Made by a program: the position numbers and the translations under genes
DNA from: a virus
Reading direction: 5' to 3' (one strand)
DNA: 64,000 nt
IMG/VR virus record: IMGVR_UViG_3300034374_001920
Coordinates: 1 to 64,000 of that record
Notes under the pieces: model-generated
The model's input: only the letters and a program-made list of their open reading frames with translations
Databases searched by the model: none
What the model was told of the DNA's origin: nothing
Shown here: positions 1 to 64,000 of the stretch, piece after piece
Position numbering within the stretch: the stretch's first letter is position 1
Layout of the letters: the number at the start of each line of letters is the position of its first letter

Positions 1-657
1 TCGATTACCTTTGAACCCAACGTTAACGGGTATGCAACTTATGAGTTGACACTAGAGAATGAAAAGTTCCATAGTCCTTCACAGTGGAGAGTCTTTCAGG
101 ACGATATCGAAATATCTAGTGATGTGGAAATCACACTACCCAAAGGTAAAAACAACCGTATATTCGAAATAAACAACGTGAACTATAAAGAGGGTTCTTC
201 GTATTACGTATCGGCAGAAATCTTTATTTCCAACCCACTAGACAATAACTTTGGTGAGGGTGAGTCTTTGTACTTCGTCAACCCTAGAACTGGATTGAAC
301 GTGGTTGCGGTTATCTGGAAAGAGTCGGAACAGTACAACGCTGTGCATCATTACGAGAGAAGAACGTACACTGCGTTTGACCTTGACACAAACACAAATA
401 TTTTAGTCTCGTATGAAAAACAAGAGGCAGTAAATGCAGTCGAAAACTTTGACAATGCAGAGGTAAGAATATCAAGTGAATGGGTGCACATAGATCCGTA
501 CACTGGAATACTTCCTGCGGGTGCGTATCCGGTTACTGTACGAGAACGATTTGAAGAATTCAATGACGATCTCAAGAAGATCAAGATTCTTAAAAAAAGT
601 GTTATTGAAAGAGTCGCAAAAGAATTCTATAACAAACAAGCGGGTCGTACCCCATAA
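1..657 (+). CDS. Partial unknown protein, baseplate-hub neighbour
   Basis: The reading frame is open from base 1 and ends in TAA at 655-657, so the N-terminus lies outside the window. I do not recognise the family. The visible part is beta-rich in look, with a charged C-terminal helix (residues like FNDDLKKIKILKKSVIERV). It overlaps the start of the next gene by one base (TAATG), so it is probably translationally coupled to the gp27-like hub gene. Position at the head of the hub-spike operon suggests a baseplate or tail protein, but that is inference only. Confidence 0.6.
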   Translation, partial: SITFEPNVNGYATYELTLENEKFHSPSQWRVFQDDIEISSDVEITLPKGKNNRIFEINNVNYKEGSSYYVSAEIFISNPLDNNFGEGESLYFVNPRTGLNVVAVIWKESEQYNAVHHYERRTYTAFDLDTNTNILVSYEKQEAVNAVENFDNAEVRISSEWVHIDPYTGILPAGAYPVTVRERFEEFNDDLKKIKILKKSVIERVAKEFYNKQAGRTP

Positions 658-2027
658 TGTTTAATACTAAGAGTACTCAACAGTGGCGTCTCGAATACGC
701 CGTAATCACAGCGGATCGTGGTGTAAAAAAAGAAGTAACCGATTTCGTTGCAGAGATCGTGTTGTATGAAAACATCTACGTACCTTATGTTACTGGTCGA
801 ATCGCATTCGCTGACAACACGGGTATCTTTACTAAAATGAAACCTATGGGTAGTGAGAGACTTGATCTTGTCATCAAGGCAGAAACCCCTGGCGTGGACC
901 ACCCTGTTAGTGGAGGACTTGAAGGTAAAACATTTGTTATGAAAAGATTAGAAGATAGTGTAAAGGCGAACGCAGAAGGAACATCGTCTTTGGTCATATT
1001 TGAAATAATCGAAGAACACGCTGTTGCAAGTAATCTAAAAAAATTATCCAGAACAATCAAAGATAATTTCGTTCTTGAGATACTTAAGTGTGGCGCTGAC
1101 ATGGGCGCGGCTGTGAACATTGATCGTGCCAGACCTTCTAAACAAACGAAATGGAAAGGTTACATTCCTTATCTTAGTCCTTTAGATGCGATAAGGTGGA
1201 TGATGAACAGAGCGACAAACCATAAAGAGATGCCATACTTTTTATATTCCAACATACACGAGAGTAATATTCGACTGGCCTCTCTAGACATCCTAATGGA
1301 ACAGACTCCTTTTAATGCGGCAAATCCTTATGTTTTTAGTAGTGCAACTGTTCAAAGTCAAGAATATGAAACTGGTGGTCCTACTCTAGAGTCACTAGAG
1401 AAAAAACACTGGCACATAAATTCAATACGTGCAAAGAACATGGGAGATCAGATGGCTCAGGTTCAGAAGGGTGCGAGTACTGGATCTAGATTGTCGGTCA
1501 CCAACATCAATGGTGACAATCCGATTATCGCCAGTAGACACAACTCAATGATGGAGAGTGTTGGTAAGATGGGACCGTTGTTTAGAGGTAATCCACAGAA
1601 CATATATGATCCTGCATTTAATGTTAGGGGCGCGGGACCAATGCATGTCAATGACGCTGCTCAGTATCATACGATTGTTTCGGAGAATATTTACACACAA
1701 GAATTTAAGAGTTTCCACTATGAAGAATCTATCGATGAATATATGCCTGTTTTGACTGCAAACGCAGTGAGGGCGGCTATGCAAAAAAATACATACGAGG
1801 TTTCTATCAACGGTGCAAAGTTTCTCCAAAACAAAAAGGGTGTGGGTGATCTGGTTGAACTCAGAGTGTATGCGGATAATACTGACTTAGAAAACGCACC
1901 TGAACAAATAGATAAGATGAAGAGTGGTACGTTCTTGGTTACTGGAATTGCACATACATTTTCAATTCCAACCCATACCATTACTATGGAAGTGACCAAG
2001 TTTTCGTATGACCCAAGTTTAGGATAA
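657..2027 (+). CDS. gp27: gp27-like baseplate hub protein
   Basis: 456 residues, close to T4 gp27 (391). In T4 the gp27 trimer forms the torus that carries gp5 and joins it to the tail tube. The support here is position, directly before a gp5-type OB-fold gene, plus a layout consistent with a hub: an N-terminal beta domain (VPYVTGRIAFAD near residue 45), a middle region with an aromatic-rich segment near residues 165-185 (YIPYLSPLDAIRWM), and a C-terminal strand pair (SGTFLVTGIAHTFS, then TITMEVTKFSYDP) resembling the conserved end of phage hub proteins. Primary sequence similarity to T4 is weak, so the fold assignment is inferential. It is coupled to the gene before it and separated by 3 bases from the gene after it. 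Confidence 0.6.
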   Translation: MFNTKSTQQWRLEYAVITADRGVKKEVTDFVAEIVLYENIYVPYVTGRIAFADNTGIFTKMKPMGSERLDLVIKAETPGVDHPVSGGLEGKTFVMKRLEDSVKANAEGTSSLVIFEIIEEHAVASNLKKLSRTIKDNFVLEILKCGADMGAAVNIDRARPSKQTKWKGYIPYLSPLDAIRWMMNRATNHKEMPYFLYSNIHESNIRLASLDILMEQTPFNAANPYVFSSATVQSQEYETGGPTLESLEKKHWHINSIRAKNMGDQMAQVQKGASTGSRLSVTNINGDNPIIASRHNSMMESVGKMGPLFRGNPQNIYDPAFNVRGAGPMHVNDAAQYHTIVSENIYTQEFKSFHYEESIDEYMPVLTANAVRAAMQKNTYEVSINGAKFLQNKKGVGDLVELRVYADNTDLENAPEQIDKMKSGTFLVTGIAHTFSIPTHTITMEVTKFSYDPSLG

Positions 2028-2030
2028 CAG

Positions 2031-2882
2031 ATGAAAGAGTTACCTGTACAGTTCTACGGAGACAATGTACGTTGGTTTATAGCCACCGTTGTTGACGCAC
2101 GTCCCCCTAAAGGAGAGAAACTAGAGGGACGTGTGTGTATCAGAATTCACGGTACAATGTCTCCATCGACTGCGGACATACCACAAGGTGATTTACCTTG
2201 GGCGCAAGTATTGATCCCCACTACTGAAGGTGGTACTTCTGGACTTGGTGCAACACCAAGACTAGAGGCGGGAACCAACGTCTTCGGATTCTTCATGGAC
2301 GGTAAGGCGTCACAAACACCTATAGTTCTGGGATCACTACCTCAGTACGAGTTCGCCTCTCCAGTACAGGTCGGAAATGATCCGGGCTTCATAGAACAGG
2401 CTTTGGAGGCGGTAATAAGTTTTATTAACAAAGATTTGGTGGAAGACGATAATACTGGTGCAATCACTCAAGAAACCAGACTCGCCAGACAATCCGAAAC
2501 TATACGGTACTTAATGGATCAGGGGTACACCAGAGACCAAGCGATAGGTATGGCGGCGGCTTTGGACATAAGTTCTGGTATGGTTACTGGATATAGTGAA
2601 GACGAAACGCGATATGGAATTGGTGGTTGGAGTGCAACTGACCAAGAAAGACTTCGAAACTCTACAGAGCTCTGGGATACCTTTTCAGGTCAAATGGAAT
2701 ATATTGTTGAGAAGGCGAAAGAGTCGAATCTGAATAGGGCGACAACAATTAGTAAAAATACTCAGAACAATAGTAACACAGTATTTGCAAGTTTGGAAGC
2801 TTTAAACCAGTTCCAAGAAACTAATAGAGATCTTGCACTTGACGCAGCGAATAGAATCAATGATGATATGGGTGGTGGATAA
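2031..2882 (+). CDS. gp5: gp5-like spike N-terminal OB-fold protein
   Basis: 283 residues. Residues 1-115 match the N-terminal OB-fold module of T4 gp5 and related spike proteins: an FYGDN..WF.A.VVD start, a GRV.IRIHG strand, then DLPWAQVLIPTTEGG and a strand-turn-strand ending VLGSLPQYE. The rest is a polar, probably helical region without lysozyme motifs. In T4 gp5 the OB domain, lysozyme and beta-helix are one polypeptide. Here this ORF stops before any enzymatic domain, and the amidase and needle follow as separate genes. Its TAA stop shares its last A with the ATG of the amidase gene, so translation of the two is probably coupled. It should sit on the gp27-like torus. Confidence 0.75.
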   Translation: MKELPVQFYGDNVRWFIATVVDARPPKGEKLEGRVCIRIHGTMSPSTADIPQGDLPWAQVLIPTTEGGTSGLGATPRLEAGTNVFGFFMDGKASQTPIVLGSLPQYEFASPVQVGNDPGFIEQALEAVISFINKDLVEDDNTGAITQETRLARQSETIRYLMDQGYTRDQAIGMAAALDISSGMVTGYSEDETRYGIGGWSATDQERLRNSTELWDTFSGQMEYIVEKAKESNLNRATTISKNTQNNSNTVFASLEALNQFQETNRDLALDAANRINDDMGGG

Positions 2883-4807
2883 TGTCACTAACTAAACAAC
2901 AAGTCAACCAAACTCTAAATCTACAGAACCAGAGTAGTAAACGTACACATTCAAGTAATTTGAATAAGGCGGTATCTCTGGTTCGGGACAACCAGATTAC
3001 GAACAACGTAAACAAGGCCGTTGAACATGGTCCTGTGGGTACTAGTGGTATCATCTCTCTGAACTCCACGGACAATGCGGCGCAGAAGGGGAACGGTACT
3101 AACCTTGTTCAAGCGGATGATTTTGCACTTAAGTCTGGTGCAAAGACCGCAACACAATTGCAGAATGAAACCGTGGTTCAAATGGGTGGCCACGGTGATA
3201 GTGATGGTAAAACAACCATCAGCGAAGACAACTGGAATGTACTGTCGGTAGAATTCTGGACAGACTCTTCTGACTTGTCTGCGTTGAGTGCAGAGATTAA
3301 TAGTATTGGTGGTGGTATAGGTGACACTATTGCGGGACTCATGAGATTGATTACCGCACTGGGTGCACTTGCAGACCTTGCATCAAATCTGAATGTGGGT
3401 GCGGCGACTGGTTCTGCGGCAGAAAAAGCCGGTACTATAATGAAAGACAAAGCGACTCAGTTAGGTAACGACTTGCAAGGTGGACTGAATGGTATCGGAG
3501 ATGCATTCCAAGGATTTGGAGATATCTCAAATATCCAAGAACTGGGTAATCAATTCGATACATTGGGTAATGCGATCAACAACTTTACTGGACCACTTCT
3601 GACTGCAACGGATATCATCACAAATCCTGCGGACGTATTCCTCGACACTCTTACTGAAGAGACGGGAATTGGAAATGCGTTTAAAGAAGTTGAGGCTGGT
3701 TTCAATGATATAACAACGGGTATCAACGACACCTTAAATTCTATTGGTGATACGATAGATGCAGCGGTGGCTATTGCAGATCCTATTATGGAAACAATCG
3801 CAAAGGCGGAAAGGTTAGGTGCGACTATCAGTGCAAACGCTGGTATCCTTCAAAACCTGAACGAAATCTACAGTGCGAACTTGGGTAAGGACATTACTAA
3901 AATCACTGGTGGTGCATCTCTAAGTAGGTCAGAGACAGGTAAGATCATGGATCAGATCAACTCTGGAAAGGAAAAGGATATTGCAAATGCAGTCAAGACG
4001 ATTGTAGGAAAGAACACTAACTTGCATCCCGATATGATACCGATTGTTAACGCAACCGTTTCTTTCAATAACACGTCTCAACTACAGGATAACATCGTTG
4101 ATCGCGCAAAGTTGGCGGGTGTTGATCCTGCGATAATTGCAGACTTTGAAGAAATCTTTGTCAACATCGAAGACAACGTTTCAATCTTTGACACCACAAT
4201 GCAAGGAAACTTGTTTGTGTCTCAGAACGATTTCTTTTCTAAGAACAAGAATCTCAAAGACTATGGTTCACAGTATGAATCAGATGTCAATGTAGATGGA
4301 ACGCCTAAATTTCTTACGTGTGATTCCTATGAGGAACTCGCACAAGAGGTTATGGTTACAGACCGTGATATAACCAAAATTGTTATCCACGGTAGTAACA
4401 CTTACCTCAACCAGTACCTAACTTCTAGAGACATTCATCAAAGGATGATAGACAGAGGGTATGATGGTATGCAATACCACTATGTGATCAGGAGAGACGG
4501 TACTCTGGAAAGAGGTATACCCTCTAACAAAGTGACTGCGGTCACTGATCCAACCATTGCGAATAATTCCATCGATATCATTATGGTTGGTGGTATTAAT
4601 GCGGCAACCGGAACTGAGAATCCGGACAGATATAAAGGTATCGGATCTTACACTAGACAACAGTTTAACACCCTAGAGTCTTTGTTGGTAAACTGGTATA
4701 GAAGGTATCCAGGCGTAGAGGTAGTAGGTCATCAAGACATTGACACTGCCTCTTCTGATCCTGCGTTCGATGTTAAAGGATATGTAAAAGATAGGTTTGA
4801 TGTATAA
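2882..4807 (+). CDS. Tail-associated protein with C-terminal N-acetylmuramoyl-L-alanine amidase domain
   Basis: 641 residues. The last ~145 residues (about 495-641) are an Amidase_2/PGRP-type domain: first zinc histidine in IVIHGS, a YHYVIRRDGTLERG core strand pair, the second ligand in VGHQDID, and a final acidic position in SSDPAFDV. Such enzymes cut the amide bond between MurNAc and L-Ala of peptidoglycan. The first ~490 residues are Asn/Gly/Ala/Thr-rich, look helical and resemble nothing I know. It lies exactly between the OB-fold and needle genes, the slot that lysozyme occupies inside T4 gp5, so it most likely cuts peptidoglycan during tail penetration. Both ends overlap neighbours by one base (TAATG). 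Confidence 0.85.
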   Translation: MSLTKQQVNQTLNLQNQSSKRTHSSNLNKAVSLVRDNQITNNVNKAVEHGPVGTSGIISLNSTDNAAQKGNGTNLVQADDFALKSGAKTATQLQNETVVQMGGHGDSDGKTTISEDNWNVLSVEFWTDSSDLSALSAEINSIGGGIGDTIAGLMRLITALGALADLASNLNVGAATGSAAEKAGTIMKDKATQLGNDLQGGLNGIGDAFQGFGDISNIQELGNQFDTLGNAINNFTGPLLTATDIITNPADVFLDTLTEETGIGNAFKEVEAGFNDITTGINDTLNSIGDTIDAAVAIADPIMETIAKAERLGATISANAGILQNLNEIYSANLGKDITKITGGASLSRSETGKIMDQINSGKEKDIANAVKTIVGKNTNLHPDMIPIVNATVSFNNTSQLQDNIVDRAKLAGVDPAIIADFEEIFVNIEDNVSIFDTTMQGNLFVSQNDFFSKNKNLKDYGSQYESDVNVDGTPKFLTCDSYEELAQEVMVTDRDITKIVIHGSNTYLNQYLTSRDIHQRMIDRGYDGMQYHYVIRRDGTLERGIPSNKVTAVTDPTIANNSIDIIMVGGINAATGTENPDRYKGIGSYTRQQFNTLESLLVNWYRRYPGVEVVGHQDIDTASSDPAFDVKGYVKDRFDV

Positions 4808-6336
4808 TGGCAGATGATAATATTACAATAGAGACAGCGGCAGAAGAAGCGACTCAACAGGTTCCCCTTTATGGGTTCCAAGATCCTTCCGGTGAGTTTC
4901 CCCGTAAACAATACTGGGGAGAAAGTTCTATCAACAAGGCGGCGAGAGGTGATTTTATTAATGACCTCATGGTCACGGGTTCCTTTCCACAAGTTGATCT
5001 CGAACTAAAACCAACCAGACCCTCAGAGTATCCCTACAATCAGGTTAAGGAAACTTACTCTGGTCACGTCATCGAATATGATGACACGGCGGGGGGTGAG
5101 AGAATCTTGATTAAACACCGCACGGGTGCGGGTATAGAGATTCGTCCGGACGGGACAATCTACATTTCTTCTGTAAACAAGAAATTGGAAACCGTTGGTG
5201 GTGACATGCGTATCATCGTAGAAGGTGATACGAAGATGGCGTACAAGGGTAATGTCGATATGTACGTCGAAGGTAACTACAATGTTGACATTGGTGGTAA
5301 CTACAATATCCGAACCAAGGGTCACAAGAACGAGAAGGTGTTCAAGAACTATCGTGACCAGACTTCCGGTAACCGTGAGTCTACGACTAAAAAATTCCAG
5401 ACTAACTTGACCGTTGGTGGAAGAATCGATACCACACTTGGTGCACACCAGATCAATGCAAAACAAGGATTTAGTGCCGCAACAGAAGGGACAATGCAAT
5501 TGACTTCTGATGGTACTATTATGTTATCTGGTAAGAAAGAAGTCGCTGCATCATCTAGGGTTGTTAACATGACGGGTATGCACTGTTCGGTGATTGGTGT
5601 AACTGGTTCGTTTGGTGGTACACTAGTTGACTTCGTAGGAAAAACCTATATGGGTCCAGCGGGTCCGGTCCCCTATGCATCTGGTGCCGCATTCTATGGT
5701 GGTTTCTTGGGTTGTTCGTTGAGTGCGGTTGCGTCGAAGACTTCTATCACTTCTGGGACTGCAATCTCTGCGTCCTCACTTGGTGGTTCTGCTCCTACTA
5801 TTCCAGATTTCACTGCTCCGCCTTTACCGACACCCCCATCTATTCCAACTATTCCTAGTGCATTGGTTGCGACTAGTTTGTTGGGTGGACCTTATGGTAT
5901 CAAGACAGTATCTATTGATGCGGGTGATGATCTCAAAAATAAGATCCTCAAAAATGATGGATACGGTGGTGTCTTTCATGGTGGTGAAGAAGAAGCCTCC
6001 ACACAGAATTTAAGATCCGCAATGCGAGATGTCAATAATAGAGACGCACTACAGTTACAGGCAATGGCGGATGGACTGATCAATGAAGAATCTGTCTTCT
6101 CCATTCCCGAAGCGATTGGTCGTTCTACAGGCGCGGATCCCACATCCATCATGGGTATGATACCTTTGGGTAATACAGAAGAGCATTTGGGACAACAGGT
6201 TACTCTTGGTCTTGATCCACAAACAAGAGAGGACATCCGTAACGCAGAGGCGCAAAGACTTGCATTCCTCGACAGAGAAGGTATTGAAGATCCTCTCAGG
6301 GCATCCACGTTACCCACCACGGAGGATTCTGCATGA
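4807..6336 (+). CDS. gp5 C-terminal-like beta-helical spike needle protein
   Basis: 509 residues. After an N-terminal linker, residues ~80-250 match the needle region of gp5/VgrG-type spikes: GGERILIKHRTGAGIEIRPDG, then short repeats of the type V.G......V (VEGDTKMAYKGNVDMYVEGNYNVDIGGNYNI), which build an intertwined triple-stranded beta-helix in T4 gp5. Residues ~290-360 are Gly/Ser/Pro-rich (PDFTAPPLPTPPSIP). The C-terminal ~150 residues are acidic and of unknown function. There is no lysozyme or OB fold, so this is the needle module encoded separately. No PAAR-type tip protein was recognised nearby. Its end overlaps the next gene by four bases (ATGA). Confidence 0.8.
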   Translation: MADDNITIETAAEEATQQVPLYGFQDPSGEFPRKQYWGESSINKAARGDFINDLMVTGSFPQVDLELKPTRPSEYPYNQVKETYSGHVIEYDDTAGGERILIKHRTGAGIEIRPDGTIYISSVNKKLETVGGDMRIIVEGDTKMAYKGNVDMYVEGNYNVDIGGNYNIRTKGHKNEKVFKNYRDQTSGNRESTTKKFQTNLTVGGRIDTTLGAHQINAKQGFSAATEGTMQLTSDGTIMLSGKKEVAASSRVVNMTGMHCSVIGVTGSFGGTLVDFVGKTYMGPAGPVPYASGAAFYGGFLGCSLSAVASKTSITSGTAISASSLGGSAPTIPDFTAPPLPTPPSIPTIPSALVATSLLGGPYGIKTVSIDAGDDLKNKILKNDGYGGVFHGGEEEASTQNLRSAMRDVNNRDALQLQAMADGLINEESVFSIPEAIGRSTGADPTSIMGMIPLGNTEEHLGQQVTLGLDPQTREDIRNAEAQRLAFLDREGIEDPLRASTLPTTEDSA

Positions 6337-6929
6337 TCTATAGACCAAACCCAAAGTACGATCCAAGAAAAACTCAAGGTAGGTTCATAACTTCACAGTT
6401 ACCTCTTGCAGCCGGTATCAATATTGCAACGTTTCTGGGACACGGTGCGTCTGGTATTGGTCACCTTGGTACTGCGGAGAAGAGATCACAACTTGCAAGA
6501 AACCTGTATCTACAGGCGCAGATGATCAATGCAGTAAACATGGACACCAAACTATTCAGAACTATTCGAGTTGCGGTTTCTGAGGGTGTCTACGAACCAG
6601 GCCCAAATGAAGTCTGTAAGGGAGATAACGCCCTGAAAGAAGATGGGAGAATGATTGTATATCAGGTGTATGGTGGAAACGGAAAGATCGATCATGCGGC
6701 AACATATGACGTTGCAAAGTTCTGGAAGGATCACATGAAGTTCAACAGGTTGGTTCTGGATTATGATATCTTTAATCCTGATGGATCACTTACCTCTCAA
6801 ATCCTGATAGAGATGCCCAACGTGCCTAAGAACTTTGATGTCACATACACGAACGTGGTTCAGACTCAGTACAACGGATACTTATTTTCTAACAAAGAAC
6901 TTGTTGAGGTTCTTGAGAAAAAGGTATAA
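6333..6929 (+). CDS. Unknown protein between spike and gp25
   Basis: 198 residues, no family recognised. The N-terminus is basic and Pro-rich (MIYRPNPKYDPRK), followed by a small-residue stretch (residues ~25-45, GINIATFLGHGASGIGHLG) and a probably alpha/beta remainder. Its ATG overlaps the needle gene stop (ATGA), so it belongs to the spike operon and ends just before the late promoter of gp25. T4 has the spike-tip gene 5.4 in the comparable place, but this protein is twice as long and I see no PAAR features. A baseplate role is inferred from position only. Confidence 0.6.
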   Translation: MIYRPNPKYDPRKTQGRFITSQLPLAAGINIATFLGHGASGIGHLGTAEKRSQLARNLYLQAQMINAVNMDTKLFRTIRVAVSEGVYEPGPNEVCKGDNALKEDGRMIVYQVYGGNGKIDHAATYDVAKFWKDHMKFNRLVLDYDIFNPDGSLTSQILIEMPNVPKNFDVTYTNVVQTQYNGYLFSNKELVEVLEKKV

Positions 6930-6932
6930 ATA
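6925..6932 (+). promoter_or_regulatory. T4-type late promoter (TATAAATA) for gp25-gp6 operon
   Basis: Exact TATAAATA, the late -10 element read by gp55-directed RNA polymerase in T4, 27 bases before the gp25 ATG. It lies over the 3' end of the preceding gene. Confidence 0.8.
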
Positions 6933-6959
6933 AAGATATTATAACACACGAGAGTCAAC

Positions 6960-7415
6960 ATGGCAATTAAAAGAGCGCTTGCCACCGAAGATTTTGGTCT
7001 AGACACAGTAAGTCTTGCGACTACAAGAAACCGCAAGTATATTGATCTAGATATTGCATTCAAGGCAAAACCAGTATCCGGTGACATTTACAAGAAGACT
7101 GAGGCGGCTGCGGTGAAACAGGCCGTCAAGAACCTCATGTTGACTAATTATAGGGAAAGACCCTTTAAACCGTATTTTGGTACGAACATAACATCGTACC
7201 TGTTTGAACTTACCGAAAAAGAAATAGAAAAGAAACTGGCTAGGAACATTCGTAATGCGATCAAGGCATACGAACCTAGAGTCAACAGTAGAACTCTAAA
7301 GATCGTGGTAAACGTTCAACCGGATTATAACTCAATAGACGTAACACTTGTTTTTAATGTGATTAACTCGTCGGAAGAAGTTACGTTAACTACGTCGATA
7401 AACAGGTTAAGGTAA
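6960..7415 (+). CDS. gp25: gp25 baseplate wedge protein
   Basis: 151 residues (T4 gp25 is 132). It matches the GPW/gp25 family: the central LMLTNYRERPFKPYFGTNITSYLFE segment corresponds to the conserved LLTNKGERPFNPEFGSGL-type core, followed by a helix and a beta hairpin (TLKIVVNVQPDYNSIDVTLVF). gp25 joins the wedge to the first sheath ring in contractile tails. It is the first gene after a late promoter and is separated by one base from gp6, the same order seen in other marine T4-like phages. Confidence 0.92.
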   Translation: MAIKRALATEDFGLDTVSLATTRNRKYIDLDIAFKAKPVSGDIYKKTEAAAVKQAVKNLMLTNYRERPFKPYFGTNITSYLFELTEKEIEKKLARNIRNAIKAYEPRVNSRTLKIVVNVQPDYNSIDVTLVFNVINSSEEVTLTTSINRLR

Positions 7416-7416
7416 G

Positions 7417-9246
7417 ATGACTACAACAATTAAATCCTCTGCACTAGACTTCAACAACATCAAGAACAACCTGAAGAATTACTTGATTGAACGAGGAGAG
7501 TTTGCAGATTATAATTTCGAGACATCCGCACTCTCCAACCTGTTGGACGTTCTTGCGTACAACACTCACCTGAATGGTCTTACCGCCAACTTTGCATTAA
7601 ACGAGTCATTCCTCTCTACTGCACAACTTCGTAGTTCTCTGGTATCTCTTGCAGAGGGTATTGGATATATTCCTGATTCTAAGACATCCGCTGAGGCGAG
7701 GATTCGAATGGCGTTGAACTTGTCTTCAATCGAAGACAGACAAGACTCTATCAGTCTCGCGTCTGGGTTTGAATTTACTTCGGTCATTGACTCAACGATA
7801 TACAGATTTCAGACTCAAGAGACTATTATTGCAACGGATGATGGAGCGGGATATTACAGATTCGCCACCTTAGATGGTAACGTCAACATTCCTATCTACG
7901 AGGGGACGCAACAGACTCGTACCTTTATCGCGGGTGAAAATGATGAGTACGCTCTCTACATAATTCCTGATCCCAATATGGACATCAACACCGCTGTCGT
8001 AAAAGTCTACGAGAGTCCTACGTCATCAAACTTTGTGACATACACTAATATTCTTAAGGCGACAACGATCAGTGAACAGTCAACCCTTTATATCCTGAAA
8101 GAGACACCCAACGGATACTTCGAACTATCGTTCGGTAACGGTACTACTCTGGGGCAAACACCTGAGGCGGGATATAAGATTGTGGTGGACTATCTGTCTT
8201 GTAACGGAGTTAACGGTAATGATGGTGTTATCTTCCAACCCCAAACACAAATCAAGATTAACAACACCACTTACAGAACACCTTCGGTAACAACCAGAAG
8301 TAAATCGGTTGGTGGTGCGGAGAAGGAGTCCTTGGAGTCCATTCGTAAGAATGCGCCTTACCAGTACGCCGCACAAAACAGGATGGTAACTCACGTTGAC
8401 TATTCTTCTCTTGTACTGCGGAACTTTTCAAACCTAATCTATGACATCAAGGCGTGGGGTGGAGAAGACAACACCGAACCAGAATTTGGAACTGTGTTCA
8501 TGTCAATCAAGTTTAACGCTGATGTTCCTGCGGATCGTATTGAAATCACAAAGACTGCGGTTGAGGATCTGTCGAATCAACTGGGTGTCGCTTCTTTTGA
8601 TATTAAGTTTACTGATCCTATCATCACTTATGTAGAACCGGAAGTGTTCTTCCAGTTTAACCCAAGACTGACCACACTGTCAATTAACACGATTCAGGAC
8701 AGGGTACGTAAAGTCATTAACAACTACTTTACCGGAGCGGTGGGTAAATTTGAAACCTCTTTCCGTAGATCAAACATGTTAGCGTTGATCGATGAAGTCA
8801 GTCCTGCGGTACTATCATCTCGTGCAAACATTAGAATGCAACAGAGACTTACTCCTGCACTGACTCAGGAGAAAGATTACACATTTACTTTCCCTGTTCC
8901 GATTGCGGATCCTGATGACGTACAGTATCGTATCACTTCTGGTTCTTTCAACTTTAGAAACCAGACGTGTCAGTTAAGAAACAAACTGTCAAGTAACAAG
9001 TTACAGGTTGTTAACCTTGCCACCAATAAAATTGTTGTTGACAACGTTGGAACATATAATGCAACGCTAGGTATTGTCAACATTATTGGACTACAGGTTG
9101 ACTCTCTTGTGGGTGGTGGGACAACAATAAAGATTGCGGTAGTTCCTGCAAACCAGAGTGCGATCACTCCACTCAGAGAATACATTTTGGAACAAGACGT
9201 TGATCGTACTACCGCTAAGGGTGTACTAGTAACTGCGACTAATTAA
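7417..9246 (+). CDS. gp6: gp6 baseplate wedge protein
   Basis: 609 residues (T4 gp6 is 660). It shows the N-terminal signature of gp6/J-like wedge proteins: LKNYLIERGEFADYNFETSALSNLLDVLAYNTHLNGL, followed by AQLRSSLVSLAEGIGYIPDS. The middle carries ELSFGNGTTLGQTPEAG and ESIRKNAPYQYAAQNRMVTHVDY, both typical of this family. gp6 dimers form the ring that ties the six wedges around the hub. It sits directly after gp25 in one operon and is followed by another wedge-type gene 9 bases later. Confidence 0.93.
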   Translation: MTTTIKSSALDFNNIKNNLKNYLIERGEFADYNFETSALSNLLDVLAYNTHLNGLTANFALNESFLSTAQLRSSLVSLAEGIGYIPDSKTSAEARIRMALNLSSIEDRQDSISLASGFEFTSVIDSTIYRFQTQETIIATDDGAGYYRFATLDGNVNIPIYEGTQQTRTFIAGENDEYALYIIPDPNMDINTAVVKVYESPTSSNFVTYTNILKATTISEQSTLYILKETPNGYFELSFGNGTTLGQTPEAGYKIVVDYLSCNGVNGNDGVIFQPQTQIKINNTTYRTPSVTTRSKSVGGAEKESLESIRKNAPYQYAAQNRMVTHVDYSSLVLRNFSNLIYDIKAWGGEDNTEPEFGTVFMSIKFNADVPADRIEITKTAVEDLSNQLGVASFDIKFTDPIITYVEPEVFFQFNPRLTTLSINTIQDRVRKVINNYFTGAVGKFETSFRRSNMLALIDEVSPAVLSSRANIRMQQRLTPALTQEKDYTFTFPVPIADPDDVQYRITSGSFNFRNQTCQLRNKLSSNKLQVVNLATNKIVVDNVGTYNATLGIVNIIGLQVDSLVGGGTTIKIAVVPANQSAITPLREYILEQDVDRTTAKGVLVTATN

Positions 9247-9255
9247 GGTATTTAG

Positions 9256-10308
9256 ATGGCGCACCTACGTGACAGAACTCTATTAGATATAGGAAGACGT
9301 AATCTTAACGTACAAGACTACTATATCGAAGAGGTCATACCGGATTGGATTGTCCAAGATTATCCCAATCTGGTAAACTTCATAAAAGAGTATTATTCGT
9401 TTGAGGAAGATGACCTATCTCCCTCACATATCATCAAGCAGTTATTCTTTGCACGTGATATTACGCAAACTGAATTGGAACTATTGTCGTTCATTGAGGA
9501 CGAACTTCTTCTTGGTCAAGCGTACTTCGAAGGGTTCCCTGATAAAAGAGAGGCCGCAAAATACTCGAATACACTTTATCGTTCGAAGGGTACGAAGTTC
9601 ACGATACAACAGTTCTTCCGTACATTCTTTCAGATTGACCCCGATGTCATCTACGGTAAAGAACAAGTTTTCTTTGTTGGTGAAGATCACATTGGTCCAG
9701 AGTCTCAGAGGTACTTAACCAACGACAAACTATATCAGATGTTCGCCATCCTGATTAAGACAGAACTCTCTATAGAGACGTGGAGAGAGGTATACAAATT
9801 ATTTGCACACCCTGCGGGAATGTATCTTGGGGGTGAGGTACAGATCGTTACCTCCGTGGATATGGATATTGAAGATCAACCAAATCCGGGCGTATTCGAT
9901 GTACCGCCATTTATTATCGAAACAGAGGCTGCAATAACTCCGATTGCGAGAACAAGTGCAACTGGTCTGTTCGATTTCAACGCACCAGACGGGACAACGC
10001 AATTGTTTAGAACGACACTGGGTAACCAGACAACACAACCGAATCAGTACGGTAACGATCTTAGTGACGTTAAGGATGCGACTCTCGAAGAGGTCGCCAA
10101 CTTGTACACCAGTATCGCTGAGATGATCGAAGTCGATTCTCCGACTCTTGATGAAGATTCGGATGGTAACACTGGTGCAGTTTCACACAGTGGTTTCGAT
10201 ATCAGTTCTACAGAAACTATCGACCAAGACAAGTTTGATTGGAAGGATTCGGACGATATCAGTAACCTTGACGAATTATTTGATTCAGATTACAACAACA
10301 ATCTGTAA
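9256..10308 (+). CDS. Baseplate wedge-associated virion structural protein
   Basis: 350 residues. It resembles the conserved, functionally unnamed protein that follows gp6 in marine T4-like phages. The N-terminus (residues ~15-60) holds DYYIEEVIPDWIVQDYPNLVNFIKEYY, then a KYSNTLYRSKGTKFTIQQFFRTFF segment (~100-120) reminiscent of the FYRIKGTRASLE-type motif of P2 gpI/gp7 family wedge proteins, and an FAHPAGMYLGGEV motif (~178). The last ~100 residues are acidic and Asp/Ser-rich. Position and motif make it a candidate equivalent of the N-terminal part of T4 gp7, but that is inference. Confidence 0.65.
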   Translation: MAHLRDRTLLDIGRRNLNVQDYYIEEVIPDWIVQDYPNLVNFIKEYYSFEEDDLSPSHIIKQLFFARDITQTELELLSFIEDELLLGQAYFEGFPDKREAAKYSNTLYRSKGTKFTIQQFFRTFFQIDPDVIYGKEQVFFVGEDHIGPESQRYLTNDKLYQMFAILIKTELSIETWREVYKLFAHPAGMYLGGEVQIVTSVDMDIEDQPNPGVFDVPPFIIETEAAITPIARTSATGLFDFNAPDGTTQLFRTTLGNQTTQPNQYGNDLSDVKDATLEEVANLYTSIAEMIEVDSPTLDEDSDGNTGAVSHSGFDISSTETIDQDKFDWKDSDDISNLDELFDSDYNNNL

Positions 10309-10314
10309 TACTAG

Positions 10315-10322
10315 TATAAATA
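10315..10322 (+). promoter_or_regulatory. T4-type late promoter (TATAAATA)
   Basis: Exact TATAAATA 29 bases before the ATG at 10351, in the short gap after the wedge-associated gene. It should start the transcript carrying the fibre-like gene, gp8 and the 1905-residue structural gene. Confidence 0.78.
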
Positions 10323-10350
10323 GACGTATAGGATTTTAGGGTAACTAAAG

Positions 10351-11394
10351 ATGACAAGACAACTTCTTAATAGAGGGACTACCGCCAACGATGGTACAGG
10401 TGATACACTTCGTGCGGCAACCCTAAAGATAGAACAAAACCTTACCGAACTCTACCTCAAACTGGGTGGAGACAGTACCGTTTTGATGCCACAAGTCTCG
10501 TTTGATAGTAACCACTTAGTTTTTGATAGTGCAACTTATGAAGTAAGGTTGGGACCACCTACACCGACTTCAAATCAAATTTTGACACTACCAGATCATA
10601 CTGGTGTGTTGATTTCAGACTCGGCGACACAGACCCTCACAAACAAAACTTTAGTTACTCCGTATTTCAAATCATTGGGCCCGGACTCTTCGGCCGCAAT
10701 TAAAATTTGGGACACAGACTCAAGTCACACATATGATCTGGTGTCTTCGAACATTGCGGCAAGTCGTACAATCACATTACCCCCATTGACTGATAGTGAT
10801 GAGTTTACGTTCAACAATCACCAACAGACACTAACAAATAAAGAACTTCACGCACCCGTCATCGAAAATGCGAAGATTGGTGGTGTTTCGGGAGGCGGTA
10901 ACTTCCAAGACAGTAATGGTAATGAGTATCTGGAATTTGCGAGAACTGCTGGGGCGATTAACCACGTTAAGATTCAGAACAACACAAACAACAACCCACC
11001 CACAATTTCTGCCGTTGGAGATGATAACCACATCGATCTGGATATTCAGTCCAAGGGATCAGGTGCAATTAAGTTGTCTACCAGACTGCAACTTGGGTAT
11101 GAAAACTTTACTACCGCAACCGGAGGATCTGTAAACACAAACGTTCCTTTAACTTGGTTTAACTTGGGTAGTGGTATCACGTGTGGTATGGGGGATCTAT
11201 CAAACGACGATAAAGGTACAATTAAGTATCTTATAAATCAGAATAGTGGATCGGCGGTAATCACACCAACTAATTTGCAAAATTATTCGACGATTACATT
11301 ACTCGTAAATCAATCTGCTACATGTCTTTGGGACGGAACGGAATGGATTGTGTTGAACGTTGGTGGTGATTCTGAAGGCGCTATATTGGCATAA
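10351..11394 (+). CDS. Fibre-like virion structural protein
   Basis: 347 residues. The N-terminus has an LNRGTTANDGTGDTLRAA motif that recurs in structural proteins of marine T4-like phages. The body carries two copies of a QTLTNK-T/E-L..P motif (residues ~90 and ~153) separated by ITLP strands, typical of trimeric phage fibre shafts, and a C-terminal beta domain (STITLLVNQSATCLWDGTEWIVLNV). It is probably a short fibre or wedge-attached accessory protein. It stands between the gp6/gp7-like and gp8 genes as first gene of a late operon. No receptor-binding domain could be assigned. Confidence 0.7.
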   Translation: MTRQLLNRGTTANDGTGDTLRAATLKIEQNLTELYLKLGGDSTVLMPQVSFDSNHLVFDSATYEVRLGPPTPTSNQILTLPDHTGVLISDSATQTLTNKTLVTPYFKSLGPDSSAAIKIWDTDSSHTYDLVSSNIAASRTITLPPLTDSDEFTFNNHQQTLTNKELHAPVIENAKIGGVSGGGNFQDSNGNEYLEFARTAGAINHVKIQNNTNNNPPTISAVGDDNHIDLDIQSKGSGAIKLSTRLQLGYENFTTATGGSVNTNVPLTWFNLGSGITCGMGDLSNDDKGTIKYLINQNSGSAVITPTNLQNYSTITLLVNQSATCLWDGTEWIVLNVGGDSEGAILA

Positions 11395-11409
11395 AATAGG
11401 ACGAGATAA

Positions 11410-12822
11410 ATGGCTGCGGTTATTACAGATAAATTAAAAAAACAACTCCTTGTTGACATATATAAGGATTTTAAAGATTCCGATAATTACTATTATGCGG
11501 GAATTGGTCGTTCTCAGGATTGGAATGATTCTGATGTTGCACCTGTTCCTCATAATACTGTTCGGGATGAAAGAAACCTTCGTCTTGATTTACAGTCAGT
11601 AAAAAATATCACAGACATTTCCTTTGTCGTTCCTCGTGAGAACTGGGTATCTGGTGCGGTTTATTCTGGATACAACGATAACCAAGACGGTTATCCCACA
11701 AACTCCTATTACGCCATGAACGATAACCAACAGGTTTATATCTGTCTGCAACAGAGTAGAACAAACGCCAACCCGCCTCAGGTAATCGCATCTACAATTC
11801 AACCAACAGGAAACACTGAGGGTACTCCGTTCCGAACTGTGGACGGTTACATGTGGAAATTCCTGTACTCTATTGGTGCATTGAAGGCGTCTAAGTTTAT
11901 TTCGTCTGCGTACATTCCCGTTGCGAAAATGCAAGACAGTTCAGGTGCGACACTTCTGTTAGATCAAATTGGAGTTGACTCCGACTCTCCTGCGGAAGAC
12001 GTAGAACAACAACTGATTCAACAGGCTGCGGTTGGTGGACAGATTTTGGGTTACACTATTGTAAATGGTGGAACCGGATATACAAGTGCACCTACTGCCA
12101 CAATAGTTGGAGACGGTACAAACGCAAAGGCGGTTGTTGAGACTGCGGGTAACACAATCACTAAAGTTTATGTCAAGGATAGTTCCGATGGTTCTATCGC
12201 ATTCGGTCAAAACTATACTTACGCAAACGTAACCTTGACTGGTGGTGGTGGCGCCGGTGGGTCAATCAGACCCATCATTGGACCCGAAAAAGGACTTGGT
12301 TTTGATGCACGTAATGACCTCAAGTCTTCTGCAATTATGTTTAACACTAAACCAGATGGTGGTGAGGCGGTAAATGGTAAGAACACATTTGTTGTGTCAC
12401 AAGATTTCCGTCAAATCGGATTGTTCAAGAACATCATGAAATCTCAATTGGTGGATTCTGCATTTACAGAAGAGACCGGACTTGCACTCAACTCTCTAGA
12501 CTTAACTTCAATTACGGATGGTCCTTTTGTAAACGACCTCGTAATTCAAGGTGGTACTTCTGGTGCTAAGGCATACATTGTCGATACAGACTCGAACAGT
12601 GTGTTTATCTCACAGAACGAATACACCGGATTTACGGTATTCGATTCTGGCGAAACTATCTCTATCGTAGAGGGTGGTGGTGCAACTACTGCTACAGTGG
12701 ACAAGGTTCTTACGGGAGTTGTAGATAAACACTCCGGAGAACTTCTATATATTGATAACCGCGCAGCGGTCTTTAGGTCTAACGATCAGACCGAAGATAT
12801 TAAAATAGTAATTCAACTCTAA
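11410..12822 (+). CDS. gp8: gp8 baseplate wedge protein
   Basis: 470 residues (T4 gp8 is 334). The N-terminal ~160 residues follow the gp8 pattern: YYAGIGRSQDW, then APVPHNTV, FVVPRENW, VYICLQQ, EGTPFRTVDGYMWKFLYSI and FISSAYIPV, matching T4 FGRSEPW, PPYPTDSV, VIPRRDW, VYRCLD, EGTIEPGDGYVWEYLFEI in order. The extra length is a middle insertion (~residues 200-290) with the GGTGYTSAPTATI-type motif also seen in the gp14 insertion. gp8 bridges gp6/gp7 in each wedge arm. It is followed 12 bases later by the giant DUF4815-type gene. Confidence 0.88.
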   Translation: MAAVITDKLKKQLLVDIYKDFKDSDNYYYAGIGRSQDWNDSDVAPVPHNTVRDERNLRLDLQSVKNITDISFVVPRENWVSGAVYSGYNDNQDGYPTNSYYAMNDNQQVYICLQQSRTNANPPQVIASTIQPTGNTEGTPFRTVDGYMWKFLYSIGALKASKFISSAYIPVAKMQDSSGATLLLDQIGVDSDSPAEDVEQQLIQQAAVGGQILGYTIVNGGTGYTSAPTATIVGDGTNAKAVVETAGNTITKVYVKDSSDGSIAFGQNYTYANVTLTGGGGAGGSIRPIIGPEKGLGFDARNDLKSSAIMFNTKPDGGEAVNGKNTFVVSQDFRQIGLFKNIMKSQLVDSAFTEETGLALNSLDLTSITDGPFVNDLVIQGGTSGAKAYIVDTDSNSVFISQNEYTGFTVFDSGETISIVEGGGATTATVDKVLTGVVDKHSGELLYIDNRAAVFRSNDQTEDIKIVIQL

Positions 12823-12834
12823 GGTTGTGAAGAA

Positions 12835-15800
12835 ATGGTAAAACCGTATACAGAACAGATTTTTAGAACTTCCTATAAGGATGATTTTAAAGATAGTGAT
12901 AACTATCATCGAATCCTCTTTAACAGTGGACGTGCACTTCAGGCCCGTGAGTTAACTCAACTTCAAACCATAATCCAATCGGAGATTGAGAGGTTTGCAA
13001 GTAACATCTTTGTTGATGGTGCACCTGTAAATCCAGGCGGTATGTCACACTATAATGACCTACCGTTTATTAAAATTGCAGCGACTACCCCTTTACCCGC
13101 AGATAAAACAACTCTGAGAAACGTAATTCTCACAGGTGGTCAATCAGGACTGAAGGTAAAGGTAGTACATGCTATTGCCGCAGATACCAATACGGGTGAT
13201 CCCGAAACACTTTACGTTCAATATCTGGACGCTGGAGACCAAGCGGATTCTGATGGGTTCGGTGGACCAGTTTTAGCAACCAACCCAAGAGTAACGCCCG
13301 GCGAAACGTTGACTGGTAATATTGGACTGTCAGCAGTAGCCTTTGACGTACAAACAACCAACACTTCAACAAACCCCGCAATCGGATTGGGTAACCTTTT
13401 TGAAGTAAACGCTGGTAGTTTCTATGTTCAGGGACACTTCGTGTTCAACGAAAATCAAATTATTGTCACACAGAAGTATGCACAAAACTTTACTGGAGAG
13501 GTTGGATTTAAGGTTACGCAAGACATTGTAACTTCTTCTGATAACGAGGCGTTGTTTGACAACCAAGGTGCGACTCCAAACAGATCCTCGCCCGGCGCTG
13601 ATCGATACAGAATTAGATTAACTCTTATTAAGAAAACAGATCTTGCGGCAGACGAAAACTATGTACGTGCGGCGAATATTTACCTTGGTGTGATTACCAG
13701 TCAGGCGAAGAAGGTTGATGGTTTCAATTCGGTAAAAGATTTTGTCGCTGTACGAAATAAAGAGATTTCTGGTAACTTCATTAAGAAGTATTTCAAGGCG
13801 AACTTTACACCCAATGATGATGACACATTCAAATTAAAGGTAACGCCTGGCACCGCATACATTAATGGTTATCGTGTTGATATCAGAGCACCTTCTACAC
13901 TTCTGGTAGACAGACCAAAACAGACGTATACCTTTAACAACGAAAGTGTGCCGGTTGATTACGGTAACTACTTTGTGGTATCTAATACGGCTGGTGGTCA
14001 AGGTATGCCCGATTTCGGTTCGTGTGAAGAGATGACTCTTTATGATTCCGCAAATCTTGGTGGTACTGCAATTGGTACATGTAGAGCCCGTGCAATTACA
14101 GAGTGGCAGAACGGTCTCTATAAGTTACACGTGTTTAACATTCGAATCACCACAGCGAACAAGAGTTCGAGAGATGTTCGTTCGTTCGGTAGTGCGGGAA
14201 CATACTACAACAACTATGTAGCGAACAACCAGACTCTTTTTGATACCAAGAAAAAGAAACTGATGTTTGACCTTCCCTTCCCAAGACCTCAGTCTTTCAG
14301 TGATATGTCTGTCACGGGTCAAAGGGTAAAGAGTGGTACAGCAGATGGTTCAGGTAACGTTACAATAACATTAACCAGTCTTGACGAAGCGTTTACAAAT
14401 ACTGGTGATTGGGTAATCGCTAGTTCAACTGATGCGTTTGTTACGGGTTGGACTGTATCTGTTGGTGGAGGAGGAAACACTGCTACGATTAGTGGTCTGA
14501 GCAGCGGTACTATCTACGAGATTGCAACTTACGTTCGAAAGAGTAATGCAACTATTCGATCCAAGACTTTGCAAGAGACAACGACAACAGCGACTCTGGA
14601 TTCGGATGGAAACGGAAACAAGTACATCGAACTTGGTAAGTCCGATATCTATCAACTTTTGAGAGTCCGAAAATACGACTCCGATGGTGATAACATCTTC
14701 GGTAACTTCATTCTCGACACGGGTTTGAAAGACACTCACTACGATGACGGTAGACTCATCTACAAAAACACTGGTCTTGACTCAGATCAGGAACCAGTAT
14801 TCGTTCGATACAAATATTTCGAACACGGTAACGGTGACTTCTTTGCTGTAAACTCCTATACAGGACAGGTAAACTACAGAGATATTCCGGTACACAGAAC
14901 AGATGATGGAAGACTTGTCTCACTTAGAGACGTAGTTGACTTCCGTCCTGCAACTAACGGTTCTGGATCTTTTAACGTTGTCAACGAACTACCACAACCT
15001 TCGGATCTAGTTTCCGCTGACGTGGCGTATTATGTTGGACGTAAAGACAAGTTGATTCTCTCTCAGAACGGTGAGTTGAGATACTTGCAAGGTGTTCCTG
15101 AGTTGGATCCTTCTTTCCCAACAACACCCGTTGACTGTATCGATTTGTATAAGTTCCACCTCGAACCTTTCACTCTTCACACCAAGGACTTGAAATCGCG
15201 TCTTCTTCCCATGAAGGGATACACAATGGAAGACATTGGTAAACTGGATAAGAGGATTGATAAGGTAGAAGAGATGGCGACACTCTCTCTATTGGAGTTG
15301 TCAACCCTAAGTTTACAGGTACAAGACTCCAATGGTTTGAGTAGAACTAAGTCCGGTTTCTTTGTGGACAACTTTGCAAATCACCTATTCTCAGATACAA
15401 AGAACGTAGAGTATCGTGCGTCACTTGACCCACAAGAAAAACTTTTGCGTCCTTCACACAGAACACACAACATCGATTTGTTCTGGGATTCTGCACAGGC
15501 TGCACAAGATGCGGTGACTAAGAAAGGTGACTTGATATTACTTGATTATACCGAAGTTAATTGGTTAGAACAACCTGTTGCGTCTAGGACAGAAAACCTA
15601 AACCCCTTCCACATCGAAAAGATCGAAGGACACATCGACTTGTCTCCCGCATCTGATCACTGGAGGGAGACGGAAATTGCAGCGCCTCACGTTATTGATC
15701 AGGGTGCGGTACTTGATACTTCTCAGGCGGTTCTTTGGAACTCGCACCAGTGGGATTGGGGTGGAGTAGACATTAACGATCTTCAAGTTGGTGCAACTTC

Positions 15801-18552
15801 ATCTCAGGTAACAGGTACAAATACAACCACAACGGTAGATGTTAGTACACCTCGTATTACAGGTGTATCAGTAAACGTTTCTCAGGGGGAATGGGTTGTA
15901 ACTGGTACTACTTCAAATACAGAGTCTTTGGGTACACAGTCCGAAATTGTTTCGCAAGGGACAGAAGAATTTGTGACTACTGAAGTGAACGGTTGGGAAA
16001 TTGTACCTTGGGGGCCGGGCGATGTATGGGAATTTGGTCAAGGTGGTAGAGACACGTTTGTTCGTGCGGGTGTGGGAGGTGCGTTTGGATCTATCGTAAC
16101 TACGACTGATACTGTGACTACAACTGATATCGAAACAAGAGAACAGTTCGAGACCGTCACAAACACCAGTTTGGCACAAACAACTACGACATCTACTGAT
16201 ACTGAGTGGACCACAGATACAACTACCACAACATCAACTAGTACAACCACAACGGTTAACCGTGTGGCTGGTGAACATACAATTAGAGAAACTGTGGGTA
16301 CTAACGTTATCGACGTTCTTACTATTCCTTTCATGCGTTCTCGTGTGGTAAGTTTCCGTGGTACTGGTCTCAGACCGAACACTCGTTACTTCCCATTCTT
16401 TGACCAAACTTACGTTGGTACATTCATCAAAGGAACTACAGATTTCGAAAGAATTTCGCAACGTAATCCTGAGTTCCGTAGAACTAACCTAATTCCTTCG
16501 GTTGGTCACAGTGAAGATGTCGCCGATGCACTTCTTCTTTCTGATGCAAACGGTACAGTAACAGGTGAGTTTGAGATTCCTAATAACAGTGCTATGCGAT
16601 TCCAATGTGGTACAAGAGAATTTGCATTGATCGACATTAGTGTGTATAATAAGGATGAGTCTCTCTCATTCGCAACGGCGTTGTATGATGCGGTTGGTCA
16701 CATCGATGTAATGCAAGACACGGTTCATAGTACACGTGTATTGGAGATTGTCGGTGAGTCCACTACAGTAGAAGACGTGAATTCAAATACAGAATCTACT
16801 GTTACGACAAGTAACGCTATTACGTCAAGTACTGCTACAGACATTCAGACAGAATCTACTATCACCGAAACTGTAACGAACACAACAGAAACGGATACGG
16901 TAACGGACGTAACAGTCGTACCAATTCCACCTCCTGTCTATAGTGACCCTCTCGCACAGACGTTCTCTATTGACGAACAGAACGGTATATTTGCGACTGA
17001 GATTGAAGTTTACTTTGCAACTAAGGATGCGGGAGACATTCCGGTTCAATTGCAACTTAGACCAGTTGTGAATGGTGTACCTAGTGCACATACTATTGTG
17101 CCTGGATCTACTGTATTCAAAACTCCCGCTCAGGTTACTGCGATCAAAGATCCGGATGATGTAAATATTCAAGATCCAACTACTGCGGAAATGTTGGCGA
17201 ATGGAACGACATTTAAATTTGATGAACCGATCTTCCTGAAAGGTAGGACAGAGTATGCAATCGTTCTTATCTCTGCCTCGATGGAATACAAGGTGTTCAT
17301 CTCACACGTGACCGATTTCGAACTTGGATCTACAGAGAAGAGAATTGCGAAACAACCATACTTGGGATCGTTGTTCAAGTCTCAGAACTCTACGTTGTGG
17401 GAACCTTCTCAGGACGAAGACCTTGCATTTAAAATCAAGAGGGCGGACTTCGTTTCTCAGGGTAACGCATATCTTGAAAACGTTAATGTACCCCCATTGG
17501 TTCTGTCGAAGAATCCCTTCCGTAGTTACAACGGTAGTAATACAATCACCGTTATCAACAAGAACCACGGTTTGAGGTATGGTGACAAGACTAAGATTTT
17601 TGGACTTGACTCTTCGACAACTTACAACGGTATTCTTGGTTCGGACATTATGGGTGAAAGACTCGTTACCCGTGTAGACGGAACTGCATTCCAGTTCGCC
17701 GCTGACTCATCTGCAAATGCGGACGGAAGGTTTGGTGGTGGTAAGTGTACTGCACATACTAACATGACTTTTGAAATTGTCAACCCCACAATTATGACAA
17801 TGAAACCTGAGACAACTAACATTACTATGGTTGGTAAGTTCTTGTCACAATCTTCTCTGGTTGACTCTGCCGATGGTAGATTTAGTCAGTCCGCAGCTTG
17901 GCAACCATTGAAGAATGGTTCGAACTATTACTTTGATGCACCTAGGATGATTGCGAATAGAATGAATGAGGCGGACGAATTGGGTGTCTATTCATATCCC
18001 AAGTCTTCGGTAATCAGGATGTACATGACTACAACTGACAGTAGGGTTTCTCCGGTAATCGACATGCAACGTGCGGGTCTGACTCTTGTTGGTAACTTGA
18101 TTGACAAACAAGATTCTGCTGCTACGAATGGTTTCAACGTACCAATTAGTTGGGTTGATGAAAGACACCCATTCGCCGGTACGCACCTTGCAAAACACGT
18201 TACAATTCCAGTAACTCTGGAACAGGATGCAATTGGACTTAAAATCATACTGGCTGCAAACAGACACCCCTCAACAGATTTCGATGTCTATTACAAGACT
18301 ACTGATGCGGAAAGTGGACTGTTGAACAGTTCTTGGGTTCCTGCATATTCGGACAATACAATGCCTACCGATACCAACCCGTCAATCTATCGTGAGTATC
18401 GATACACGATTGGTGGTTTTGGGGATACCAACAATACAGGTGGTACTGACTTGACTGCGTTCCGGAAGTTCCAAGTAAAGATTGTTTTCAAATCAACAAA
18501 TAGTGCGAAGGTTCCAATCGTTCGAGACTTGAGGGTCATCGCTGTAATTTAA
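12835..18552 (+). CDS. Giant DUF4815-type virion structural protein
   Basis: 1905 residues, the longest gene here. The N-terminus (YKDDFKDSDNYHRILFNSGRALQARELTQLQTIIQSEI) matches the DUF4815 domain of large structural proteins of marine T4-like phages. Further marks are VTPGTAYINGYRVDI (~residue 340), GQVNYRDIPVHR (~680), FMRSRVVSFRGTGLRPNTRYFPFFD (~1165) and a C-terminal AQTFSIDEQNGIFATEIEVYF block (~1375). Two Thr/Ser-rich segments (~residues 985-1020 and 1085-1140) look like flexible or extended linkers. Position after gp8 suggests a baseplate protein replacing T4 gp9/gp10-type components, connecting fibres to the wedge. No enzyme motifs were found. Confidence 0.8.
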   Translation: MVKPYTEQIFRTSYKDDFKDSDNYHRILFNSGRALQARELTQLQTIIQSEIERFASNIFVDGAPVNPGGMSHYNDLPFIKIAATTPLPADKTTLRNVILTGGQSGLKVKVVHAIAADTNTGDPETLYVQYLDAGDQADSDGFGGPVLATNPRVTPGETLTGNIGLSAVAFDVQTTNTSTNPAIGLGNLFEVNAGSFYVQGHFVFNENQIIVTQKYAQNFTGEVGFKVTQDIVTSSDNEALFDNQGATPNRSSPGADRYRIRLTLIKKTDLAADENYVRAANIYLGVITSQAKKVDGFNSVKDFVAVRNKEISGNFIKKYFKANFTPNDDDTFKLKVTPGTAYINGYRVDIRAPSTLLVDRPKQTYTFNNESVPVDYGNYFVVSNTAGGQGMPDFGSCEEMTLYDSANLGGTAIGTCRARAITEWQNGLYKLHVFNIRITTANKSSRDVRSFGSAGTYYNNYVANNQTLFDTKKKKLMFDLPFPRPQSFSDMSVTGQRVKSGTADGSGNVTITLTSLDEAFTNTGDWVIASSTDAFVTGWTVSVGGGGNTATISGLSSGTIYEIATYVRKSNATIRSKTLQETTTTATLDSDGNGNKYIELGKSDIYQLLRVRKYDSDGDNIFGNFILDTGLKDTHYDDGRLIYKNTGLDSDQEPVFVRYKYFEHGNGDFFAVNSYTGQVNYRDIPVHRTDDGRLVSLRDVVDFRPATNGSGSFNVVNELPQPSDLVSADVAYYVGRKDKLILSQNGELRYLQGVPELDPSFPTTPVDCIDLYKFHLEPFTLHTKDLKSRLLPMKGYTMEDIGKLDKRIDKVEEMATLSLLELSTLSLQVQDSNGLSRTKSGFFVDNFANHLFSDTKNVEYRASLDPQEKLLRPSHRTHNIDLFWDSAQAAQDAVTKKGDLILLDYTEVNWLEQPVASRTENLNPFHIEKIEGHIDLSPASDHWRETEIAAPHVIDQGAVLDTSQAVLWNSHQWDWGGVDINDLQVGATSSQVTGTNTTTTVDVSTPRITGVSVNVSQGEWVVTGTTSNTESLGTQSEIVSQGTEEFVTTEVNGWEIVPWGPGDVWEFGQGGRDTFVRAGVGGAFGSIVTTTDTVTTTDIETREQFETVTNTSLAQTTTTSTDTEWTTDTTTTTSTSTTTTVNRVAGEHTIRETVGTNVIDVLTIPFMRSRVVSFRGTGLRPNTRYFPFFDQTYVGTFIKGTTDFERISQRNPEFRRTNLIPSVGHSEDVADALLLSDANGTVTGEFEIPNNSAMRFQCGTREFALIDISVYNKDESLSFATALYDAVGHIDVMQDTVHSTRVLEIVGESTTVEDVNSNTESTVTTSNAITSSTATDIQTESTITETVTNTTETDTVTDVTVVPIPPPVYSDPLAQTFSIDEQNGIFATEIEVYFATKDAGDIPVQLQLRPVVNGVPSAHTIVPGSTVFKTPAQVTAIKDPDDVNIQDPTTAEMLANGTTFKFDEPIFLKGRTEYAIVLISASMEYKVFISHVTDFELGSTEKRIAKQPYLGSLFKSQNSTLWEPSQDEDLAFKIKRADFVSQGNAYLENVNVPPLVLSKNPFRSYNGSNTITVINKNHGLRYGDKTKIFGLDSSTTYNGILGSDIMGERLVTRVDGTAFQFAADSSANADGRFGGGKCTAHTNMTFEIVNPTIMTMKPETTNITMVGKFLSQSSLVDSADGRFSQSAAWQPLKNGSNYYFDAPRMIANRMNEADELGVYSYPKSSVIRMYMTTTDSRVSPVIDMQRAGLTLVGNLIDKQDSAATNGFNVPISWVDERHPFAGTHLAKHVTIPVTLEQDAIGLKIILAANRHPSTDFDVYYKTTDAESGLLNSSWVPAYSDNTMPTDTNPSIYREYRYTIGGFGDTNNTGGTDLTAFRKFQVKIVFKSTNSAKVPIVRDLRVIAVI

Positions 18553-18560
18553 GGTACGTA

Positions 18561-18785
18561 ATGAGTAAATTGACGAAGATAGAAGACGCTGATGGTTTTT
18601 TCCGAAATCAGTCTGGGGTTGTGGTTAATATAAATAAAGAAGACGTTGCATTAACACAACAAAGAAGACAGAAACGAAAAGACCAAGAAGCGGAACATGT
18701 TCACATGGTCGAAACTGTAAAATCATTGGAAGAGGAGATGAGTGAAATTAAATCCCTTCTTTCGCAACTAGTAGAGAAATTATAG
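18561..18785 (+). CDS. Small coiled-coil protein
   Basis: 74 residues. The C-terminal half (ETVKSLEEEMSEIKSLLSQLVEKL) has a clear leucine/valine heptad pattern, so a trimeric or dimeric coiled coil is likely. The N-terminus has DGFFRNQSGVVVNINKEDV. It sits 8 bases after the giant structural gene and ends immediately before the ATG of the next fibre gene at 18786. It is probably a minor structural or fibre-connecting protein. No family name can be given. Confidence 0.7.
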   Translation: MSKLTKIEDADGFFRNQSGVVVNINKEDVALTQQRRQKRKDQEAEHVHMVETVKSLEEEMSEIKSLLSQLVEKL

Positions 18786-21392
18786 ATGGCACGCCCTATT
18801 ACACTCATAACAGATACGTTTAAGGTACTTAGAGATAACATCAATACTATCTCTAATAACGTTGGCGATCCGGATCTTCTAACCACAACGACGAGAGCGT
18901 TCACTCTAGGAAACACTGGGGTCGCGCAAAGATCAGACTCTTCTGATGTTGTTAGTGCGTTAAACGAACTCGACTCTGACCTTCACGGTGCAGGCGGTGG
19001 TGATGTAAAGAATGATCTGAACTACATCTCCTACGCAATCAATCGTGTCCGTGATAGTGGTATGACGGGTGCAATGAACGCTATCGATGCATATATCGGT
19101 GGTGACTCAGATACTCTAAATGTTGAAGCGAACACGATCAAAGATGCGATCAACGAGATCGAAGCGGTCTTTGACGCAAGTACACTCAAGATTAATGCGG
19201 GAGGTGACTTCCGATTTGATGGTGCGGGTGACCTAGAGGTTAACTTAGATGGAGGGGATGTTACCTTCCTCAGTGACTCCGATCAGTACGCACATTTTAA
19301 TCTTAGAGACAGTGCCGCCGATTTTGTACAAACATACACCCACAGTCTCAGGATTAGAACTGCGGACTCTGCGGCCGGTAACGTATACTTAGATGCGGGG
19401 GGAGACATTACTCTCGACGCAGACGGAGGTAACGTATATCTTAAGGACGGTGGTGCAACGCATTTTGACTACTCTCTGGGTTCAACCAACACGGTAACAG
19501 TAACCGGAAACTTGACACATGATGTTTCTGGTGATATAGTACTGGACGCCGGTACTCTTAACATAGATTTCTTAGGGGCGGGGACAACACGTTTCGCCTA
19601 TGGTCTTGGTGCATCTAACACACTAGATGTCACAGGTAATCTTTCCGAAGTGGTTTCAGGAACCTACACAGAGAGTGCGGGTGGAAACTATCATGTCGGA
19701 AACACTGGGACATACGAAGTAGTACCTACCGGAAACGCTACTGTGGATGCGGGTGGAGATATCATCCTTGACGCAGATGGTGGTAACGTCACACTCAAAG
19801 ATGACGATAGTGCGGCATTTGATTTCAGTCTCGTAGACGGTATTGTCTCTAGAACTGGTCACACTACACTTGATGTTTCTGGTAACATTACTCTTGACGC
19901 TGATGGTGGTAACACCTACATCAAAGACGGCGGTACTACTCAGTTCCAGTTCATTGCGGGAACCAACAAAGAGATTGACGTTCCGGCTGGCAACTTGACA
20001 GTTGACGTTGCGGGTGATATAGTACTCGACGCAGACGGCGGAGACATCGACTTTAAAGATAATGGAACTGCAAGGTTCTCTTATGGTCTAGGTGCAACGA
20101 ATACACTTGAGGTTAACGGTAATCTGACTCAGACAGTATCGGGTAACGTAATCGATAGTGCTAATGGGACATATACTGTAACTTCTACAGACGATATGTC
20201 ACATACTACTCTTGGTAGATACACTCTATCAGCAGATAGTGCTGTTATTATAACATCTGATTCTGCAATTGTCAATAGTGCCATTGGTTTTGCTGTAAAC
20301 ACAACTAACGGTTATATTGATCTTAATGCTTCTGGTGCATACGGAACAGTAAGAGTTGATGCCGATCATGCTATTGTCCTTGATGCTGACGATGGTGACA
20401 TCTATATTAATGATGGAGGAATCACTGCTTACCACATTATGTCATCTGGTACAATTTCTCGTGACGGAGACTTGACACTAGACATTTCTGGTGATATAAC
20501 ACTAGATGCAGATGGCGGAGACGTATTCCTCAAAGACGGTGGAACTCAGTACGGTGCGTTAACCAACACATCCGGTAACCTCATCGTCAAGTCCGGTACG
20601 ACTACTGCACTGACATTCTCTGGTGCGAACGTTACTACGGGTGGCAACATCACGGTAGGTGGGAACACCATTAGTAGAACAGGTGCATTGACACTAGATG
20701 TTTCTAGTGGTATTAGTCTTGACGCTGGTACTGGTATCGTATACCTGAAAGACAATGGTATCACTTACGGATCGTTAAGAAATCCTGCCGGTGCAAAAAC
20801 CCTTGACATCTATAGTAATACGACCAAGGCAATCGGGATCGATAGTTCTTCGAACGTCACGATTACCGGAACGGTCACTGAGGGTACTACACTTGGCACA
20901 ACATCAACTCACTTGGGTGGTGCGATCAACGAAATCCACACTGAGTTGGATTCCGCTACTACTGATCTTCAGACAACCAAGGGTAGGGTAACTAATCTCG
21001 AATCTCAGATGGATTCTAATGAGGGAATCATTGGTGTCTCAGTAGAATGGAATGCGGACAATACCTACAGTTGGATTCACTCAACGTCCAACAGGGCCGC
21101 AATCAACGATCTCGACTCTGCGATTGGACATCTTGCAGACTTAGACAATACCACTTTCGCTGGTGCAAATGATAAAGACAATGTTGTGACTGCATTGAAC
21201 GTACTTGCGGGTGACGTGCAAGACGTTCAGGGTGATGCGGGAACACTAGATAGTAGAATCGGTTCACTTGCAAACCTGGCCGCCTTCTTCGATAGTGCGG
21301 GGGCGACATCAAGTATTGTAAACGCCCTAAATCACATGGCAAGTAGAGTGGTCAATGTGTATGACGAAAATGGCACTCTGTTAAACACTTAA
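18786..21392 (+). CDS. Tail fibre with repeated beta-structural shaft
   Basis: 868 residues. The N-terminal ~180 residues are helical (NYISYAINRVRDSG, INEIEAVFDAS). Residues ~190-650 hold at least seven imperfect repeats around DVSGDITLDADGGNVYLKDGG, alternating with F.YGLGA.NTLDVTGNL strands, the look of a beta-helical trimeric shaft. The end (~690-868) is helical with a terminal VNVYDENGTLLNT. That ending recurs as INVYNSSGTLLN in the fibre at 33766-37218, which suggests a shared capping or docking peptide. It is a late structural gene with no separate promoter seen. Confidence 0.75.
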   Translation: MARPITLITDTFKVLRDNINTISNNVGDPDLLTTTTRAFTLGNTGVAQRSDSSDVVSALNELDSDLHGAGGGDVKNDLNYISYAINRVRDSGMTGAMNAIDAYIGGDSDTLNVEANTIKDAINEIEAVFDASTLKINAGGDFRFDGAGDLEVNLDGGDVTFLSDSDQYAHFNLRDSAADFVQTYTHSLRIRTADSAAGNVYLDAGGDITLDADGGNVYLKDGGATHFDYSLGSTNTVTVTGNLTHDVSGDIVLDAGTLNIDFLGAGTTRFAYGLGASNTLDVTGNLSEVVSGTYTESAGGNYHVGNTGTYEVVPTGNATVDAGGDIILDADGGNVTLKDDDSAAFDFSLVDGIVSRTGHTTLDVSGNITLDADGGNTYIKDGGTTQFQFIAGTNKEIDVPAGNLTVDVAGDIVLDADGGDIDFKDNGTARFSYGLGATNTLEVNGNLTQTVSGNVIDSANGTYTVTSTDDMSHTTLGRYTLSADSAVIITSDSAIVNSAIGFAVNTTNGYIDLNASGAYGTVRVDADHAIVLDADDGDIYINDGGITAYHIMSSGTISRDGDLTLDISGDITLDADGGDVFLKDGGTQYGALTNTSGNLIVKSGTTTALTFSGANVTTGGNITVGGNTISRTGALTLDVSSGISLDAGTGIVYLKDNGITYGSLRNPAGAKTLDIYSNTTKAIGIDSSSNVTITGTVTEGTTLGTTSTHLGGAINEIHTELDSATTDLQTTKGRVTNLESQMDSNEGIIGVSVEWNADNTYSWIHSTSNRAAINDLDSAIGHLADLDNTTFAGANDKDNVVTALNVLAGDVQDVQGDAGTLDSRIGSLANLAAFFDSAGATSSIVNALNHMASRVVNVYDENGTLLNT

Positions 21393-21409
21393 GTTAAGGG
21401 ACGGTAGTA

Positions 21410-24004
21410 ATGCCAATTGCGAAGAGTAAGCCATTAAAACTCAACAGTCCCGATCAAGGCGATCTAAAGAGACTTAGTAGTACAGAAGAAAATTACCTAT
21501 CATATCTGATTGGGCAACACTTCTGTGCGGATAGTGATGGCGACAATGAGATTGGAAATCTAACACTTACTAGTACTAATGCAAACACCGTAGGTTCGTT
21601 TGTTGATACCCTCATAAACGAACCAAGTGGAACGCATCCAACTTCTGCAATTACGTCAACATCAACTACGACTACTCTGTACCAAAAATACGGTACAGCG
21701 GACGAGACTGATTCCGACTTCACAAAACCTATTGCATACTACAACCCTCTCACAGACGGTAGTACCGATCTTGGTGCGGAAGGTGTTTATGAGATGGCGG
21801 ATTCTGACATGAATCGTTTAGTCGATAGACTAAATGGTCGAATCGCGTTGTCCGATTATCTTGGATCTTTTAAACTCAGTAATAGTACGACATCGCCTGG
21901 GGCAGGATATGTCAAATTCATAGAAGACGTTTTTACAGATAATATCGAAGTCGATACGAATACTACAGACAATTTTTCTATCTGGAGAAGAGAGAGTCAG
22001 ACTGCACCTTCGTCTATTACAGACAGTGATGGTAACACAACACTCCTATCCTGCATAAACAGAGACAGTGGTGGTAACTACCTCGGCATTGGTGTGATGT
22101 CGGATCGTGCGATAAAAGTTTCTCTTGGACAACGTGCAAAGACTAGACGTTCTGCTTCTGATGGGATTGGTTCATATGTTTTGAGATCAAGTTCTCAGGG
22201 TGCACCTTCTGGTAGTGGTAGTTGGAGAGCAGTGGGTTCTGCGACAAACCGTAGAAGAGACCTAATTCAAACTTCGTATACTCGTACCAGAAACTCCACG
22301 TATACCAGAGACAGACAGTCAACCTATGCGGGAATTTATAACAGAACTAGAGTATCGAATTACACTAGGAATAGAACGTCCACATATTCTAGAAATTTCG
22401 TAGGCGACTTTGTTGCGACTTATCAAGGCAACTACATTGCAAACTTTATAGGTAACTATTCTCGTGGTTTCGTAGGTAATTACTCACGTAATTTTGCGGG
22501 TAACTATATCGGAGACTTTATTGGTAACTATCAAAGAGGGTTTGTCGGTAACTATACCGGAGACTTTACTGGTAACTACGCCCGTAACTTTCTTACGGGG
22601 TATTCCCGAAACTTCACTCGTGATAGGACATCAAATCAGACCGCTGTAAGAACGCAGACTCGTACCTCTTCATATTCTAGAACTTTCTCTAGGGTAAGAA
22701 GTTCAGCGTATACCAGAACGAGGACTTCTTATTACTCAAGAAATAGTGTTGCAAATAGAAACTCTCAGTACAACAGAACCTCTACACGTACTAGGTATGA
22801 ATACTACTCTCGTTCTTTTGCGGGTAACTACGCACGTGCGTATACCAGAGATCGTCAACAAACTAGACACTCGACTTATAATAGAACCTTTATAGGTAAC
22901 TATTCCCGTAACTATACACGGTTCTTTACTGGAGACTACACAAGAAACTCTTTTTATAACAGAACGGCATATTACAATCGGTTTCGTCCGAATCCAAACT
23001 GGGATCCTTGGAATGCAGCTCAAGGCCCCATATATTACTTAGGAGTCTACTCCCGAAATATCGCAACGGAAGGGCCTCTGTCATATAGTAGATCGTTTAC
23101 CGGAAACTATTCAGGTAATGCACCGAACTACAGTAGAACTATTGTTTCGATTGGTCCACCTTGGCAGTGGAACTGGATTGCGGGCGAGTTCCCATCAGTC
23201 TATACTAGAACTTCACAATATACAGCGGCTTTCCAAAGAGTTCGTGTAGAAACTTATAACGCGAATTTTACCAGAAACCGAACCTCGAATTACGCAAGAG
23301 CGTTTACGAGAGATCGGATCTCATCGTATGCAAGACTTTTTGTCGCCAACTATATTGGAAACTATCAGCGAGTATTTACAAGAAGTCGGTCCTCAAATTT
23401 CTCACGTAATTTTGGGGGGAACTTTATAGGTGACTATGCGAGAACTTTCATAGGTGACTTCACTGGTAATTACTCACGTGATTTTGGGGGTAATTACTCA
23501 CGTAACTTTACACGAAACAGGAATTCTGCATACAGTAGAAATTTCATTGGTAACTACACTGGGGACTTCTTAGCGAATTATATTGGTAATTACGCACGTA
23601 ACTACTTTAGAGTAACACGGACATCTACATATACTAGAAACTCAACTAGAGATTCTCAGAGAACTATAGGTAGTGATTACACTCGAAATTCTACAAGAGA
23701 CTCGACTAGAGTAAGATCAAGTACTTACACTAGAACTCGAAGTTCTACGTATACTAGAGACAGTACCGTTGGTCCTTATACAAGAAACAGGAACTCAAAT
23801 TTCACGGCAACTAGAACGTCCTCATATTCTAGAGATTTCATAGGCGATTATACTAGAGGATTTTTAGGAGATTATATTGGCGATTATGCAAGAGGGTTTA
23901 TTGGAAATTACTCTCGAACCTTCACTGGTAACTACACAGGTGAGACTGTCGGCAGTTCAACGGAACTTATCGAAACGTATACCTTGTATGTTAAATATGC
24001 ATAA
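21410..24004 (+). CDS. Tetrapeptide-repeat fibre protein A
   Basis: 864 residues. Residues ~1-285 are an N-terminal head shared with the next gene (EENYLSYLIG; LTLTSTNANTVGSFVDT; THPTSAITSTSTTTTLYQ). Residues ~288-845 are almost wholly a four-residue repeat, [Y/F/R/S]-x-[R/G/S]-[N/D/T/S], for example YTRN, FVGD, RVSN, STRD. It is interrupted around residues 515-610 by a Trp/Pro-rich island (PNWDPWN, PPWQWNWI). The short C-terminal tail (ETYTLYVKYA) is also shared. Composition is dominated by Tyr, Arg, Asn, Ser, Thr and Gly, with very few Lys or Glu. Late gene position among fibres points to an extended fibre or adhesin. The biochemical role is unknown. Confidence 0.75.
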   Translation: MPIAKSKPLKLNSPDQGDLKRLSSTEENYLSYLIGQHFCADSDGDNEIGNLTLTSTNANTVGSFVDTLINEPSGTHPTSAITSTSTTTTLYQKYGTADETDSDFTKPIAYYNPLTDGSTDLGAEGVYEMADSDMNRLVDRLNGRIALSDYLGSFKLSNSTTSPGAGYVKFIEDVFTDNIEVDTNTTDNFSIWRRESQTAPSSITDSDGNTTLLSCINRDSGGNYLGIGVMSDRAIKVSLGQRAKTRRSASDGIGSYVLRSSSQGAPSGSGSWRAVGSATNRRRDLIQTSYTRTRNSTYTRDRQSTYAGIYNRTRVSNYTRNRTSTYSRNFVGDFVATYQGNYIANFIGNYSRGFVGNYSRNFAGNYIGDFIGNYQRGFVGNYTGDFTGNYARNFLTGYSRNFTRDRTSNQTAVRTQTRTSSYSRTFSRVRSSAYTRTRTSYYSRNSVANRNSQYNRTSTRTRYEYYSRSFAGNYARAYTRDRQQTRHSTYNRTFIGNYSRNYTRFFTGDYTRNSFYNRTAYYNRFRPNPNWDPWNAAQGPIYYLGVYSRNIATEGPLSYSRSFTGNYSGNAPNYSRTIVSIGPPWQWNWIAGEFPSVYTRTSQYTAAFQRVRVETYNANFTRNRTSNYARAFTRDRISSYARLFVANYIGNYQRVFTRSRSSNFSRNFGGNFIGDYARTFIGDFTGNYSRDFGGNYSRNFTRNRNSAYSRNFIGNYTGDFLANYIGNYARNYFRVTRTSTYTRNSTRDSQRTIGSDYTRNSTRDSTRVRSSTYTRTRSSTYTRDSTVGPYTRNRNSNFTATRTSSYSRDFIGDYTRGFLGDYIGDYARGFIGNYSRTFTGNYTGETVGSSTELIETYTLYVKYA
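22275..23945. repeat. 12-base-period coding repeat (tetrapeptide) in fibre A
   Basis: The DNA repeats with a 12-base period reflecting a tetrapeptide unit. Codons for the same residue vary (GGT/GGA, AAC/AAT, AGA/CGT), so the repeat is kept at protein level rather than being a fresh slippage product. The array breaks at ~22960-23260 for a Trp/Pro-rich segment. Confidence 0.85.
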
Positions 24005-24025
24005 ATACTCACAACAGGAGTAAAT

Positions 24026-27000
24026 ATGTCATCTAACATACCATTGAAATTAGAGGGAACCGCAGGCGATCTGCAAGAGATGACCTCTGGTGAGGAGAAC
24101 TACATCTCTTATATCGTCGGTAAGGATAACCTTGCCGCGACTACTGGTGTGTCGGATTTAACTCTAACATCTACTGGTAACACCTCTATTGGATCGTTCG
24201 TTAACACCTTCTACAACGAAGCGGTGGGAACTCACCCAGCGTCTTCAATTACTTCGGGGTCAACGACTACAACAGTATATCAGGTTGCGGGAACAGAATC
24301 TCCGGACACTGGTAGTCTTCGTCCCATAGGTTACGCAACAGATGGCGGTTCCACTCCTAGTTTTTATGAGATGCCTGATTCTGATCTGAACGTTCTTGCG
24401 CGTCGAGTAAACTCACGTATTGCAACTTCGGACTATCCGGGCATCTACAAGTTAGCGACTGCCGCACCTAGTGGTGACTATGCAGTAAAAGTTTCTAACG
24501 TATTTACGGATACACAGACAGACGGTACTACAACACAATATAACATCTATCAAAGAACCGCAATGACCGCACCCACCACAGTCAGACCCGTTGGTCTTAG
24601 TGGTGGCGATCTTAAAGAGATGGCGGACAGTGACATCTCAGACTTGATAGGATCTTTTGTGCGTACACTTCGTGCAACGTCTGGAGAAATAGGATCATAC
24701 CAACTGAGATCCTCATCACAAGGTGCACCAACAGATGCGGGTACTTGGACTTCGGTAGGAACTGCAACAGATACGAAGAAAAATATTGTTGAAACAAACT
24801 ACACCCGAAACAGGAATTCTGCATACAGTAGGACTCGAAGTTCGAACTATACACGGACACGGGGTTCTACGTATACTCGCACGTCTCTTAGAAGCCGTGT
24901 CTCGAATTACGCTGGTGATTATGTTGGTAATTATACCAGAAACTTTATTGGTGATTACACCCGCGATTATCTGGGTAATTATATTGGCGACTTTATCGGG
25001 AACTACTCTCGCACCAGAGTATCAACATACTCTCGAACCAGAATAACAGACTACGCCGGTAACTTTATTGGTAACTACTCCAGAACTAGAGTATCCAATT
25101 ATACAAGGGATAGTCAAAGGACTTCGGTTCGCACCAGAGTCTCTGCGTACTCCAGAACCAGACCTTCTACTTACCAAAGGGATAGAGTGACCAACTTTGT
25201 CGGTGACTTTATTGGTAACTACACTCGCAATAGAATATCCAACTACACAAGAACTCGTGTGTCATCTTACGCTGGGGACTATGTTGGTAACTACGCACGT
25301 AACTTCCTTGGTAACTATAACAGAAATTTCTTGGGTAACTATCAGAGAAGTTTTGCCGGTGATTACGTAGGTAACTATACTAGAAACTCAACTAGAGATT
25401 CTCAGAGAACCAGAACTTCTACCTACACTCGAACGAGTACACGTACAAGACTTTCAACATATACTCGAACGAGTACACGTACAAGAAGTTCAGCGTACAC
25501 ACGAAACAGTACCAGAAACCGTGTATCTAACTATCTGGGTAACTACAACAGAAACTTCGCTGGTAATTACGTAGGTAACTATAACAGAAGTTTTGTGGGT
25601 AACTACGTAGGTAACTTCCTTGGTAACTACGTGGGTGATTTTGTTGGAGACTATACTCGACAAGGTGCATACGCTCGCGCATATGCGGGTGACTATCTGG
25701 GTAATGTCAACTACGTAGGTAACTACGCAGGAACCGTAAACTATCAACGTACTCGTGCAACCAATTATCAGAGGACTAGTACTGCGCCTCTTGATTATAC
25801 TCGTGCACGTCCCGCAACTTTAGATTATACACGTACTCGTGCAACCAACTACGCAAGAACTGTAGCATACACTCGTGCACGTCCTGCAACTTTAGATTAT
25901 ACAAGGACCAGTACACGTACAAGTACTGCAACTGGTAACTATACTAGGAACCGTGTAGCTACACTGGACTACACCAGAGATCGTCAGCAAAACTATGCAC
26001 GTACTTTGTATTACACTAGAACCAGTACTGGATCGGCCTCATATACCAGAAACAGAGTTGGTTCACAAGGATACAGTAGAACACTTAACTACACACGTGA
26101 TGTCTACTATTACAGATCGACTCCGGCTCCGTATGGTTCGGTGTATGGTAGAACCCAAAACTTCTCTCGTACACTTACGTACTACAGAAACGCAACGTTC
26201 ACCGGAAACTACAGTCGTAACCTCAGTTATACGGGTGACTATTTCCGTCTCGTATACTACTTGGCGAACTTCGTAGGTAACTACACTCGTAACGCTACAT
26301 ATACCGGAGATTATACTCGTACATTCAGTTACGCTGGTAACTTTACAGGTAACTACACTCGTAGCGTAACCTATACTGGTAACTACGCTCGTACCATAAA
26401 CTATACGGGTGACTTCGTTGGTAACTACACTCGTAACGTAACCTATACTGGTAACTATTTAAGAACCGGATCATATTTGGGTGACTACGTTGGCAACTTC
26501 GTGGGTGACTATGTTAATGAAAATGCGGTTGCCTATGCGGGAGACTACATCAACGAAAACGTAAATTACGTTGGTAACTATGCACGAAACTTCTATCGAA
26601 CACTCAACTATCAACGTACCCGTGTAACCGACTATCAACGTACCCGTGCAACTGATTACACACGTACTCGCGTGTCTGCTTACAGTAGAACAAGTACCCG
26701 AACCAGAGTATCCGCTTATTCTCAAAACTACGCAAGGACTTTCGTAGGGGACTTCACTGGTAACTATGCGAGAAACTTCGCCGGTGACTATGTGGGTAAC
26801 TACTCAAGAGGTTTCGCTGGTGACTATGTGGGTAACTATGCACGTAACTTCCTTGGTAACTATACTGGGGACTTTATTGGCAACTACACAAGAACTTCTT
26901 TGAGGACTCGTTATTCACAATATACAAGAACTCGCGTATCGTCCTATACTAGAAACAGATCGTCAACCTACGCAAGAACCTCTACACGTACTAGTAACAG

Positions 27001-27532
27001 AGATTTCATTGGTGACTACACTCGTGGGTTCCTTGGTAATTACACACGGAACAGCGTCAATACCTTTGCGGGTAACTTTATAGGTGACTACGCCAGAAAC
27101 TTTATTGGTAACTATACACGCAACTTCGAAGGTAACTACCTTGGTAACTATGTCGGAGACTATACACGTGACTTCGTGGGTAACTACTCAAGAGACAGAG
27201 TAACTATATTCACGGGTGACTTTATCGGTAACTATGCGAGAAACTTCATTGGAGAGTATTCAAGAAACTCAACCAGAGATTCGCAGAGAACCAGAACCTC
27301 AGCGTTTACTAGAACCCGAAATTCTGCGTACACTCGTACATCAACAAGAACAAGTACACAAACCTTCGCTGGAGATTACGTGGGTAACTACGCACGTGAC
27401 TTCATTGGAGACTACAGTCGTGGGTTCATTGGAAACTATCAAAGAACTTTCGTTGGTAACTACACAGGTACAACCATCGATTCCGGTTCGTCCACAATCC
27501 AAACATACACGTTATATGTGAGATCCGCTTGA
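24026..27532 (+). CDS. Tetrapeptide-repeat fibre protein B
   Basis: 1168 residues, a tandem paralogue of the preceding gene. The head (~1-255) aligns with fibre A (EENYISYIVG; LTLTSTGNTSIGSFVNT; THPASSITSGSTTTTVYQ), and the tail ends IQTYTLYVRSA. Residues ~257-1148, roughly 220 units, are the same four-residue repeat. It has long runs of FVGNYxRN-type octads and RTRxSxYTRT-type octads, plus variants with LDYTRARPAT near residues 590-650. There is no Trp/Pro island like that of fibre A. Spacing to fibre A is 21 bases, with a near-consensus late element (CATAAATA, 24000-24007) between them. It is a large extended structural protein, presumably on the virion surface. Confidence 0.75.
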   Translation: MSSNIPLKLEGTAGDLQEMTSGEENYISYIVGKDNLAATTGVSDLTLTSTGNTSIGSFVNTFYNEAVGTHPASSITSGSTTTTVYQVAGTESPDTGSLRPIGYATDGGSTPSFYEMPDSDLNVLARRVNSRIATSDYPGIYKLATAAPSGDYAVKVSNVFTDTQTDGTTTQYNIYQRTAMTAPTTVRPVGLSGGDLKEMADSDISDLIGSFVRTLRATSGEIGSYQLRSSSQGAPTDAGTWTSVGTATDTKKNIVETNYTRNRNSAYSRTRSSNYTRTRGSTYTRTSLRSRVSNYAGDYVGNYTRNFIGDYTRDYLGNYIGDFIGNYSRTRVSTYSRTRITDYAGNFIGNYSRTRVSNYTRDSQRTSVRTRVSAYSRTRPSTYQRDRVTNFVGDFIGNYTRNRISNYTRTRVSSYAGDYVGNYARNFLGNYNRNFLGNYQRSFAGDYVGNYTRNSTRDSQRTRTSTYTRTSTRTRLSTYTRTSTRTRSSAYTRNSTRNRVSNYLGNYNRNFAGNYVGNYNRSFVGNYVGNFLGNYVGDFVGDYTRQGAYARAYAGDYLGNVNYVGNYAGTVNYQRTRATNYQRTSTAPLDYTRARPATLDYTRTRATNYARTVAYTRARPATLDYTRTSTRTSTATGNYTRNRVATLDYTRDRQQNYARTLYYTRTSTGSASYTRNRVGSQGYSRTLNYTRDVYYYRSTPAPYGSVYGRTQNFSRTLTYYRNATFTGNYSRNLSYTGDYFRLVYYLANFVGNYTRNATYTGDYTRTFSYAGNFTGNYTRSVTYTGNYARTINYTGDFVGNYTRNVTYTGNYLRTGSYLGDYVGNFVGDYVNENAVAYAGDYINENVNYVGNYARNFYRTLNYQRTRVTDYQRTRATDYTRTRVSAYSRTSTRTRVSAYSQNYARTFVGDFTGNYARNFAGDYVGNYSRGFAGDYVGNYARNFLGNYTGDFIGNYTRTSLRTRYSQYTRTRVSSYTRNRSSTYARTSTRTSNRDFIGDYTRGFLGNYTRNSVNTFAGNFIGDYARNFIGNYTRNFEGNYLGNYVGDYTRDFVGNYSRDRVTIFTGDFIGNYARNFIGEYSRNSTRDSQRTRTSAFTRTRNSAYTRTSTRTSTQTFAGDYVGNYARDFIGDYSRGFIGNYQRTFVGNYTGTTIDSGSSTIQTYTLYVRSA
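24795..27470. repeat. 12-base-period coding repeat (tetrapeptide) in fibre B
   Basis: About 2.7 kb of tetrapeptide-encoding repeat. It contains exact DNA identities with fibre A (23630-23664 = 25376-25410, 35 bases; 23513-23538 = 24806-24831, 26 bases) and an internal exact 24-base direct repeat (25427-25450 and 25463-25486, period 36). These are good substrates for homologous recombination. Confidence 0.85.
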
Positions 27533-27557
27533 CACGAATGATCTAGTGTTGTATAAT
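27529..27557 (+). promoter_or_regulatory. Consensus sigma-70 promoter
   Basis: TTGACA at 27529-27534, 17-base spacer, TATAAT at 27552-27557. The -35 box overlaps the stop codon of fibre B. It should drive the three-gene island from 27602 early in infection with unmodified host polymerase. Confidence 0.85.
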
Positions 27558-27601
27558 AACACACTATATACTATTAATTTCGCCAATTAGGAGATTATGA
27601 A

Positions 27602-28069
27602 ATGAGTTATAGGAAATGGCTTGACAACGCCTTCTGGGAAACCAGTGAAAAAGAAATGTTAAACTGCATCCTTGAGATGGAGGATGATGTTGGTCGAGTA
27701 ACTCGACAAGTAATGAAGTTAAAAAAGACTGACTCCGAAGGAAACGAGAATCCGGACTTCGTTGAGGTTGTTGAATTCTTGGGTCAAGAACTCATTGACG
27801 AGAACACCGAAGAACGCAACGTTCGCAAGAAGAGAGAATCTGAAGAAGAGAAACAACGACAACTTGAACACGCTAAGGCGAGAAAGTTGGAAGAACTCTT
27901 CAACTACAAGTTGGAAGCCTTTGAGGTTCCGGAGATCAAAGACTCTAAAAACCGTCCTCTAAAATCTAAACTTCGTCGGGCAAAGAATAAGGTCGAAGTG
28001 AACCTATATGCAATTATGATCCTGATGGATGAACTCAAGAAGGCGGAAGAGAGTGACGGAGAAGAGTAG
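27602..28069 (+). CDS. Unknown charged, helical protein
   Basis: 155 residues, not recognised. It is strongly charged: a helical N-terminus with Trp residues (YRKWLDNAFW), a Lys/Glu/Arg-rich middle (residues ~75-105, coiled-coil-like) and a basic KSKLRRAKNK segment near 120. GGAG lies 8 bases before the ATG. It is the first gene behind the sigma-70 promoter at 27529-27557 and overlaps the next gene's start, so it is co-expressed with a glycosyltransferase and a 2OG-oxygenase-like protein rather than with the surrounding late fibre genes. Confidence 0.7.
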   Translation: MSYRKWLDNAFWETSEKEMLNCILEMEDDVGRVTRQVMKLKKTDSEGNENPDFVEVVEFLGQELIDENTEERNVRKKRESEEEKQRQLEHAKARKLEELFNYKLEAFEVPEIKDSKNRPLKSKLRRAKNKVEVNLYAIMILMDELKKAEESDGEE

Positions 28070-28787
28070 AGGTTTTGTAATTGTCGCATCTAAGAAAATT
28101 AATTTCTATAGGTACGCAATCAATCTGGCAGAGTCTATCCTTGACTATTACGAGGATGCGAAGATCACACTCTTTTGTGAAGAGTGGATGTTCGAAGAGA
28201 TCCATCGTGAAATCTTTGATCAAGTAATCTGGTGTTCCGATCACTATCGTGCAAAGTTATGGGGTATGGCGAAAACCCCATATGATCAAACGATGTACCT
28301 TGATGCGGATATGGAAGTCGAACATGAAGACATCCTAACCTGTTGGGACGAATTCGATAAGGGTGATGTAGTATTCTCCAAACTCACCGAAGAAAGAAGT
28401 TACACCTATGCAGAGTGGGAGTTCGACACACCGGAAGGAAAGACAGCGTTTACTTTGTGTGGTGGTATATGTCTCTATGATATGACCGTCCCTCTGGTAA
28501 AAGAATTCATGGATGACTGGTGGGATTTGACAAGGCGTCAAATGGATCATGAATGGTGGCCAAAAGGATACGCTGAGTCTCTTCGTTCTTGGGATCAGTT
28601 CTCACTCTGGTGGTTGACCACCAAAGAAGAGAAGTACAAGGACTTGAAGATCGGTGTCTTTGAAGACGATGTTCGTTGGAATTATTATAACGCATGGAAC
28701 TGGGCAAGGACAAAACCCGAATCGGGTAAACCAGTAATCATTAGACATTACTCATGCGGTCTTGATAAGGATGGATATATTTTATGA
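28053..28787 (+). CDS. GT-A family glycosyltransferase-like protein
   Basis: I prefer the GTG at 28053, preceded by a GGAAGA ribosome site and overlapping the previous gene by 17 bases; an ATG at 28029 would add eight basic residues. The protein (244 residues) starts with a beta-strand (RGFVIVAS), has a DAKITLFCEE strand and a YLDADMEV motif near residue 85. That is the DxD signature used by GT-A enzymes to bind Mn2+ and the nucleotide-sugar. A conserved-looking WDQFSLWWL and a late RHYSC histidine fit a GT8/GT32-like fold. The substrate is unknown and could be a virion protein, host surface sugar or other acceptor. It is co-transcribed with a 2OG-oxygenase-like protein. Confidence 0.75.
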   Translation: MTEKSRGFVIVASKKINFYRYAINLAESILDYYEDAKITLFCEEWMFEEIHREIFDQVIWCSDHYRAKLWGMAKTPYDQTMYLDADMEVEHEDILTCWDEFDKGDVVFSKLTEERSYTYAEWEFDTPEGKTAFTLCGGICLYDMTVPLVKEFMDDWWDLTRRQMDHEWWPKGYAESLRSWDQFSLWWLTTKEEKYKDLKIGVFEDDVRWNYYNAWNWARTKPESGKPVIIRHYSCGLDKDGYIL

Positions 28788-29491
28788 TGACAGACATACC
28801 TCTCCGGAACTCTGAGTTCCTAGAGATGTTGGAAAACTGTAGAAAACTGTTAACCGATGACGTAGAGGGTTTTCAAAAAAATCTTAGATATCACTGTGAG
28901 TCCGAACTTGATGACACCGAAGGTCAACGAGAGAAGTGGACCAGCGAAGATTATCTCAAGTATGTGGTTGAGGTTGAAGGTGATAAACATGAAGGGTTTC
29001 CTGATCACCTAGTTGGGTATGGTTTCAAACCACACCAACCAGATCAAAATGTCAAGTTGTTCAAACCTGGCCACGATCCAGTGTGGACTAATGAGTTCAT
29101 CACTAAACTCTACGCGCACAATACAGATCTGGTAAATTTTCTTGGTGCAAAGAACAATGCGTTGTTCTGTTACTATCCGCCAGGCGGGTACATCTCATGG
29201 CATAACAATTGGAATGCGTCTGCATACAATTTGATATGTTCTTGGTCTGAGACTGGAGATGGGTGGTTCAAGTATCTTGATCCCAAAACAAGAGAGATAG
29301 TAACCATTCCGGACGAATCTGGTTGGCAGATCAAGGCCGGATACTTTGGTGGTCAACACGAAAAGGATAGGGTGTGTTATCATGCAGCGTCTACGGACTG
29401 TTGGAGGTTAACGGTATCCTTTATCTGGAACCACATGGAGAACTCACAAAACCTTCAGGACGATCTGTTATACGAAATTAGTTCTGAATAA
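28784..29491 (+). CDS. 2OG-Fe(II) oxygenase-like protein with HxN in place of HxD
   Basis: 235 residues. The C-terminal half has the double-stranded beta-helix layout of 2-oxoglutarate/Fe(II) oxygenases: YYPPGGYISWHNNWN (residues ~126-140), a sheet segment GDGWFKYLD, VCYHAAST carrying the distal His (~204), then WRLTVSFIW with the Arg expected to bind 2-oxoglutarate. The first metal motif reads H-N-N, where the family norm is H-x-D/E. It may bind iron poorly, work as a halogenase-like variant, or be inactive. The start overlaps the preceding glycosyltransferase stop (ATGATG). It could modify the same acceptor as that enzyme. Confidence 0.65.
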   Translation: MMTDIPLRNSEFLEMLENCRKLLTDDVEGFQKNLRYHCESELDDTEGQREKWTSEDYLKYVVEVEGDKHEGFPDHLVGYGFKPHQPDQNVKLFKPGHDPVWTNEFITKLYAHNTDLVNFLGAKNNALFCYYPPGGYISWHNNWNASAYNLICSWSETGDGWFKYLDPKTREIVTIPDESGWQIKAGYFGGQHEKDRVCYHAASTDCWRLTVSFIWNHMENSQNLQDDLLYEISSE

Positions 29492-29499
29492 TCCGATTT

Positions 29500-29554
29500 C
29501 CAGTTTCCCGTTTATATAAATAAAAACATAGTATTCATCTAGGTTGGAAACTGG
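29500..29554 (+). promoter_or_regulatory. Inverted repeat enclosing a late promoter and covering the ribosome site
   Basis: Nine-base arms CCAGTTTCC (29500-29508) and GGAAACTGG (29546-29554) pair perfectly. The right arm ends just before the ATG at 29557 and overlaps its ribosome site. A late transcript starting within the loop would lack the left arm, whereas readthrough RNA would contain both. Confidence 0.6.
29515..29522 (+). promoter_or_regulatory. T4-type late promoter (TATAAATA)
   Basis: Exact TATAAATA in the 65-base gap before the second fibre cluster. It lies between the two arms of a 9-base inverted repeat. Confidence 0.8.
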
Positions 29555-29556
29555 GA

Positions 29557-29916
29557 ATGGCACACTACGAAGATATTATAATTGATCAGGGTGCAGACGT
29601 TGCAATCGAGTTAAATTTGGTGGAACAAGATGGTTCCAAAAAGAATTTGACTGGGTACAGCGCTGCCGCCAAATTGAAACGAAATTACAACTCTACAGAT
29701 AGTGCAGACGTTATCGACTTCACATCTGTAATTGCAGATCCCGCAACTGACGGGGTTCTCATACTTTCCCTCACCAATAGTCAAACCGATGCATTGAGTT
29801 CTCGTGGTAGATATGTCTATGACGTAGAAATCTCGCATCAAGACTCCAATTCCAACACACTTATAGAAAGAGTACTACAAGGTAAAATATCAGTTTCACC
29901 ATCTGTTACAAGGTAA
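29557..29916 (+). CDS. Small beta-rich virion structural protein
   Basis: 119 residues. The pattern (IIIDQGADVAIELNLVEQDGSKKNLTGYSAAAKLKRN, then SRGRYVYDVEISHQDSN and VLQGKISVSPSVTR) is that of the small Ig-like or BppU-N-terminal-type domain found at the start of fibre operons in many phages. It is the first gene of the second late fibre cluster and is 7 bases from the next gene. A role as fibre base or connector is inferred from fold pattern and position. Confidence 0.65.
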   Translation: MAHYEDIIIDQGADVAIELNLVEQDGSKKNLTGYSAAAKLKRNYNSTDSADVIDFTSVIADPATDGVLILSLTNSQTDALSSRGRYVYDVEISHQDSNSNTLIERVLQGKISVSPSVTR

Positions 29917-29923
29917 TTGATCG

Positions 29924-30307
29924 ATGGCTATAAGAATACGTACAGGATCAAATACTGTAAACGTTGATAATGTTGCAACAAAAAATGTCACGATTGTAAA
30001 AAAGGTAACGGTTGGTAAACCTGTAAGAAAAGTTGATCCAAGGATAATCAACATTGATGAAATCCGTGGTATTGATACTTCAGGTAAAGTAGACGGTGAC
30101 TCTCTCGTATGGAACGCAACTGAAGGACTTTGGAAACCTCAAAGGGTCGAATCCGCCGAGGAGGGCGCATTAACTCTCGACGAGTTGTCGGATGTAGATA
30201 CATCCTCAAAAGTCAATGGAAGTGTGTTAATATACAACTCGACATCTGAGAATTTTGAAGCGAGTACGTCACTGGAACAACAGACTATTAACGGAGGCCA
30301 ATACTAA
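29924..30307 (+). CDS. Small fibre-associated structural protein
   Basis: 127 residues. The C-terminal half has two tandem copies of an IxEIxGxDTSGKVDGDSLVWN / LDELSDVDTSSKVNGSVLIYN unit, a motif common in phage fibre connectors. The N-terminus is basic and Val/Thr-rich. It overlaps the following fibre gene by one base (TAATG), which suggests coupled synthesis with that fibre. No enzymatic features are seen. Confidence 0.65.
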   Translation: MAIRIRTGSNTVNVDNVATKNVTIVKKVTVGKPVRKVDPRIINIDEIRGIDTSGKVDGDSLVWNATEGLWKPQRVESAEEGALTLDELSDVDTSSKVNGSVLIYNSTSENFEASTSLEQQTINGGQY

Positions 30308-32319
30308 TGGCATCAATTATAAGAATAAAACGTTCTGGGACTAGTGGTAATCCCACAACGCTCGCGCAAGGCGAACTCGCGTATTCCTATTTTAATGGTG
30401 CCGGAGGGGATAGACTTTACGTAGGTACAGGGACAGAAACAAACGGAGATGCCGCAAATCATGAAGTGATCGGTGGTAAGTATTACGTTGATCTTCTTGG
30501 TGGTACAGGTAACGCTCCTTTCGGTACACTCACTGCGAATACCGCATTAATTGCAGACTCGAATTCAAAACTAGATCACCTGATTGTAGATAATATCGAC
30601 CTAAACGGTGGTGCGATCACTACCACTACGGGCGGTCTGTTAATTGCACCAGACAACAGTAACATCAATGTTAGTGGTTCACGTATCCTTAATGTCGCAA
30701 CTCCGATTGCGGATAGTGATGCGGTCAACAAAGCATACGTTGATACACAGATTGCTAATGTATCGTTTACTATTGCGGATGACGCTTCAGACTCAGATTC
30801 GTTCTCTTCTGTATCGGGTGTTCTCACGTTTGCAAGTGGGGTCGGTCTAACCAGTGTTGTAACTAATGACACGATAACCTACACCCTAGACGATACTGCG
30901 GTAACGCCTGGCAGTTACGGATCCGCAACCACAATACCAACGTTCACGGTAGACCAACAAGGCAGACTAACCGCTGCGAGTACCGTTGCGGTTGCAACAA
31001 CACTTACCGTCAACAACCATGCGATTTCTATACTAGATTCAGATTTGACTCTGGCGGCGTCCGGTAATCTGACGGTCAGTTTAGATTCTGCGTCCAACAC
31101 GTTTACGTACAATCTTCCGGACGGAGGTATCTCTACCAAGGGTGCGGTCTCTCTAGATTCAGCTGACTTCGATGTTTCTTCCGGACACGTCACACTAGAA
31201 GACACCGTAGTCAAAAACATTGGTACAGACGGTAGTGACGTAGGTGTAAGTGGTCACAAGTTTGACATTGTTGGTAATAGTATTCAAGGTACGAGTACCT
31301 CTGCTTCGGGTTCTACACTAACCGTTACCGTTGCGGATGCGGACTCTAATCAGAAGGGTGTTGCATCGTTCTTGGTGGATGACTTTACCGCAAACGGTGG
31401 AGACATATCTCTTGTTCAGTCCGTAATTAAGTCAGTACAGACGGACACTGGTTCTATAGTACCGAATAACCATACCATCGCCATCTTTGGTGGAGAGGGT
31501 ATGGATGTCACCCACAGTGGTACGATTATCACAGTTGCGGGTGAGGATGCGAACGACTCAAATAAAGGTATTGCATCGTTCGATGCGAACGACTTTACTG
31601 TCACTGCGGGTAACGTGGTTATCGCTGCTGGTGGTGTTGACAATGCACAACTTGCAAACGATGGAATTAATATTGGTTCCACGGATGTGAGTCTTGGTGA
31701 CACGATCACCGATGTGGTTGGGTTAACTTCTCTTGTAGTAGACAACATCAAAATCGACGGTAATACCGTTAGTACTACAGACTCTAATGGTATCATGTAT
31801 CTTGACCCGAACCCGACTGGGGATTCTGGGGACGTATACATTCTTGGAAATTTAACCGTCCAAGGCACCACTACAACCATCAACTCAACAGAGTTGACCA
31901 TTAATGATCTTAAGATCACACTTGCGGACTCCGCTGCAAATGCAGCTGCCGCTGACGGTGCGGGTATCGCAATTGGTGGTGCAAACGCAGAATTCACTTA
32001 TGCCGCTACGGGTGATAAGTGGGTTGCAAACAAACCTCTAGATGTTACAGGTGCACTTACTGTTGCGGGTAACGTAGAGGCAACGTCTCTCACTATTAAC
32101 GGTGTCACATTTGAACAACTGGTTGATAGTGAAGTTGCAAACCTTCTGACTGCTGGAGAAGGTATTGATTTAACATATAACGATGGTACAAATGAACTAA
32201 CCATCGCAGCAGAACTCGCCACGGTAAGTAACCTTGGCGTTGCGTCATTTGATTCGGATCAGTTTACTGTCACGTCTGGTGCGGTAACTATCTCCACGTT
32301 GGATGGCGGTACATATTAA
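30307..32319 (+). CDS. Tail fibre protein
   Basis: 670 residues. The N-terminal domain (IRIKRSGTSGNPTTLAQGELAYSYF...DRLYVGTG) is a recurring phage fibre attachment domain. Then come a VATPIADSDAVNKAYVDTQI segment, the classic phage-fibre DAVNKxYVD motif (~residues 132-150), and repeated beta units ending around N-x-GVASFDxxDFTVxxG that occur at least four times. A TVQGTTTTINSTELTINDLKITLAD block lies near residue 520. The architecture is a long trimeric fibre made of short beta-repeats. The C-terminus (TVTSGAVTISTLDGGTY) resembles those repeats and no separate receptor-binding tip is visible. Confidence 0.78.
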   Translation: MASIIRIKRSGTSGNPTTLAQGELAYSYFNGAGGDRLYVGTGTETNGDAANHEVIGGKYYVDLLGGTGNAPFGTLTANTALIADSNSKLDHLIVDNIDLNGGAITTTTGGLLIAPDNSNINVSGSRILNVATPIADSDAVNKAYVDTQIANVSFTIADDASDSDSFSSVSGVLTFASGVGLTSVVTNDTITYTLDDTAVTPGSYGSATTIPTFTVDQQGRLTAASTVAVATTLTVNNHAISILDSDLTLAASGNLTVSLDSASNTFTYNLPDGGISTKGAVSLDSADFDVSSGHVTLEDTVVKNIGTDGSDVGVSGHKFDIVGNSIQGTSTSASGSTLTVTVADADSNQKGVASFLVDDFTANGGDISLVQSVIKSVQTDTGSIVPNNHTIAIFGGEGMDVTHSGTIITVAGEDANDSNKGIASFDANDFTVTAGNVVIAAGGVDNAQLANDGINIGSTDVSLGDTITDVVGLTSLVVDNIKIDGNTVSTTDSNGIMYLDPNPTGDSGDVYILGNLTVQGTTTTINSTELTINDLKITLADSAANAAAADGAGIAIGGANAEFTYAATGDKWVANKPLDVTGALTVAGNVEATSLTINGVTFEQLVDSEVANLLTAGEGIDLTYNDGTNELTIAAELATVSNLGVASFDSDQFTVTSGAVTISTLDGGTY

Positions 32320-32349
32320 AATCCCTTTATAGGGTCTAAAGGATGACAA

Positions 32350-33705
32350 ATGTCAAATACTACGTTCCGGCTTAAAAGGAGTGCCGTAGCGGGTAAAATA
32401 CCAACTGTAGGTCAGCTTGCGCTGGGTGAAGTTGCGATTAACACATACGATGGTAAACTGTACATCAAGAAAGATGTCAATGGAACAGAGTCCATTGTAA
32501 CAGTAAATCCATCCGCAACTACTACCGCCCTAACCGAATTTTACTATGAAGCAGCTGATTCTGGACAGACGGCTTTTACTGGCGCGGATGAAAATGGGTT
32601 AACCTTAACGGTTACCCCCGCTCTAATAGATTTGTATCTCAACGGTGTTCTACTTGATCCTAATGTAGACTACGCCGTTGATAGTGACAGAACCACAGTC
32701 ACGTTGACAGCGGGAGCGGATTCTGGTGATAAGGTCCAGATCGTTAGTATTACGAATGACATCCAGATCCAAGAATACAACTATACTGCGACTGCTCTCC
32801 AAACAACATTTACTGGTTCTGACAACAATACAAGAACTCTTAATTATGCGGCAGGATATCTTCAGGTCTATAACAACGGTGTCTTACTTGACCCCAACAT
32901 AGACTACACTGCCTCGAATGGTACAAGTGTTGTTTTGACAACAGGAGCGACTGTAGGTGACTACCTTCAGATTTTCGCATTCCCTCAGTTCAATACTTCA
33001 TCAAGTACCTTTAACGAATATTTCTTCGAACCGACTGAAGGTCAGACGGTTCTTAGTGGTGTAGACACAGAAGGTAACACACTACAATATAACGCCGGTT
33101 CTATCAAGGTGTTTAACAACGGTGTGTTGATGAATCCGGATACGGATTACACTGCAATAAACGGAACTTCGGTGACGTTTACTGTAGGACTTGCGGGTAC
33201 AGATGAAGTACAGATAAACTCTTACCCGACACCAGACGCAAGACCGTCTTACGAGGATGTAAAGGTTGATGCGGGTATTTACATTGGGGGAACAACAGAC
33301 GCCTACCTGATGGAAGAATACAAGACCGGAAGTTTCACTCCGGTTATTGCGGGTTCTACATCGGCAGGAACAGGAACATACGCTACGCAAGTTGGACGAT
33401 ATAACCGAATAGGGGATACCGTCAACTTTACATTACAACTTGTGTGGAGTGGACATAATGGTACGGGAGACATCAAGGTTACGGGACTACCCTATACCTC
33501 AGAGGACTCTTCGGGACAACATTATGTATTTTCGGCGGCAACTGATGGGGGACTATCATATACAGACGGGGACACATTGGTTGCACGATTACAGGCAAAT
33601 TCAAGTGAAATAACATTGGAGACAGAGGACGGCGCTGGTAACAACAGTGGAGTAACGATGGATTCAAGTGGTCGGGTTAATATCACCGGCCTGTATTTCA
33701 TTTAA
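32350..33705 (+). CDS. Tail fibre protein with three tandem ~75-residue domains
   Basis: 451 residues. The N-terminus (FRLKRSAVAGKIPTVGQLALGEVAINTYDGKLYI) is the same attachment domain as the preceding fibre. Residues ~62-135, ~137-210 and ~217-290 are three copies of one domain marked by FTGADENG, LxVYxNGVLLDPNxDYTA and GDxVQI. The C-terminal domain (~310-451) carries YKTGSFTPVIAGSTSAGTG and GRYNRIGDTVNFTLQL, a widespread phage tail-fibre tip domain, followed by GLPYTS. So the order is attachment, shaft with three beads, tip. Receptor recognition would be expected in the last domain. Confidence 0.78.
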   Translation: MSNTTFRLKRSAVAGKIPTVGQLALGEVAINTYDGKLYIKKDVNGTESIVTVNPSATTTALTEFYYEAADSGQTAFTGADENGLTLTVTPALIDLYLNGVLLDPNVDYAVDSDRTTVTLTAGADSGDKVQIVSITNDIQIQEYNYTATALQTTFTGSDNNTRTLNYAAGYLQVYNNGVLLDPNIDYTASNGTSVVLTTGATVGDYLQIFAFPQFNTSSSTFNEYFFEPTEGQTVLSGVDTEGNTLQYNAGSIKVFNNGVLMNPDTDYTAINGTSVTFTVGLAGTDEVQINSYPTPDARPSYEDVKVDAGIYIGGTTDAYLMEEYKTGSFTPVIAGSTSAGTGTYATQVGRYNRIGDTVNFTLQLVWSGHNGTGDIKVTGLPYTSEDSSGQHYVFSAATDGGLSYTDGDTLVARLQANSSEITLETEDGAGNNSGVTMDSSGRVNITGLYFI

Positions 33706-33706
33706 G

Positions 33707-33714
33707 TATAAATA
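33707..33714 (+). promoter_or_regulatory. T4-type late promoter (TATAAATA)
   Basis: Exact TATAAATA immediately after the stop of the previous fibre gene, 52 bases before the ATG at 33766. The leader downstream holds a small hairpin (TGTTGG at 33723-33728 with CCAACA at 33735-33740). Confidence 0.78.
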
Positions 33715-33765
33715 GAAGAGAATGTTGGATATGACCAACACGAAATGAGTTAAAGGGAACGACTA

Positions 33766-36700
33766 ATGGCACAATCAAAAGCGAGATATTTGTCAAGTCT
33801 TCTGACAACATCTGGTTTTGTAAAAGACGATAGGTCGCAACTGGCGGGTTCGGATGGTACGATTGATGTAATCAATCTACCCACAATACCCAATAGTTCG
33901 CTAGAGAACTCTACTACGACCATCAACGGAACGTCCATATCATTGGGGGACTCCAATTCCTTTACAACAGATGCGTTTTCAGAGGGTAACAATAATCTAT
34001 ACTACACGTCAGTAAGAACAGATTCGGATGCGAAGAATGCGATATCGGGTGGAACTGGTATCACATACAACGCTTCGACTGGTATTATTGAAGTTACGGC
34101 TACAGGGGTTACCGCTGGGACTTACGGTAGTGCAACACTCGTTCCCGTTGTCACTGTCGATTCTCAGGGTCAAGTTACCTCTATCACAACCGCTACTGCC
34201 GCGACCCTAGACTCATTTGGATATAATCCGACTAACGCAAAACTTACAATTACTGCAAGTGATACGACTACGTATGAAGCAGACGTTACTCTTGCACCTT
34301 TTAGTACTGCGGATCTTCAAGAAACCACAAACCTGTACTACACACAATCTCGTGTAGACAGTGCTTTCGATGCAAGACTCGCCCAGAAAAATACCGGCGA
34401 CATTTCGGAAGGTAGTAATCTTTACTACACAACGAATCGTTTTGATAGTGACTTCTCTGATAAGTCAACCACAAATCTGTCCGAAGGGACCAATCTGTAT
34501 TATACGGACGCTCGGTTCGATAGTGCATTTGGAACTAAAACAACGACGAACGTTGCGGAAGGAACTAACCTTTATTATACAGACACTAGGTTTGATACAA
34601 GACTCGCTACAAAAACGACTTCGGATATCTCTGAGGGAACCAACCTGTACTACACAAACGGTAGGTTCGACTCAGACTTTGGACTGAAGACAACCAACTC
34701 TTTATCTGAAGGTAATACCAACCTATACTTCACGGACACCCGTGCACGTAACGCAATTGGTGCACAACAGAATGGTGGAGATGGAACGTTCTCCTATGAC
34801 TCCGCCTCCGGTAGATTTACCTTTATTGGTCCTTCTGCAACAGAGGTTCGTGCACACCTTGTACAGGGTACGGGATTAACGTATGACTCCGCTTCGGGTG
34901 TATACTCTATTACTGCGAGTGGTGTAACTAGTGGTACGTATGGTGGTGACTCTTCTGTTGTTCAACTTTCGATCAACGCACAGGGTCAGATAGACAGTGC
35001 GAAGGCCATTACACTCAACACCAGTAACATGACAGAAGGGACAAATCTCTTCTACACGGATACTAGGGCCCGTAACGCACTCAACGTTGGTGGTGATCTG
35101 ACATACGACTCAAGTACAGGACAACTTACTTTCACAGAAAGAACAGACGCAGAAGTAAGAAATCTTCTGTCAGTATCAGGTGACTTAACGTATGACAGTG
35201 CAACCGGACAATTCTCTTTCACAGAAAGAACGGACGCAGAAGTCCGTGGTCTTATCTCTGCAAGTGGTGGTGTAAACTACAATAGTTCTACTGGTAACAT
35301 CTCTATCGATTCTTCGGAAACTAGAGCATTGTTCTCTGGTGGTACTGGAGTCACAATCACAAACGGTTCTGTCGCAATCGGACAGGCTGTTGCAACAACA
35401 AGTGACGTAACGTTCGCCAAGATCACAGGTGACTCTGCATCTATTGGACAGATTAACTTCAAGACTAACTGGGCAGACAGTCACATTGGATTCGCTGAAG
35501 GTGCAATGTGGTATGATCCACATCACAAGAATCTAAATTTCTACACAGACGTAGACGTAGCAATTGAACTTGGTCAACAGGTCATGGAACGAGTGTACAA
35601 TGACACTGGTTCTACGATCTCAAAGGGTAAACCCCTCTACTACAGTGGTAACAGAACAGCAGATGATGGTAGGGAATGTCCTACCGTTGCACTTGCAAAT
35701 GCAACAGATGACTCCAAGTATAACGTACAAGGTCTCGCTGCAGAAGACATTGCGGATGGTACGTATGGTATGATCTGCGTTGCGGGTGTACTGAATGACT
35801 TCGACACCTCGCATCTAACCGCTGGTCAAAACTTCTTTGCGGGTCTGACAGATGGTGCAACACAGAATGCATCTCCCACATACCCGAACTATCCAATGTG
35901 TTTGGGTTGGGTTATTGAATCCTCTGTCACAAACGGTAAGGTTATTATAAACCAACAGAACCACTCTGTCAATAGTTTCCGTGTAAGAACTTCTGCACAC
36001 ATTGGTGATGACCTACAGGTCGATGGTAACCTCACAGTATTGGGTACTCAGACTATTGCGTCTTCGGAGAACGTCTCTATCGGTGCGGCGTTTAACTACC
36101 TCAACGCTGGTGACACAATCGGTGAGACCAACACCGCCTTTACGGGTAGTGGTCTGGACGATGCGTACTTTGCAGGACACTTCTCTGGAACTGCATCTAC
36201 AAACTTCTATGTGAAGATTGGTACAACAGGGACACCCGATCAGTTTGAATGGGGTTATGATTCCGCATCACCTCAGGCAACCGGAATCAATATCACGGGT
36301 GGTGATCAGTTACTTGACGCCGGTATCTCTATCAACTTTGGTGCGACAACTGGTCACACCACAGGTGATAAGTGGACTGGTACTGCCGCTCCTACAGACG
36401 TAGACACTGGTTTCTTCTCTAACAGAAACACGGGTGGTACGGGTGTTGGATATACCCACGTGGGTATGTTCTACGATGTGTCCGCAAGTAGATGGAGACT
36501 GGTTGACGAATACTATCCAGAACCTTCTGGTTCAATCGATATCACGGACTCTTCTTTCTCCGCCGGTATCCTTGTAGTTGACACATTAGAAGGTAATGTG
36601 ACAGGTAATGTGACAGGTACGGTGTCAGGTAACGCTGGGTCTGCAACCATTCTACAGAACTCACGTAACTTCTCTATTACGGGAGACGTGACTGCGAGTG

Positions 36701-37218
36701 CGGTTTCGTTTAACGGAAGTGGTAACGTAACCCTCACTGCAACTATTGACAGTGATGGTATCAACCATTTGAAGACCGACGATCTTCCTGAAGGGTCAAC
36801 CAATCTGTACTACACAGACACAAGGGCCCGTAACGCTCTGAACGTTGGTGGTGACTTAACTTACGATTCTGCAAGTGGACAATTAACATTCACTCAGAGA
36901 ACAGACGCTCAAGTTCGTGGACTGATCAGTGCGGGTGGTGACCTAAGTTACAACTCTGGTACTGGTGTGATGAGTTTCACTGAACGTACCGATGCAGAAG
37001 TAAGAGGGTTGGTAAGTGCAGGTGGAGACTTATCCTATAACTCTGGGACGGGTGTGTTCTCATTCAGTGAGACATACTCTACCGCAAACGAACTCTTGAC
37101 TGCAATCAAAACTGTGGATGGTGCAACATCCGGCCTAGATGCAGACTTACTTGATGGTCAACACGGTTCTTACTACAGGATCAACGTGTATAATTCTAGT
37201 GGAACTTTGTTGAACTAA
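33766..37218 (+). CDS. Long tail fibre protein
   Basis: 1150 residues. Residues ~60-330 hold repeated units of the form DISEGTNLYYTxxRFDSDF, at least seven, mixed with TGTYGSATxVPxxTVDSQGQ. Near 370-500 are GGDLTYDSxTGQLTFTERTDAEVRxL repeats, which return at ~1025-1110. The middle (~590-760) is a non-repetitive domain (VMERVYNDTGSTISKGKPLYYSG; YPMCLGWVIESS). A GNVTGNVTGTVSGNAGSATxLQ segment (~945-965) is the common phage motif preceding a shaft end. The C-terminus is ADLLDGQHGSYY then INVYNSSGTLLN. This is the typical large fibre of marine T4-like phages and ends the second fibre cluster. Confidence 0.82.
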   Translation: MAQSKARYLSSLLTTSGFVKDDRSQLAGSDGTIDVINLPTIPNSSLENSTTTINGTSISLGDSNSFTTDAFSEGNNNLYYTSVRTDSDAKNAISGGTGITYNASTGIIEVTATGVTAGTYGSATLVPVVTVDSQGQVTSITTATAATLDSFGYNPTNAKLTITASDTTTYEADVTLAPFSTADLQETTNLYYTQSRVDSAFDARLAQKNTGDISEGSNLYYTTNRFDSDFSDKSTTNLSEGTNLYYTDARFDSAFGTKTTTNVAEGTNLYYTDTRFDTRLATKTTSDISEGTNLYYTNGRFDSDFGLKTTNSLSEGNTNLYFTDTRARNAIGAQQNGGDGTFSYDSASGRFTFIGPSATEVRAHLVQGTGLTYDSASGVYSITASGVTSGTYGGDSSVVQLSINAQGQIDSAKAITLNTSNMTEGTNLFYTDTRARNALNVGGDLTYDSSTGQLTFTERTDAEVRNLLSVSGDLTYDSATGQFSFTERTDAEVRGLISASGGVNYNSSTGNISIDSSETRALFSGGTGVTITNGSVAIGQAVATTSDVTFAKITGDSASIGQINFKTNWADSHIGFAEGAMWYDPHHKNLNFYTDVDVAIELGQQVMERVYNDTGSTISKGKPLYYSGNRTADDGRECPTVALANATDDSKYNVQGLAAEDIADGTYGMICVAGVLNDFDTSHLTAGQNFFAGLTDGATQNASPTYPNYPMCLGWVIESSVTNGKVIINQQNHSVNSFRVRTSAHIGDDLQVDGNLTVLGTQTIASSENVSIGAAFNYLNAGDTIGETNTAFTGSGLDDAYFAGHFSGTASTNFYVKIGTTGTPDQFEWGYDSASPQATGINITGGDQLLDAGISINFGATTGHTTGDKWTGTAAPTDVDTGFFSNRNTGGTGVGYTHVGMFYDVSASRWRLVDEYYPEPSGSIDITDSSFSAGILVVDTLEGNVTGNVTGTVSGNAGSATILQNSRNFSITGDVTASAVSFNGSGNVTLTATIDSDGINHLKTDDLPEGSTNLYYTDTRARNALNVGGDLTYDSASGQLTFTQRTDAQVRGLISAGGDLSYNSGTGVMSFTERTDAEVRGLVSAGGDLSYNSGTGVFSFSETYSTANELLTAIKTVDGATSGLDADLLDGQHGSYYRINVYNSSGTLLN

Positions 37219-37229
37219 AGGAATAACAA

Positions 37230-37991
37230 ATGGCGACACCAAATACTAGAGACGAGTTTATAGATTATTGTTTACGTGCACTTGGACATCCGGTCATCGA
37301 AATCAATATAGATGACGAACAACTGGATGACAGGGTTGATGAGTCTTTGCAATGGTTTCGGGAACATCATCCGGATGGGTCTCGCCGTTTCTACGTGTCT
37401 CATCAATTGTCACAGACGGACATCAATAATGGATATCTGGATCTGGGGAATACAGACATTAACACTGTGGTCCGTATGTTCCCTGTTAATACTGTGTCAC
37501 AAACAACCAACTTCTTCGACATCAAATATCAGATGATGTTGAACGATATCACCGATCTAAATAATTATGCCGGTGATATTGCGTACTACGAAATGTTGCA
37601 ACAACACCTGTCTCTACTTGATATGAAACTAACGGGTATGCCCGAAGTGACATTTTCAAAACAAGAGAACCGACTCTACTTCTATATGAGTAGCGAGAAG
37701 GTGAGTGTGGGTGACTATGTTGTTATTGAGGTTTACGGTATTCGAACTCCGTCTTCTGGTAGTTCGGACTACTTGTCTCTGTGGAACCACAAGTTCCTAA
37801 AAGAATACACAACTGCAATCATCAAAAAACAGTGGGGACAGAATTTATTGAAATTTGAAGGGATGCAACTTCCTGGCGGTGTCACCATATCTGGGCGACA
37901 AATCTACGAGGATGCACAAACTGACATCGAAAGAATCTTAACTAAGTTTAGGGAAGAGGAAGATGTTGGACCTATGTTCTTTATAGGATAA
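37230..37991 (+). CDS. gp13: gp13 neck protein
   Basis: 253 residues (T4 gp13 is 309). It shows the gp13 pattern of marine T4-like phages: EFIDYCLRALGHPVIEINIDDEQLDDRVDESLQWFREHHPDGS at the start, DIKYQMMLNDI in the middle and GVTISGRQIYEDAQTDIERI at the end. gp13 and gp14 form the neck ring complex that closes the filled head and receives the tail. It lies 4 bases before gp14 with the order gp13-gp14-gp15-gp16-gp17 intact. Confidence 0.9.
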   Translation: MATPNTRDEFIDYCLRALGHPVIEINIDDEQLDDRVDESLQWFREHHPDGSRRFYVSHQLSQTDINNGYLDLGNTDINTVVRMFPVNTVSQTTNFFDIKYQMMLNDITDLNNYAGDIAYYEMLQQHLSLLDMKLTGMPEVTFSKQENRLYFYMSSEKVSVGDYVVIEVYGIRTPSSGSSDYLSLWNHKFLKEYTTAIIKKQWGQNLLKFEGMQLPGGVTISGRQIYEDAQTDIERILTKFREEEDVGPMFFIG

Positions 37992-37995
37992 CAGT

Positions 37996-39741
37996 ATGCC
38001 AACCAACCCATATATCAGTCAGTCTGTAAAGAGTGAACAGAACTTATACGAAGACTTGGTGATTGAGTCACTGAAGTTTTACGGACAAGACGTATACTAC
38101 ATTCCACGAGAGATCGTCAATAAAGATAAAGTCTTTCTTGATGACGTTCCGTCACGCTTCACTGATGCGTATAAGGTGGAGATGTATATTGAGAACGTGG
38201 AAGGATGGCAGGGTGAGGGTGACTTGTTTACGAAATTCGGTATTGAGTTGCGTGACCAAGCTACCTTTGTTGTTGCACGTAGACGTTGGAAGAAACTGAT
38301 CGGTGACTATCTGACCGAAAATAACTTCCGTCCACGTGAGGGTGATGTAATCTACACACCATTGTCAGAGTCTATCTGGCAGATCACTAAGGTAGAAACC
38401 GAAACTCCTTTCTACCAACTCAGTCAACTACCTACGTTCAGACTTCAGTGCGAACTCTTCGAGTACAGTGACGAAGACTTTGACACGGGTATCGACGATA
38501 TTGACATCATCGAATATGAGGGTGCATATCAGTATGCACTGACAATGCATCCTAATGATACTACGGGTAGTATCGCCACCGCAACCGTTGATGGATTGGA
38601 TTTCAACGGAGGTATTACAGGACTTACAGTTACTCACGCCGGTGCGGGATATGATAGTGCGGGTGCGGTTGTTGCAACATTCTCTGGTTTCGACTCGGCC
38701 GGTAACACCGCTAAGTTCGGTGAAAACTCTATCAACATGTCCCTCTCTAGAGGTATTGAAGGTAACGATCTTAAACTCATCGACAGTAGTGGTTTTGTCG
38801 AATACTTCCTGAGACTCAATGCATATCCGACTTCGGGTCAAGGTGCCATGTTCACCATTGGTGGTGGACAAGACGGAGGTACTAAACAGTATATCTTTGG
38901 TGTCGGTTCAGGCGGAGGTATTGTATACTCTCGTGCAGACAATGAGGGAGACTCTGCACAAATTGTTGGTGGTGTCACTCTCAGTTTGGGATCTTGGAAC
39001 CACATAGGTATCGGTCAAGACAGCGATACCATGTACATGTTCATAAACGGAAGTAGAGTCACACCAAACGTTACCCTTCCAAATACTGCGGACTTTATCA
39101 GTGGTACGTATTCGTTTGGTGCGGTTGCCGCCCGTGATCTGGATGGTATATCTTATGGTGGTCTCTCCGGTCACATCGATGAGATCAAGGTTTCTGCGGG
39201 TACAGAAAATCAGATTCTCGCAAGTCGTTATTCCGGAGACTCCGACACAATCACTGTTCCTACTGTAGAACATGATAGTGACTCAAGAACATCTCTACTT
39301 GAACACGCTAACGGAACTCTACCTACGGTTACTGCGGTGTTGAACTCTTCGGGTGGAATTGGATCTTTAACAGTAGACACTGCTGGTTTCAACTACAACG
39401 GTACACCTACTGTATCTTTCAATACACCTGTAAACGGAGGAAACTTCGCTACGGGACAGATCGTTACTCAGGTATTCCCTACATACACAATGAAGGGCGA
39501 GGTAACAGACTGGTCAGATTCAGATCGTGTACTGCAACTCGCACACGTAGGTGCGACAGACGGGAAGTTCCACGAGTTCAATACAACACGCATGGTTACT
39601 AGTGGTTCGGTGCAACACGTTCCTTCATTGGTGACTGAGTTACAGGAGATTCAGAATACCGCACAGAATAAGATATTCGATGACTTTGAGGGCGACTTCT
39701 TAGACTTCTCAGAAAGTAACCCGTTTGGAGATATGAGTTAA
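37996..39741 (+). CDS. gp14: gp14 neck protein with inserted LamG-like domain
   Basis: 581 residues, more than twice T4 gp14 (256). The N-terminal ~185 residues are gp14 (LYEDLVIESLKFYGQDVYYIPREI; VARRRWKKLIG; PREGDVIYTPLSESIWQITKVE; YQLSQLPTFRLQCELFEYSDEDFDTG). The last ~85 residues resume the neck protein (VQHVPSLVTELQEIQNTAQNKIFDDFEGDFLDFSESNPFGD). Between them are a GAGYDSAGAVVATFSG linker, a ~160-residue LamG/concanavalin-like jelly roll (~241-402: GSWNHIGIGQDSDTMYMFINGSRV, then GLSGHIDEIKVSAG) and a second GG-type linker (FNYNGTPTVSF). The insertion is in frame and probably exposed on the neck. Confidence 0.85.
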   Translation: MPTNPYISQSVKSEQNLYEDLVIESLKFYGQDVYYIPREIVNKDKVFLDDVPSRFTDAYKVEMYIENVEGWQGEGDLFTKFGIELRDQATFVVARRRWKKLIGDYLTENNFRPREGDVIYTPLSESIWQITKVETETPFYQLSQLPTFRLQCELFEYSDEDFDTGIDDIDIIEYEGAYQYALTMHPNDTTGSIATATVDGLDFNGGITGLTVTHAGAGYDSAGAVVATFSGFDSAGNTAKFGENSINMSLSRGIEGNDLKLIDSSGFVEYFLRLNAYPTSGQGAMFTIGGGQDGGTKQYIFGVGSGGGIVYSRADNEGDSAQIVGGVTLSLGSWNHIGIGQDSDTMYMFINGSRVTPNVTLPNTADFISGTYSFGAVAARDLDGISYGGLSGHIDEIKVSAGTENQILASRYSGDSDTITVPTVEHDSDSRTSLLEHANGTLPTVTAVLNSSGGIGSLTVDTAGFNYNGTPTVSFNTPVNGGNFATGQIVTQVFPTYTMKGEVTDWSDSDRVLQLAHVGATDGKFHEFNTTRMVTSGSVQHVPSLVTELQEIQNTAQNKIFDDFEGDFLDFSESNPFGDMS

Positions 39742-40514
39742 TGTTTGGTACTTGGTTTTACAACAAGAGAGTGAGGACTGCGGTATCCGTATTCGGATCG
39801 TTGTTCAATAACCTTTATGTCCTAAGACAGAACGCAAGTGGACAGACTATATCTACCGCTAAGGTTCCTCTGTCCTATGCACCCCGAAGAGACTTTATCG
39901 AAAGACTTGAAGCCATGCAGAGAGGTGAAGAGGCAGAACGTAGAGTTGCAGTCAAACTACCTAGAATGTCTTTCGAGATCACCAACATGCGGTATGACTC
40001 ACTCAGACAGTTACCCAAGGTAAACTCTTTCTACGAAAACGTAGCGGGAGATGATTACAAACGTAAACGGGTGTACACATCTGTACCCTACGACATCGAC
40101 TTCCAACTCAGTGTGTTTGCAAAGACACAAGATGATGCACTACAGATTGTAGAACAAATCATTCCATACTTCAACCCACAGTATTCAATTACTGTAAAAC
40201 CCTTTGCGGATGAGATGGATATTAAAGAGGACGTGCCAATCGTCCTCACAGGAATAACCTTTCAAGATACCTACGATGGACCTTTAGAGACAAGAAGGAC
40301 AATCGTTTATGATCTAACCTTCACCATGAAACTGTCTTTCTATGGACCGGAGAAAACTCAGAGTATTATTAGAGAGGTTAATAACAATCTGTATCTCATG
40401 GGTGCAGACAGTGACACCTTTATTCATAACATAAATATTACACCGGATCCAATTGATGTGAGTCCGGATAGTGACTATGGTTTTAATGTACAGTATTTGG
40501 ATAGCGCCGGATGA
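39741..40514 (+). CDS. gp15: gp15 tail terminator/sheath stabiliser
   Basis: 257 residues (T4 gp15 is 272). It aligns with T4 gp15 throughout: MFGTWFYNKRVRTAVSVFGSLFNNLYVLRQ at the start, VPLSYAPRRDFIERL, LPRMSFEI, FQLSVFAKTQDDALQIVEQIIPYFNPQYSITV, then TRRTIVYDLTFTMK. gp15 caps the tail tube and sheath and docks it to the neck. Its ATG overlaps the gp14 stop by one base and its TGA overlaps the gp16 ATG (ATGA). Confidence 0.93.
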   Translation: MFGTWFYNKRVRTAVSVFGSLFNNLYVLRQNASGQTISTAKVPLSYAPRRDFIERLEAMQRGEEAERRVAVKLPRMSFEITNMRYDSLRQLPKVNSFYENVAGDDYKRKRVYTSVPYDIDFQLSVFAKTQDDALQIVEQIIPYFNPQYSITVKPFADEMDIKEDVPIVLTGITFQDTYDGPLETRRTIVYDLTFTMKLSFYGPEKTQSIIREVNNNLYLMGADSDTFIHNINITPDPIDVSPDSDYGFNVQYLDSAG

Positions 40515-40858
40515 GTGAAGACAACAAGAATATAAAGACAGACTACGAGTATTCTAGGGAGACGTATTACGACATCCTTGAGAAGGGACGTGAGTCTATG
40601 GATCTGATGATTGAGGTCGCTCGACAGAGTGAACACCCTCGTGCGTTTGAAGTCCTGTCCACCATGATGAAGAACATGGCAGACATCAACGACAAGTTGA
40701 TGGAACTGAACAAGAAGAAAAAGGACGTAGAGAAAGAGGAACCCAAACAAGTCGGTACTACAAACAACAATCTCTTTATCGGGTCTACGACTGAACTCCA
40801 AAGATTTCTACAGAATGAACAAAAGGTGATTGATGCAGAGCCCATACGAGAAGAATAA
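40511..40858 (+). CDS. gp16: gp16 terminase small subunit
   Basis: 115 residues (T4 gp16 is 164). Helical throughout, with the conserved DYEYSRETYYDILEKGRESMDLMIEVARQSEHPRAFEVLSTMMKNMADIN core of T4-type small terminases. A Lys-rich stretch follows, then a C-terminal region. gp16 regulates the gp17 motor and helps recognise the DNA to be packaged. It overlaps gp15 by four bases and gp17 by 26 bases, so the three are translated together. Confidence 0.88.
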   Translation: MSEDNKNIKTDYEYSRETYYDILEKGRESMDLMIEVARQSEHPRAFEVLSTMMKNMADINDKLMELNKKKKDVEKEEPKQVGTTNNNLFIGSTTELQRFLQNEQKVIDAEPIREE

Positions 40859-42434
40859 TTACCTTGGTAATCCTAACGTTAAAAAGGATGGGGTTAACGA
40901 GGAATGGGATTCTCACAAGGTTTCGGAATATCAGAAATGTATGCAAAATCCCGCATACTTTGCGAAGACCTATGTCAAGATTATATCACTTGATAAGGGA
41001 CTTGTCAACTTCGACTTGTATCCATACCAAGAGAAAATGTTCCGACACTTCAACGAGAACAGATTTTCTATTGTACTCGCTTGTAGACAGTCCGGCAAAT
41101 CTATTTCGTCTGTGGTCTACCTTCTATGGTATGCAATCTTTCATCCCGAAAAGACTATTGCAATTCTTGCAAACAAGGGTTCAACTGCAAGGGAGATGTT
41201 AGCGCGTGTTACACTCGCCCTTGAAAATTTACCTTTCTTTCTCCAACCGGGCTGCAAAGCACTCAACAAAGGTAGCATCGAATTTTCCAACAATAGTCGT
41301 ATTATCGCTGCTGCTACCAGTGGCAGTTCTATCCGTGGTATGTCTGTTAACCTTCTATTTCTTGATGAGTTTGCTTTCGTTGAACGGGCTTCTGAATTCT
41401 ATACTTCTACCTACCCTGTCATCTCTTCTGGAAAGGACACAAAGGTTGTCATCACATCTACTGCAAACGGTATCGGAAACACTTTCCACAAGATATGGGA
41501 AGGGGCGGTACAAAAAGTTAATGAGTATCAGGCATTCACAGTAAACTGGTGGGATGTGCCAGGCCGTGATGAGGAGTGGAAGAAACAGACTATATCAAAT
41601 ACATCTCAACTCCAGTTTGATCAGGAGTTCGGGAACACATTTTTCGGGACGGGTGATACTTTAATCAATGCAGAGACTCTGCTTGACTTTCGATCAAAAC
41701 CGCCAATTGAAGTTCTCGAAGGTGGGAACTTCTTGGTATATCAGACCCCTCAAAAGGGTCACGAATACATCACCTTAGTAGATGTATCAAAAGGTAGAGG
41801 GCAGGATTATTCTACGTTTAACGTAATCGACATATCGGTCCAACCTTTTAAACAGGTTGCGGTTTATCGCTGTAACACTATATCTCCAATTCTCTTACCC
41901 AACTTTATCTATAAGTATTCGAATCTCTACAACAACGCATACGTAGTAATTGAATCAAATGATGCGGGTTCGGTGGTATGTAATGGATTATATCATGACT
42001 TGGAGTATGAGAATGTTCACGTTACCAGTTCAGTAAAAGCGTCTGGTATTGGTATTGAAATGAACCGTAAGGTCAAACGTCTGGGCTGTTCTGCAATCAA
42101 GGACATCCTTGAAAACCGCAAGTTGGAAATTGTTGATGAGAATACCATACTAGAGATATCGACGTTCGTATCGAAGGGTCAGTCTTATGAGGCGTCTGAA
42201 GGAAACCACGATGATCTCATGATGAACTTAGTACTGTTTGGGTATTTTGTCTCAACGCAATTCTTTGCAGATATGACCGACATCAACATCAAACAGATGT
42301 TATTTGAAAGAAGAATGAAGGAGATCGAAGACGATGTACCCCCATTCGGTTTTGTTGATACTGGATTAGAAAATATAGTTGAGGAACCGATTATAGAAAA
42401 TGAGTGGCAAGTCTGGAAACAGGATAACTGGTGA
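40833..42434 (+). CDS. gp17: gp17 terminase large subunit
   Basis: 533 residues from the ATG at 40833, preceded by AAGGTG; an in-frame TTG lies directly before it and is not needed. The N-terminal ATPase has Walker A CRQSGKS (~residue 85) and Walker B LLFLDEFAF (~175). The C-terminal RNase-H-like nuclease has acidic motifs LVDVSKGRGQDYS (~315), VIESNDAGS (~373) and GNHDDLMMNL (~460). It drives DNA into the prohead and makes the cuts at packaging start and end. It ends just before the gp18 late promoter. Confidence 0.97.
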   Translation: MQSPYEKNNYLGNPNVKKDGVNEEWDSHKVSEYQKCMQNPAYFAKTYVKIISLDKGLVNFDLYPYQEKMFRHFNENRFSIVLACRQSGKSISSVVYLLWYAIFHPEKTIAILANKGSTAREMLARVTLALENLPFFLQPGCKALNKGSIEFSNNSRIIAAATSGSSIRGMSVNLLFLDEFAFVERASEFYTSTYPVISSGKDTKVVITSTANGIGNTFHKIWEGAVQKVNEYQAFTVNWWDVPGRDEEWKKQTISNTSQLQFDQEFGNTFFGTGDTLINAETLLDFRSKPPIEVLEGGNFLVYQTPQKGHEYITLVDVSKGRGQDYSTFNVIDISVQPFKQVAVYRCNTISPILLPNFIYKYSNLYNNAYVVIESNDAGSVVCNGLYHDLEYENVHVTSSVKASGIGIEMNRKVKRLGCSAIKDILENRKLEIVDENTILEISTFVSKGQSYEASEGNHDDLMMNLVLFGYFVSTQFFADMTDINIKQMLFERRMKEIEDDVPPFGFVDTGLENIVEEPIIENEWQVWKQDNW

Positions 42435-42447
42435 AATTCTCCCTTTT

Positions 42448-42455
42448 TATAAATA
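42448..42455 (+). promoter_or_regulatory. T4-type late promoter (TATAAATA) for gp18
   Basis: Exact TATAAATA 66 bases before the gp18 ATG. The leader ends with a strong ribosome site (AAAGGAAAA). Confidence 0.82.
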
Positions 42456-42520
42456 AAAGTGTTGAATAGACCCGTATCATGTTAAACTCATAATTTGTAA
42501 ACGAAAAAAGGAAAACAGTC

Positions 42521-44359
42521 ATGGCATTAACCACACCGTCTGCTTCTCCTGCAATCACAGTCAAAGAGATCGACCTCTCAGGATTCGCTCCTAATGTCAC
42601 AACTTCGACTGGTGCGTTTGTAGGTAAGTTTCGTTGGGGCCCGGCAGAGGAACGCACACTAGTAGCAGATGAAGCTGGTCTAGTGCAAGTTTTCGCCGCA
42701 CCTAATGAAGATCATGCGACAGACTTTTTGTCTGCCGTGTACTTTTTAAAGTACTCAAACTCGTTGTTTGTTGTACGTGGTCACAATGGTTCTAAAAACG
42801 CACATTCCGGTTATGCCGCGGATGTGAACACCAGTGACTCCGGAGACAACATCGTAGTAAAAAACACTAATCACTTCGATACCACAGTCAAGAGTTCTCT
42901 CAATGCATCCACCAATAACTCTGGTGCATTCATTTCGAGATTCCCTGGCGCTTTGGGTAACGGACTTTCAGTAACATTCTGTCCTGCCGACAGTGCAGAT
43001 CGTTACTTTAATCAATGGGACTATCGTGGTTCCTTTGACCGTGCACCCACTTCAAGTTCTTGGGCGACAGATCGTTCAGGTACTTTGGATGAAATCCACG
43101 TTGCGGTTATTGACCGCAAGGGTGAATTCACAGGTACGCCTGGCTCGGTACTCGAAACCTTCCCACACCTTTCAGTTGCAAAAGGTGCGGTATCTACAGA
43201 AGGTGAACCACAGTACGTGGTAGACGCCATCAACCAGTCTTCTGGATATATCAGAATGTCTGGTTACTTTGATGGTGACTCTGCATTCTCTTCCACTCTT
43301 GCTGGTGGACAGGGTATTGGTCAGTACTGGGGAACCACTCCTGAAGTAGATTCCGCTACTAACTTTAGTACAGGAACTTCTGGATGGTTGAATTGGGACT
43401 CAGACAATAACGCACTCATCAAACTTTCGAATGGTGCAGATGACACTGACTTCACCGCTGGTGATATTGGTACTGCATTCGACTTGTTTGAAGATACAGA
43501 GAACGTCACAGTAGACTTCCTGATCTCACCTGTAGGTAACGGATCAGTGAATGACAGTGACGCTGTTACTATTGTCAATGATCTTAACGGTATCGCACAA
43601 CAGACTCGTAAAGACTGTGTTGTCGTGACTTCACCTAAGCGTAATGATACTGTTGGTGTCGCCGCTGGCACTGCGGTTTCCAATGCGGTTACGTTTGCAA
43701 ATAGTTTGACAAACTCATCGTACCTAGTAGTCGATAACAACTACCTCAAGGTTTTCGACAAGTACAATGACAAGTATGTCTTCATTCCTGCTGCATCATC
43801 TACTGCTGGTCTTATGGCTGCAACAGATGCGGTGGCCGCTCCTTGGTTCTCCCCTGCTGGTCAACGTAGAGGTAATTATGTCGGTGTAACCGATCTTGCA
43901 ATTACTCCTAACAAGACTCAGAGAGATACATTGTATAAGGCGGGTATTAACCCCATCGCCAACATTCCTGGCGCTGCAATCGTACTCTTCGGGGATAAAA
44001 CCCATGAGAACAGACCTTCTGCATTCGACAGAATCAACGTTCGTAGATTGTTCCTTGCACTGGAGCGTTCAATCGCTGCCGCTGCGAAGAACATCCTGTT
44101 TGAATTCAACGACGAGTTTACTCGTGCAGAATTCGTGAACGTTGTCGAACCTCTGTTGCGTGAGATCAGGGGTCGAAGAGGTATCACAGACTTCCGTGTT
44201 GTATGTGACGAAACAAACAACACGCCCGCTGTGGTCGATAGAAACGAATTTGTCGCTTCCATCTTTATCAAACCCGCACGTTCAATCAACTACGTAACAC
44301 TGAACTTTGTTGCAGTTAGAACGGGTGTCCAGTTTGATGAAGTTGTGGGTGCGGTCTAA
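42521..44359 (+). CDS. gp18: gp18 tail sheath protein
   Basis: 612 residues (T4 gp18 is 659). The start (SPAITVKEIDLSGFAPNVTTSTGAFVGKFRWGPAEERTLV) is diagnostic of T4-type contractile sheath subunits. The C-terminal domain INPIANIPGAAIVLFGDKTHENRPSAFDRINVRRLFLALERSIAAAAKNILFEFNDEFTR is the conserved inner sheath core. The middle (~75-330) is the variable outer part, with many Ser/Gly/Asp residues. It follows its own late promoter and precedes the tube gene by 19 bases. Confidence 0.97.
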   Translation: MALTTPSASPAITVKEIDLSGFAPNVTTSTGAFVGKFRWGPAEERTLVADEAGLVQVFAAPNEDHATDFLSAVYFLKYSNSLFVVRGHNGSKNAHSGYAADVNTSDSGDNIVVKNTNHFDTTVKSSLNASTNNSGAFISRFPGALGNGLSVTFCPADSADRYFNQWDYRGSFDRAPTSSSWATDRSGTLDEIHVAVIDRKGEFTGTPGSVLETFPHLSVAKGAVSTEGEPQYVVDAINQSSGYIRMSGYFDGDSAFSSTLAGGQGIGQYWGTTPEVDSATNFSTGTSGWLNWDSDNNALIKLSNGADDTDFTAGDIGTAFDLFEDTENVTVDFLISPVGNGSVNDSDAVTIVNDLNGIAQQTRKDCVVVTSPKRNDTVGVAAGTAVSNAVTFANSLTNSSYLVVDNNYLKVFDKYNDKYVFIPAASSTAGLMAATDAVAAPWFSPAGQRRGNYVGVTDLAITPNKTQRDTLYKAGINPIANIPGAAIVLFGDKTHENRPSAFDRINVRRLFLALERSIAAAAKNILFEFNDEFTRAEFVNVVEPLLREIRGRRGITDFRVVCDETNNTPAVVDRNEFVASIFIKPARSINYVTLNFVAVRTGVQFDEVVGAV

Positions 44360-44378
44360 GATAACAGGAGCTTAAGAA

Positions 44379-44906
44379 ATGGCAATTTTAGGAGTAGATG
44401 ACTTCAAGTCGAAGTTAAGAGGTGGTGGCGCTCGCGCCAACATGTTCAAGGCGACTGTTAACTTCCCCGCATATGCAGGGGGAGATGTGGAACTCACATC
44501 TTTCCTATGTAAGGCGGCACAGTTGCCCGCATCCGAAATGGGGGTTGTTACAATCCCGTTTCGTGGTAGACAGTTGAAGATCGCCGGTGACCGTACCTTC
44601 GGTACGTGGACCGTGACTATCATCAACGATACGGACTTCTTGGTACGTAACTCACTCGAACAGTGGATGAATGGTATTAATTCTCACCAAGCAAACACTG
44701 GTCTTACCAACCCCGTTGACTATCAGGCTGACCTGATCGTTGAACAGTTGGACAAGGATGGGTCAACTATCAAGACATATAATTTCCGTGGGTGTTTCCC
44801 AACTAACGTTGCGGCCATCGACGTGAATTATGAAACAGTAGATGCGATTGAGGACTTCACTTGTGAATTCCAAGTCCAGTACTGGGAGTCTAACACTACC
44901 AATTAA
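44379..44906 (+). CDS. gp19: gp19 tail tube protein
   Basis: 175 residues (T4 gp19 is 163). It shows the tube-protein pattern: DDFKSKLRGGGARANMFKATVNFP, then FLCKAAQLPASEMGVVTIPFRGRQLKIAGDRTFGTWTVTIINDTDF, NSLEQWMNGIN and FPTNVAAIDVNYETVDAIEDFTCEFQVQYWE. It forms the inner tube of the contractile tail. A perfect hairpin follows the stop codon, separating the gp18-gp19 unit from the portal gene. Confidence 0.95.
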   Translation: MAILGVDDFKSKLRGGGARANMFKATVNFPAYAGGDVELTSFLCKAAQLPASEMGVVTIPFRGRQLKIAGDRTFGTWTVTIINDTDFLVRNSLEQWMNGINSHQANTGLTNPVDYQADLIVEQLDKDGSTIKTYNFRGCFPTNVAAIDVNYETVDAIEDFTCEFQVQYWESNTTN

Positions 44907-44921
44907 TGGTGGTATAAGTAT

Positions 44922-44951
44922 AAGGTACGGAGGGGTAACTCTCCGTACCTT
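44922..44951 (+). terminator. Perfect 11-bp hairpin between gp19 and gp20
   Basis: AAGGTACGGAG (44922-44932) pairs fully with CTCCGTACCTT (44941-44951) around an 8-base loop. The following bases are only moderately T-rich (TCTTACTATA), so termination may be partial, or the hairpin may protect or process the tail mRNA 3' end. Confidence 0.6.
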
Positions 44952-44967
44952 CTTACTATAGTAGAGT

Positions 44968-46494
44968 TTGGAATATATGGCAGAGAACAACGGTATCAAA
45001 CTTTTTGGATTCGAGTTAAAGAGGATCCAGAAGAAAGATAAAGAACAGGAAAAACTCCCCTCTATTGTCCCAAAACAGGATGATGATGGCGCGGGGTATG
45101 TAACTGCCAGTGGAGCCCACTTCGGTCAATATATTGACATGAATGGGAACGAAGCGAAAGACAATGCAGAACTCATCAAAAAATATCGTGGTATCGCAGA
45201 ACATCCTGAAGTAGATGCCGCCATCGAAGATATTGTTAATGAGTCTATCAGTGCATCTGATGCAGAGTCATCCGTTGAAATCGTTCTTGATAAGGTAGAG
45301 GCACCCGACAGAATTAAGAAACTGATTGTTGAAGAATTTGACAATGTATGTTCTATGATGAACTTCAATGATCACGCCCACGATATCTTTAGATCGTGGT
45401 ACGTTGATGGTCGTATCGTACACCATCTAGTAGTAAACGAATCAAACCTCAAGGCGGGTATTCAAGAGATCCGGTCAATCGACTCCTCTAAGATCCGCAA
45501 AGTAAAAGAGGTCAAATACAAAAAGGATCAAAAGACAGACGCCAAAATCGTTGATAGTGTAAATGAGTTTTACATCTATCAAGAGAAGGCGGGTGCGAAC
45601 CAAGGCATCAAATTGTCTCCGGATTCTGTTTCGTATGTGACTTCGGGTCTACTTGACCCCTCTCGCAAACGTGTAGTGTCTTATCTACACAAGGCAATTA
45701 AACCCGTCAACCAGTTAAGGATGATGGAAGACTCTCTGGTGATCTATCGTCTCGCACGTGCACCTGAGAGAAGAATTTTCTATATCGACGTTGGTAACCT
45801 ACCTACGGGTAAGGCAGAACAACACATGAAAGACATCATGTCTCGTTATAGAAATAAGTTAGTCTACGATGCAAACACTGGACAGATCAAAGATGATCGT
45901 AAACACATGTCCATGTTGGAAGACTTCTGGTTACCTCGTAGAGAGGGTGGACGTGGTACAGAGATCAGTACCCTGCCTGGCGGGGAGAACCTTGGACAGA
46001 TAGATGACATCATCTACTTCCAGAAGAAACTGTACCGTTCATTGAATGTACCTATCAATAGACTGGAACAAGAAGCCCAGTTCTCGTTAGGTCGTTCAAC
46101 AGAAATCAATAGGGACGAAGTAAAGTTCCAGAAGTTTGTTGATAGACTTCGCAGACGTTTCTCTATGATGTTCTTGGGCATCATCAAGAAACAACTTGTC
46201 CTCAAGGGTATCATCACCGATGAGGATTGGGATGAGTGGAAGAACGATATCGTCATCGACTTTATTCGTGACAACCACTTCACCGAACTTAAGAACGCTG
46301 AGTTGTTAAGGGAACGTCTGGATACTATGGACAGAATTACACAGTATGTTGGTGAATACTTCTCGCGTGAATGGGTAATGAAAAATGTTATGATGATGTC
46401 AGATGATGACATCGAACAGATGAAAGATGAGGTCGAATCCGAAAACGATAAAGGTGACGGAGGAGAGGCGGACGATGGCGACGAATTCCAGTAA
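44968..46494 (+). CDS. gp20: gp20 portal protein
   Basis: 508 residues (T4 gp20 is 524). Portal signatures in order: KYRGIAEHPEVDAAIEDIVNE (~72-92), FRSWYVDGRIVHHLVV (~145), RKRVVSYLHKAIKPVNQLRMMEDSLVIYRLARAPERRIFYIDVGNLP, then DFWLPRREGGRGTEISTLPGGENLGQIDDI and LYRSLNVPINRLEQE. It forms the dodecameric vertex for packaging and tail joining. The C-terminus is acidic (KGDGGEADDGDEFQ). Its stop shares a base with the following 34-residue ORF. Confidence 0.97.
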   Translation: MEYMAENNGIKLFGFELKRIQKKDKEQEKLPSIVPKQDDDGAGYVTASGAHFGQYIDMNGNEAKDNAELIKKYRGIAEHPEVDAAIEDIVNESISASDAESSVEIVLDKVEAPDRIKKLIVEEFDNVCSMMNFNDHAHDIFRSWYVDGRIVHHLVVNESNLKAGIQEIRSIDSSKIRKVKEVKYKKDQKTDAKIVDSVNEFYIYQEKAGANQGIKLSPDSVSYVTSGLLDPSRKRVVSYLHKAIKPVNQLRMMEDSLVIYRLARAPERRIFYIDVGNLPTGKAEQHMKDIMSRYRNKLVYDANTGQIKDDRKHMSMLEDFWLPRREGGRGTEISTLPGGENLGQIDDIIYFQKKLYRSLNVPINRLEQEAQFSLGRSTEINRDEVKFQKFVDRLRRRFSMMFLGIIKKQLVLKGIITDEDWDEWKNDIVIDFIRDNHFTELKNAELLRERLDTMDRITQYVGEYFSREWVMKNVMMMSDDDIEQMKDEVESENDKGDGGEADDGDEFQ

Positions 46495-46598
46495 TGAATT
46501 ACTTGGAGTGGTTGGCACAGTTCTTTGATTTAAACCATGATGGTCAAGAAGACCGTCACGATGACTATGAGAAAATAGGAGAACCTGAAGATGAGTGA
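46494..46598 (+). CDS. 34-residue protein with EF-hand/dockerin-like loop
   Basis: A short ORF between gp20 and the acidic core protein. Its ATG overlaps the gp20 stop (TAATG) and its TGA overlaps the next ATG (46591), so it is tightly coupled on both sides. After a hydrophobic start (MNYLEWLAQFF) comes a DLNHDGQEDRHD loop matching the DxNxDGxxDxxD calcium-binding pattern. Calcium binding is inference. It is probably a prohead or portal accessory peptide. Confidence 0.6.
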   Translation: MNYLEWLAQFFDLNHDGQEDRHDDYEKIGEPEDE

Positions 46599-46935
46599 TA
46601 ACGAAACAGTTGAAGACGTAGTTGATCAAGAGATCCCTACATCTATGCAACAGGATTTTATTGACATGGTGCAGGCTGGTAACTTCAACAAAGCGAAGGA
46701 ACAGTTTGACACCATGATGGCGGACAAGATGACTGCACGTCTTGACGCCGAGAAAGCGGCAGTCGCATCTAGTATCTTTAACTCTGACGAAGACATCGAT
46801 CTAGAAGACGATGATTTCTTCGATGTAGAAGATGAAGATGAACTGGATGAACTCGACGAGTACGAGTTAGAACTCGAAGATGAGGACACCGCTGAACAAG
46901 AGGGTAAAGAAATTTATTCTGGTGCAGAAATCTAA
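46591..46935 (+). CDS. gp67: gp67-like acidic prohead core protein
   Basis: 114 residues. Residues ~65-105 are almost entirely acidic (DEDIDLEDDDFFDVEDEDELDELDEYE). T4 gp67 (PIP) is a small, highly acidic internal prohead peptide encoded in this same place between genes 20 and 21. The N-terminal half is helical (MQQDFIDMVQAGNFNKAKEQFDTMMADKM). It should be packed in the scaffolding core and degraded by gp21. The assignment rests on position and composition. Confidence 0.7.
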   Translation: MSDNETVEDVVDQEIPTSMQQDFIDMVQAGNFNKAKEQFDTMMADKMTARLDAEKAAVASSIFNSDEDIDLEDDDFFDVEDEDELDELDEYELELEDEDTAEQEGKEIYSGAEI

Positions 46936-46940
46936 ATTTG

Positions 46941-46948
46941 TATAAATA
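46941..46948 (+). promoter_or_regulatory. T4-type late promoter (TATAAATA)
   Basis: Exact TATAAATA 17 bases before the ATG at 46966, in the gap after the acidic core gene. It would start a short-leader transcript for the gp68-like, gp21, gp22 and gp23 genes. Confidence 0.78.
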
Positions 46949-46965
46949 ATAGTCAAGGGAAACTT

Positions 46966-47175
46966 ATGCAAACTTTTTTAGAACTTCGTGAGAAGTTGGG
47001 ACGAAAACCAACTGGTACTATCGTCTACGATAAAAAAATTAATAAGATCCCTGTACAGATTTATAAGGACAATAAAGGGTTCACCGCCTATGTTGATGGC
47101 GATAGATTGGACACCTTTAAGTCGCAGAAAGATGCACAGAGGTCCGCAGAGAACATCGTCAAGGAATTAACCTAA
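46966..47175 (+). CDS. gp68: gp68-like prohead core protein
   Basis: 69 residues, basic, starting MQTFLELREKLGRKP and ending DRLDTFKSQKDAQRSAENIVKELT. T4 gene 68 occupies the same slot before gene 21 and encodes a small prohead core protein, and other T4-like phages have a similar FxELREK start here. The stop shares its A with the gp21 ATG, so the two are coupled. The call rests on position and general character. Confidence 0.65.
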   Translation: MQTFLELREKLGRKPTGTIVYDKKINKIPVQIYKDNKGFTAYVDGDRLDTFKSQKDAQRSAENIVKELT

Positions 47176-47834
47176 TGAAGTTAATCAGCGAATACGTAGA
47201 AAACGATCTACAATGTATTGTAGAGAAGAAAGAAGATGGCGCAAAGAAATACGTCATCGAAGGTATTTTCGCGCAGGCGGACGCAAAGAATAGAAACGGA
47301 CGTATCTACCCCAAACCAATTATGGAGAATGCGGTAGGTAAGTACGTAAAAGAACAAGTATCTAAGAAACGTGCGGTTGGTGAATTGAATCACCCTGAAG
47401 GACCGACAGTTAACTTAGACAAAGTTTCTCACCTCATCACTGACCTCAAGTTTGAGGGGAATGATGTGGTAGGAAAGGCACAAATATTGGATACTCCTAT
47501 GGGTAAGATCGTTCAAGGTCTTCTTGAGGGTGGTGTTCAACTAGGTGTGTCAACTCGTGGTATGGGTAGCCTTGAACAACGGAACGGCGCAATGTACGTC
47601 AAAGACGATTTTATTCTTAGTACGGTTGACATCGTACAAGATCCATCCGCACCGGATGCCTTCGTTAATGGAATCATGGAAGGTGTTGATTGGATCTGGA
47701 ATAACGGCGTTCTAGAAGCTCAGGTAATTGAAAAAATGGAGACTGAAATTAAAACTGCTCCGAAGGCGTTTCGTCCTGAAACGCAAATTCGAGAGTTTAA
47801 GAATTTCCTCTCGTTAATTAAATCACAATTGTAA
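47175..47834 (+). CDS. gp21: gp21 prohead core protease
   Basis: 219 residues (T4 gp21 is 212). The herpesvirus-type serine protease signatures are clear: NRNGRIYPKPIMENAV, ELNHPEGP with the catalytic His (~residue 73), and LGVSTRGMGSL with the catalytic Ser (~127), followed by DIVQDPSAPDAFVNGIMEG. It cleaves core and shell proteins after (I/L)-x-E during head maturation. A candidate site is present in the gp23 encoded downstream. Confidence 0.95.
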   Translation: MKLISEYVENDLQCIVEKKEDGAKKYVIEGIFAQADAKNRNGRIYPKPIMENAVGKYVKEQVSKKRAVGELNHPEGPTVNLDKVSHLITDLKFEGNDVVGKAQILDTPMGKIVQGLLEGGVQLGVSTRGMGSLEQRNGAMYVKDDFILSTVDIVQDPSAPDAFVNGIMEGVDWIWNNGVLEAQVIEKMETEIKTAPKAFRPETQIREFKNFLSLIKSQL

Positions 47835-47844
47835 GGAGTCAATA

Positions 47845-48900
47845 ATGACTGAAGAAACTAAAGTCGAAGTTGAACTCCACGATGAAGAAATTAACGATAT
47901 CGTGGAAGAGACTCTCGAAGAGGCGGCTCCTGCTGCTAAGGGTGCAAAGGGTGATGAAGGGGCCGTAACGGAACCTGAGTCAATCGCATCTGTAGACAAG
48001 GCTGCAGACGCCGTTAAATCGCAAGCTCCTGTTCCGAAAACTAAGGCAGGTATGATCAATGCTATGTTCACTAAGATGAACGGTATGTCTAAGGCAGAAA
48101 TGTCTAAGATGTATGCATCATACATGGGTGAAGGTGTTGAAGTTGAAGAAGGTGCGGAAGAAGTGGTTGCTGAAACCATTGACACTACCGCAGAACTGAA
48201 CGCATTGGTCGAGTCTGAGGCAACACTCAGTGATGAGTTCAAGGCCAAGACTGCCGTAATTTTCGAAGCTGCTGTGAAGACGAAACTCTCTGAAGAAGTT
48301 GAGAGAATCGAAGATCAGTATAAGAGCGAACTTGCCGAAGAGGTATCCTCTATTAAAGAAGACCTCGTAGGTAAAGTAGACAGCTACCTCAACTACGTTG
48401 TTGAGACTTGGATGGAAGAGAACAAAGTTGCAGTTCAGAACGGTCTCCGTACTGAAATTGCAGAGACGTTCATGAACAAGATGAAGGATCTATTCGTAGA
48501 GTCTTACATCGAAGTTCCTGAGTCCAAGTTGGATCTAGTTGACGAACTGGCTGAACAGGTTGAAGAGTTGGAAGGAAAACTCAACACTCAAACTGGAGAC
48601 AACATCAAACTTGCAGAACAACTGGAAGTACTCCAACGTGACGCGATCATTGCAGAAGCAACTCGTGGAATGGCAGAGACTCAAGTTGAGAAACTGCGTG
48701 GTATGGTAGAGTCTGTAGATTTTGATGACGAAGAGTCTTTCAAAACTAAAGTTCAGACAGTTAAAGAATCTTTCTTTAAGACAGAAAAACCCGTGGTTAG
48801 TGAGGAACTCACCGCCGAAGAACCTGAGACTGAAATCGAAGTTTCTTCTGTGATGGAACAATACCTCGCTGCCATTAAGAAAACTACTCAATCACAGTAA
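47845..48900 (+). CDS. gp22: gp22 prohead scaffold protein
   Basis: 351 residues (T4 gp22 is 269). It is acidic and almost entirely helical, with long heptad-like stretches (ESYIEVPESKLDLVDELAEQVEELEGKLNTQTGDNIKLAEQLEVLQRDAI) and a conserved RGMAETQVEKLRGMVESVDFDDEESFKTKVQTVKESFF end. It forms the scaffold around which gp23 assembles and is removed by gp21. The N-terminal ~110 residues (Ala/Val/Glu-rich, KAGMINAMFTKMNGMSKAEM) are an extension relative to T4. Confidence 0.92.
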   Translation: MTEETKVEVELHDEEINDIVEETLEEAAPAAKGAKGDEGAVTEPESIASVDKAADAVKSQAPVPKTKAGMINAMFTKMNGMSKAEMSKMYASYMGEGVEVEEGAEEVVAETIDTTAELNALVESEATLSDEFKAKTAVIFEAAVKTKLSEEVERIEDQYKSELAEEVSSIKEDLVGKVDSYLNYVVETWMEENKVAVQNGLRTEIAETFMNKMKDLFVESYIEVPESKLDLVDELAEQVEELEGKLNTQTGDNIKLAEQLEVLQRDAIIAEATRGMAETQVEKLRGMVESVDFDDEESFKTKVQTVKESFFKTEKPVVSEELTAEEPETEIEVSSVMEQYLAAIKKTTQSQ

Positions 48901-48911
48901 GGAATATCTAA

Positions 48912-50246
48912 ATGAACACTAACTCTTACGATCAATTGATCGAAAAGTGGAGTCCGGTACTGAACGAAGAGTCTGCTGGTGTGATCGCAGATCGTCACCG
49001 CAAGGCCGTTACTGCCGCGATTCTTGAAAACCAAGAACGTGCAATGCGGGAAGACCGCGCTGCATCCGCTGGGTTCCTCACGGAAGCCGCTCCTGCCAAC
49101 AACACTACCAGTGCATCGAACTGGGATCCTATTCTGATCTCTCTCGTTCGTCGCGCTATGCCTAACCTCATGGCATATGACGTATGTGGTGTTCAGCCTA
49201 TGTCTGGACCTACTGGTCTTATTTTCGCCATGAAGTCTCGTTACGGTGGTGGTTCTACCTCTAACCGTGAAGCACTGTTCAACGAAGCAGAAACCACATT
49301 CTCTGGTGACTCTTCTGGTGTTGCTGCTCACGATAGTGACAACGTATCTGGTTTCAACGGAATCGCACCTTCTGGTGACTCCGCTGATACTCTTCGTGGT
49401 ACTAATCTCACTGGTCGCCCAATGTCTACTGCTGATGCAGAAGCCCTTGGTTCTTCTGGTGCAGGTGCTTTCGAAGAGATGGGTTTCACCATCGAAAAGG
49501 CCACGGTGACTGCGAAGTCTCGTGCGTTGAAAGCCGAGTACTCACTTGAACTCGCACAAGACCTGAAGGCGATTCACGGTCTTGACGCAGAGACAGAATT
49601 GGCGAACATTCTGTCAACGGAAATCCTCGCGGAAATCAACCGTGAAGTTATCCGTACCATCAACTCTCAGGCGAAGACGGGTTGTCTTCAGGCAAACGTT
49701 ACTAAGAACGGTATCTTTAACCTTTCTTCGGACGCTGATGGTCGTTGGTCTGCTGAGAAGTTCAAGGGTCTGGTTGTACAACTTGACCGCGAAGCGAACG
49801 TAATCGCAAAAGAAACTCGTCGCGGTAAGGGTAACGTAATCATCTGTTCTTCAGATGTTGCGACTGCTCTGTCTGCTTCTGGTATGTTGGATTACACTCC
49901 TGCAATGTCTACTCAACTTCAGGTTGATGACACAGGTAACACCTTCGCTGGTACATTGAACGGACGCATCAAGGTCTACATCGATCCTTATGCACAAACC
50001 GACTATGTAACTGTTGGATATAAGGGTACTAACCCTTATGACTCTGGTGTTTTCTATTGTCCTTACGTTCCTCTGACTATGGTCAAGGCCGTTGGGGAAG
50101 ACACTTTCCAACCGAAGATCGGTTTCAAGACTCGTTACGGCATGGCTTCGAATCCTTTCGTGGGTGCAACACCTGCTGACGGTCTCGCTGCTGCTAAGAG
50201 TAACCAGTACTACCGTATCTTCCGTGTGGACAACATCCTCACATAA
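48912..50246 (+). CDS. gp23: gp23 major capsid protein
   Basis: 444 residues (T4 gp23 is 521). HK97-fold capsid protein with T4-type signatures: YDQLIEKWSPVLNEE at the start, NWDPILISLVRRAMPNLMAYDVCGVQPMSGPTGLIFAMKSRYG (~71-113), EMGFTIEKATVTAKSRALKAEYSLELAQDLKAIHGLDAETELANIL, and KIGFKTRYGMASNPF near the end. A FLTE sequence ending at residue 58 fits the (I/L)-x-E rule of gp21 and is a likely maturation site. No separate gp24 vertex gene follows. A strong terminator lies 38 bases after the stop. Confidence 0.98.
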   Translation: MNTNSYDQLIEKWSPVLNEESAGVIADRHRKAVTAAILENQERAMREDRAASAGFLTEAAPANNTTSASNWDPILISLVRRAMPNLMAYDVCGVQPMSGPTGLIFAMKSRYGGGSTSNREALFNEAETTFSGDSSGVAAHDSDNVSGFNGIAPSGDSADTLRGTNLTGRPMSTADAEALGSSGAGAFEEMGFTIEKATVTAKSRALKAEYSLELAQDLKAIHGLDAETELANILSTEILAEINREVIRTINSQAKTGCLQANVTKNGIFNLSSDADGRWSAEKFKGLVVQLDREANVIAKETRRGKGNVIICSSDVATALSASGMLDYTPAMSTQLQVDDTGNTFAGTLNGRIKVYIDPYAQTDYVTVGYKGTNPYDSGVFYCPYVPLTMVKAVGEDTFQPKIGFKTRYGMASNPFVGATPADGLAAAKSNQYYRIFRVDNILT

Positions 50247-50284
50247 GATAAAAAATAAAAAGAAACTCGAAAGAGTCATTTTTT

Positions 50285-50312
50285 GGGGGGACGCTGCAGT
50301 CCCCCCTTTTTT
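50285..50312 (+). terminator. Strong intrinsic terminator after gp23
   Basis: GGGGGGAC (50285-50292) pairs with GTCCCCCC (50299-50306) around a six-base loop, followed by six Ts (50307-50312). This is a textbook Rho-independent terminator closing the capsid operon. Confidence 0.95.
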
Positions 50313-50384
50313 ATGCATATATAATAATGGTACGACATGGTAGTCTCCTAGTGAAAGGAAGCATAACTTAAAGGAGCATGTAGT

Positions 50385-50759
50385 ATGAAATGGTTAATAC
50401 TAGCGCTAGTGTTGATTCCGTTTTCTGCCCATTCTGAAACGGTAATCAATTATGATGATGGATCGACATACACTCTATCCGAAGGCGAGAAAATTTACAT
50501 CGCCAAACGTAAGTTGTTCACACAGAAAAACTACAATAACGGTAATGTGTATTTTACACTTCAGAAAGAACATACCAAGAGAGATTATGTTCCCGATCCA
50601 GACGGAACCGATGATATGGTAGTGGGTTCTCATGAATGGTGCAAAGCATATGTACCGTGGCATGAAGGTCTAACTTTTGATATGATTGCGTGGCAACGTT
50701 TCTGTGACACCGATAATGATGGTGACTATGACGAAGACGATGATCGTTGGAATGAGTAA
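50385..50759 (+). CDS. Exported small protein with EF-hand-like loop
   Basis: 124 residues, family unknown. The start is a typical signal peptide: MKW, a hydrophobic core LILALVLIPF, then SAHS with cleavage likely before ETV. The mature part is polar, has two Cys (EWCKAY and RFCDTD) that could pair in the periplasm, and ends in a DTDNDGDYDEDD loop fitting the EF-hand spacing. AAAGGAG lies 12 bases before the ATG. It stands alone between the gp23 terminator and a bidirectional terminator, so it needs its own promoter. A TATAAT at 50320-50325 without a good -35 is the only candidate. A periplasmic role such as exclusion or envelope change is inference. Confidence 0.7.
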   Translation: MKWLILALVLIPFSAHSETVINYDDGSTYTLSEGEKIYIAKRKLFTQKNYNNGNVYFTLQKEHTKRDYVPDPDGTDDMVVGSHEWCKAYVPWHEGLTFDMIAWQRFCDTDNDGDYDEDDDRWNE

Positions 50760-50764
50760 TAAAA

Positions 50765-50790
50765 AGGGGACTTAACGTCCCCTCTTTTTT
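50765..50790. terminator. Bidirectional intrinsic terminator
   Basis: GGGGAC (50766-50771) pairs with GTCCCC (50777-50782), with an outer A-T pair. Ts follow on the + strand (50785-50790) and a run of As precedes (50761-50765, Ts on the - strand). It separates the convergent exported-protein gene and the reverse-strand cassette. Confidence 0.85.
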
Positions 50791-50822
50791 AACCAACTGT
50801 TGGTTAAATTTAACCAACTGTT
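50789..50822. repeat. Operator-like palindrome with repeated half-site
   Basis: TTAACCAAC and GTTGGTTAA form a perfect 9-base inverted repeat (50789-50807). Its TTAACCAACTGTT sequence recurs at 50810-50822, a 21-base step of two helical turns. It overlaps the 3' end of the reverse-strand endonuclease-like gene. Confidence 0.5.
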
Positions 50823-52048
50823 AATTGTTGTTTCTGATCTTGTAACAGTTTCAAACCAACTTCTTTGAATTCGAAACCAGACTTTTCAAAGAAGAACTCT
50901 ATCATGTTACGGTCTGCAATATACTTTGGCGAACCGATCCATTGATCATGGTCAGAGATTTTTGGGTGATAGACGATACACACTGCCTTCGTGTATCCGT
51001 GTTCTTGGTGTGCCTCGAAAAAGTTAGACATGAAGGTCTGAAGCGAACCACCAGAACCACTTGTGATAACTTCAACAAATGTCTTGCCGTCTTGGTAAGA
51101 TGGAATGATCTCTTCGTAAAGTTTTTTCTTGTTGGCACCCTCTCTCCACTTGATGTGCTTCTGGCCTAGCAAACTCAGTTCTTCGTTCTCGATTGCTTTC
51201 TTCGCCTTGTTGATAGCAGAGTTGATTTGACGTTTGGTGATATTGAACTTCTCAAGTGCAAGGATCATTGCATCCGAATCAAGATCGATGTTGTGGTTAT
51301 AGTAGAGACTCTGTGCAATCTTGGAGAAATCGTCAGATTGGTTTACCTTTGGTTGAATCTTACCTTCCTGAACATTCAACATCATGCCCAAATATTCGAT
51401 CTCTGAATCTGTCAGACCTTCCCACATTGACAGGGGAACACGAACTACCTCAAGAGTAACACCGTGTTTTGAGTCGTTGGTCGCACGGGTAGAGTGGTTA
51501 CCACCAATACCAGCAGAACCATCAACACCAAAGTCTCGATCACCTTCTTCAAAATATCCTTCTAAAAGAACCGCCTGAAGTTTTAACTTCTCTGTGTTCC
51601 CGTGTTCCTCATCGATAGCGTTCTGGATATTCTGTTTGTGCGTCCAGTCATCTTCTGCACGTACTTGAATGAAGGTTGTCTTGACAACCTCAGACGCCAT
51701 CTCCTGTTCACCCTTCATGTTCTTGATCTCTTCTGCGAGAGTCAGAACACGATCCATATCGAACTTCTTACTGGCGGGTGACCCGTTAGACTTATTAAAA
51801 AACATCACATTGGATTTTGCATTTGCTTCACTTAACACTCTATATTCCTCATTTTGCATTGCACCCCAACTACCAGTACGTAGTATCTCGTAGTCAAAGT
51901 CATTATAACTCTCTCTCAAGAGTTGGTTAAATTCTTCACATTTGGAAGAATGGTTATACCCATCTGAGATCAGACCCTTATGGATGCCAACATACATACG
52001 TCCGGTTGGACGGTGCGTATATTGGTATAGGTATGCTTCGTATTTCAT
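50810..52048 (-). CDS. GIY-YIG endonuclease-like protein with ParB-like region
   Basis: 412 residues. The N-terminus (~1-95) reads as a GIY-YIG nuclease: YLYQYTHRPTGRMYVGIHKG has the two tyrosine motifs (YLY at 6-8, YVG at 19-21), then EFNQLLRES, DFDYEIL and MQNEEYRVL with the metal-binding Glu (~67). Around residues 178-225, GIGGNHSTRAT and SEIEYLGMMLN recall the GxHR and N motifs of ParB-like domains; this part is tentative. A KRQINSAINKAKKAIEN segment (~275) may be DNA-binding. T4-like phages often carry free-standing GIY-YIG homing enzymes near essential genes. No Shine-Dalgarno precedes the ATG, and its promoter ends six bases upstream. Confidence 0.6.
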   Translation of the reverse strand: MKYEAYLYQYTHRPTGRMYVGIHKGLISDGYNHSSKCEEFNQLLRESYNDFDYEILRTGSWGAMQNEEYRVLSEANAKSNVMFFNKSNGSPASKKFDMDRVLTLAEEIKNMKGEQEMASEVVKTTFIQVRAEDDWTHKQNIQNAIDEEHGNTEKLKLQAVLLEGYFEEGDRDFGVDGSAGIGGNHSTRATNDSKHGVTLEVVRVPLSMWEGLTDSEIEYLGMMLNVQEGKIQPKVNQSDDFSKIAQSLYYNHNIDLDSDAMILALEKFNITKRQINSAINKAKKAIENEELSLLGQKHIKWREGANKKKLYEEIIPSYQDGKTFVEVITSGSGGSLQTFMSNFFEAHQEHGYTKAVCIVYHPKISDHDQWIGSPKYIADRNMIEFFFEKSGFEFKEVGLKLLQDQKQQLTVG

Positions 52049-52054
52049 GTTTTA

Positions 52055-52083
52055 ATAATAACAAACTGGACACTATTTGTCAA
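52055..52083 (-). promoter_or_regulatory. Sigma-70 promoter for a predicted leaderless mRNA
   Basis: Reading the reverse strand: TTGACA (52083-52078), 17-base spacer, TATTAT (52060-52055), then six bases and the ATG at 52048. The -35 lies in the last codons of the upstream gene. Confidence 0.75.
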
Positions 52084-53056
52084 GGGCTTTATCCATCTTT
52101 TTTGCGAATTCCTCGAAATACTGGTCTTCACTCAGAAGAACCTTGGAGTAGTTGTTGCGGTACTCTTCCAACTTGTTATCAAAGAAAGTAGGGTCTCGTA
52201 ACTCTAGGATCTTTTCCTCAAGTTCCTCAAACGTCTGGACTCTCTGCCAAGGGTCTATGTTATACGTGTTGTCTATGTCATAGTCCTGCCACACAAAGGG
52301 GACGATACCAATAGACAACGCCTCTGGATATCGTGACGTAGTGGCGTGTGGGTCTAACCAGTTGAAACATAGAGTAGACCGTGCGGGTTCTAGTAGAGGA
52401 TAGAGTTTTCTCCAGTCCTTGATCCACTTGGATTGTCTCTGCACACCCGAAGGGAATCCGCCGATCATGACGGTAGACAACTGAGACCTATAGATTTTAC
52501 GGATGGTCTTCTCTCTATCGTTTCCATGTTTCATCCTACCCCAATACCCAAAGTCCACAGACTTACCTTCGAACATCAAATCGGAGATGGGGTTCTTCAA
52601 CCTCTGAATGAAGTGATACTTCATACCGTGAATATTTCCACTGAAGTCTATCTCATCTATGGTCACAAACTTCTTGATGTTTGGCAGGAAACTGCGGTAC
52701 AGTTCTTCGGTGTCTCCCCTGTCACTACGGAACATCACTACAGTCTTGCCTTCGAAGTAGGGTGCAATCTTATCAATGTGAGACTGACTCTTCGCCAAGT
52801 CTTTGGGGTTCATCTGTAACTCACCGTGATACCGAAACTCACTGTCACTTGGTATGACAATAACATCTGCGGACTCAATGGTTTCGGGTGTACGTTTAGG
52901 GCGTGTCCCATCAAAGGAACAATTGTACGTATCGTAGTTGTGTTCGGGGTGCGCCTTCATCCACTTGACGTAGTTCTCGAAGAAACTGTCCAGTACGGTT
53001 TCGAGTGGTCCTTCATACTTAACAAAGGATCTCAGTCTTGCGATGGTAATGTTCAT
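52073..53056 (-). CDS. GT-B-like glycosyltransferase
   Basis: 327 residues. The layout fits a two-domain GT-B enzyme. An N-terminal Rossmann-like half has ESADVIVIPSDSEF and EGKTVVMFRSDRGD. A C-terminal half has SVDFGYWGRMKHGNDREKTIRKI, LSTVMIGGFPS, then the donor-site segment SRYPEALSIGIVPFVW and WQRVQTFEELEEKILELRD. Length and secondary pattern resemble T4 beta-glucosyltransferase (351 residues; IYGGSFRSGQRESKM, then RVWETMASDAVMLI), but direct identity is low. The acceptor could be DNA, protein or lipid. It overlaps the DruA-like gene by four bases (ATGA), so the two are made together. The start is supported by that overlap. Confidence 0.6.
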   Translation of the reverse strand: MNITIARLRSFVKYEGPLETVLDSFFENYVKWMKAHPEHNYDTYNCSFDGTRPKRTPETIESADVIVIPSDSEFRYHGELQMNPKDLAKSQSHIDKIAPYFEGKTVVMFRSDRGDTEELYRSFLPNIKKFVTIDEIDFSGNIHGMKYHFIQRLKNPISDLMFEGKSVDFGYWGRMKHGNDREKTIRKIYRSQLSTVMIGGFPSGVQRQSKWIKDWRKLYPLLEPARSTLCFNWLDPHATTSRYPEALSIGIVPFVWQDYDIDNTYNIDPWQRVQTFEELEEKILELRDPTFFDNKLEEYRNNYSKVLLSEDQYFEEFAKKMDKALDK

Positions 53057-54165
53057 CGTATAATATCAATCTCGTTCATGGTGTCCTGATTCCAGACCTC
53101 TAGTTCTGTACGGACACGATTTTCATTTTTCAACTTGTCGTAACGTTTACTGGCGAGTTTCTTCCACCACGCGATCACGTTATCTAGTTCAAACCTATCA
53201 AAGTTTTCTGCCTTGATCAGGTTATCGGTCCTACCCAATAGAACGTCCCGCACATTAGAGTAACCATACTCACCCATATAAAAACGTTTCTGTGTAGTCA
53301 CATCACCCGCAGTCGATATCTTATCAACAAATTTGTTGTACGCCTCCGTGTCATGATGTTTCAGTGATGCCTTGACGATACTCACCATCTTGGTTTGCAT
53401 CTTTAGTTTACGGGATGACGCACCCTTGTGCACTAACTCCTCACCACCGTTCTTCTCAGTAAACCAATCCCTCATCTCTGGATAGAAGTCATCCCCTAGA
53501 GTCAACAGGAACTTAGATTGTGTGTCGCCCTTGTACCGTAGATAAGGACGCATACCATCATACATCGATGCACCCTTGAGGTTACCATACAACGAGGTGG
53601 TTTCAAAGAGACAGAACTCTGTATCATATTTGTCATTCAACATTCTGCGACTATCATGGGAACAACAGATGGCGGCAAGTAACTTACCACCAAGATAGTT
53701 AAACCCAAAGGGTTGGGCGGGTACGATGTTGAACCCCATGATTGCACGTTTGTTGAATATGTCAAGATCCGGTACACCCCCAAGATACTCGTTCCGTGGT
53801 TTGGAATTGATTAGAGGAGATCCAAACCGAATGAACCCACATATGGTGTTGGTGGTTGTTTCTCTGACTACCATCTTTAATGTCTTGCCAGGCGACTCAT
53901 CCGGAGAGAACGAGGCAGTCTTTTCAAGTAGGGTGTCAAACAACTCGTGTGGGATTTGTTGGATACGGAAGTCCATATCTTGGGGGTGCAAATCAAACTG
54001 TTGGAACAGGTCATCCTCAACGGACATGCCTGGCAACGGTGCGGGGATGTTCCTCACACGTTCGATCTTACGTGCACGGAAATAGTCATCGATACGTTCG
54101 AAGTCATCGAAGTAATCCATGAGTTTCCACGCTGCGTGAAATGCGTCTTTCTTTGATAAAATCAT
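53053..54165 (-). CDS. DUF4338/DruA-like protein
   Basis: 370 residues. Residues ~108-215 follow the pattern of the DUF4338 family, whose best-known member is DruA of the Druantia anti-phage system: ICGFIRFGSPL (~108), RNEYLGG (~124), IMGFNIVPAQP and LGGKLLAAICCS (~142-169), FETTSLYG (~187) and a following MYDGMRPYLRYKGDTQS. DruA has comparable LACLLFS, RDEYIGW, RFLILP and LLETF.E blocks in the same order. The remainder is charged and unassigned. It is first in the reverse-strand cassette, with AGAGGT before the ATG and a consensus sigma-70 promoter. None of the other large Druantia genes, such as a DruE-type helicase, is present. Biochemical function is unknown. Confidence 0.5.
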   Translation of the reverse strand: MILSKKDAFHAAWKLMDYFDDFERIDDYFRARKIERVRNIPAPLPGMSVEDDLFQQFDLHPQDMDFRIQQIPHELFDTLLEKTASFSPDESPGKTLKMVVRETTTNTICGFIRFGSPLINSKPRNEYLGGVPDLDIFNKRAIMGFNIVPAQPFGFNYLGGKLLAAICCSHDSRRMLNDKYDTEFCLFETTSLYGNLKGASMYDGMRPYLRYKGDTQSKFLLTLGDDFYPEMRDWFTEKNGGEELVHKGASSRKLKMQTKMVSIVKASLKHHDTEAYNKFVDKISTAGDVTTQKRFYMGEYGYSNVRDVLLGRTDNLIKAENFDRFELDNVIAWWKKLASKRYDKLKNENRVRTELEVWNQDTMNEIDIIR

Positions 54166-54187
54166 ATTGAACCTCTAATCATGTACC

Positions 54188-54216
54188 ATTATATAGCATC
54201 CAGACAAGTTTGTCAA
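54188..54216 (-). promoter_or_regulatory. Consensus sigma-70 promoter of the reverse-strand cassette
   Basis: Reading the reverse strand: TTGACA (54216-54211), 17-base spacer, TATAAT (54193-54188). Its -35 box ends four bases from a divergent late promoter. Confidence 0.85.
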
Positions 54217-54219
54217 GTG

Positions 54220-54227
54220 TATAAATA
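54220..54227 (+). promoter_or_regulatory. T4-type late promoter (TATAAATA)
   Basis: Exact TATAAATA 22 bases before the ATG at 54250, back to back with the reverse-strand sigma-70 promoter. Polymerases at the two sites would compete for about 40 bases of DNA. Confidence 0.8.
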
Positions 54228-54249
54228 GAGGTGTACATAGGAGTGACTC

Positions 54250-54771
54250 ATGGCGAAATCTACCTTAACCGCAAACAAAAACTTTTTACAACCCACAGGG
54301 TTTAGAGTAAGCATCGACAACACGTTGTTCGGTAACGTGCAGTTCTTTGCACAATCCATATCACATCCGGGCGCTTCCACGAACGCAGTCGAGGTTGGTA
54401 TACCTAGAGTTACTGGAATCCCATTTTCAGGATCTAAGATAACATATTCTGACCTTACTGTCAACCTTATTCTTGACGAAGACATGCAGTCCTACACAGA
54501 ACTACAGAAGTGGATGGAGCGTCTGGTCAACGAGAAAGAGGTTAGGCCAGGCGATAGGTACAGAGGACAGGTCGAGAAGGATGAAACATATTCCGACATC
54601 ACGGTTACCATCTTGACCAGTCAGAACAACTCAAACTTGCGAATCAGATACAACGATGCGATCATCACTAATCTGGGCAGTTTTGAGTTGAACGCAAACG
54701 CAAACGATATTACTTACATTCAATTCCCCGCAACCTTCCGGTTCAGGGACTTCGAGATCGTCAAACTATAA
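54250..54771 (+). CDS. Second tail-tube-fold protein (gp19/gp48/gp54 type)
   Basis: 173 residues. It has the general pattern of the T4 tube fold: GFRVSIDNTLFGNVQFFAQSISHPG, EVGIPRVTGIPFSGSKITYSDLTVNLILDEDMQSYTELQKWMERLV, and a closing NDITYIQFPATFRFRDFEIV strand pair. It is distinct from the gp19 gene at 44379. In T4 the tube fold is shared by gp19, gp48 and gp54, the latter two starting the tube on the baseplate. A gp54- or gp48-like role is likely but which one is not decidable from sequence alone. It has its own late promoter. Confidence 0.7.
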   Translation: MAKSTLTANKNFLQPTGFRVSIDNTLFGNVQFFAQSISHPGASTNAVEVGIPRVTGIPFSGSKITYSDLTVNLILDEDMQSYTELQKWMERLVNEKEVRPGDRYRGQVEKDETYSDITVTILTSQNNSNLRIRYNDAIITNLGSFELNANANDITYIQFPATFRFRDFEIVKL

Positions 54772-54772
54772 C

Positions 54773-54801
54773 TTGACACAACACGACAAAACGGGTATAA
54801 T
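54773..54801 (+). promoter_or_regulatory. Consensus sigma-70 promoter overlapping a start codon region
   Basis: TTGACA (54773-54778), 17-base spacer, TATAAT (54796-54801). The ATG at 54805 lies three bases downstream, so transcripts would begin at or just inside this codon. Confidence 0.82.
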
Positions 54802-54804
54802 AAT

Positions 54805-54996
54805 ATGGAAATAAACCCAATAGAACCAGCGTCTATGCCAATGAAGTCATGGTGGAACGAGGTACAGACACAAAAGGTTCAAAAGAAATTGGTAGAGGGT
54901 GGTACTGCAATGCAATACACCATCTATACATATAACCGATATGGACAACTGATAGAGTCTGAGGTGAGGGTTCAACAACTTGATATGAGGGCATAG
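54805..54996 (+). CDS. Unknown small protein before UvsY
   Basis: 63 residues from the ATG at 54805; later in-frame ATGs lie at 54835 and 54841. No Shine-Dalgarno precedes any of them. Given the promoter position the true start is uncertain: an ATG at +1 would be leaderless, otherwise translation may begin at residue 11 or 13. The sequence has KSWWNEV and a beta-rich QYTIYTYNRYGQLIESEVRVQQLD. Its TAG stop is followed directly by the UvsY ATG, which suggests coupling. Confidence 0.55.
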   Translation: MEINPIEPASMPMKSWWNEVQTQKVQKKLVEGGTAMQYTIYTYNRYGQLIESEVRVQQLDMRA

Positions 54997-55443
54997 ATGC
55001 TAGACCTTGATAATATTTTGAAAGAGTGGGCAGAAGACTGTAAGATCCCCCAACACCAACTAGATGAAACATCCCGTAACACACCTAGTCTACACGCAAA
55101 GTACTTGCAGTACCTATCTTTGACTAAATTGAACCTGAAGAGGGCAGAACACTCTCAGAAGGATCTACTCAAAGACAAGTGGTTGTACTACAACGGTAAG
55201 ATGGATGAGGAAACTCTTCAGTCTAAGAACTGGCATCCGGACCCCTTTGACGGATTGAAGATTATGAAAGGTGACATGAACTATTACTATGACTCCGATC
55301 CTGAGATTCAGAAGTCCGAAGAAAAAATCGTTTACCTTAAAACGATTATAGATACTCTGGTCGAGATAGTCGATAGTCTGAAGTGGAGACACCAGACCGT
55401 GAAGAACATTATTGAGTGGAGAAAGTTCGATGCCGGAGGTTAA
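54997..55443 (+). CDS. uvsY: UvsY recombination mediator
   Basis: 148 residues (T4 UvsY is 137). It aligns with the UvsY pattern: LDLDNILKEWAEDCKIPQHQLDETSRNTPSLHAKYLQYLSLTKLNLKRAE, then LLKDKWLYYNGKM, and a C-terminal helix VDSLKWRHQTVKNIIEWRKFDAGG like T4 ending MRAFEAGK. UvsY loads the UvsX recombinase onto gp32-covered ssDNA. UvsX is not in this window. The gene follows a sigma-70 promoter rather than a late one, and the small basic protein and UvsW follow directly. Confidence 0.92.
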   Translation: MLDLDNILKEWAEDCKIPQHQLDETSRNTPSLHAKYLQYLSLTKLNLKRAEHSQKDLLKDKWLYYNGKMDEETLQSKNWHPDPFDGLKIMKGDMNYYYDSDPEIQKSEEKIVYLKTIIDTLVEIVDSLKWRHQTVKNIIEWRKFDAGG

Positions 55444-55445
55444 TC

Positions 55446-55595
55446 GTGGCGAAGAATTCTAACGTCATTACCAAGAAGGTTATTAATGACGTACACCGCA
55501 AGGGTACGTCTATTGGTAATGGTAAAGTCAAGCGCAGTTCCATGAACAAGGATAAGAAACGTTCCTTCAAGAAGTATCGCGGTCAAGGACGATAG
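55446..55595 (+). CDS. Small basic protein between UvsY and UvsW
   Basis: 49 residues from GTG at 55446. About a third of the residues are Lys or Arg, with a terminal MNKDKKRSFKKYRGQGR resembling the tiny uvsY.-2-type ORF of T4-like phages. It starts two bases after the uvsY stop and ends three bases before the uvsW ATG. Nucleic-acid binding is inferred from charge alone. Confidence 0.65.
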   Translation: MAKNSNVITKKVINDVHRKGTSIGNGKVKRSSMNKDKKRSFKKYRGQGR

Positions 55596-55598
55596 TTC

Positions 55599-57077
55599 AT
55601 GGAAAGTACCATTCGTATTCGGATGTTAGATCATTCGAGAATGGCGGTTGAGTCTAACCCCGCACAACAACAGGAACTAAGAGATTACTTCTCTTTCTTC
55701 GTTCCGGGCTATCGGTTCATGCCTGCATTTAAACGCAAGGTGTGGGACGGTAAGGTGCGTCTATATAATCAAGTAAAACGAGAGATACATGTTGGTCTGT
55801 ATCACCAACTCCGCAAATTTTGTGCAGACCGCATGTACCCTCTCCAGATCGTAGAGAATAAAAAATACGGCATTCCCAATGCCAAGAATAAGATTGATCA
55901 TCAAGGACTAGTCAAGTTTCTTGGGTCATTACAAACCCCGTTCGAGCCCCGTGACTATCAGTACGATGCGATAACACACGCCATCGAAAACAAGCGGGCC
56001 ATTCTTCTATCCCCCACAGGTTCGGGTAAGTCGTTCATCATCTATAATACGATGAGGTGGTTCCTTGACAATCACGAAGGCAAGGTTCTTATTGTTGTAC
56101 CAACAACGTCTCTGGTAGAACAGATGCATCAGGACTTTGCGGACTATGGTTATGAGTCAGATTTGATTCATAAAATATACAGTGGTAAAGATAAAGAAAC
56201 AAATAAACGTATTATCATCTCAACATGGCAGTCTATCTACAAGTTGGGTTCAGAATGGTTCGAACAGTTTCCTTGTATATTCGGAGATGAAGTCCATTTA
56301 TTCAAGGCAAAATCCTTATCCACTCTCATGGACAAGTGCAGAAATGCGGAGTATCGTTTTGGGACAACAGGTACACTGGATGGTACTGAGACTAATAAGT
56401 TGGTACTAGAAGGATTGTTTGGTCCGGTCTTCAAGGTCACCACTACAGTACAGTTACAGGAAGACAACACACTTGCAGACCTAGACATCAAGGTCATACT
56501 CATGCGTTATCACAACGATGAGTGCCATAAGATGAAGGGTAAAACCTATCAGGAAGAAATTGAATATATAGTAACGAACGAGAAAAGAAATAAGTTCATC
56601 ACGAAGTTGTCCCTTGATCAAGAGGGGAACACTCTGGTACTATTTCAATTCGTTGAAAAACATGGAAAGGTTTTGTATGACCTTATCCGTGACTCTGCCG
56701 ACGAGAACCGAAAAGTATTCTATGTGTCCGGTGAAGTGGCAGCCAATGACCGTGAACAGATCCGTGGGATCGTCGAGAAACAGAAAGATGCAATCATCGT
56801 GGCAAGCCTTGGAACTTTTTCTACTGGGATTAATATTCGGAATCTGCATAATATTGTATTCGCTTCTCCAAGTAAATCTCAGATTAAGGTTCTTCAATCT
56901 ATCGGAAGAGGGTTACGAAAAAGTGACAATGGGGTTGCTACTAAGCTTTATGATCTATCAGATGATCTACATTGTAGAGGCTACAAGAACTTTACTCTAA
57001 AACATTCCGCCGAAAGAATAAAGATATATACTAGAGAAGGGTTTAAATACAAAGTGTACCCGATTAGTTTGAGATGA
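55599..57077 (+). CDS. uvsW: UvsW helicase
   Basis: 492 residues (T4 UvsW is 503). Superfamily 2 helicase with the N-terminal double-stranded-DNA-binding region (FVPGYRFMPAFKRKVWDGKVRLYN), Walker A LSPTGSGKS (~residue 137), motif II GDEVH (~229), motif III GTTGTLDGT (~248) and motif VI QSIGRGLRKS (~434). UvsW unwinds R-loops and branched recombination intermediates and helps switch from origin- to recombination-dependent replication. It belongs to the uvsY operon. Its TGA overlaps an ATG at 57074. Confidence 0.96.
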   Translation: MESTIRIRMLDHSRMAVESNPAQQQELRDYFSFFVPGYRFMPAFKRKVWDGKVRLYNQVKREIHVGLYHQLRKFCADRMYPLQIVENKKYGIPNAKNKIDHQGLVKFLGSLQTPFEPRDYQYDAITHAIENKRAILLSPTGSGKSFIIYNTMRWFLDNHEGKVLIVVPTTSLVEQMHQDFADYGYESDLIHKIYSGKDKETNKRIIISTWQSIYKLGSEWFEQFPCIFGDEVHLFKAKSLSTLMDKCRNAEYRFGTTGTLDGTETNKLVLEGLFGPVFKVTTTVQLQEDNTLADLDIKVILMRYHNDECHKMKGKTYQEEIEYIVTNEKRNKFITKLSLDQEGNTLVLFQFVEKHGKVLYDLIRDSADENRKVFYVSGEVAANDREQIRGIVEKQKDAIIVASLGTFSTGINIRNLHNIVFASPSKSQIKVLQSIGRGLRKSDNGVATKLYDLSDDLHCRGYKNFTLKHSAERIKIYTREGFKYKVYPISLR

Positions 57078-57451
57078 GAACAATGATAAGACAAGTAAAG
57101 TTGGTTTCTGGAGAGGAACTTGTTTGCGAGGTACTTCATGATTCGGTGGATGAACAGTCCGACGAAATTATAATTCGTCACGCCTTAAAAATCGTGTCTA
57201 AAATTCATAATGGTTACAAGTATTACACCTTCAAACCATTCATGGTTTTTTCCGATACTAAGGACTCTCTGACTATGTTGCGAGACGGTGCGATCATCTC
57301 GTACACAATTCCTCATGATACCCTTATCGCGGAATACAGAGAAGCCTTGTCTCAGATTAACGACGAGGTAGAAGAGGATCTTTCGATGCCGAAGTTTTCG
57401 GGAGACTCAGACTCTAATGTTGTCGCATTCAAAAAACCTACCCATCACTAG
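57074..57451 (+). CDS. Unknown small protein, Sm-like in look
   Basis: 125 residues from an ATG overlapping the uvsW stop; an in-frame ATG at 57083 is equally possible. The first ~80 residues (IRQVKLVSGEELVCEVLHD, then IIIRHALKIVSKI and KPFMVFSD) look like a small five-stranded Sm/LSm-type barrel, followed by an acidic tail. A similar unnamed protein follows uvsW in related marine phages. RNA binding is inference. Confidence 0.6.
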   Translation: MRTMIRQVKLVSGEELVCEVLHDSVDEQSDEIIIRHALKIVSKIHNGYKYYTFKPFMVFSDTKDSLTMLRDGAIISYTIPHDTLIAEYREALSQINDEVEEDLSMPKFSGDSDSNVVAFKKPTHH

Positions 57452-57502
57452 GGTATATTCCCCCCGCACTTAGTGGCTTTAGTTTAACATGAGATACGTG
57501 AT

Positions 57503-57967
57503 TTGTCAAGAAGAATTATCAGAAATTTTATAAAAGAGGAAGACCTACCCGAAGTACTCGACTTCGCAAACTCTCTCCCTTACTATAGAGATCGTGATCT
57601 GCCTGGCGAAGCGGGTGAGGCGGTGCGTCAAGGTGTTTTTAAGTTTACGGGAAAGCGGACAGAAAGCGTCCATACAATATGTGACATAGGAACGGACATA
57701 TATAACGCAACGGGATTAAGACCAACACGTCTCTACTTCCACTGGCATGATGCGGATCCTGAGTGGACACCGAAAATCCACGCAGACCTGTCAATGAGTG
57801 GAGTGATCTACCTTATAGGTGGTGAAGGATGTGGTACGGAAATCGATGGTGTGGTTGAAGAGTTCGAAGTTGGAAAGTTGGTTATGTACGATGGCAGAAC
57901 CCCACATAGACCTCAAGGGTTTCCCGTCGATAGGTTGGTAATTACATTTTTTATAGGTGAAGAATAA
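57503..57967 (+). CDS. 2OG-Fe(II) oxygenase-like protein
   Basis: 154 residues. The only in-frame start is TTG at 57503, because a stop lies 18 bases upstream in frame; no strong ribosome site is seen. Motifs: RLYFHWHDADPEWTPKIHADLSMSGVIYLI carries the HxD pair (H-A-D, ~residue 92), then GTEIDG, GKLVMYDGRTPHRPQGFP with the distal His (~140) and DRLVITFF with the 2-oxoglutarate-binding Arg. It is a short prolyl-hydroxylase-like enzyme with complete catalytic residues. The substrate is unknown. Its TAA overlaps the following ATG (TAATG). Confidence 0.75.
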   Translation: MSRRIIRNFIKEEDLPEVLDFANSLPYYRDRDLPGEAGEAVRQGVFKFTGKRTESVHTICDIGTDIYNATGLRPTRLYFHWHDADPEWTPKIHADLSMSGVIYLIGGEGCGTEIDGVVEEFEVGKLVMYDGRTPHRPQGFPVDRLVITFFIGEE

Positions 57968-58410
57968 TGACAGTTGGATTTACTGCATCGACATTTGATC
58001 TCTTACATGCGGGTCACGTCTCCATGTTGAGAGAGGCGAAGGAACAGTGTGACTACTTGATCTGTGGTCTACAGGTTGATCCCTCTTTGGATAGACCTGA
58101 GAAGAACAAACCCGTTCAGACCTTGGTCGAGAGGTACACGCAACTGGCGGGTATCAAGTACGTCGATGAGATCATTCCCTACCAGACCGAAGAAGACCTT
58201 GAAGACATTCTTAAGATGGTCAACATCGATCTCCGCATCATAGGATCGGAGTACAAAGACAAGACCTTCACAGGAAGAGCCACGTGCGCCGCGCGAGGGA
58301 TTGAAATCTATTTTAACAAGAGGGACCATAGGTTCTCCACTAGTGACTTAAGAAGAAGAGTCAGTGCGAGCGAATATGGTCTTGACAACCCACCCCTTGA
58401 TGTAATATAA
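57967..58410 (+). CDS. Nucleotidyltransferase (glycerol-3-phosphate cytidylyltransferase-like)
   Basis: 147 residues, the usual length of TagD/GCT-type cytidylyltransferases. The N-terminus GFTASTFDLLHAGHVSMLREAK contains the HxGH nucleotide-binding motif (HAGH). The C-terminus has FSTSDLRRRV, matching the ISTSxLxxRI signature. Members join CTP or ATP to small phosphorylated substrates (glycerol phosphate, heptose phosphate, phosphopantetheine). The substrate cannot be fixed from sequence. With kdsB further on and two glycosyltransferases it fits an activated-sugar or envelope-modifying set. The gp55 promoter lies inside its 3' end. Confidence 0.82.
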   Translation: MTVGFTASTFDLLHAGHVSMLREAKEQCDYLICGLQVDPSLDRPEKNKPVQTLVERYTQLAGIKYVDEIIPYQTEEDLEDILKMVNIDLRIIGSEYKDKTFTGRATCAARGIEIYFNKRDHRFSTSDLRRRVSASEYGLDNPPLDVI

Positions 58411-58411
58411 T
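58382..58411 (+). promoter_or_regulatory. Sigma-70 promoter of gp55
   Basis: TTGACA (58382-58387), 18-base spacer, TATAAT (58406-58411). The leader of about 20 bases contains TAGGAG before the gp55 ATG. Confidence 0.78.
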
Positions 58412-58437
58412 ACGTTAAATTGAATTAGGAGTATTTA

Positions 58438-59040
58438 ATGGCAACCGCAAAAGTGAAACCCAAGGAAAGACCGCATTACGTGAACAACAAAGAGTTCTCT
58501 GCGGCAGTAGTCGAGTACTGTAAGGAGGTTGGAGTATGTAGGGAGAAGGGAGAAAAAGTTCCAATCGTTCCCAACTACATCGCTTCTTGTTTCCTGAAGA
58601 TTGCGGAGGGGTTGTCACATAAGTCTAACTTCGTCCGTTACACCTATCGGGAAGAGATGGTTATGGACGCTGTGGAGAACTGTCTCAAGGCGATTGAGAA
58701 CTACAACATTGAGACCGCAACTCGTACAGGTAACCCGAACGCATTCGCATACTTCACACAGATTTCTTGGTATGCGTTTCTTCGTCGTATTGCACGTGAG
58801 AAGAAACAACAGGACATCAAACTAAAGTACATCTCCGAAGCGGGTGTCGAACAGTTCCTTGATCAACAGGAAGGTGACCCCGAATGGCAACACGTTGTAC
58901 CTTTTATCGATGTGTTGCGTAATCGAATCGACGCCGTGAAGGAGTCGGATGCGGAGTTCAAAGAGTACGTTGAAGAAGAGAAGAAACGTAAGAGACGTAC
59001 TGTCAAGGTCGATTCAGACCTGTCGGATTTCCTTGTATAA
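58438..59040 (+). CDS. gp55: gp55 late-transcription sigma factor
   Basis: 200 residues (T4 gp55 is 185). It has the gp55 core: IVPNYIASCFLKIAEGLSHKSNFVRYTYREEMVMDAVENCLKAIENYN, then NPNAFAYFTQISWYAFLRRIAREKKQQDIK, corresponding to sigma region 2. The basic C-terminus KKRKRRTVKVDSDLSDFLV resembles the T4 sliding-clamp-contacting end. It directs host polymerase to TATAAATA promoters, seven exact copies of which are in this window. It is itself behind a sigma-70-type promoter, as expected for a gene needed before late transcription. Confidence 0.95.
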   Translation: MATAKVKPKERPHYVNNKEFSAAVVEYCKEVGVCREKGEKVPIVPNYIASCFLKIAEGLSHKSNFVRYTYREEMVMDAVENCLKAIENYNIETATRTGNPNAFAYFTQISWYAFLRRIAREKKQQDIKLKYISEAGVEQFLDQQEGDPEWQHVVPFIDVLRNRIDAVKESDAEFKEYVEEEKKRKRRTVKVDSDLSDFLV

Positions 59041-59045
59041 AACAC

Positions 59046-59074
59046 TTGACATCCTTTGCATATTCTGGTAATAT
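59046..59074 (+). promoter_or_regulatory. Probable sigma-70 promoter before the gp47 operon
   Basis: TTGACA (59046-59051), 17-base spacer, TAATAT (59069-59074, four of six matches). It precedes the small ORF at 59084. Confidence 0.55.
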
Positions 59075-59083
59075 AGGTTAATT

Positions 59084-59203
59084 ATGTGGACATATGAATG
59101 TAGCGCAGGGACATACAGAGAAGAGTCCCTGCACAAATTACTGTGGATAATTTTTAAACATCGTCTTCATCATCTAGTGGAAGACGGGAGGTTCTCTGAT
59201 TAG
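59084..59203 (+). CDS. 39-residue protein coupled to gp47
   Basis: An ORF beginning ATG at 59084 and ending TAG at 59201-59203, whose last G starts the GTG of gp47. The sequence (MWTYECSAGTYREESLHKLL, then FKHRLHHLVEDGRF) looks like a real small protein with a helical, His-rich end, and similar short ORFs precede gp47 in related phages. GGGAGG inside its end would serve gp47, so translation is coupled. Function is unknown. Confidence 0.6.
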   Translation: MWTYECSAGTYREESLHKLLWIIFKHRLHHLVEDGRFSD

Positions 59204-60261
59204 TGAAGGTTGCCATCTTAAACGATACCCATGCGGGTATTCGTAACTCATCTGATATTTTTATGTCGTACCAAGAACGCTTCTACTCAGAAGTGTTCTT
59301 TCCATATCTGCTAGAAAATGACATCAAACAGATCCTACACCTTGGAGACTACTACGATAACCGTAAGACAGTCAACTTCAAGGCGTTGAACCATAACCGC
59401 AAAATCTTTCTAGAGAAATTGCGGGAGTATGGTATCACTATGGATATCATTCCGGGCAACCATGACACCTACTACAAGAACACCAACGATCTGAATTCGT
59501 TGAAAGAGTTGTTGGGTCACTACATGAATGAAGTCAACGTTATCATGGAACCTACCGTGGTTAAATACGACACTTTAGATGTCGCATTAATCCCTTGGAT
59601 TAACCCTGAGAATGAGGAAGCAACACTCAAGTTTCTTTCGAAGTGCAAGGCGCCTGTCGTAGGTGCACACCTAGAACTGGTCGGGTTCGATATGCAACGT
59701 GGTATGCCCTGTCACGATGGTATGTCACCTAAACACTTCGAGAACTTTGAGATGGTGTTGTCTGGTCACTTCCATGCAAAATCGTCACAGGGAAATGTTC
59801 ACTATCTGGGTTCTCAGATGGAGTTCTTTTGGAACGATTGCAATGACAAGAAGTACTTCCACATTCTTGATACTGAAACAAGAGAACTTACTCCGGTACA
59901 CAATCCTATCACCATCTACGAGAAGGTGTATTACGATGCCGACAAGATGCGTAAGTTCCAAGACCTACGATATCTTGATAATAAATTCGTTAAGTTGATC
60001 GTAGTGAAGAAGGGCGACACCTATGATTTCGAACGGTTCGTAGACCGCATCCAGAATCAGAAGATACACGAACTCAAGATCGTTGAGGACTTCAAAGAGT
60101 TCATTGGTGAGAATGTGGGTGACCACAACATCACTATTGACGATACCGAAACTTTGGTGTATAATTATATCGACAACGTGCAGACCGATCTGGACAAGTC
60201 GAGAATCAAAAGAGAGATATCTGTGTTGATGACAGAGGCACAATCAATGGAGGTAGTATAG
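59203..60261 (+). CDS. gp47: gp47 recombination nuclease subunit (Mre11/SbcD-like)
   Basis: 352 residues (T4 gp47 is 339). Metallophosphoesterase motifs in order: ILNDTHAG (residues 4-11), LHLGDYYDNRK (~46), IIPGNHDTYYK (~85), VGAHLE (~153), LSGHFHAKS (~185). With gp46 it forms the Rad50/Mre11-type complex that resects DNA ends for recombination-dependent replication. The GTG start overlaps the stop of the 39-residue ORF and is preceded by GGGAGG. Confidence 0.96.
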   Translation: MKVAILNDTHAGIRNSSDIFMSYQERFYSEVFFPYLLENDIKQILHLGDYYDNRKTVNFKALNHNRKIFLEKLREYGITMDIIPGNHDTYYKNTNDLNSLKELLGHYMNEVNVIMEPTVVKYDTLDVALIPWINPENEEATLKFLSKCKAPVVGAHLELVGFDMQRGMPCHDGMSPKHFENFEMVLSGHFHAKSSQGNVHYLGSQMEFFWNDCNDKKYFHILDTETRELTPVHNPITIYEKVYYDADKMRKFQDLRYLDNKFVKLIVVKKGDTYDFERFVDRIQNQKIHELKIVEDFKEFIGENVGDHNITIDDTETLVYNYIDNVQTDLDKSRIKREISVLMTEAQSMEVV

Positions 60262-60410
60262 TGGGTAAGGGATCCAAACCAAGACCTATCAAAGATCGGA
60301 AACAGTTCAATGATAACTGGGACCGCATATTCAAAGGACAGACGCAACAACCCAAAGGCGTCGATCAAGAAAAACTCAAAGAACAGGCGCAAGATCCAAA
60401 AAACGGTTGA
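60261..60410 (+). CDS. 49-residue conserved protein between gp47 and gp46
   Basis: GTG at 60261 shares its G with the gp47 stop; TGA ends at 60410. The sequence starts MGKGSKPRPIKDRKQFNDNW and continues DRIFKGQ. A KPRP..D...F..NWDRIFK-type small protein is common beside gp46/47 in marine T4-like phages. GGAGG lies ten bases upstream of the start. It is basic, and its function is unknown. Confidence 0.65.
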   Translation: MGKGSKPRPIKDRKQFNDNWDRIFKGQTQQPKGVDQEKLKEQAQDPKNG

Positions 60411-60435
60411 CAAGACCTGTTTGGGATAGTATAAT
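60407..60435 (+). promoter_or_regulatory. Consensus sigma-70 promoter for a predicted leaderless gp46 mRNA
   Basis: TTGACA (60407-60412), 17-base spacer, TATAAT (60430-60435), then six bases and the gp46 ATG. No Shine-Dalgarno lies between. Confidence 0.82.
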
Positions 60436-60441
60436 TGACCT

Positions 60442-62166
60442 ATGATTAAATTCGAAAAGATCCGGTGGAAAAATTTCCTTTCCACTGGGAATAACTTTAC
60501 GGAAATAGATTTCCAATCTACCCCTACCACTCTAGTGGTGGGTCACAACGGCGCGGGTAAGTCAACACTACTCGACGCTCTCAGTTTTGGATTGTTCGGT
60601 AAACCACACCGTAAGATATCCAAGCCTCAACTTATCAATTCCATCAACGGAAAGGGTACACTAGTTGAGGTCTTTTTCTCAGTCGGCTCTGTTAGGTATA
60701 AGGTACTCCGTGGTATCAAACCCAACAAGTTTGAGATATGGTGCAACGATAACATGTTGAACCAGAGTTCTCACGCCAAGGAATACCAACAGATCCTTGA
60801 GACGAATATCCTTAAACTGAACCACAAGTCGTTCCACCAGATCGTTGTACTGGGTTCGTCTTCGTTCGTACCGTTTATGCAACTTCCGGCAAACTCTCGT
60901 AGAGATGTAATCGAAGACCTACTTGACATCAACATGTTCTCCAAGATGAACACAATTCTGAAAGAGAAGATGTCTATACTCAAGGAAAACATCCGTGAGA
61001 ATGGACACGCCATTGAGATGGTCAAGACTAAGATCAACGCACAGAAGAAGTATCTGCGAGATTTGTCGGCGCTAAACACCGCACACCGTAAGGAGAAAGA
61101 AGAATCAATCTCAACCCTTCTTAAGGAGATTAGTGAACTCCAAGACTTTAACGATAAGAACATGCAAGATGCAATGGATCGTTCTATGTCAGTGGCTTCC
61201 AAATTGCAGAAGGTTCAGACATCACGTGAGAAGTTACTTGAGTATCAATCAACGTTCAAGTCTCAGATCAAGTCCGTAGTGAAGGAGGCGAAGTTCTTTG
61301 AAGACAACTCTGTCTGTCCTACGTGTGATCAAGATATTGCGGATGATCTGCGTGAGACTAAAAAGAATGATGCGAACAAACGTGCAAAGGATCTCAGTGA
61401 GGCGATGGGTAAGTCTGACTCTCAGATGAAAGAGTTTGATGATCAACTCGTTGAACTGCAAAAGGAGTTGGAGTCTGCCCGTGTACTACAGAATGAGGTT
61501 AACAATAACAACCAGACCATCACCAGACTCAACCAACAGATAGAACGCATCCGTGCAGAGATCGATAACTTGGGAGATAACACTGGTGACCTCAAGGATG
61601 CAAACGATGAACTCCAAACTCTGAACAAGGACTTAGAGTCAAAACAAGATGAGAAGTATCGTATGCACGAGGACTACTCGTATCAACAGATCAACGCTGA
61701 ACTTCTTAAGGATACGGGGATCAAAACCAAGATCATCAAACAGTACCTTCCGGTCATTAACCAACTGACCAACCAGTACTTACAAATCTTAGACTTCTTT
61801 GTTCACTTCGATCTGGACGAGAGTTTCAACGAGACTATCCGTTCGCGTTTTCGTGACAGTTTCTCTTATGACTCTTTCTCTGAGGGGGAGAAACAACGTA
61901 TAGACTTGTCCCTACTATTTACGTGGAGACAAGTGGCGAAGATGAAAAACAGTGTTGCGACTAACCTACTCATCCTTGACGAGACTTTCGATTCTTCTTT
62001 GGACGATGATGGTGTAGACAACCTAATGAAGATCATACACACTCTGGGTGAAGAGACCAACGTGTTTGTTATCTCACACAAGGCGGAACTGGAAGACGCT
62101 GCGTTTCAACGCAGGATTGAATTCGTCAAAGAGAAGAACTTCAGTAAGATGAAAGAAGCCGCATGA
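60442..62166 (+). CDS. gp46: gp46 recombination nuclease subunit (Rad50/SbcC-like)
   Basis: 574 residues (T4 gp46 is 560). Walker A GHNGAGKST (residues 34-42), long coiled coils (~180-430) around a zinc hook CPTC (~291-294), ABC signature SFSEGEKQRIDLS (~478) and Walker B LLILDETFDSSLDDDG (~509). It partners gp47. The region upstream of the ATG carries promoter boxes instead of a ribosome site, so the mRNA may be leaderless. It overlaps the next gene by four bases (ATGA). Confidence 0.96.
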   Translation: MIKFEKIRWKNFLSTGNNFTEIDFQSTPTTLVVGHNGAGKSTLLDALSFGLFGKPHRKISKPQLINSINGKGTLVEVFFSVGSVRYKVLRGIKPNKFEIWCNDNMLNQSSHAKEYQQILETNILKLNHKSFHQIVVLGSSSFVPFMQLPANSRRDVIEDLLDINMFSKMNTILKEKMSILKENIRENGHAIEMVKTKINAQKKYLRDLSALNTAHRKEKEESISTLLKEISELQDFNDKNMQDAMDRSMSVASKLQKVQTSREKLLEYQSTFKSQIKSVVKEAKFFEDNSVCPTCDQDIADDLRETKKNDANKRAKDLSEAMGKSDSQMKEFDDQLVELQKELESARVLQNEVNNNNQTITRLNQQIERIRAEIDNLGDNTGDLKDANDELQTLNKDLESKQDEKYRMHEDYSYQQINAELLKDTGIKTKIIKQYLPVINQLTNQYLQILDFFVHFDLDESFNETIRSRFRDSFSYDSFSEGEKQRIDLSLLFTWRQVAKMKNSVATNLLILDETFDSSLDDDGVDNLMKIIHTLGEETNVFVISHKAELEDAAFQRRIEFVKEKNFSKMKEAA

Positions 62167-62765
62167 GTGTTAACATAATCGATGACTTCTATGATCCGGA
62201 AACTCTGAACGAGATTTCCAGTTACCTCAATGGGATCCTGTATTCAAAACAGGATGAAGTCCATCTGTTCTCGTGTAACATGGTTTTATGGGATGATGGA
62301 CTATACAGACACCAGAACGGTAGTGATCTTGAAGCGCCTCCTTTAGTACTCATTCACTACCCCCAAGCACATGGTGAAAGAGGTAAAATAATCCATGACC
62401 TCATAAAAGAAAAGACTAATGAAAGGGTCAAAGAGTTTGGGTTGAGGTGTCAAGACGTAACAGGTCCAATGTTTCATATCTGGACCCCACAGTCTTACAT
62501 CAACTGGCATAACGACTTTAGGCCTGGGGTTGAATCAGAACAGAGACATGGGGCGGCAACAATTTATTTAAATCGTGAATGGGCCCTTGACAAAGGGGGT
62601 GAGTTTTTGTATAATGATGATGCAGCTGACTTGAATAACGTTAAACGTGTCACGCCCGCAGAAAATCGTGCAGTTGTATTGGACGGTTGGGCGAGACACA
62701 AAACAACTCCGGTTGCACCGGAAAACATTAGGAAGTCATTACAAATTTGGTTAACCAAAATCTAA
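62163..62765 (+). CDS. 2OG-Fe(II) oxygenase-like protein
   Basis: 200 residues. The core has SYINWHNDFRPG (HxD as H-N-D, ~residue 118), GAATIYLNREWALDKGGEFLYND (beta strands and the GG turn typical of prolyl-4-hydroxylase-like enzymes), NRAVVLDGWARHKTTPV with the distal His (~182) and IRKSLQIWL with the 2OG-binding Arg. All catalytic residues are present. It is coupled to gp46 by an ATGA overlap and precedes the clamp gene, so it is expressed with replication proteins. The substrate is unknown. Confidence 0.82.
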   Translation: MSVNIIDDFYDPETLNEISSYLNGILYSKQDEVHLFSCNMVLWDDGLYRHQNGSDLEAPPLVLIHYPQAHGERGKIIHDLIKEKTNERVKEFGLRCQDVTGPMFHIWTPQSYINWHNDFRPGVESEQRHGAATIYLNREWALDKGGEFLYNDDAADLNNVKRVTPAENRAVVLDGWARHKTTPVAPENIRKSLQIWLTKI

Positions 62766-62777
62766 GCGGAGTATATA

Positions 62778-63455
62778 ATGGAACTAACTGATCGTACTAT
62801 GCAAGTACTTAAAAATTATGCAAACATCAACCCGAACATTGTGATCAGTGCGGGTAAACAATTGAAGACTGTTTCTATTGCAAGGAACGTCTTCTCTAAG
62901 ACTACCCTTGAGGAAGAGTTTCCCCAAGAGTTTGGTATCTACGATTTGAATGAGTTTCTTGGTGTTCTCTCTCTGGTAGAGAAACCCAACATCAAGTTCG
63001 AGAAGGATTACCTTGTCGTGGGCGATCACACTGGTCGTTCTCGTATCAAGTATTTTCTTTCCGATCCGGATCTATTGACTACTCCTTCCAAGGACATCAT
63101 TATGCCCGAAGCGGAAGTTAAGTTTTCACTAGATAATGACACGTTGAATCGAATCAAACGTGCTGCTGCGACATTGGGTCACAATGAGATTTCTATCACA
63201 CCACAGAGTGGTTCAGTACAAATCTCTGTTGTTGATTCTAAGGACGCAACCTCGAATGCGTTTTCGATTGACGTGGAAGGTTCGTATCAAGAAGGAGTTG
63301 ATTTCAACTTTATTCTGAATGTGAACAACCTCAAGATTGTTAGTGAGGACTATGATGTCAGTATCTCTTCGAAACTGATCTCACGGTTCGCATCAAAACA
63401 GTCAGAGATTGAGTACTATATTGCACTTGAAAAATCATCTAACTACGGAGCTTAA
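62778..63455 (+). CDS. gp45: gp45 sliding clamp
   Basis: 225 residues (T4 gp45 is 228). It has the clamp pattern: RTMQVLKNYANINPNIVISAGKQLKTVSIARNVFSKTTLEEEFPQEFGIYDLNEFLGVLSL, then KFEKDYLVVGDHTGRSRIKYFLSDPDLL, and a C-terminal half ending SKQSEIEYYIALEKSS. The trimeric ring tethers the DNA polymerase and, in T4, activates late transcription through gp55 and gp33. GGAG lies seven bases before the ATG. The clamp-loader genes are not in the window. Confidence 0.95.
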   Translation: MELTDRTMQVLKNYANINPNIVISAGKQLKTVSIARNVFSKTTLEEEFPQEFGIYDLNEFLGVLSLVEKPNIKFEKDYLVVGDHTGRSRIKYFLSDPDLLTTPSKDIIMPEAEVKFSLDNDTLNRIKRAAATLGHNEISITPQSGSVQISVVDSKDATSNAFSIDVEGSYQEGVDFNFILNVNNLKIVSEDYDVSISSKLISRFASKQSEIEYYIALEKSSNYGA

Positions 63456-63458
63456 AAG

Positions 63459-63683
63459 ATGGCAAAGACAGAGACCGCCGCACCGGCACAAGACCACTCT
63501 CAGGTCTATGAATTGAGTAATCGGGTCGCACGATCCACTATCGCAGTGATTGATACTGTGGTTCAACGTGGGGGTTTTAAGGGTGAAGAACTCTCAACCA
63601 TTGGTCAGTTGCGTGACCAAGCGGTTCAGGTTATTCAACTTGCAGAGGCGTTTCAGTCAGAAGAGACTGGTGAAACGAAGTAA
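63459..63683 (+). CDS. Unknown small helical protein
   Basis: 74 residues, three bases after gp45. The start is Ala/Thr-rich and flexible, then two helices (VYELSNRVARSTIAVIDTVVQRG; STIGQLRDQAVQVIQLAEAFQ). I do not recognise it; a small protein following gp45 occurs in related marine phages. Co-expression with the clamp is implied by spacing. Confidence 0.6.
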   Translation: MAKTETAAPAQDHSQVYELSNRVARSTIAVIDTVVQRGGFKGEELSTIGQLRDQAVQVIQLAEAFQSEETGETK

Positions 63684-63689
63684 CCCTCT

Positions 63690-63766
63690 GGGATCGTAGC
63701 TCAACTGGATAGAGCAACGGCCTTCTAAGCCGTAGGTTAAAGGTTCGAGTCCTTTCGGTCCCGCCA
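63690..63766 (+). tRNA. tRNA-Arg (anticodon TCT)
   Basis: A complete cloverleaf of 77 bases. Acceptor GGGATCG pairs with CGGTCCC (one T-G pair). The D arm is GCTC/GAGC, the anticodon arm is ACGGC/GCCGT with loop CTTCTAA, giving anticodon TCT for AGA codons. The T arm is AAAGG-TTCGAGT-CCTTT. The 3' CCA is encoded. Confidence 0.96.
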
Positions 63767-63782
63767 ATTTGAAAGGAAGATG

Positions 63783-64000
63783 ATGGACACGGTGATCTTT
63801 ATTCCTGCAAGGCTGGGGAGTAAAAGACTCATCCATAAACCACTTACCAAATTGGGGGGTGTACCTCTGGTAAGACGTGTTGCGGAGGCTTGCGAAAAGT
63901 CTGGATATCCGGTTGTGGTATTGACAGACAGTAAAAGAGTCGCGGATTGTGTAAAGGGTTTTGAGGTTGTAATTGATAGTCAACACTATCATAACGGTAC
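63783..64000 (+). CDS. kdsB: Partial CMP-KDO synthetase (3-deoxy-manno-octulosonate cytidylyltransferase)
   Basis: The first 72 codons of a gene that runs off the right edge. The start VIFIPARLGSKRLIHKPLTKLGGVPLVRRV has the IPARxxSxRLxxKPL nucleotide-binding signature of KdsB-type cytidylyltransferases, followed by GYPVVVLTDSKRVADCV, the second conserved strand. KdsB activates KDO for the inner core of lipopolysaccharide. I chose the ATG at 63783 because AAGGAAG is better spaced than for the ATG at 63780. It follows tRNA-Arg by 16 bases. A related NeuA/CMP-sugar synthetase cannot be excluded from this fragment. Confidence 0.8.
   Translation, partial: MDTVIFIPARLGSKRLIHKPLTKLGGVPLVRRVAEACEKSGYPVVVLTDSKRVADCVKGFEVVIDSQHYHNG

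Follow-up and report, generated by a model that had tools for sequence, protein, structure and literature searches.

The window analysed here, a 64,000-nucleotide stretch of viral DNA, contains two adjacent long genes whose products, beyond an N-terminal domain, are both built largely from the tetrad [Y/F/R/S]-x-[R/G/S]-[N/D/T/S]. This raises the questions of whether the repeat is genuine, what kind of structure it could form, and what the two proteins are likely to do.

Two tandem fibre genes and a downstream cassette

The two genes and their neighbours are listed in Table 1, in which the tetrad regions are referred to as shafts; the coordinates and residue ranges given for both proteins in the original prediction are correct. 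The N-terminal parts of the two proteins share 42% identity over 276 columns, which supports their description as tandem fibres. Periodicity is mostly lost at residues 514-615 of the first fibre, where a single run of three tetrads (559-570) occurs, and the tail of the second fibre terminates in TYTLYVRSA.

Table 1. Coordinates of the fibre genes, their domains and neighbouring genes in the window.
Feature	Coordinates	Strand	Comment
Baseplate wedge subunit	11410..12822	+	PHROG 438
Structural ORF, 868 aa	18786..21392	+	Other, longer repeats; partial PHROG matches, baseplate hub/assembly
First tetrad fibre	21410..24004	+	864 aa: N-domain 1-287, tetrad shaft 288-845, C-terminal tail 846-864
Tetrad shaft, first fibre	22271..23944	+	Residues 288-845
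Second tetrad fibre	24026..27532	+	1168 aa: N-domain 1-256, tetrad shaft 257-1148, then tail
N-terminal domain, second fibre	24026..24805	+	Three beta-beta-alpha modules by eye
Tetrad shaft, second fibre	24794..27469	+	Residues 257-1148; irregular register ~545-860
Conserved cassette protein, 155 aa	27602..28069	+	Without PHROG match at E ≤ 0.001
Glycosyltransferase-like protein	28059..28787	+	Invariant Y-x-D-x-D; ORF as listed starts at 28029
Conserved cassette protein	28784..29491	+	Invariant H-x-N ... H ... R-x-T
Cassette protein	29557..29916	+	Best match PHROG 1084, of unknown function; also matches PHROG 3304, 'L-shaped tail fiber protein assembly'

PHROG searches assign genes around the fibres to the baseplate wedge, hub, and sheath and to L-shaped fibre assembly, and the baseplate wedge subunit places the fibres within the tail module. 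Long fibre genes situated in a structural module near baseplate genes are likewise present in T4 (gp34 and gp37) and in the pelagimyophage host-recognition cluster. The window fibres differ from the T4 long tail fibres in having no PHROG family.

Four cassette genes lie downstream of the second fibre. The product of the first could, as a guess, be a fibre chaperone. In the glycosyltransferase-like protein D82 and D84 are invariant in 29 rows; among the 29 members, 9 match Glycos_transf_2 (best E 0.0019) and 8 match the unrelated family ExbD (best E 0.0038), and the PDB rows for this protein include no glycosyltransferase. The third protein contains a motif, picked by eye, of H140-x-N142 ... 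H200 ... R208-x-T210 that is invariant in 29 rows. The iron ligands of 2-oxoglutarate/Fe(II) oxygenases are H-x-D/E ... H, but here an Asn stands where the acidic ligand is expected and no oxygenase is present among the Pfam or PDB matches, such that the protein is oxygenase-like by eye only.

In all 46 testable cases, which are distinct sequences but not independent lineages, the four cassette genes, including a relative of the fibre-assembly gene at 29557..29916, lie downstream of the last fibre. A tetrad ORF is present upstream of the glycosyltransferase-like gene at 60 of 62 loci (also distinct sequences rather than independent lineages), 10 of the 72 loci in total having been left out as they contain less than 1.3 kb of upstream sequence. 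The two loci without one are L277 and L293, and L120, on the same contig as L293, does have one. More distant glycosyltransferase-like relatives (35-36% identity) have an upstream tetrad ORF at 11 of 11 testable loci, several of which are near-identical to one another.

Periodicity and evolution of the tetrad repeat

The tetrad repeat is genuine in both fibres. The identity between residues at a given lag was compared with that in 500 sequences obtained by shuffling each protein. At lag 4 it was 0.179 in the first fibre against 0.094 in the shuffles (z 7.1) and 0.213 against 0.100 in the second (z 11.3), and the signal on which the original prediction turned is thus retained. Lag 8 (z 12.8 and 20.6 for the first and second fibres) and lag 24 (z 12.8 and 23.5, the latter the second fibre's maximum) are also enriched, as is every multiple of four up to 32 in both fibres (z 5 to 23.5). 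All 16 odd lags between 1 and 31 are depleted in both fibres (z -2.7 to -9.2), showing that a two-residue alternation, a feature not stated previously, underlies the tetrad. The lag-24 peak prompted consideration of a fixed 24-residue coil, which was rejected because just 167 of 1,265 shaft length changes (see below) are multiples of 24; the observed patterns of 8 and 12 residues both divide evenly into 24.

Depletion at lags 5, 9, and 3, together with a null Pfam search at E ≤ 1, confirms that this is not a pentapeptide repeat, an RTX nonapeptide, or a collagen repeat. Pentapeptide-repeat proteins have the order small residue, Asn/Asp, large residue, and the tetrad shaft has this same order, but the fibres differ in being depleted at lag five (z -5.5 and -7.5) and in having no Pfam family.

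Counting the strict pattern in runs of at least two tetrads, the second fibre contains 172 tetrads (688 of 892 shaft residues) in 29 runs, the longest of 38 at residues 391-542, rather than the single register across about 220 units that had been proposed. The first fibre contains 96 tetrads (384 of 558 shaft residues) in 22 runs, the longest of 19. Tetrad register shifts from run to run, chiefly within residues ~545-860 of the second fibre, and the two-residue phase is steadier: across residues 257-856 of the second fibre, one phase holds a large majority of the Y, F, R, and G residues in each 60-residue block, and beyond 856 the opposite phase does so in every block.

Length variation among related shafts follows the same unit. 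Net changes were measured between unique shared 10-mers in the shafts, with 148 non-shaft changes excluded, and of the 1,265 changes recorded, which are not independent events, 1,237 are even and 1,103 are multiples of four. Summed from the same count, 659 are equal to 4 modulo 8 and 444 to 0 modulo 8, indicating that the unit is a tetrad and not an octad. A BLAST-based count gave 345 indels, of which 316 are even and 225 are multiples of four, but we have used the anchor-based count because gap placement may bias the BLAST-based one. DNA slippage alone was rejected as an explanation, since identical tetrads are coded in several ways (the 12 copies of YTRN, for example, have 9 forms). Imperfect tandem arrays do occur in the DNA.

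The four tetrad positions differ greatly in conservation. Between the second fibre and four relatives, identity is 0.87-0.90 at position 1 and 0.91-0.94 at position 3, and falls to 0.36-0.49 at position 2 and 0.49-0.56 at position 4; for the first fibre and three relatives the values are 0.53-0.69 and 0.61-0.77 at positions 1 and 3, and 0.15-0.27 and 0.40 at positions 2 and 4. Chance identity expected from composition is ~0.34, ~0.18, ~0.36, and ~0.26 at positions 1 to 4, respectively. Positions 1 and 3 (Tyr/Phe and Arg/Gly/Ser) are thus fixed, and positions 2 and 4 drift. One earlier per-residue conservation measure took only windows at least 50% identical, but these tetrad-position identities had no such cut. 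Shaft dN/dS is 0.09-0.19 in three of ten pairs, those with unsaturated dS.

Neighbouring tetrads also follow an adjacency rule, in which Arg at position 3 is followed by a tetrad beginning with Phe, Arg, or Ser, and Gly or Ser by one beginning with Tyr or Phe. Among the nine commonest tetrad types, an Arg-at-3 tetrad followed by a Tyr-initial tetrad was observed 155 times against 1,398 expected, and a Gly/Ser/Ala-at-3 tetrad followed by an Arg- or Ser-initial tetrad 30 times against 907, although part of this rule may be an artefact because the sequence was tiled with a fixed pattern. STRT runs are readable in two phases.

Proposed structure and maturation of the shaft

The best overall explanation, to which we give an even chance, is that these are tail fibres of a T4-like phage with an oligomeric beta shaft whose Tyr/Phe/Arg face points inward, perhaps modified by the cassette. 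Both proteins would be fibres of a contractile-tailed phage, each fixed to the tail by its conserved N-terminal domain, and gene context and regularity suggest that the tetrad region forms the shaft. The shaft is presumably a beta structure made from several identical chains, three most likely, with the Tyr/Phe/Arg/Gly face packed inward and Thr/Ser/Val/Ala together with Asn/Asp outside. Where position 3 is Gly or Ser, it may provide room or a kink ahead of the next aromatic residue, and where it is Arg it may prolong the strand and stack on neighbouring residues. An extra tetrad would lengthen every chain equally and leave the packing undisturbed, so that the fibre could grow and carry inserted domains, which may contact the host. 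In the least certain step, the glycosyltransferase-like and oxygenase-like proteins may modify the fibre.

In favour of this explanation are the gene context, the lag pattern, length changes mostly in fours, the conservation of positions 1 and 3, the low dN/dS, the adjacency rule, the scarcity of Lys in the shafts and, with the reservation given below, the gp5-like octads. Our interpretation is that the conserved face packs inward, although conservation alone cannot prove packing, and it could instead reflect function at an exposed surface. A single-chain prediction that includes the shaft gives it a pLDDT of 24-35 with almost no strands, which counts against a beta shaft but is neither proof nor disproof of a fold needing several chains, and searches of PDB and BFVD with this longer model gave no match at E 0.001 or Z 2. 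Also weighing against the inward-packed shaft are the absence of any sequence relative or clear fold relative of solved structure, the existence of shafts with little or no Arg, and the varying number of tetrads between small residues, the last two detailed below.

The low pLDDT would also be expected if the shaft were a flexible, largely disordered tether in which the alternation is a compositional habit. Its Tyr and Arg residues would then be weak stickers like those of prion-like low-complexity domains, and Tyr, Arg, Gly, Asn, Ser, and Thr do abound in the shafts; but the preservation of positions 1 and 3 in the second fibre, length changes mostly in fours, the adjacency rule, and purifying selection on the shafts make such a tether improbable. 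We consider very unlikely the originally proposed solenoid or cross-beta fibre with an exposed cationic aromatic face that binds anionic glycans lengthwise. The repeat is regular and the shafts of the window fibres have net charges of +56 and +80, but Lys is nearly absent (63 Lys and 6,249 Arg in shafts, 350 and 441 in N-domain parts, or 1% and 44% Lys among the two), whereas Lys would be tolerated if positive charge were all that the surface required. Moreover, L022 and the distant cassette-linked L305, L312, and L315 (those seen in full) have low-Arg or Arg-free shafts of mostly Tyr-x-Gly-x tetrads, and L121 has an acidic stretch (YVGQVPEQ) with tetrads retained. Charge is therefore not the conserved property, the cationic face has little support, and the tetrad shaft in general must be able to do without Arg stacking.

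A true T4 gp5-type intertwined triple-stranded beta-helix, with octads forming the sides, is similarly doubtful. The gp5 octapeptide has Gly at a, Asn/Asp at b, and an inward-pointing Val at g (PMC3004832), and the beta-helix spans residues 389-575 (PMC4576200). Part of the tetrad shaft resembles this octapeptide, in that G-[ND]-Y-x-R-x-F-x-G octads place Gly, Asn/Asp, and a hydrophobic residue at the equivalents of a, b, and g, the last lying two positions ahead of the following Gly, and by analogy the gp5 inward face would correspond to the conserved tetrad face. Octads of the form G-[NDTS]-x4-hydrophobic-x-G number 13 and 26 in the two fibres against shuffle means of 0.5 and 0.8, but cover part of the shaft only, and much of the excess follows from the repeat itself because shuffles break tetrads. 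The commonest spacing between YR tetrads is indeed two tetrads (729), but three is also common (458). One-tetrad stretches between small residues (3,801) outnumber those of two (2,406), with three occurring 322 times and four 122 times, a poor fit to a prism with single-width sides, and the excess of 4-modulo-8 over 0-modulo-8 length changes argues against a regular eight-residue period. A shaft profile against PDB returned only unrelated proteins, at E 0.34 and 1 (two unrelated chains and no gp5 chain at E ≤ 10, although such repeats can diverge past detection). Where gp5 has a period of eight, the unit here is four, and small residues are separated by one, two, three, or more tetrads; aromatic residues and Arg are present where gp5 has Val, and the shafts extend to hundreds or thousands of residues.

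The cassette step alone has a further alternative, a real possibility if the less likely one, that the target of the enzymes is the host surface, such as the O-chain, rather than the fibre, with the effect of blocking other phages. PMC7029224 reports that pelagimyophages carry glycosyltransferases next to the tail fibres within their host-recognition cluster, gives GT8 as the commonest family in these phages, and proposes host O-chain modification. However, the cassette genes are tied to the tetrad fibre itself, both in their position downstream of the last fibre and in the association of the distant glycosyltransferase-like relatives with upstream tetrad ORFs. The inward-packed beta shaft might also represent a new fibre class, with a continuous core stack of Tyr, Phe, and, in most members seen, Arg, a small tetrad alphabet with an adjacency rule, whole-tetrad growth to thousands of residues, and maturation by a dedicated co-travelling glycosyltransferase-like and oxygenase-like cassette, but this full combination is tentative and rather unlikely. 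If the reading is correct, phages own a modular shaft that grows in four-residue steps by a simple rule and offers a natural blueprint for designed fibres, together with a fold based on aromatic and Arg packing. The close association with two enzyme-like genes allows fibre modification to be tested directly.

Relatives and distribution

As had been suggested, neither fibre has a relative of described fold or family in Pfam (E ≤ 1), PHROG (E ≤ 0.1), or PDB, and none of 13 N-domains has a PHROG family. Of three related fibres, L008 has a match at E 0.00048 to PHROG 15773, whose function is unknown, although no individual stretch passes, and L009 and L025 have PHROG rows at E 0.03-0.04; these are taken as chance. 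No description of the tetrad repeat was found among the matches listed from the open-licence PubMed Central literature. The N-domain of the second fibre is modelled by AlphaFold2 with a mean pLDDT of 88 and by eye contains three beta-beta-alpha modules, with 18-23 identities per module pair (without a control). This model has no clear PDB fold match by Foldseek (best E 0.25), although an unlisted family could still match; VIA-align gave a best Z of 3.0 (2qp2, 110 residues aligned, rmsd 4.1), and an N-domain profile has no PDB match other than one chance row at E 0.86.

Viral metagenome contigs contain 213 N-domain relatives and at least 119 tetrad stretches, yet tblastn of 50,697 phage records identified relatives in just one, suggesting that a frequent type of tail fibre may be undescribed; a shaft without the N-domain could escape this search because the BLAST low-complexity filter was active. 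The single record is phage C48C1 (OQ984149), whose protein WJE88074.1, annotated as hypothetical, shares the N-domain (48.5% identity over the query) and the tetrad shaft, and like the window has downstream cassette relatives, at 69.8% and 40.0% identity. C48C1 differs in encoding one 3,347-aa fibre with inserted non-tetrad stretches, where the window has a pair of shorter fibres.

Order within the fibre shafts

Two fibre ORFs adjoin in the window, and the 42% identity between their N-terminal parts over 276 columns indicates that they are related. In each, an N-domain is followed by a shaft of four-residue units (tetrads) of the form [Y/F/R/S]-x-[R/G/S]-[N/D/T/S], a new repeat serving a known job, that of a phage fibre shaft. 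The four-residue repeat of the original prediction is sound, if somewhat overstated: self-identity compared with 500 shuffles gives z scores of 7.1, 12.8 and 12.8 at lags 4, 8 and 24 in the first fibre, and 11.3, 20.6 and 23.5 in the second. All odd lags from 1 to 31 are depleted, so the base layer is a two-residue alternation like that of a beta strand, with the tetrad imposed on top. The claim that some 220 units stay in register in the second fibre is too strong, as a strict pattern finds 172 tetrads there, divided among 29 runs of no more than 38 units; the first fibre has 96 tetrads, divided among 22 runs of no more than 19.

The unit of the shaft is four residues. Net length changes between the shafts of relatives, measured between shared unique 10-mers and not independent because ancestry is shared, number 1,265. 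All but 28 of them (1,237) are even, and 1,103 are multiples of four; those equal to 4 modulo 8 (659) exceed those equal to 0 modulo 8 (444).

The order of the shaft goes beyond what was originally observed. Between the second fibre and four relatives, identity is 0.87-0.94 at tetrad positions 1 and 3 versus 0.36-0.56 at positions 2 and 4, and the first fibre shows the same contrast with three relatives, at lower identity. In well-aligned shaft columns of ten pairs, the residues most often kept are Arg (97%), Tyr (92%), Gly (91%) and Phe (89%), followed by Ser (73%), Thr (71%), Asn (64%), Val (61%), Asp (56%), Ile (52%) and Leu (45%). The dN/dS ratio is 0.09-0.19 in the shaft (the three of ten pairs with unsaturated dS) and 0.05-0.16 in the N-domain (all ten pairs). 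Lysine is scarce in the shaft: in 89 nonredundant ORFs it accounts for 63 of 6,312 Arg plus Lys residues in shaft tetrads and 996 of 4,691 outside them, and for 350 of 791 in the N-domain parts recognizable by a motif.

Neighboring tetrads are also constrained, as seen in 8,805 tetrads from these 89 ORFs, with expected values calculated among the nine commonest tetrad types. After Arg at position 3 the next tetrad begins with Phe, Arg or Ser and rarely with Tyr (155 observed, 1,398 expected), and after Gly, Ser or Ala it begins with Tyr or Phe and almost never with Arg or Ser (30 cases against an expectation of 907). Large and small residues are positioned relative to one another in the manner of a packed core.

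A cassette downstream of the fibres

Four genes follow the last fibre, encoding in order a 155-aa protein, a glycosyltransferase-like protein, an oxygenase-like protein with an H-x-N ... H ... R-x-T motif, and a fibre-assembly match. For 74 of the 107 distinct fibre ends, 3 kb of downstream sequence is available. Another fibre comes next in 28 of these cases, and all 46 that are last in a run are followed by the full cassette. A reverse search with the glycosyltransferase-like protein recovered 72 loci, and a tetrad ORF lies upstream in 60 of the 62 with 1.3 kb of upstream sequence. All 11 of the testable distant loci, at 35-36% identity and in several cases nearly identical to one another, are included in this count. 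Their fibres end in KLWIRTA, KLWVRTA or KLWVRTV; the three whose full sequence was read consist largely of Tyr-x-Gly-x and contain little Arg.

The enzyme names of both proteins are weak, because Glycos_transf_2 is matched in nine of 29 glycosyltransferase-like members (best E 0.0019) with an unrelated family matching nearly as well in eight, and because the oxygenase-like protein carries Asn at a site expected to be acidic. Among phage records both were found only in Phage C48C1.

Candidate structures and functions

The T4 gp5 beta-helix is the best analogue of the shaft; according to PMC3004832, its octapeptide places Gly at a, Asn or Asp at b, and at g a Val that points inward. Octads of the form G-[NDTS]-x4-hydrophobic-x-G number 13 in the first fibre and 26 in the second, against shuffle means of 0.5 and 0.8, although the shuffles destroy tetrads and so overstate the likeness. 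The shaft is not classed with gp5 because it does not keep a period of eight. AlphaFold2 with 41 alignment rows gave pLDDT values mostly of 75-95 for the N-domain and 24-35 for the shaft, meaning only that a lone chain is not predicted to fold. Modeled alone, the N-domain (mean pLDDT 88) is predicted to form three beta-beta-alpha modules, weakly alike with 18-23 identities per pair, a figure without a control; a comparison with PDB structures found no clear relative of this domain.

We infer from their conservation and the near-exclusive use of Arg over Lys that tetrad positions 1 and 3 would point inward. Charge alone is presumably not what the shaft needs, since a merely charged surface would tolerate Lys, whereas Arg-specific stacking or hydrogen bonding would exclude it; a cationic, aromatic face binding anionic glycans is the least supported part of the original proposal. 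Arg-poor shafts at four related loci (L022, L305, L312 and L315) show that the tetrad can do without Arg, and they count against the inward placement of positions 1 and 3 and against an Arg-based core. They slightly lower our confidence both in the best explanation, about which we are evenly divided, that these are T4-like tail fibres with an oligomeric beta shaft, Tyr, Phe and Arg facing inward, and perhaps modification by the cassette, and in the rather doubtful reading of a new fibre class with a core of Tyr, Phe and mostly Arg, an adjacency rule, growth by whole tetrads, and maturation by a dedicated cassette. The putative cassette enzymes may modify the fibre or may instead act on the surface of the host, the target that PMC7029224 proposes for the glycosyltransferases of pelagimyophages.

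Genome setting and relatives

Coordinates of the fibres, neighboring genes and related loci
Feature	Locus	Coordinates	Remarks
ORF directly upstream of fibres	window	18786-21392	868 aa
First fibre	window	21410-24004 (+)	864 aa
Second fibre	window	24026-27532 (+)	1,168 aa
Cassette, 155-aa protein	window	27602-28069	
Cassette, glycosyltransferase-like	window	28059-28787	
Cassette, oxygenase-like	window	28784-29491	
Cassette, fibre-assembly match	window	29557-29916	
Homing endonuclease PHROG, weak match	window	50810-52048 (-)	E 0.00017
C48C1 fibre	L028 (OQ984149)	11995-22038	3,347 aa; with the L121 frame, longest found in this analysis
L121 fibre stretch	L121	1557-8369	the record of L121 has an open frame of 3,150 aa
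Second kind of tetrad protein	L009	1260-5369	
Second kind of tetrad protein	L025	902-5263	
Second kind of tetrad protein	L097	2848-7431	
Fibre ORF in two pieces	L003	2676-6200	
Fibre ORF in two pieces	L004	8477-11990	

The window comes from a virus contig of 82,077 bases, whose PHROG matches (baseplate wedge, hub, sheath, head closure, terminase and major head protein) identify it as a contractile-tailed, T4-like phage. Baseplate genes lie on one side of the fibres; the gene on the other side has a match to 'L-shaped tail fiber protein assembly'. The ORF directly upstream, perhaps a further fibre or spike, has a longer repeat of a different kind, such as DVSGDITLDADGGN. The weak homing endonuclease match is near the major head protein gene.

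Searches by tblastn with the N-domain and with the shaft each matched one of 50,697 phage records, that of C48C1 (Kyanoviridae), in which a single ORF combines a window-type N-domain, tetrads and other inserted stretches. In viral contigs a protein search found 27 loci. An N-domain profile picked up 213 related stretches, of which the top 80 were retained, and at least 119 stretches fit a DNA pattern for tetrads. Three of 21 candidate stretches in genome contigs are relatives; they lie at two loci in MAGs. Clustering of N-terminal parts was feasible for 124 of 172 nonredundant tetrad ORFs, with 113 in the window's family and seven in a second type, and three small proteins have tetrads followed by a different C-terminal domain. 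The tetrad shaft is therefore a module shared by several proteins.

The second kind of tetrad protein differs in its N-terminal domain, and a C-terminal domain replaces the TYTLYVR tail. In C48C1, L008, L094 and other fibre ORFs, tetrads are interrupted by 176 stretches longer than 50 aa, forming 67 clusters. Some look globular and may bind receptors, one of about 250 aa having 15 related copies; others correspond to irregular shaft or to fragments of the N-domain. L121 contains a long stretch of YVGQVPEQ-type repeats with the alternation and four-residue unit of the window fibres, in which Glu and Val replace Arg and Phe, reversing the charge. The two-piece fibre ORFs reflect either assembly error or a true break. 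Two adjoining tetrad ORFs also occur on contig JAAXIF010000028 (L113), filed under a Sphingobacteriales MAG. This is probably phage DNA that was binned together with the bacterium, or else a hint of the host.
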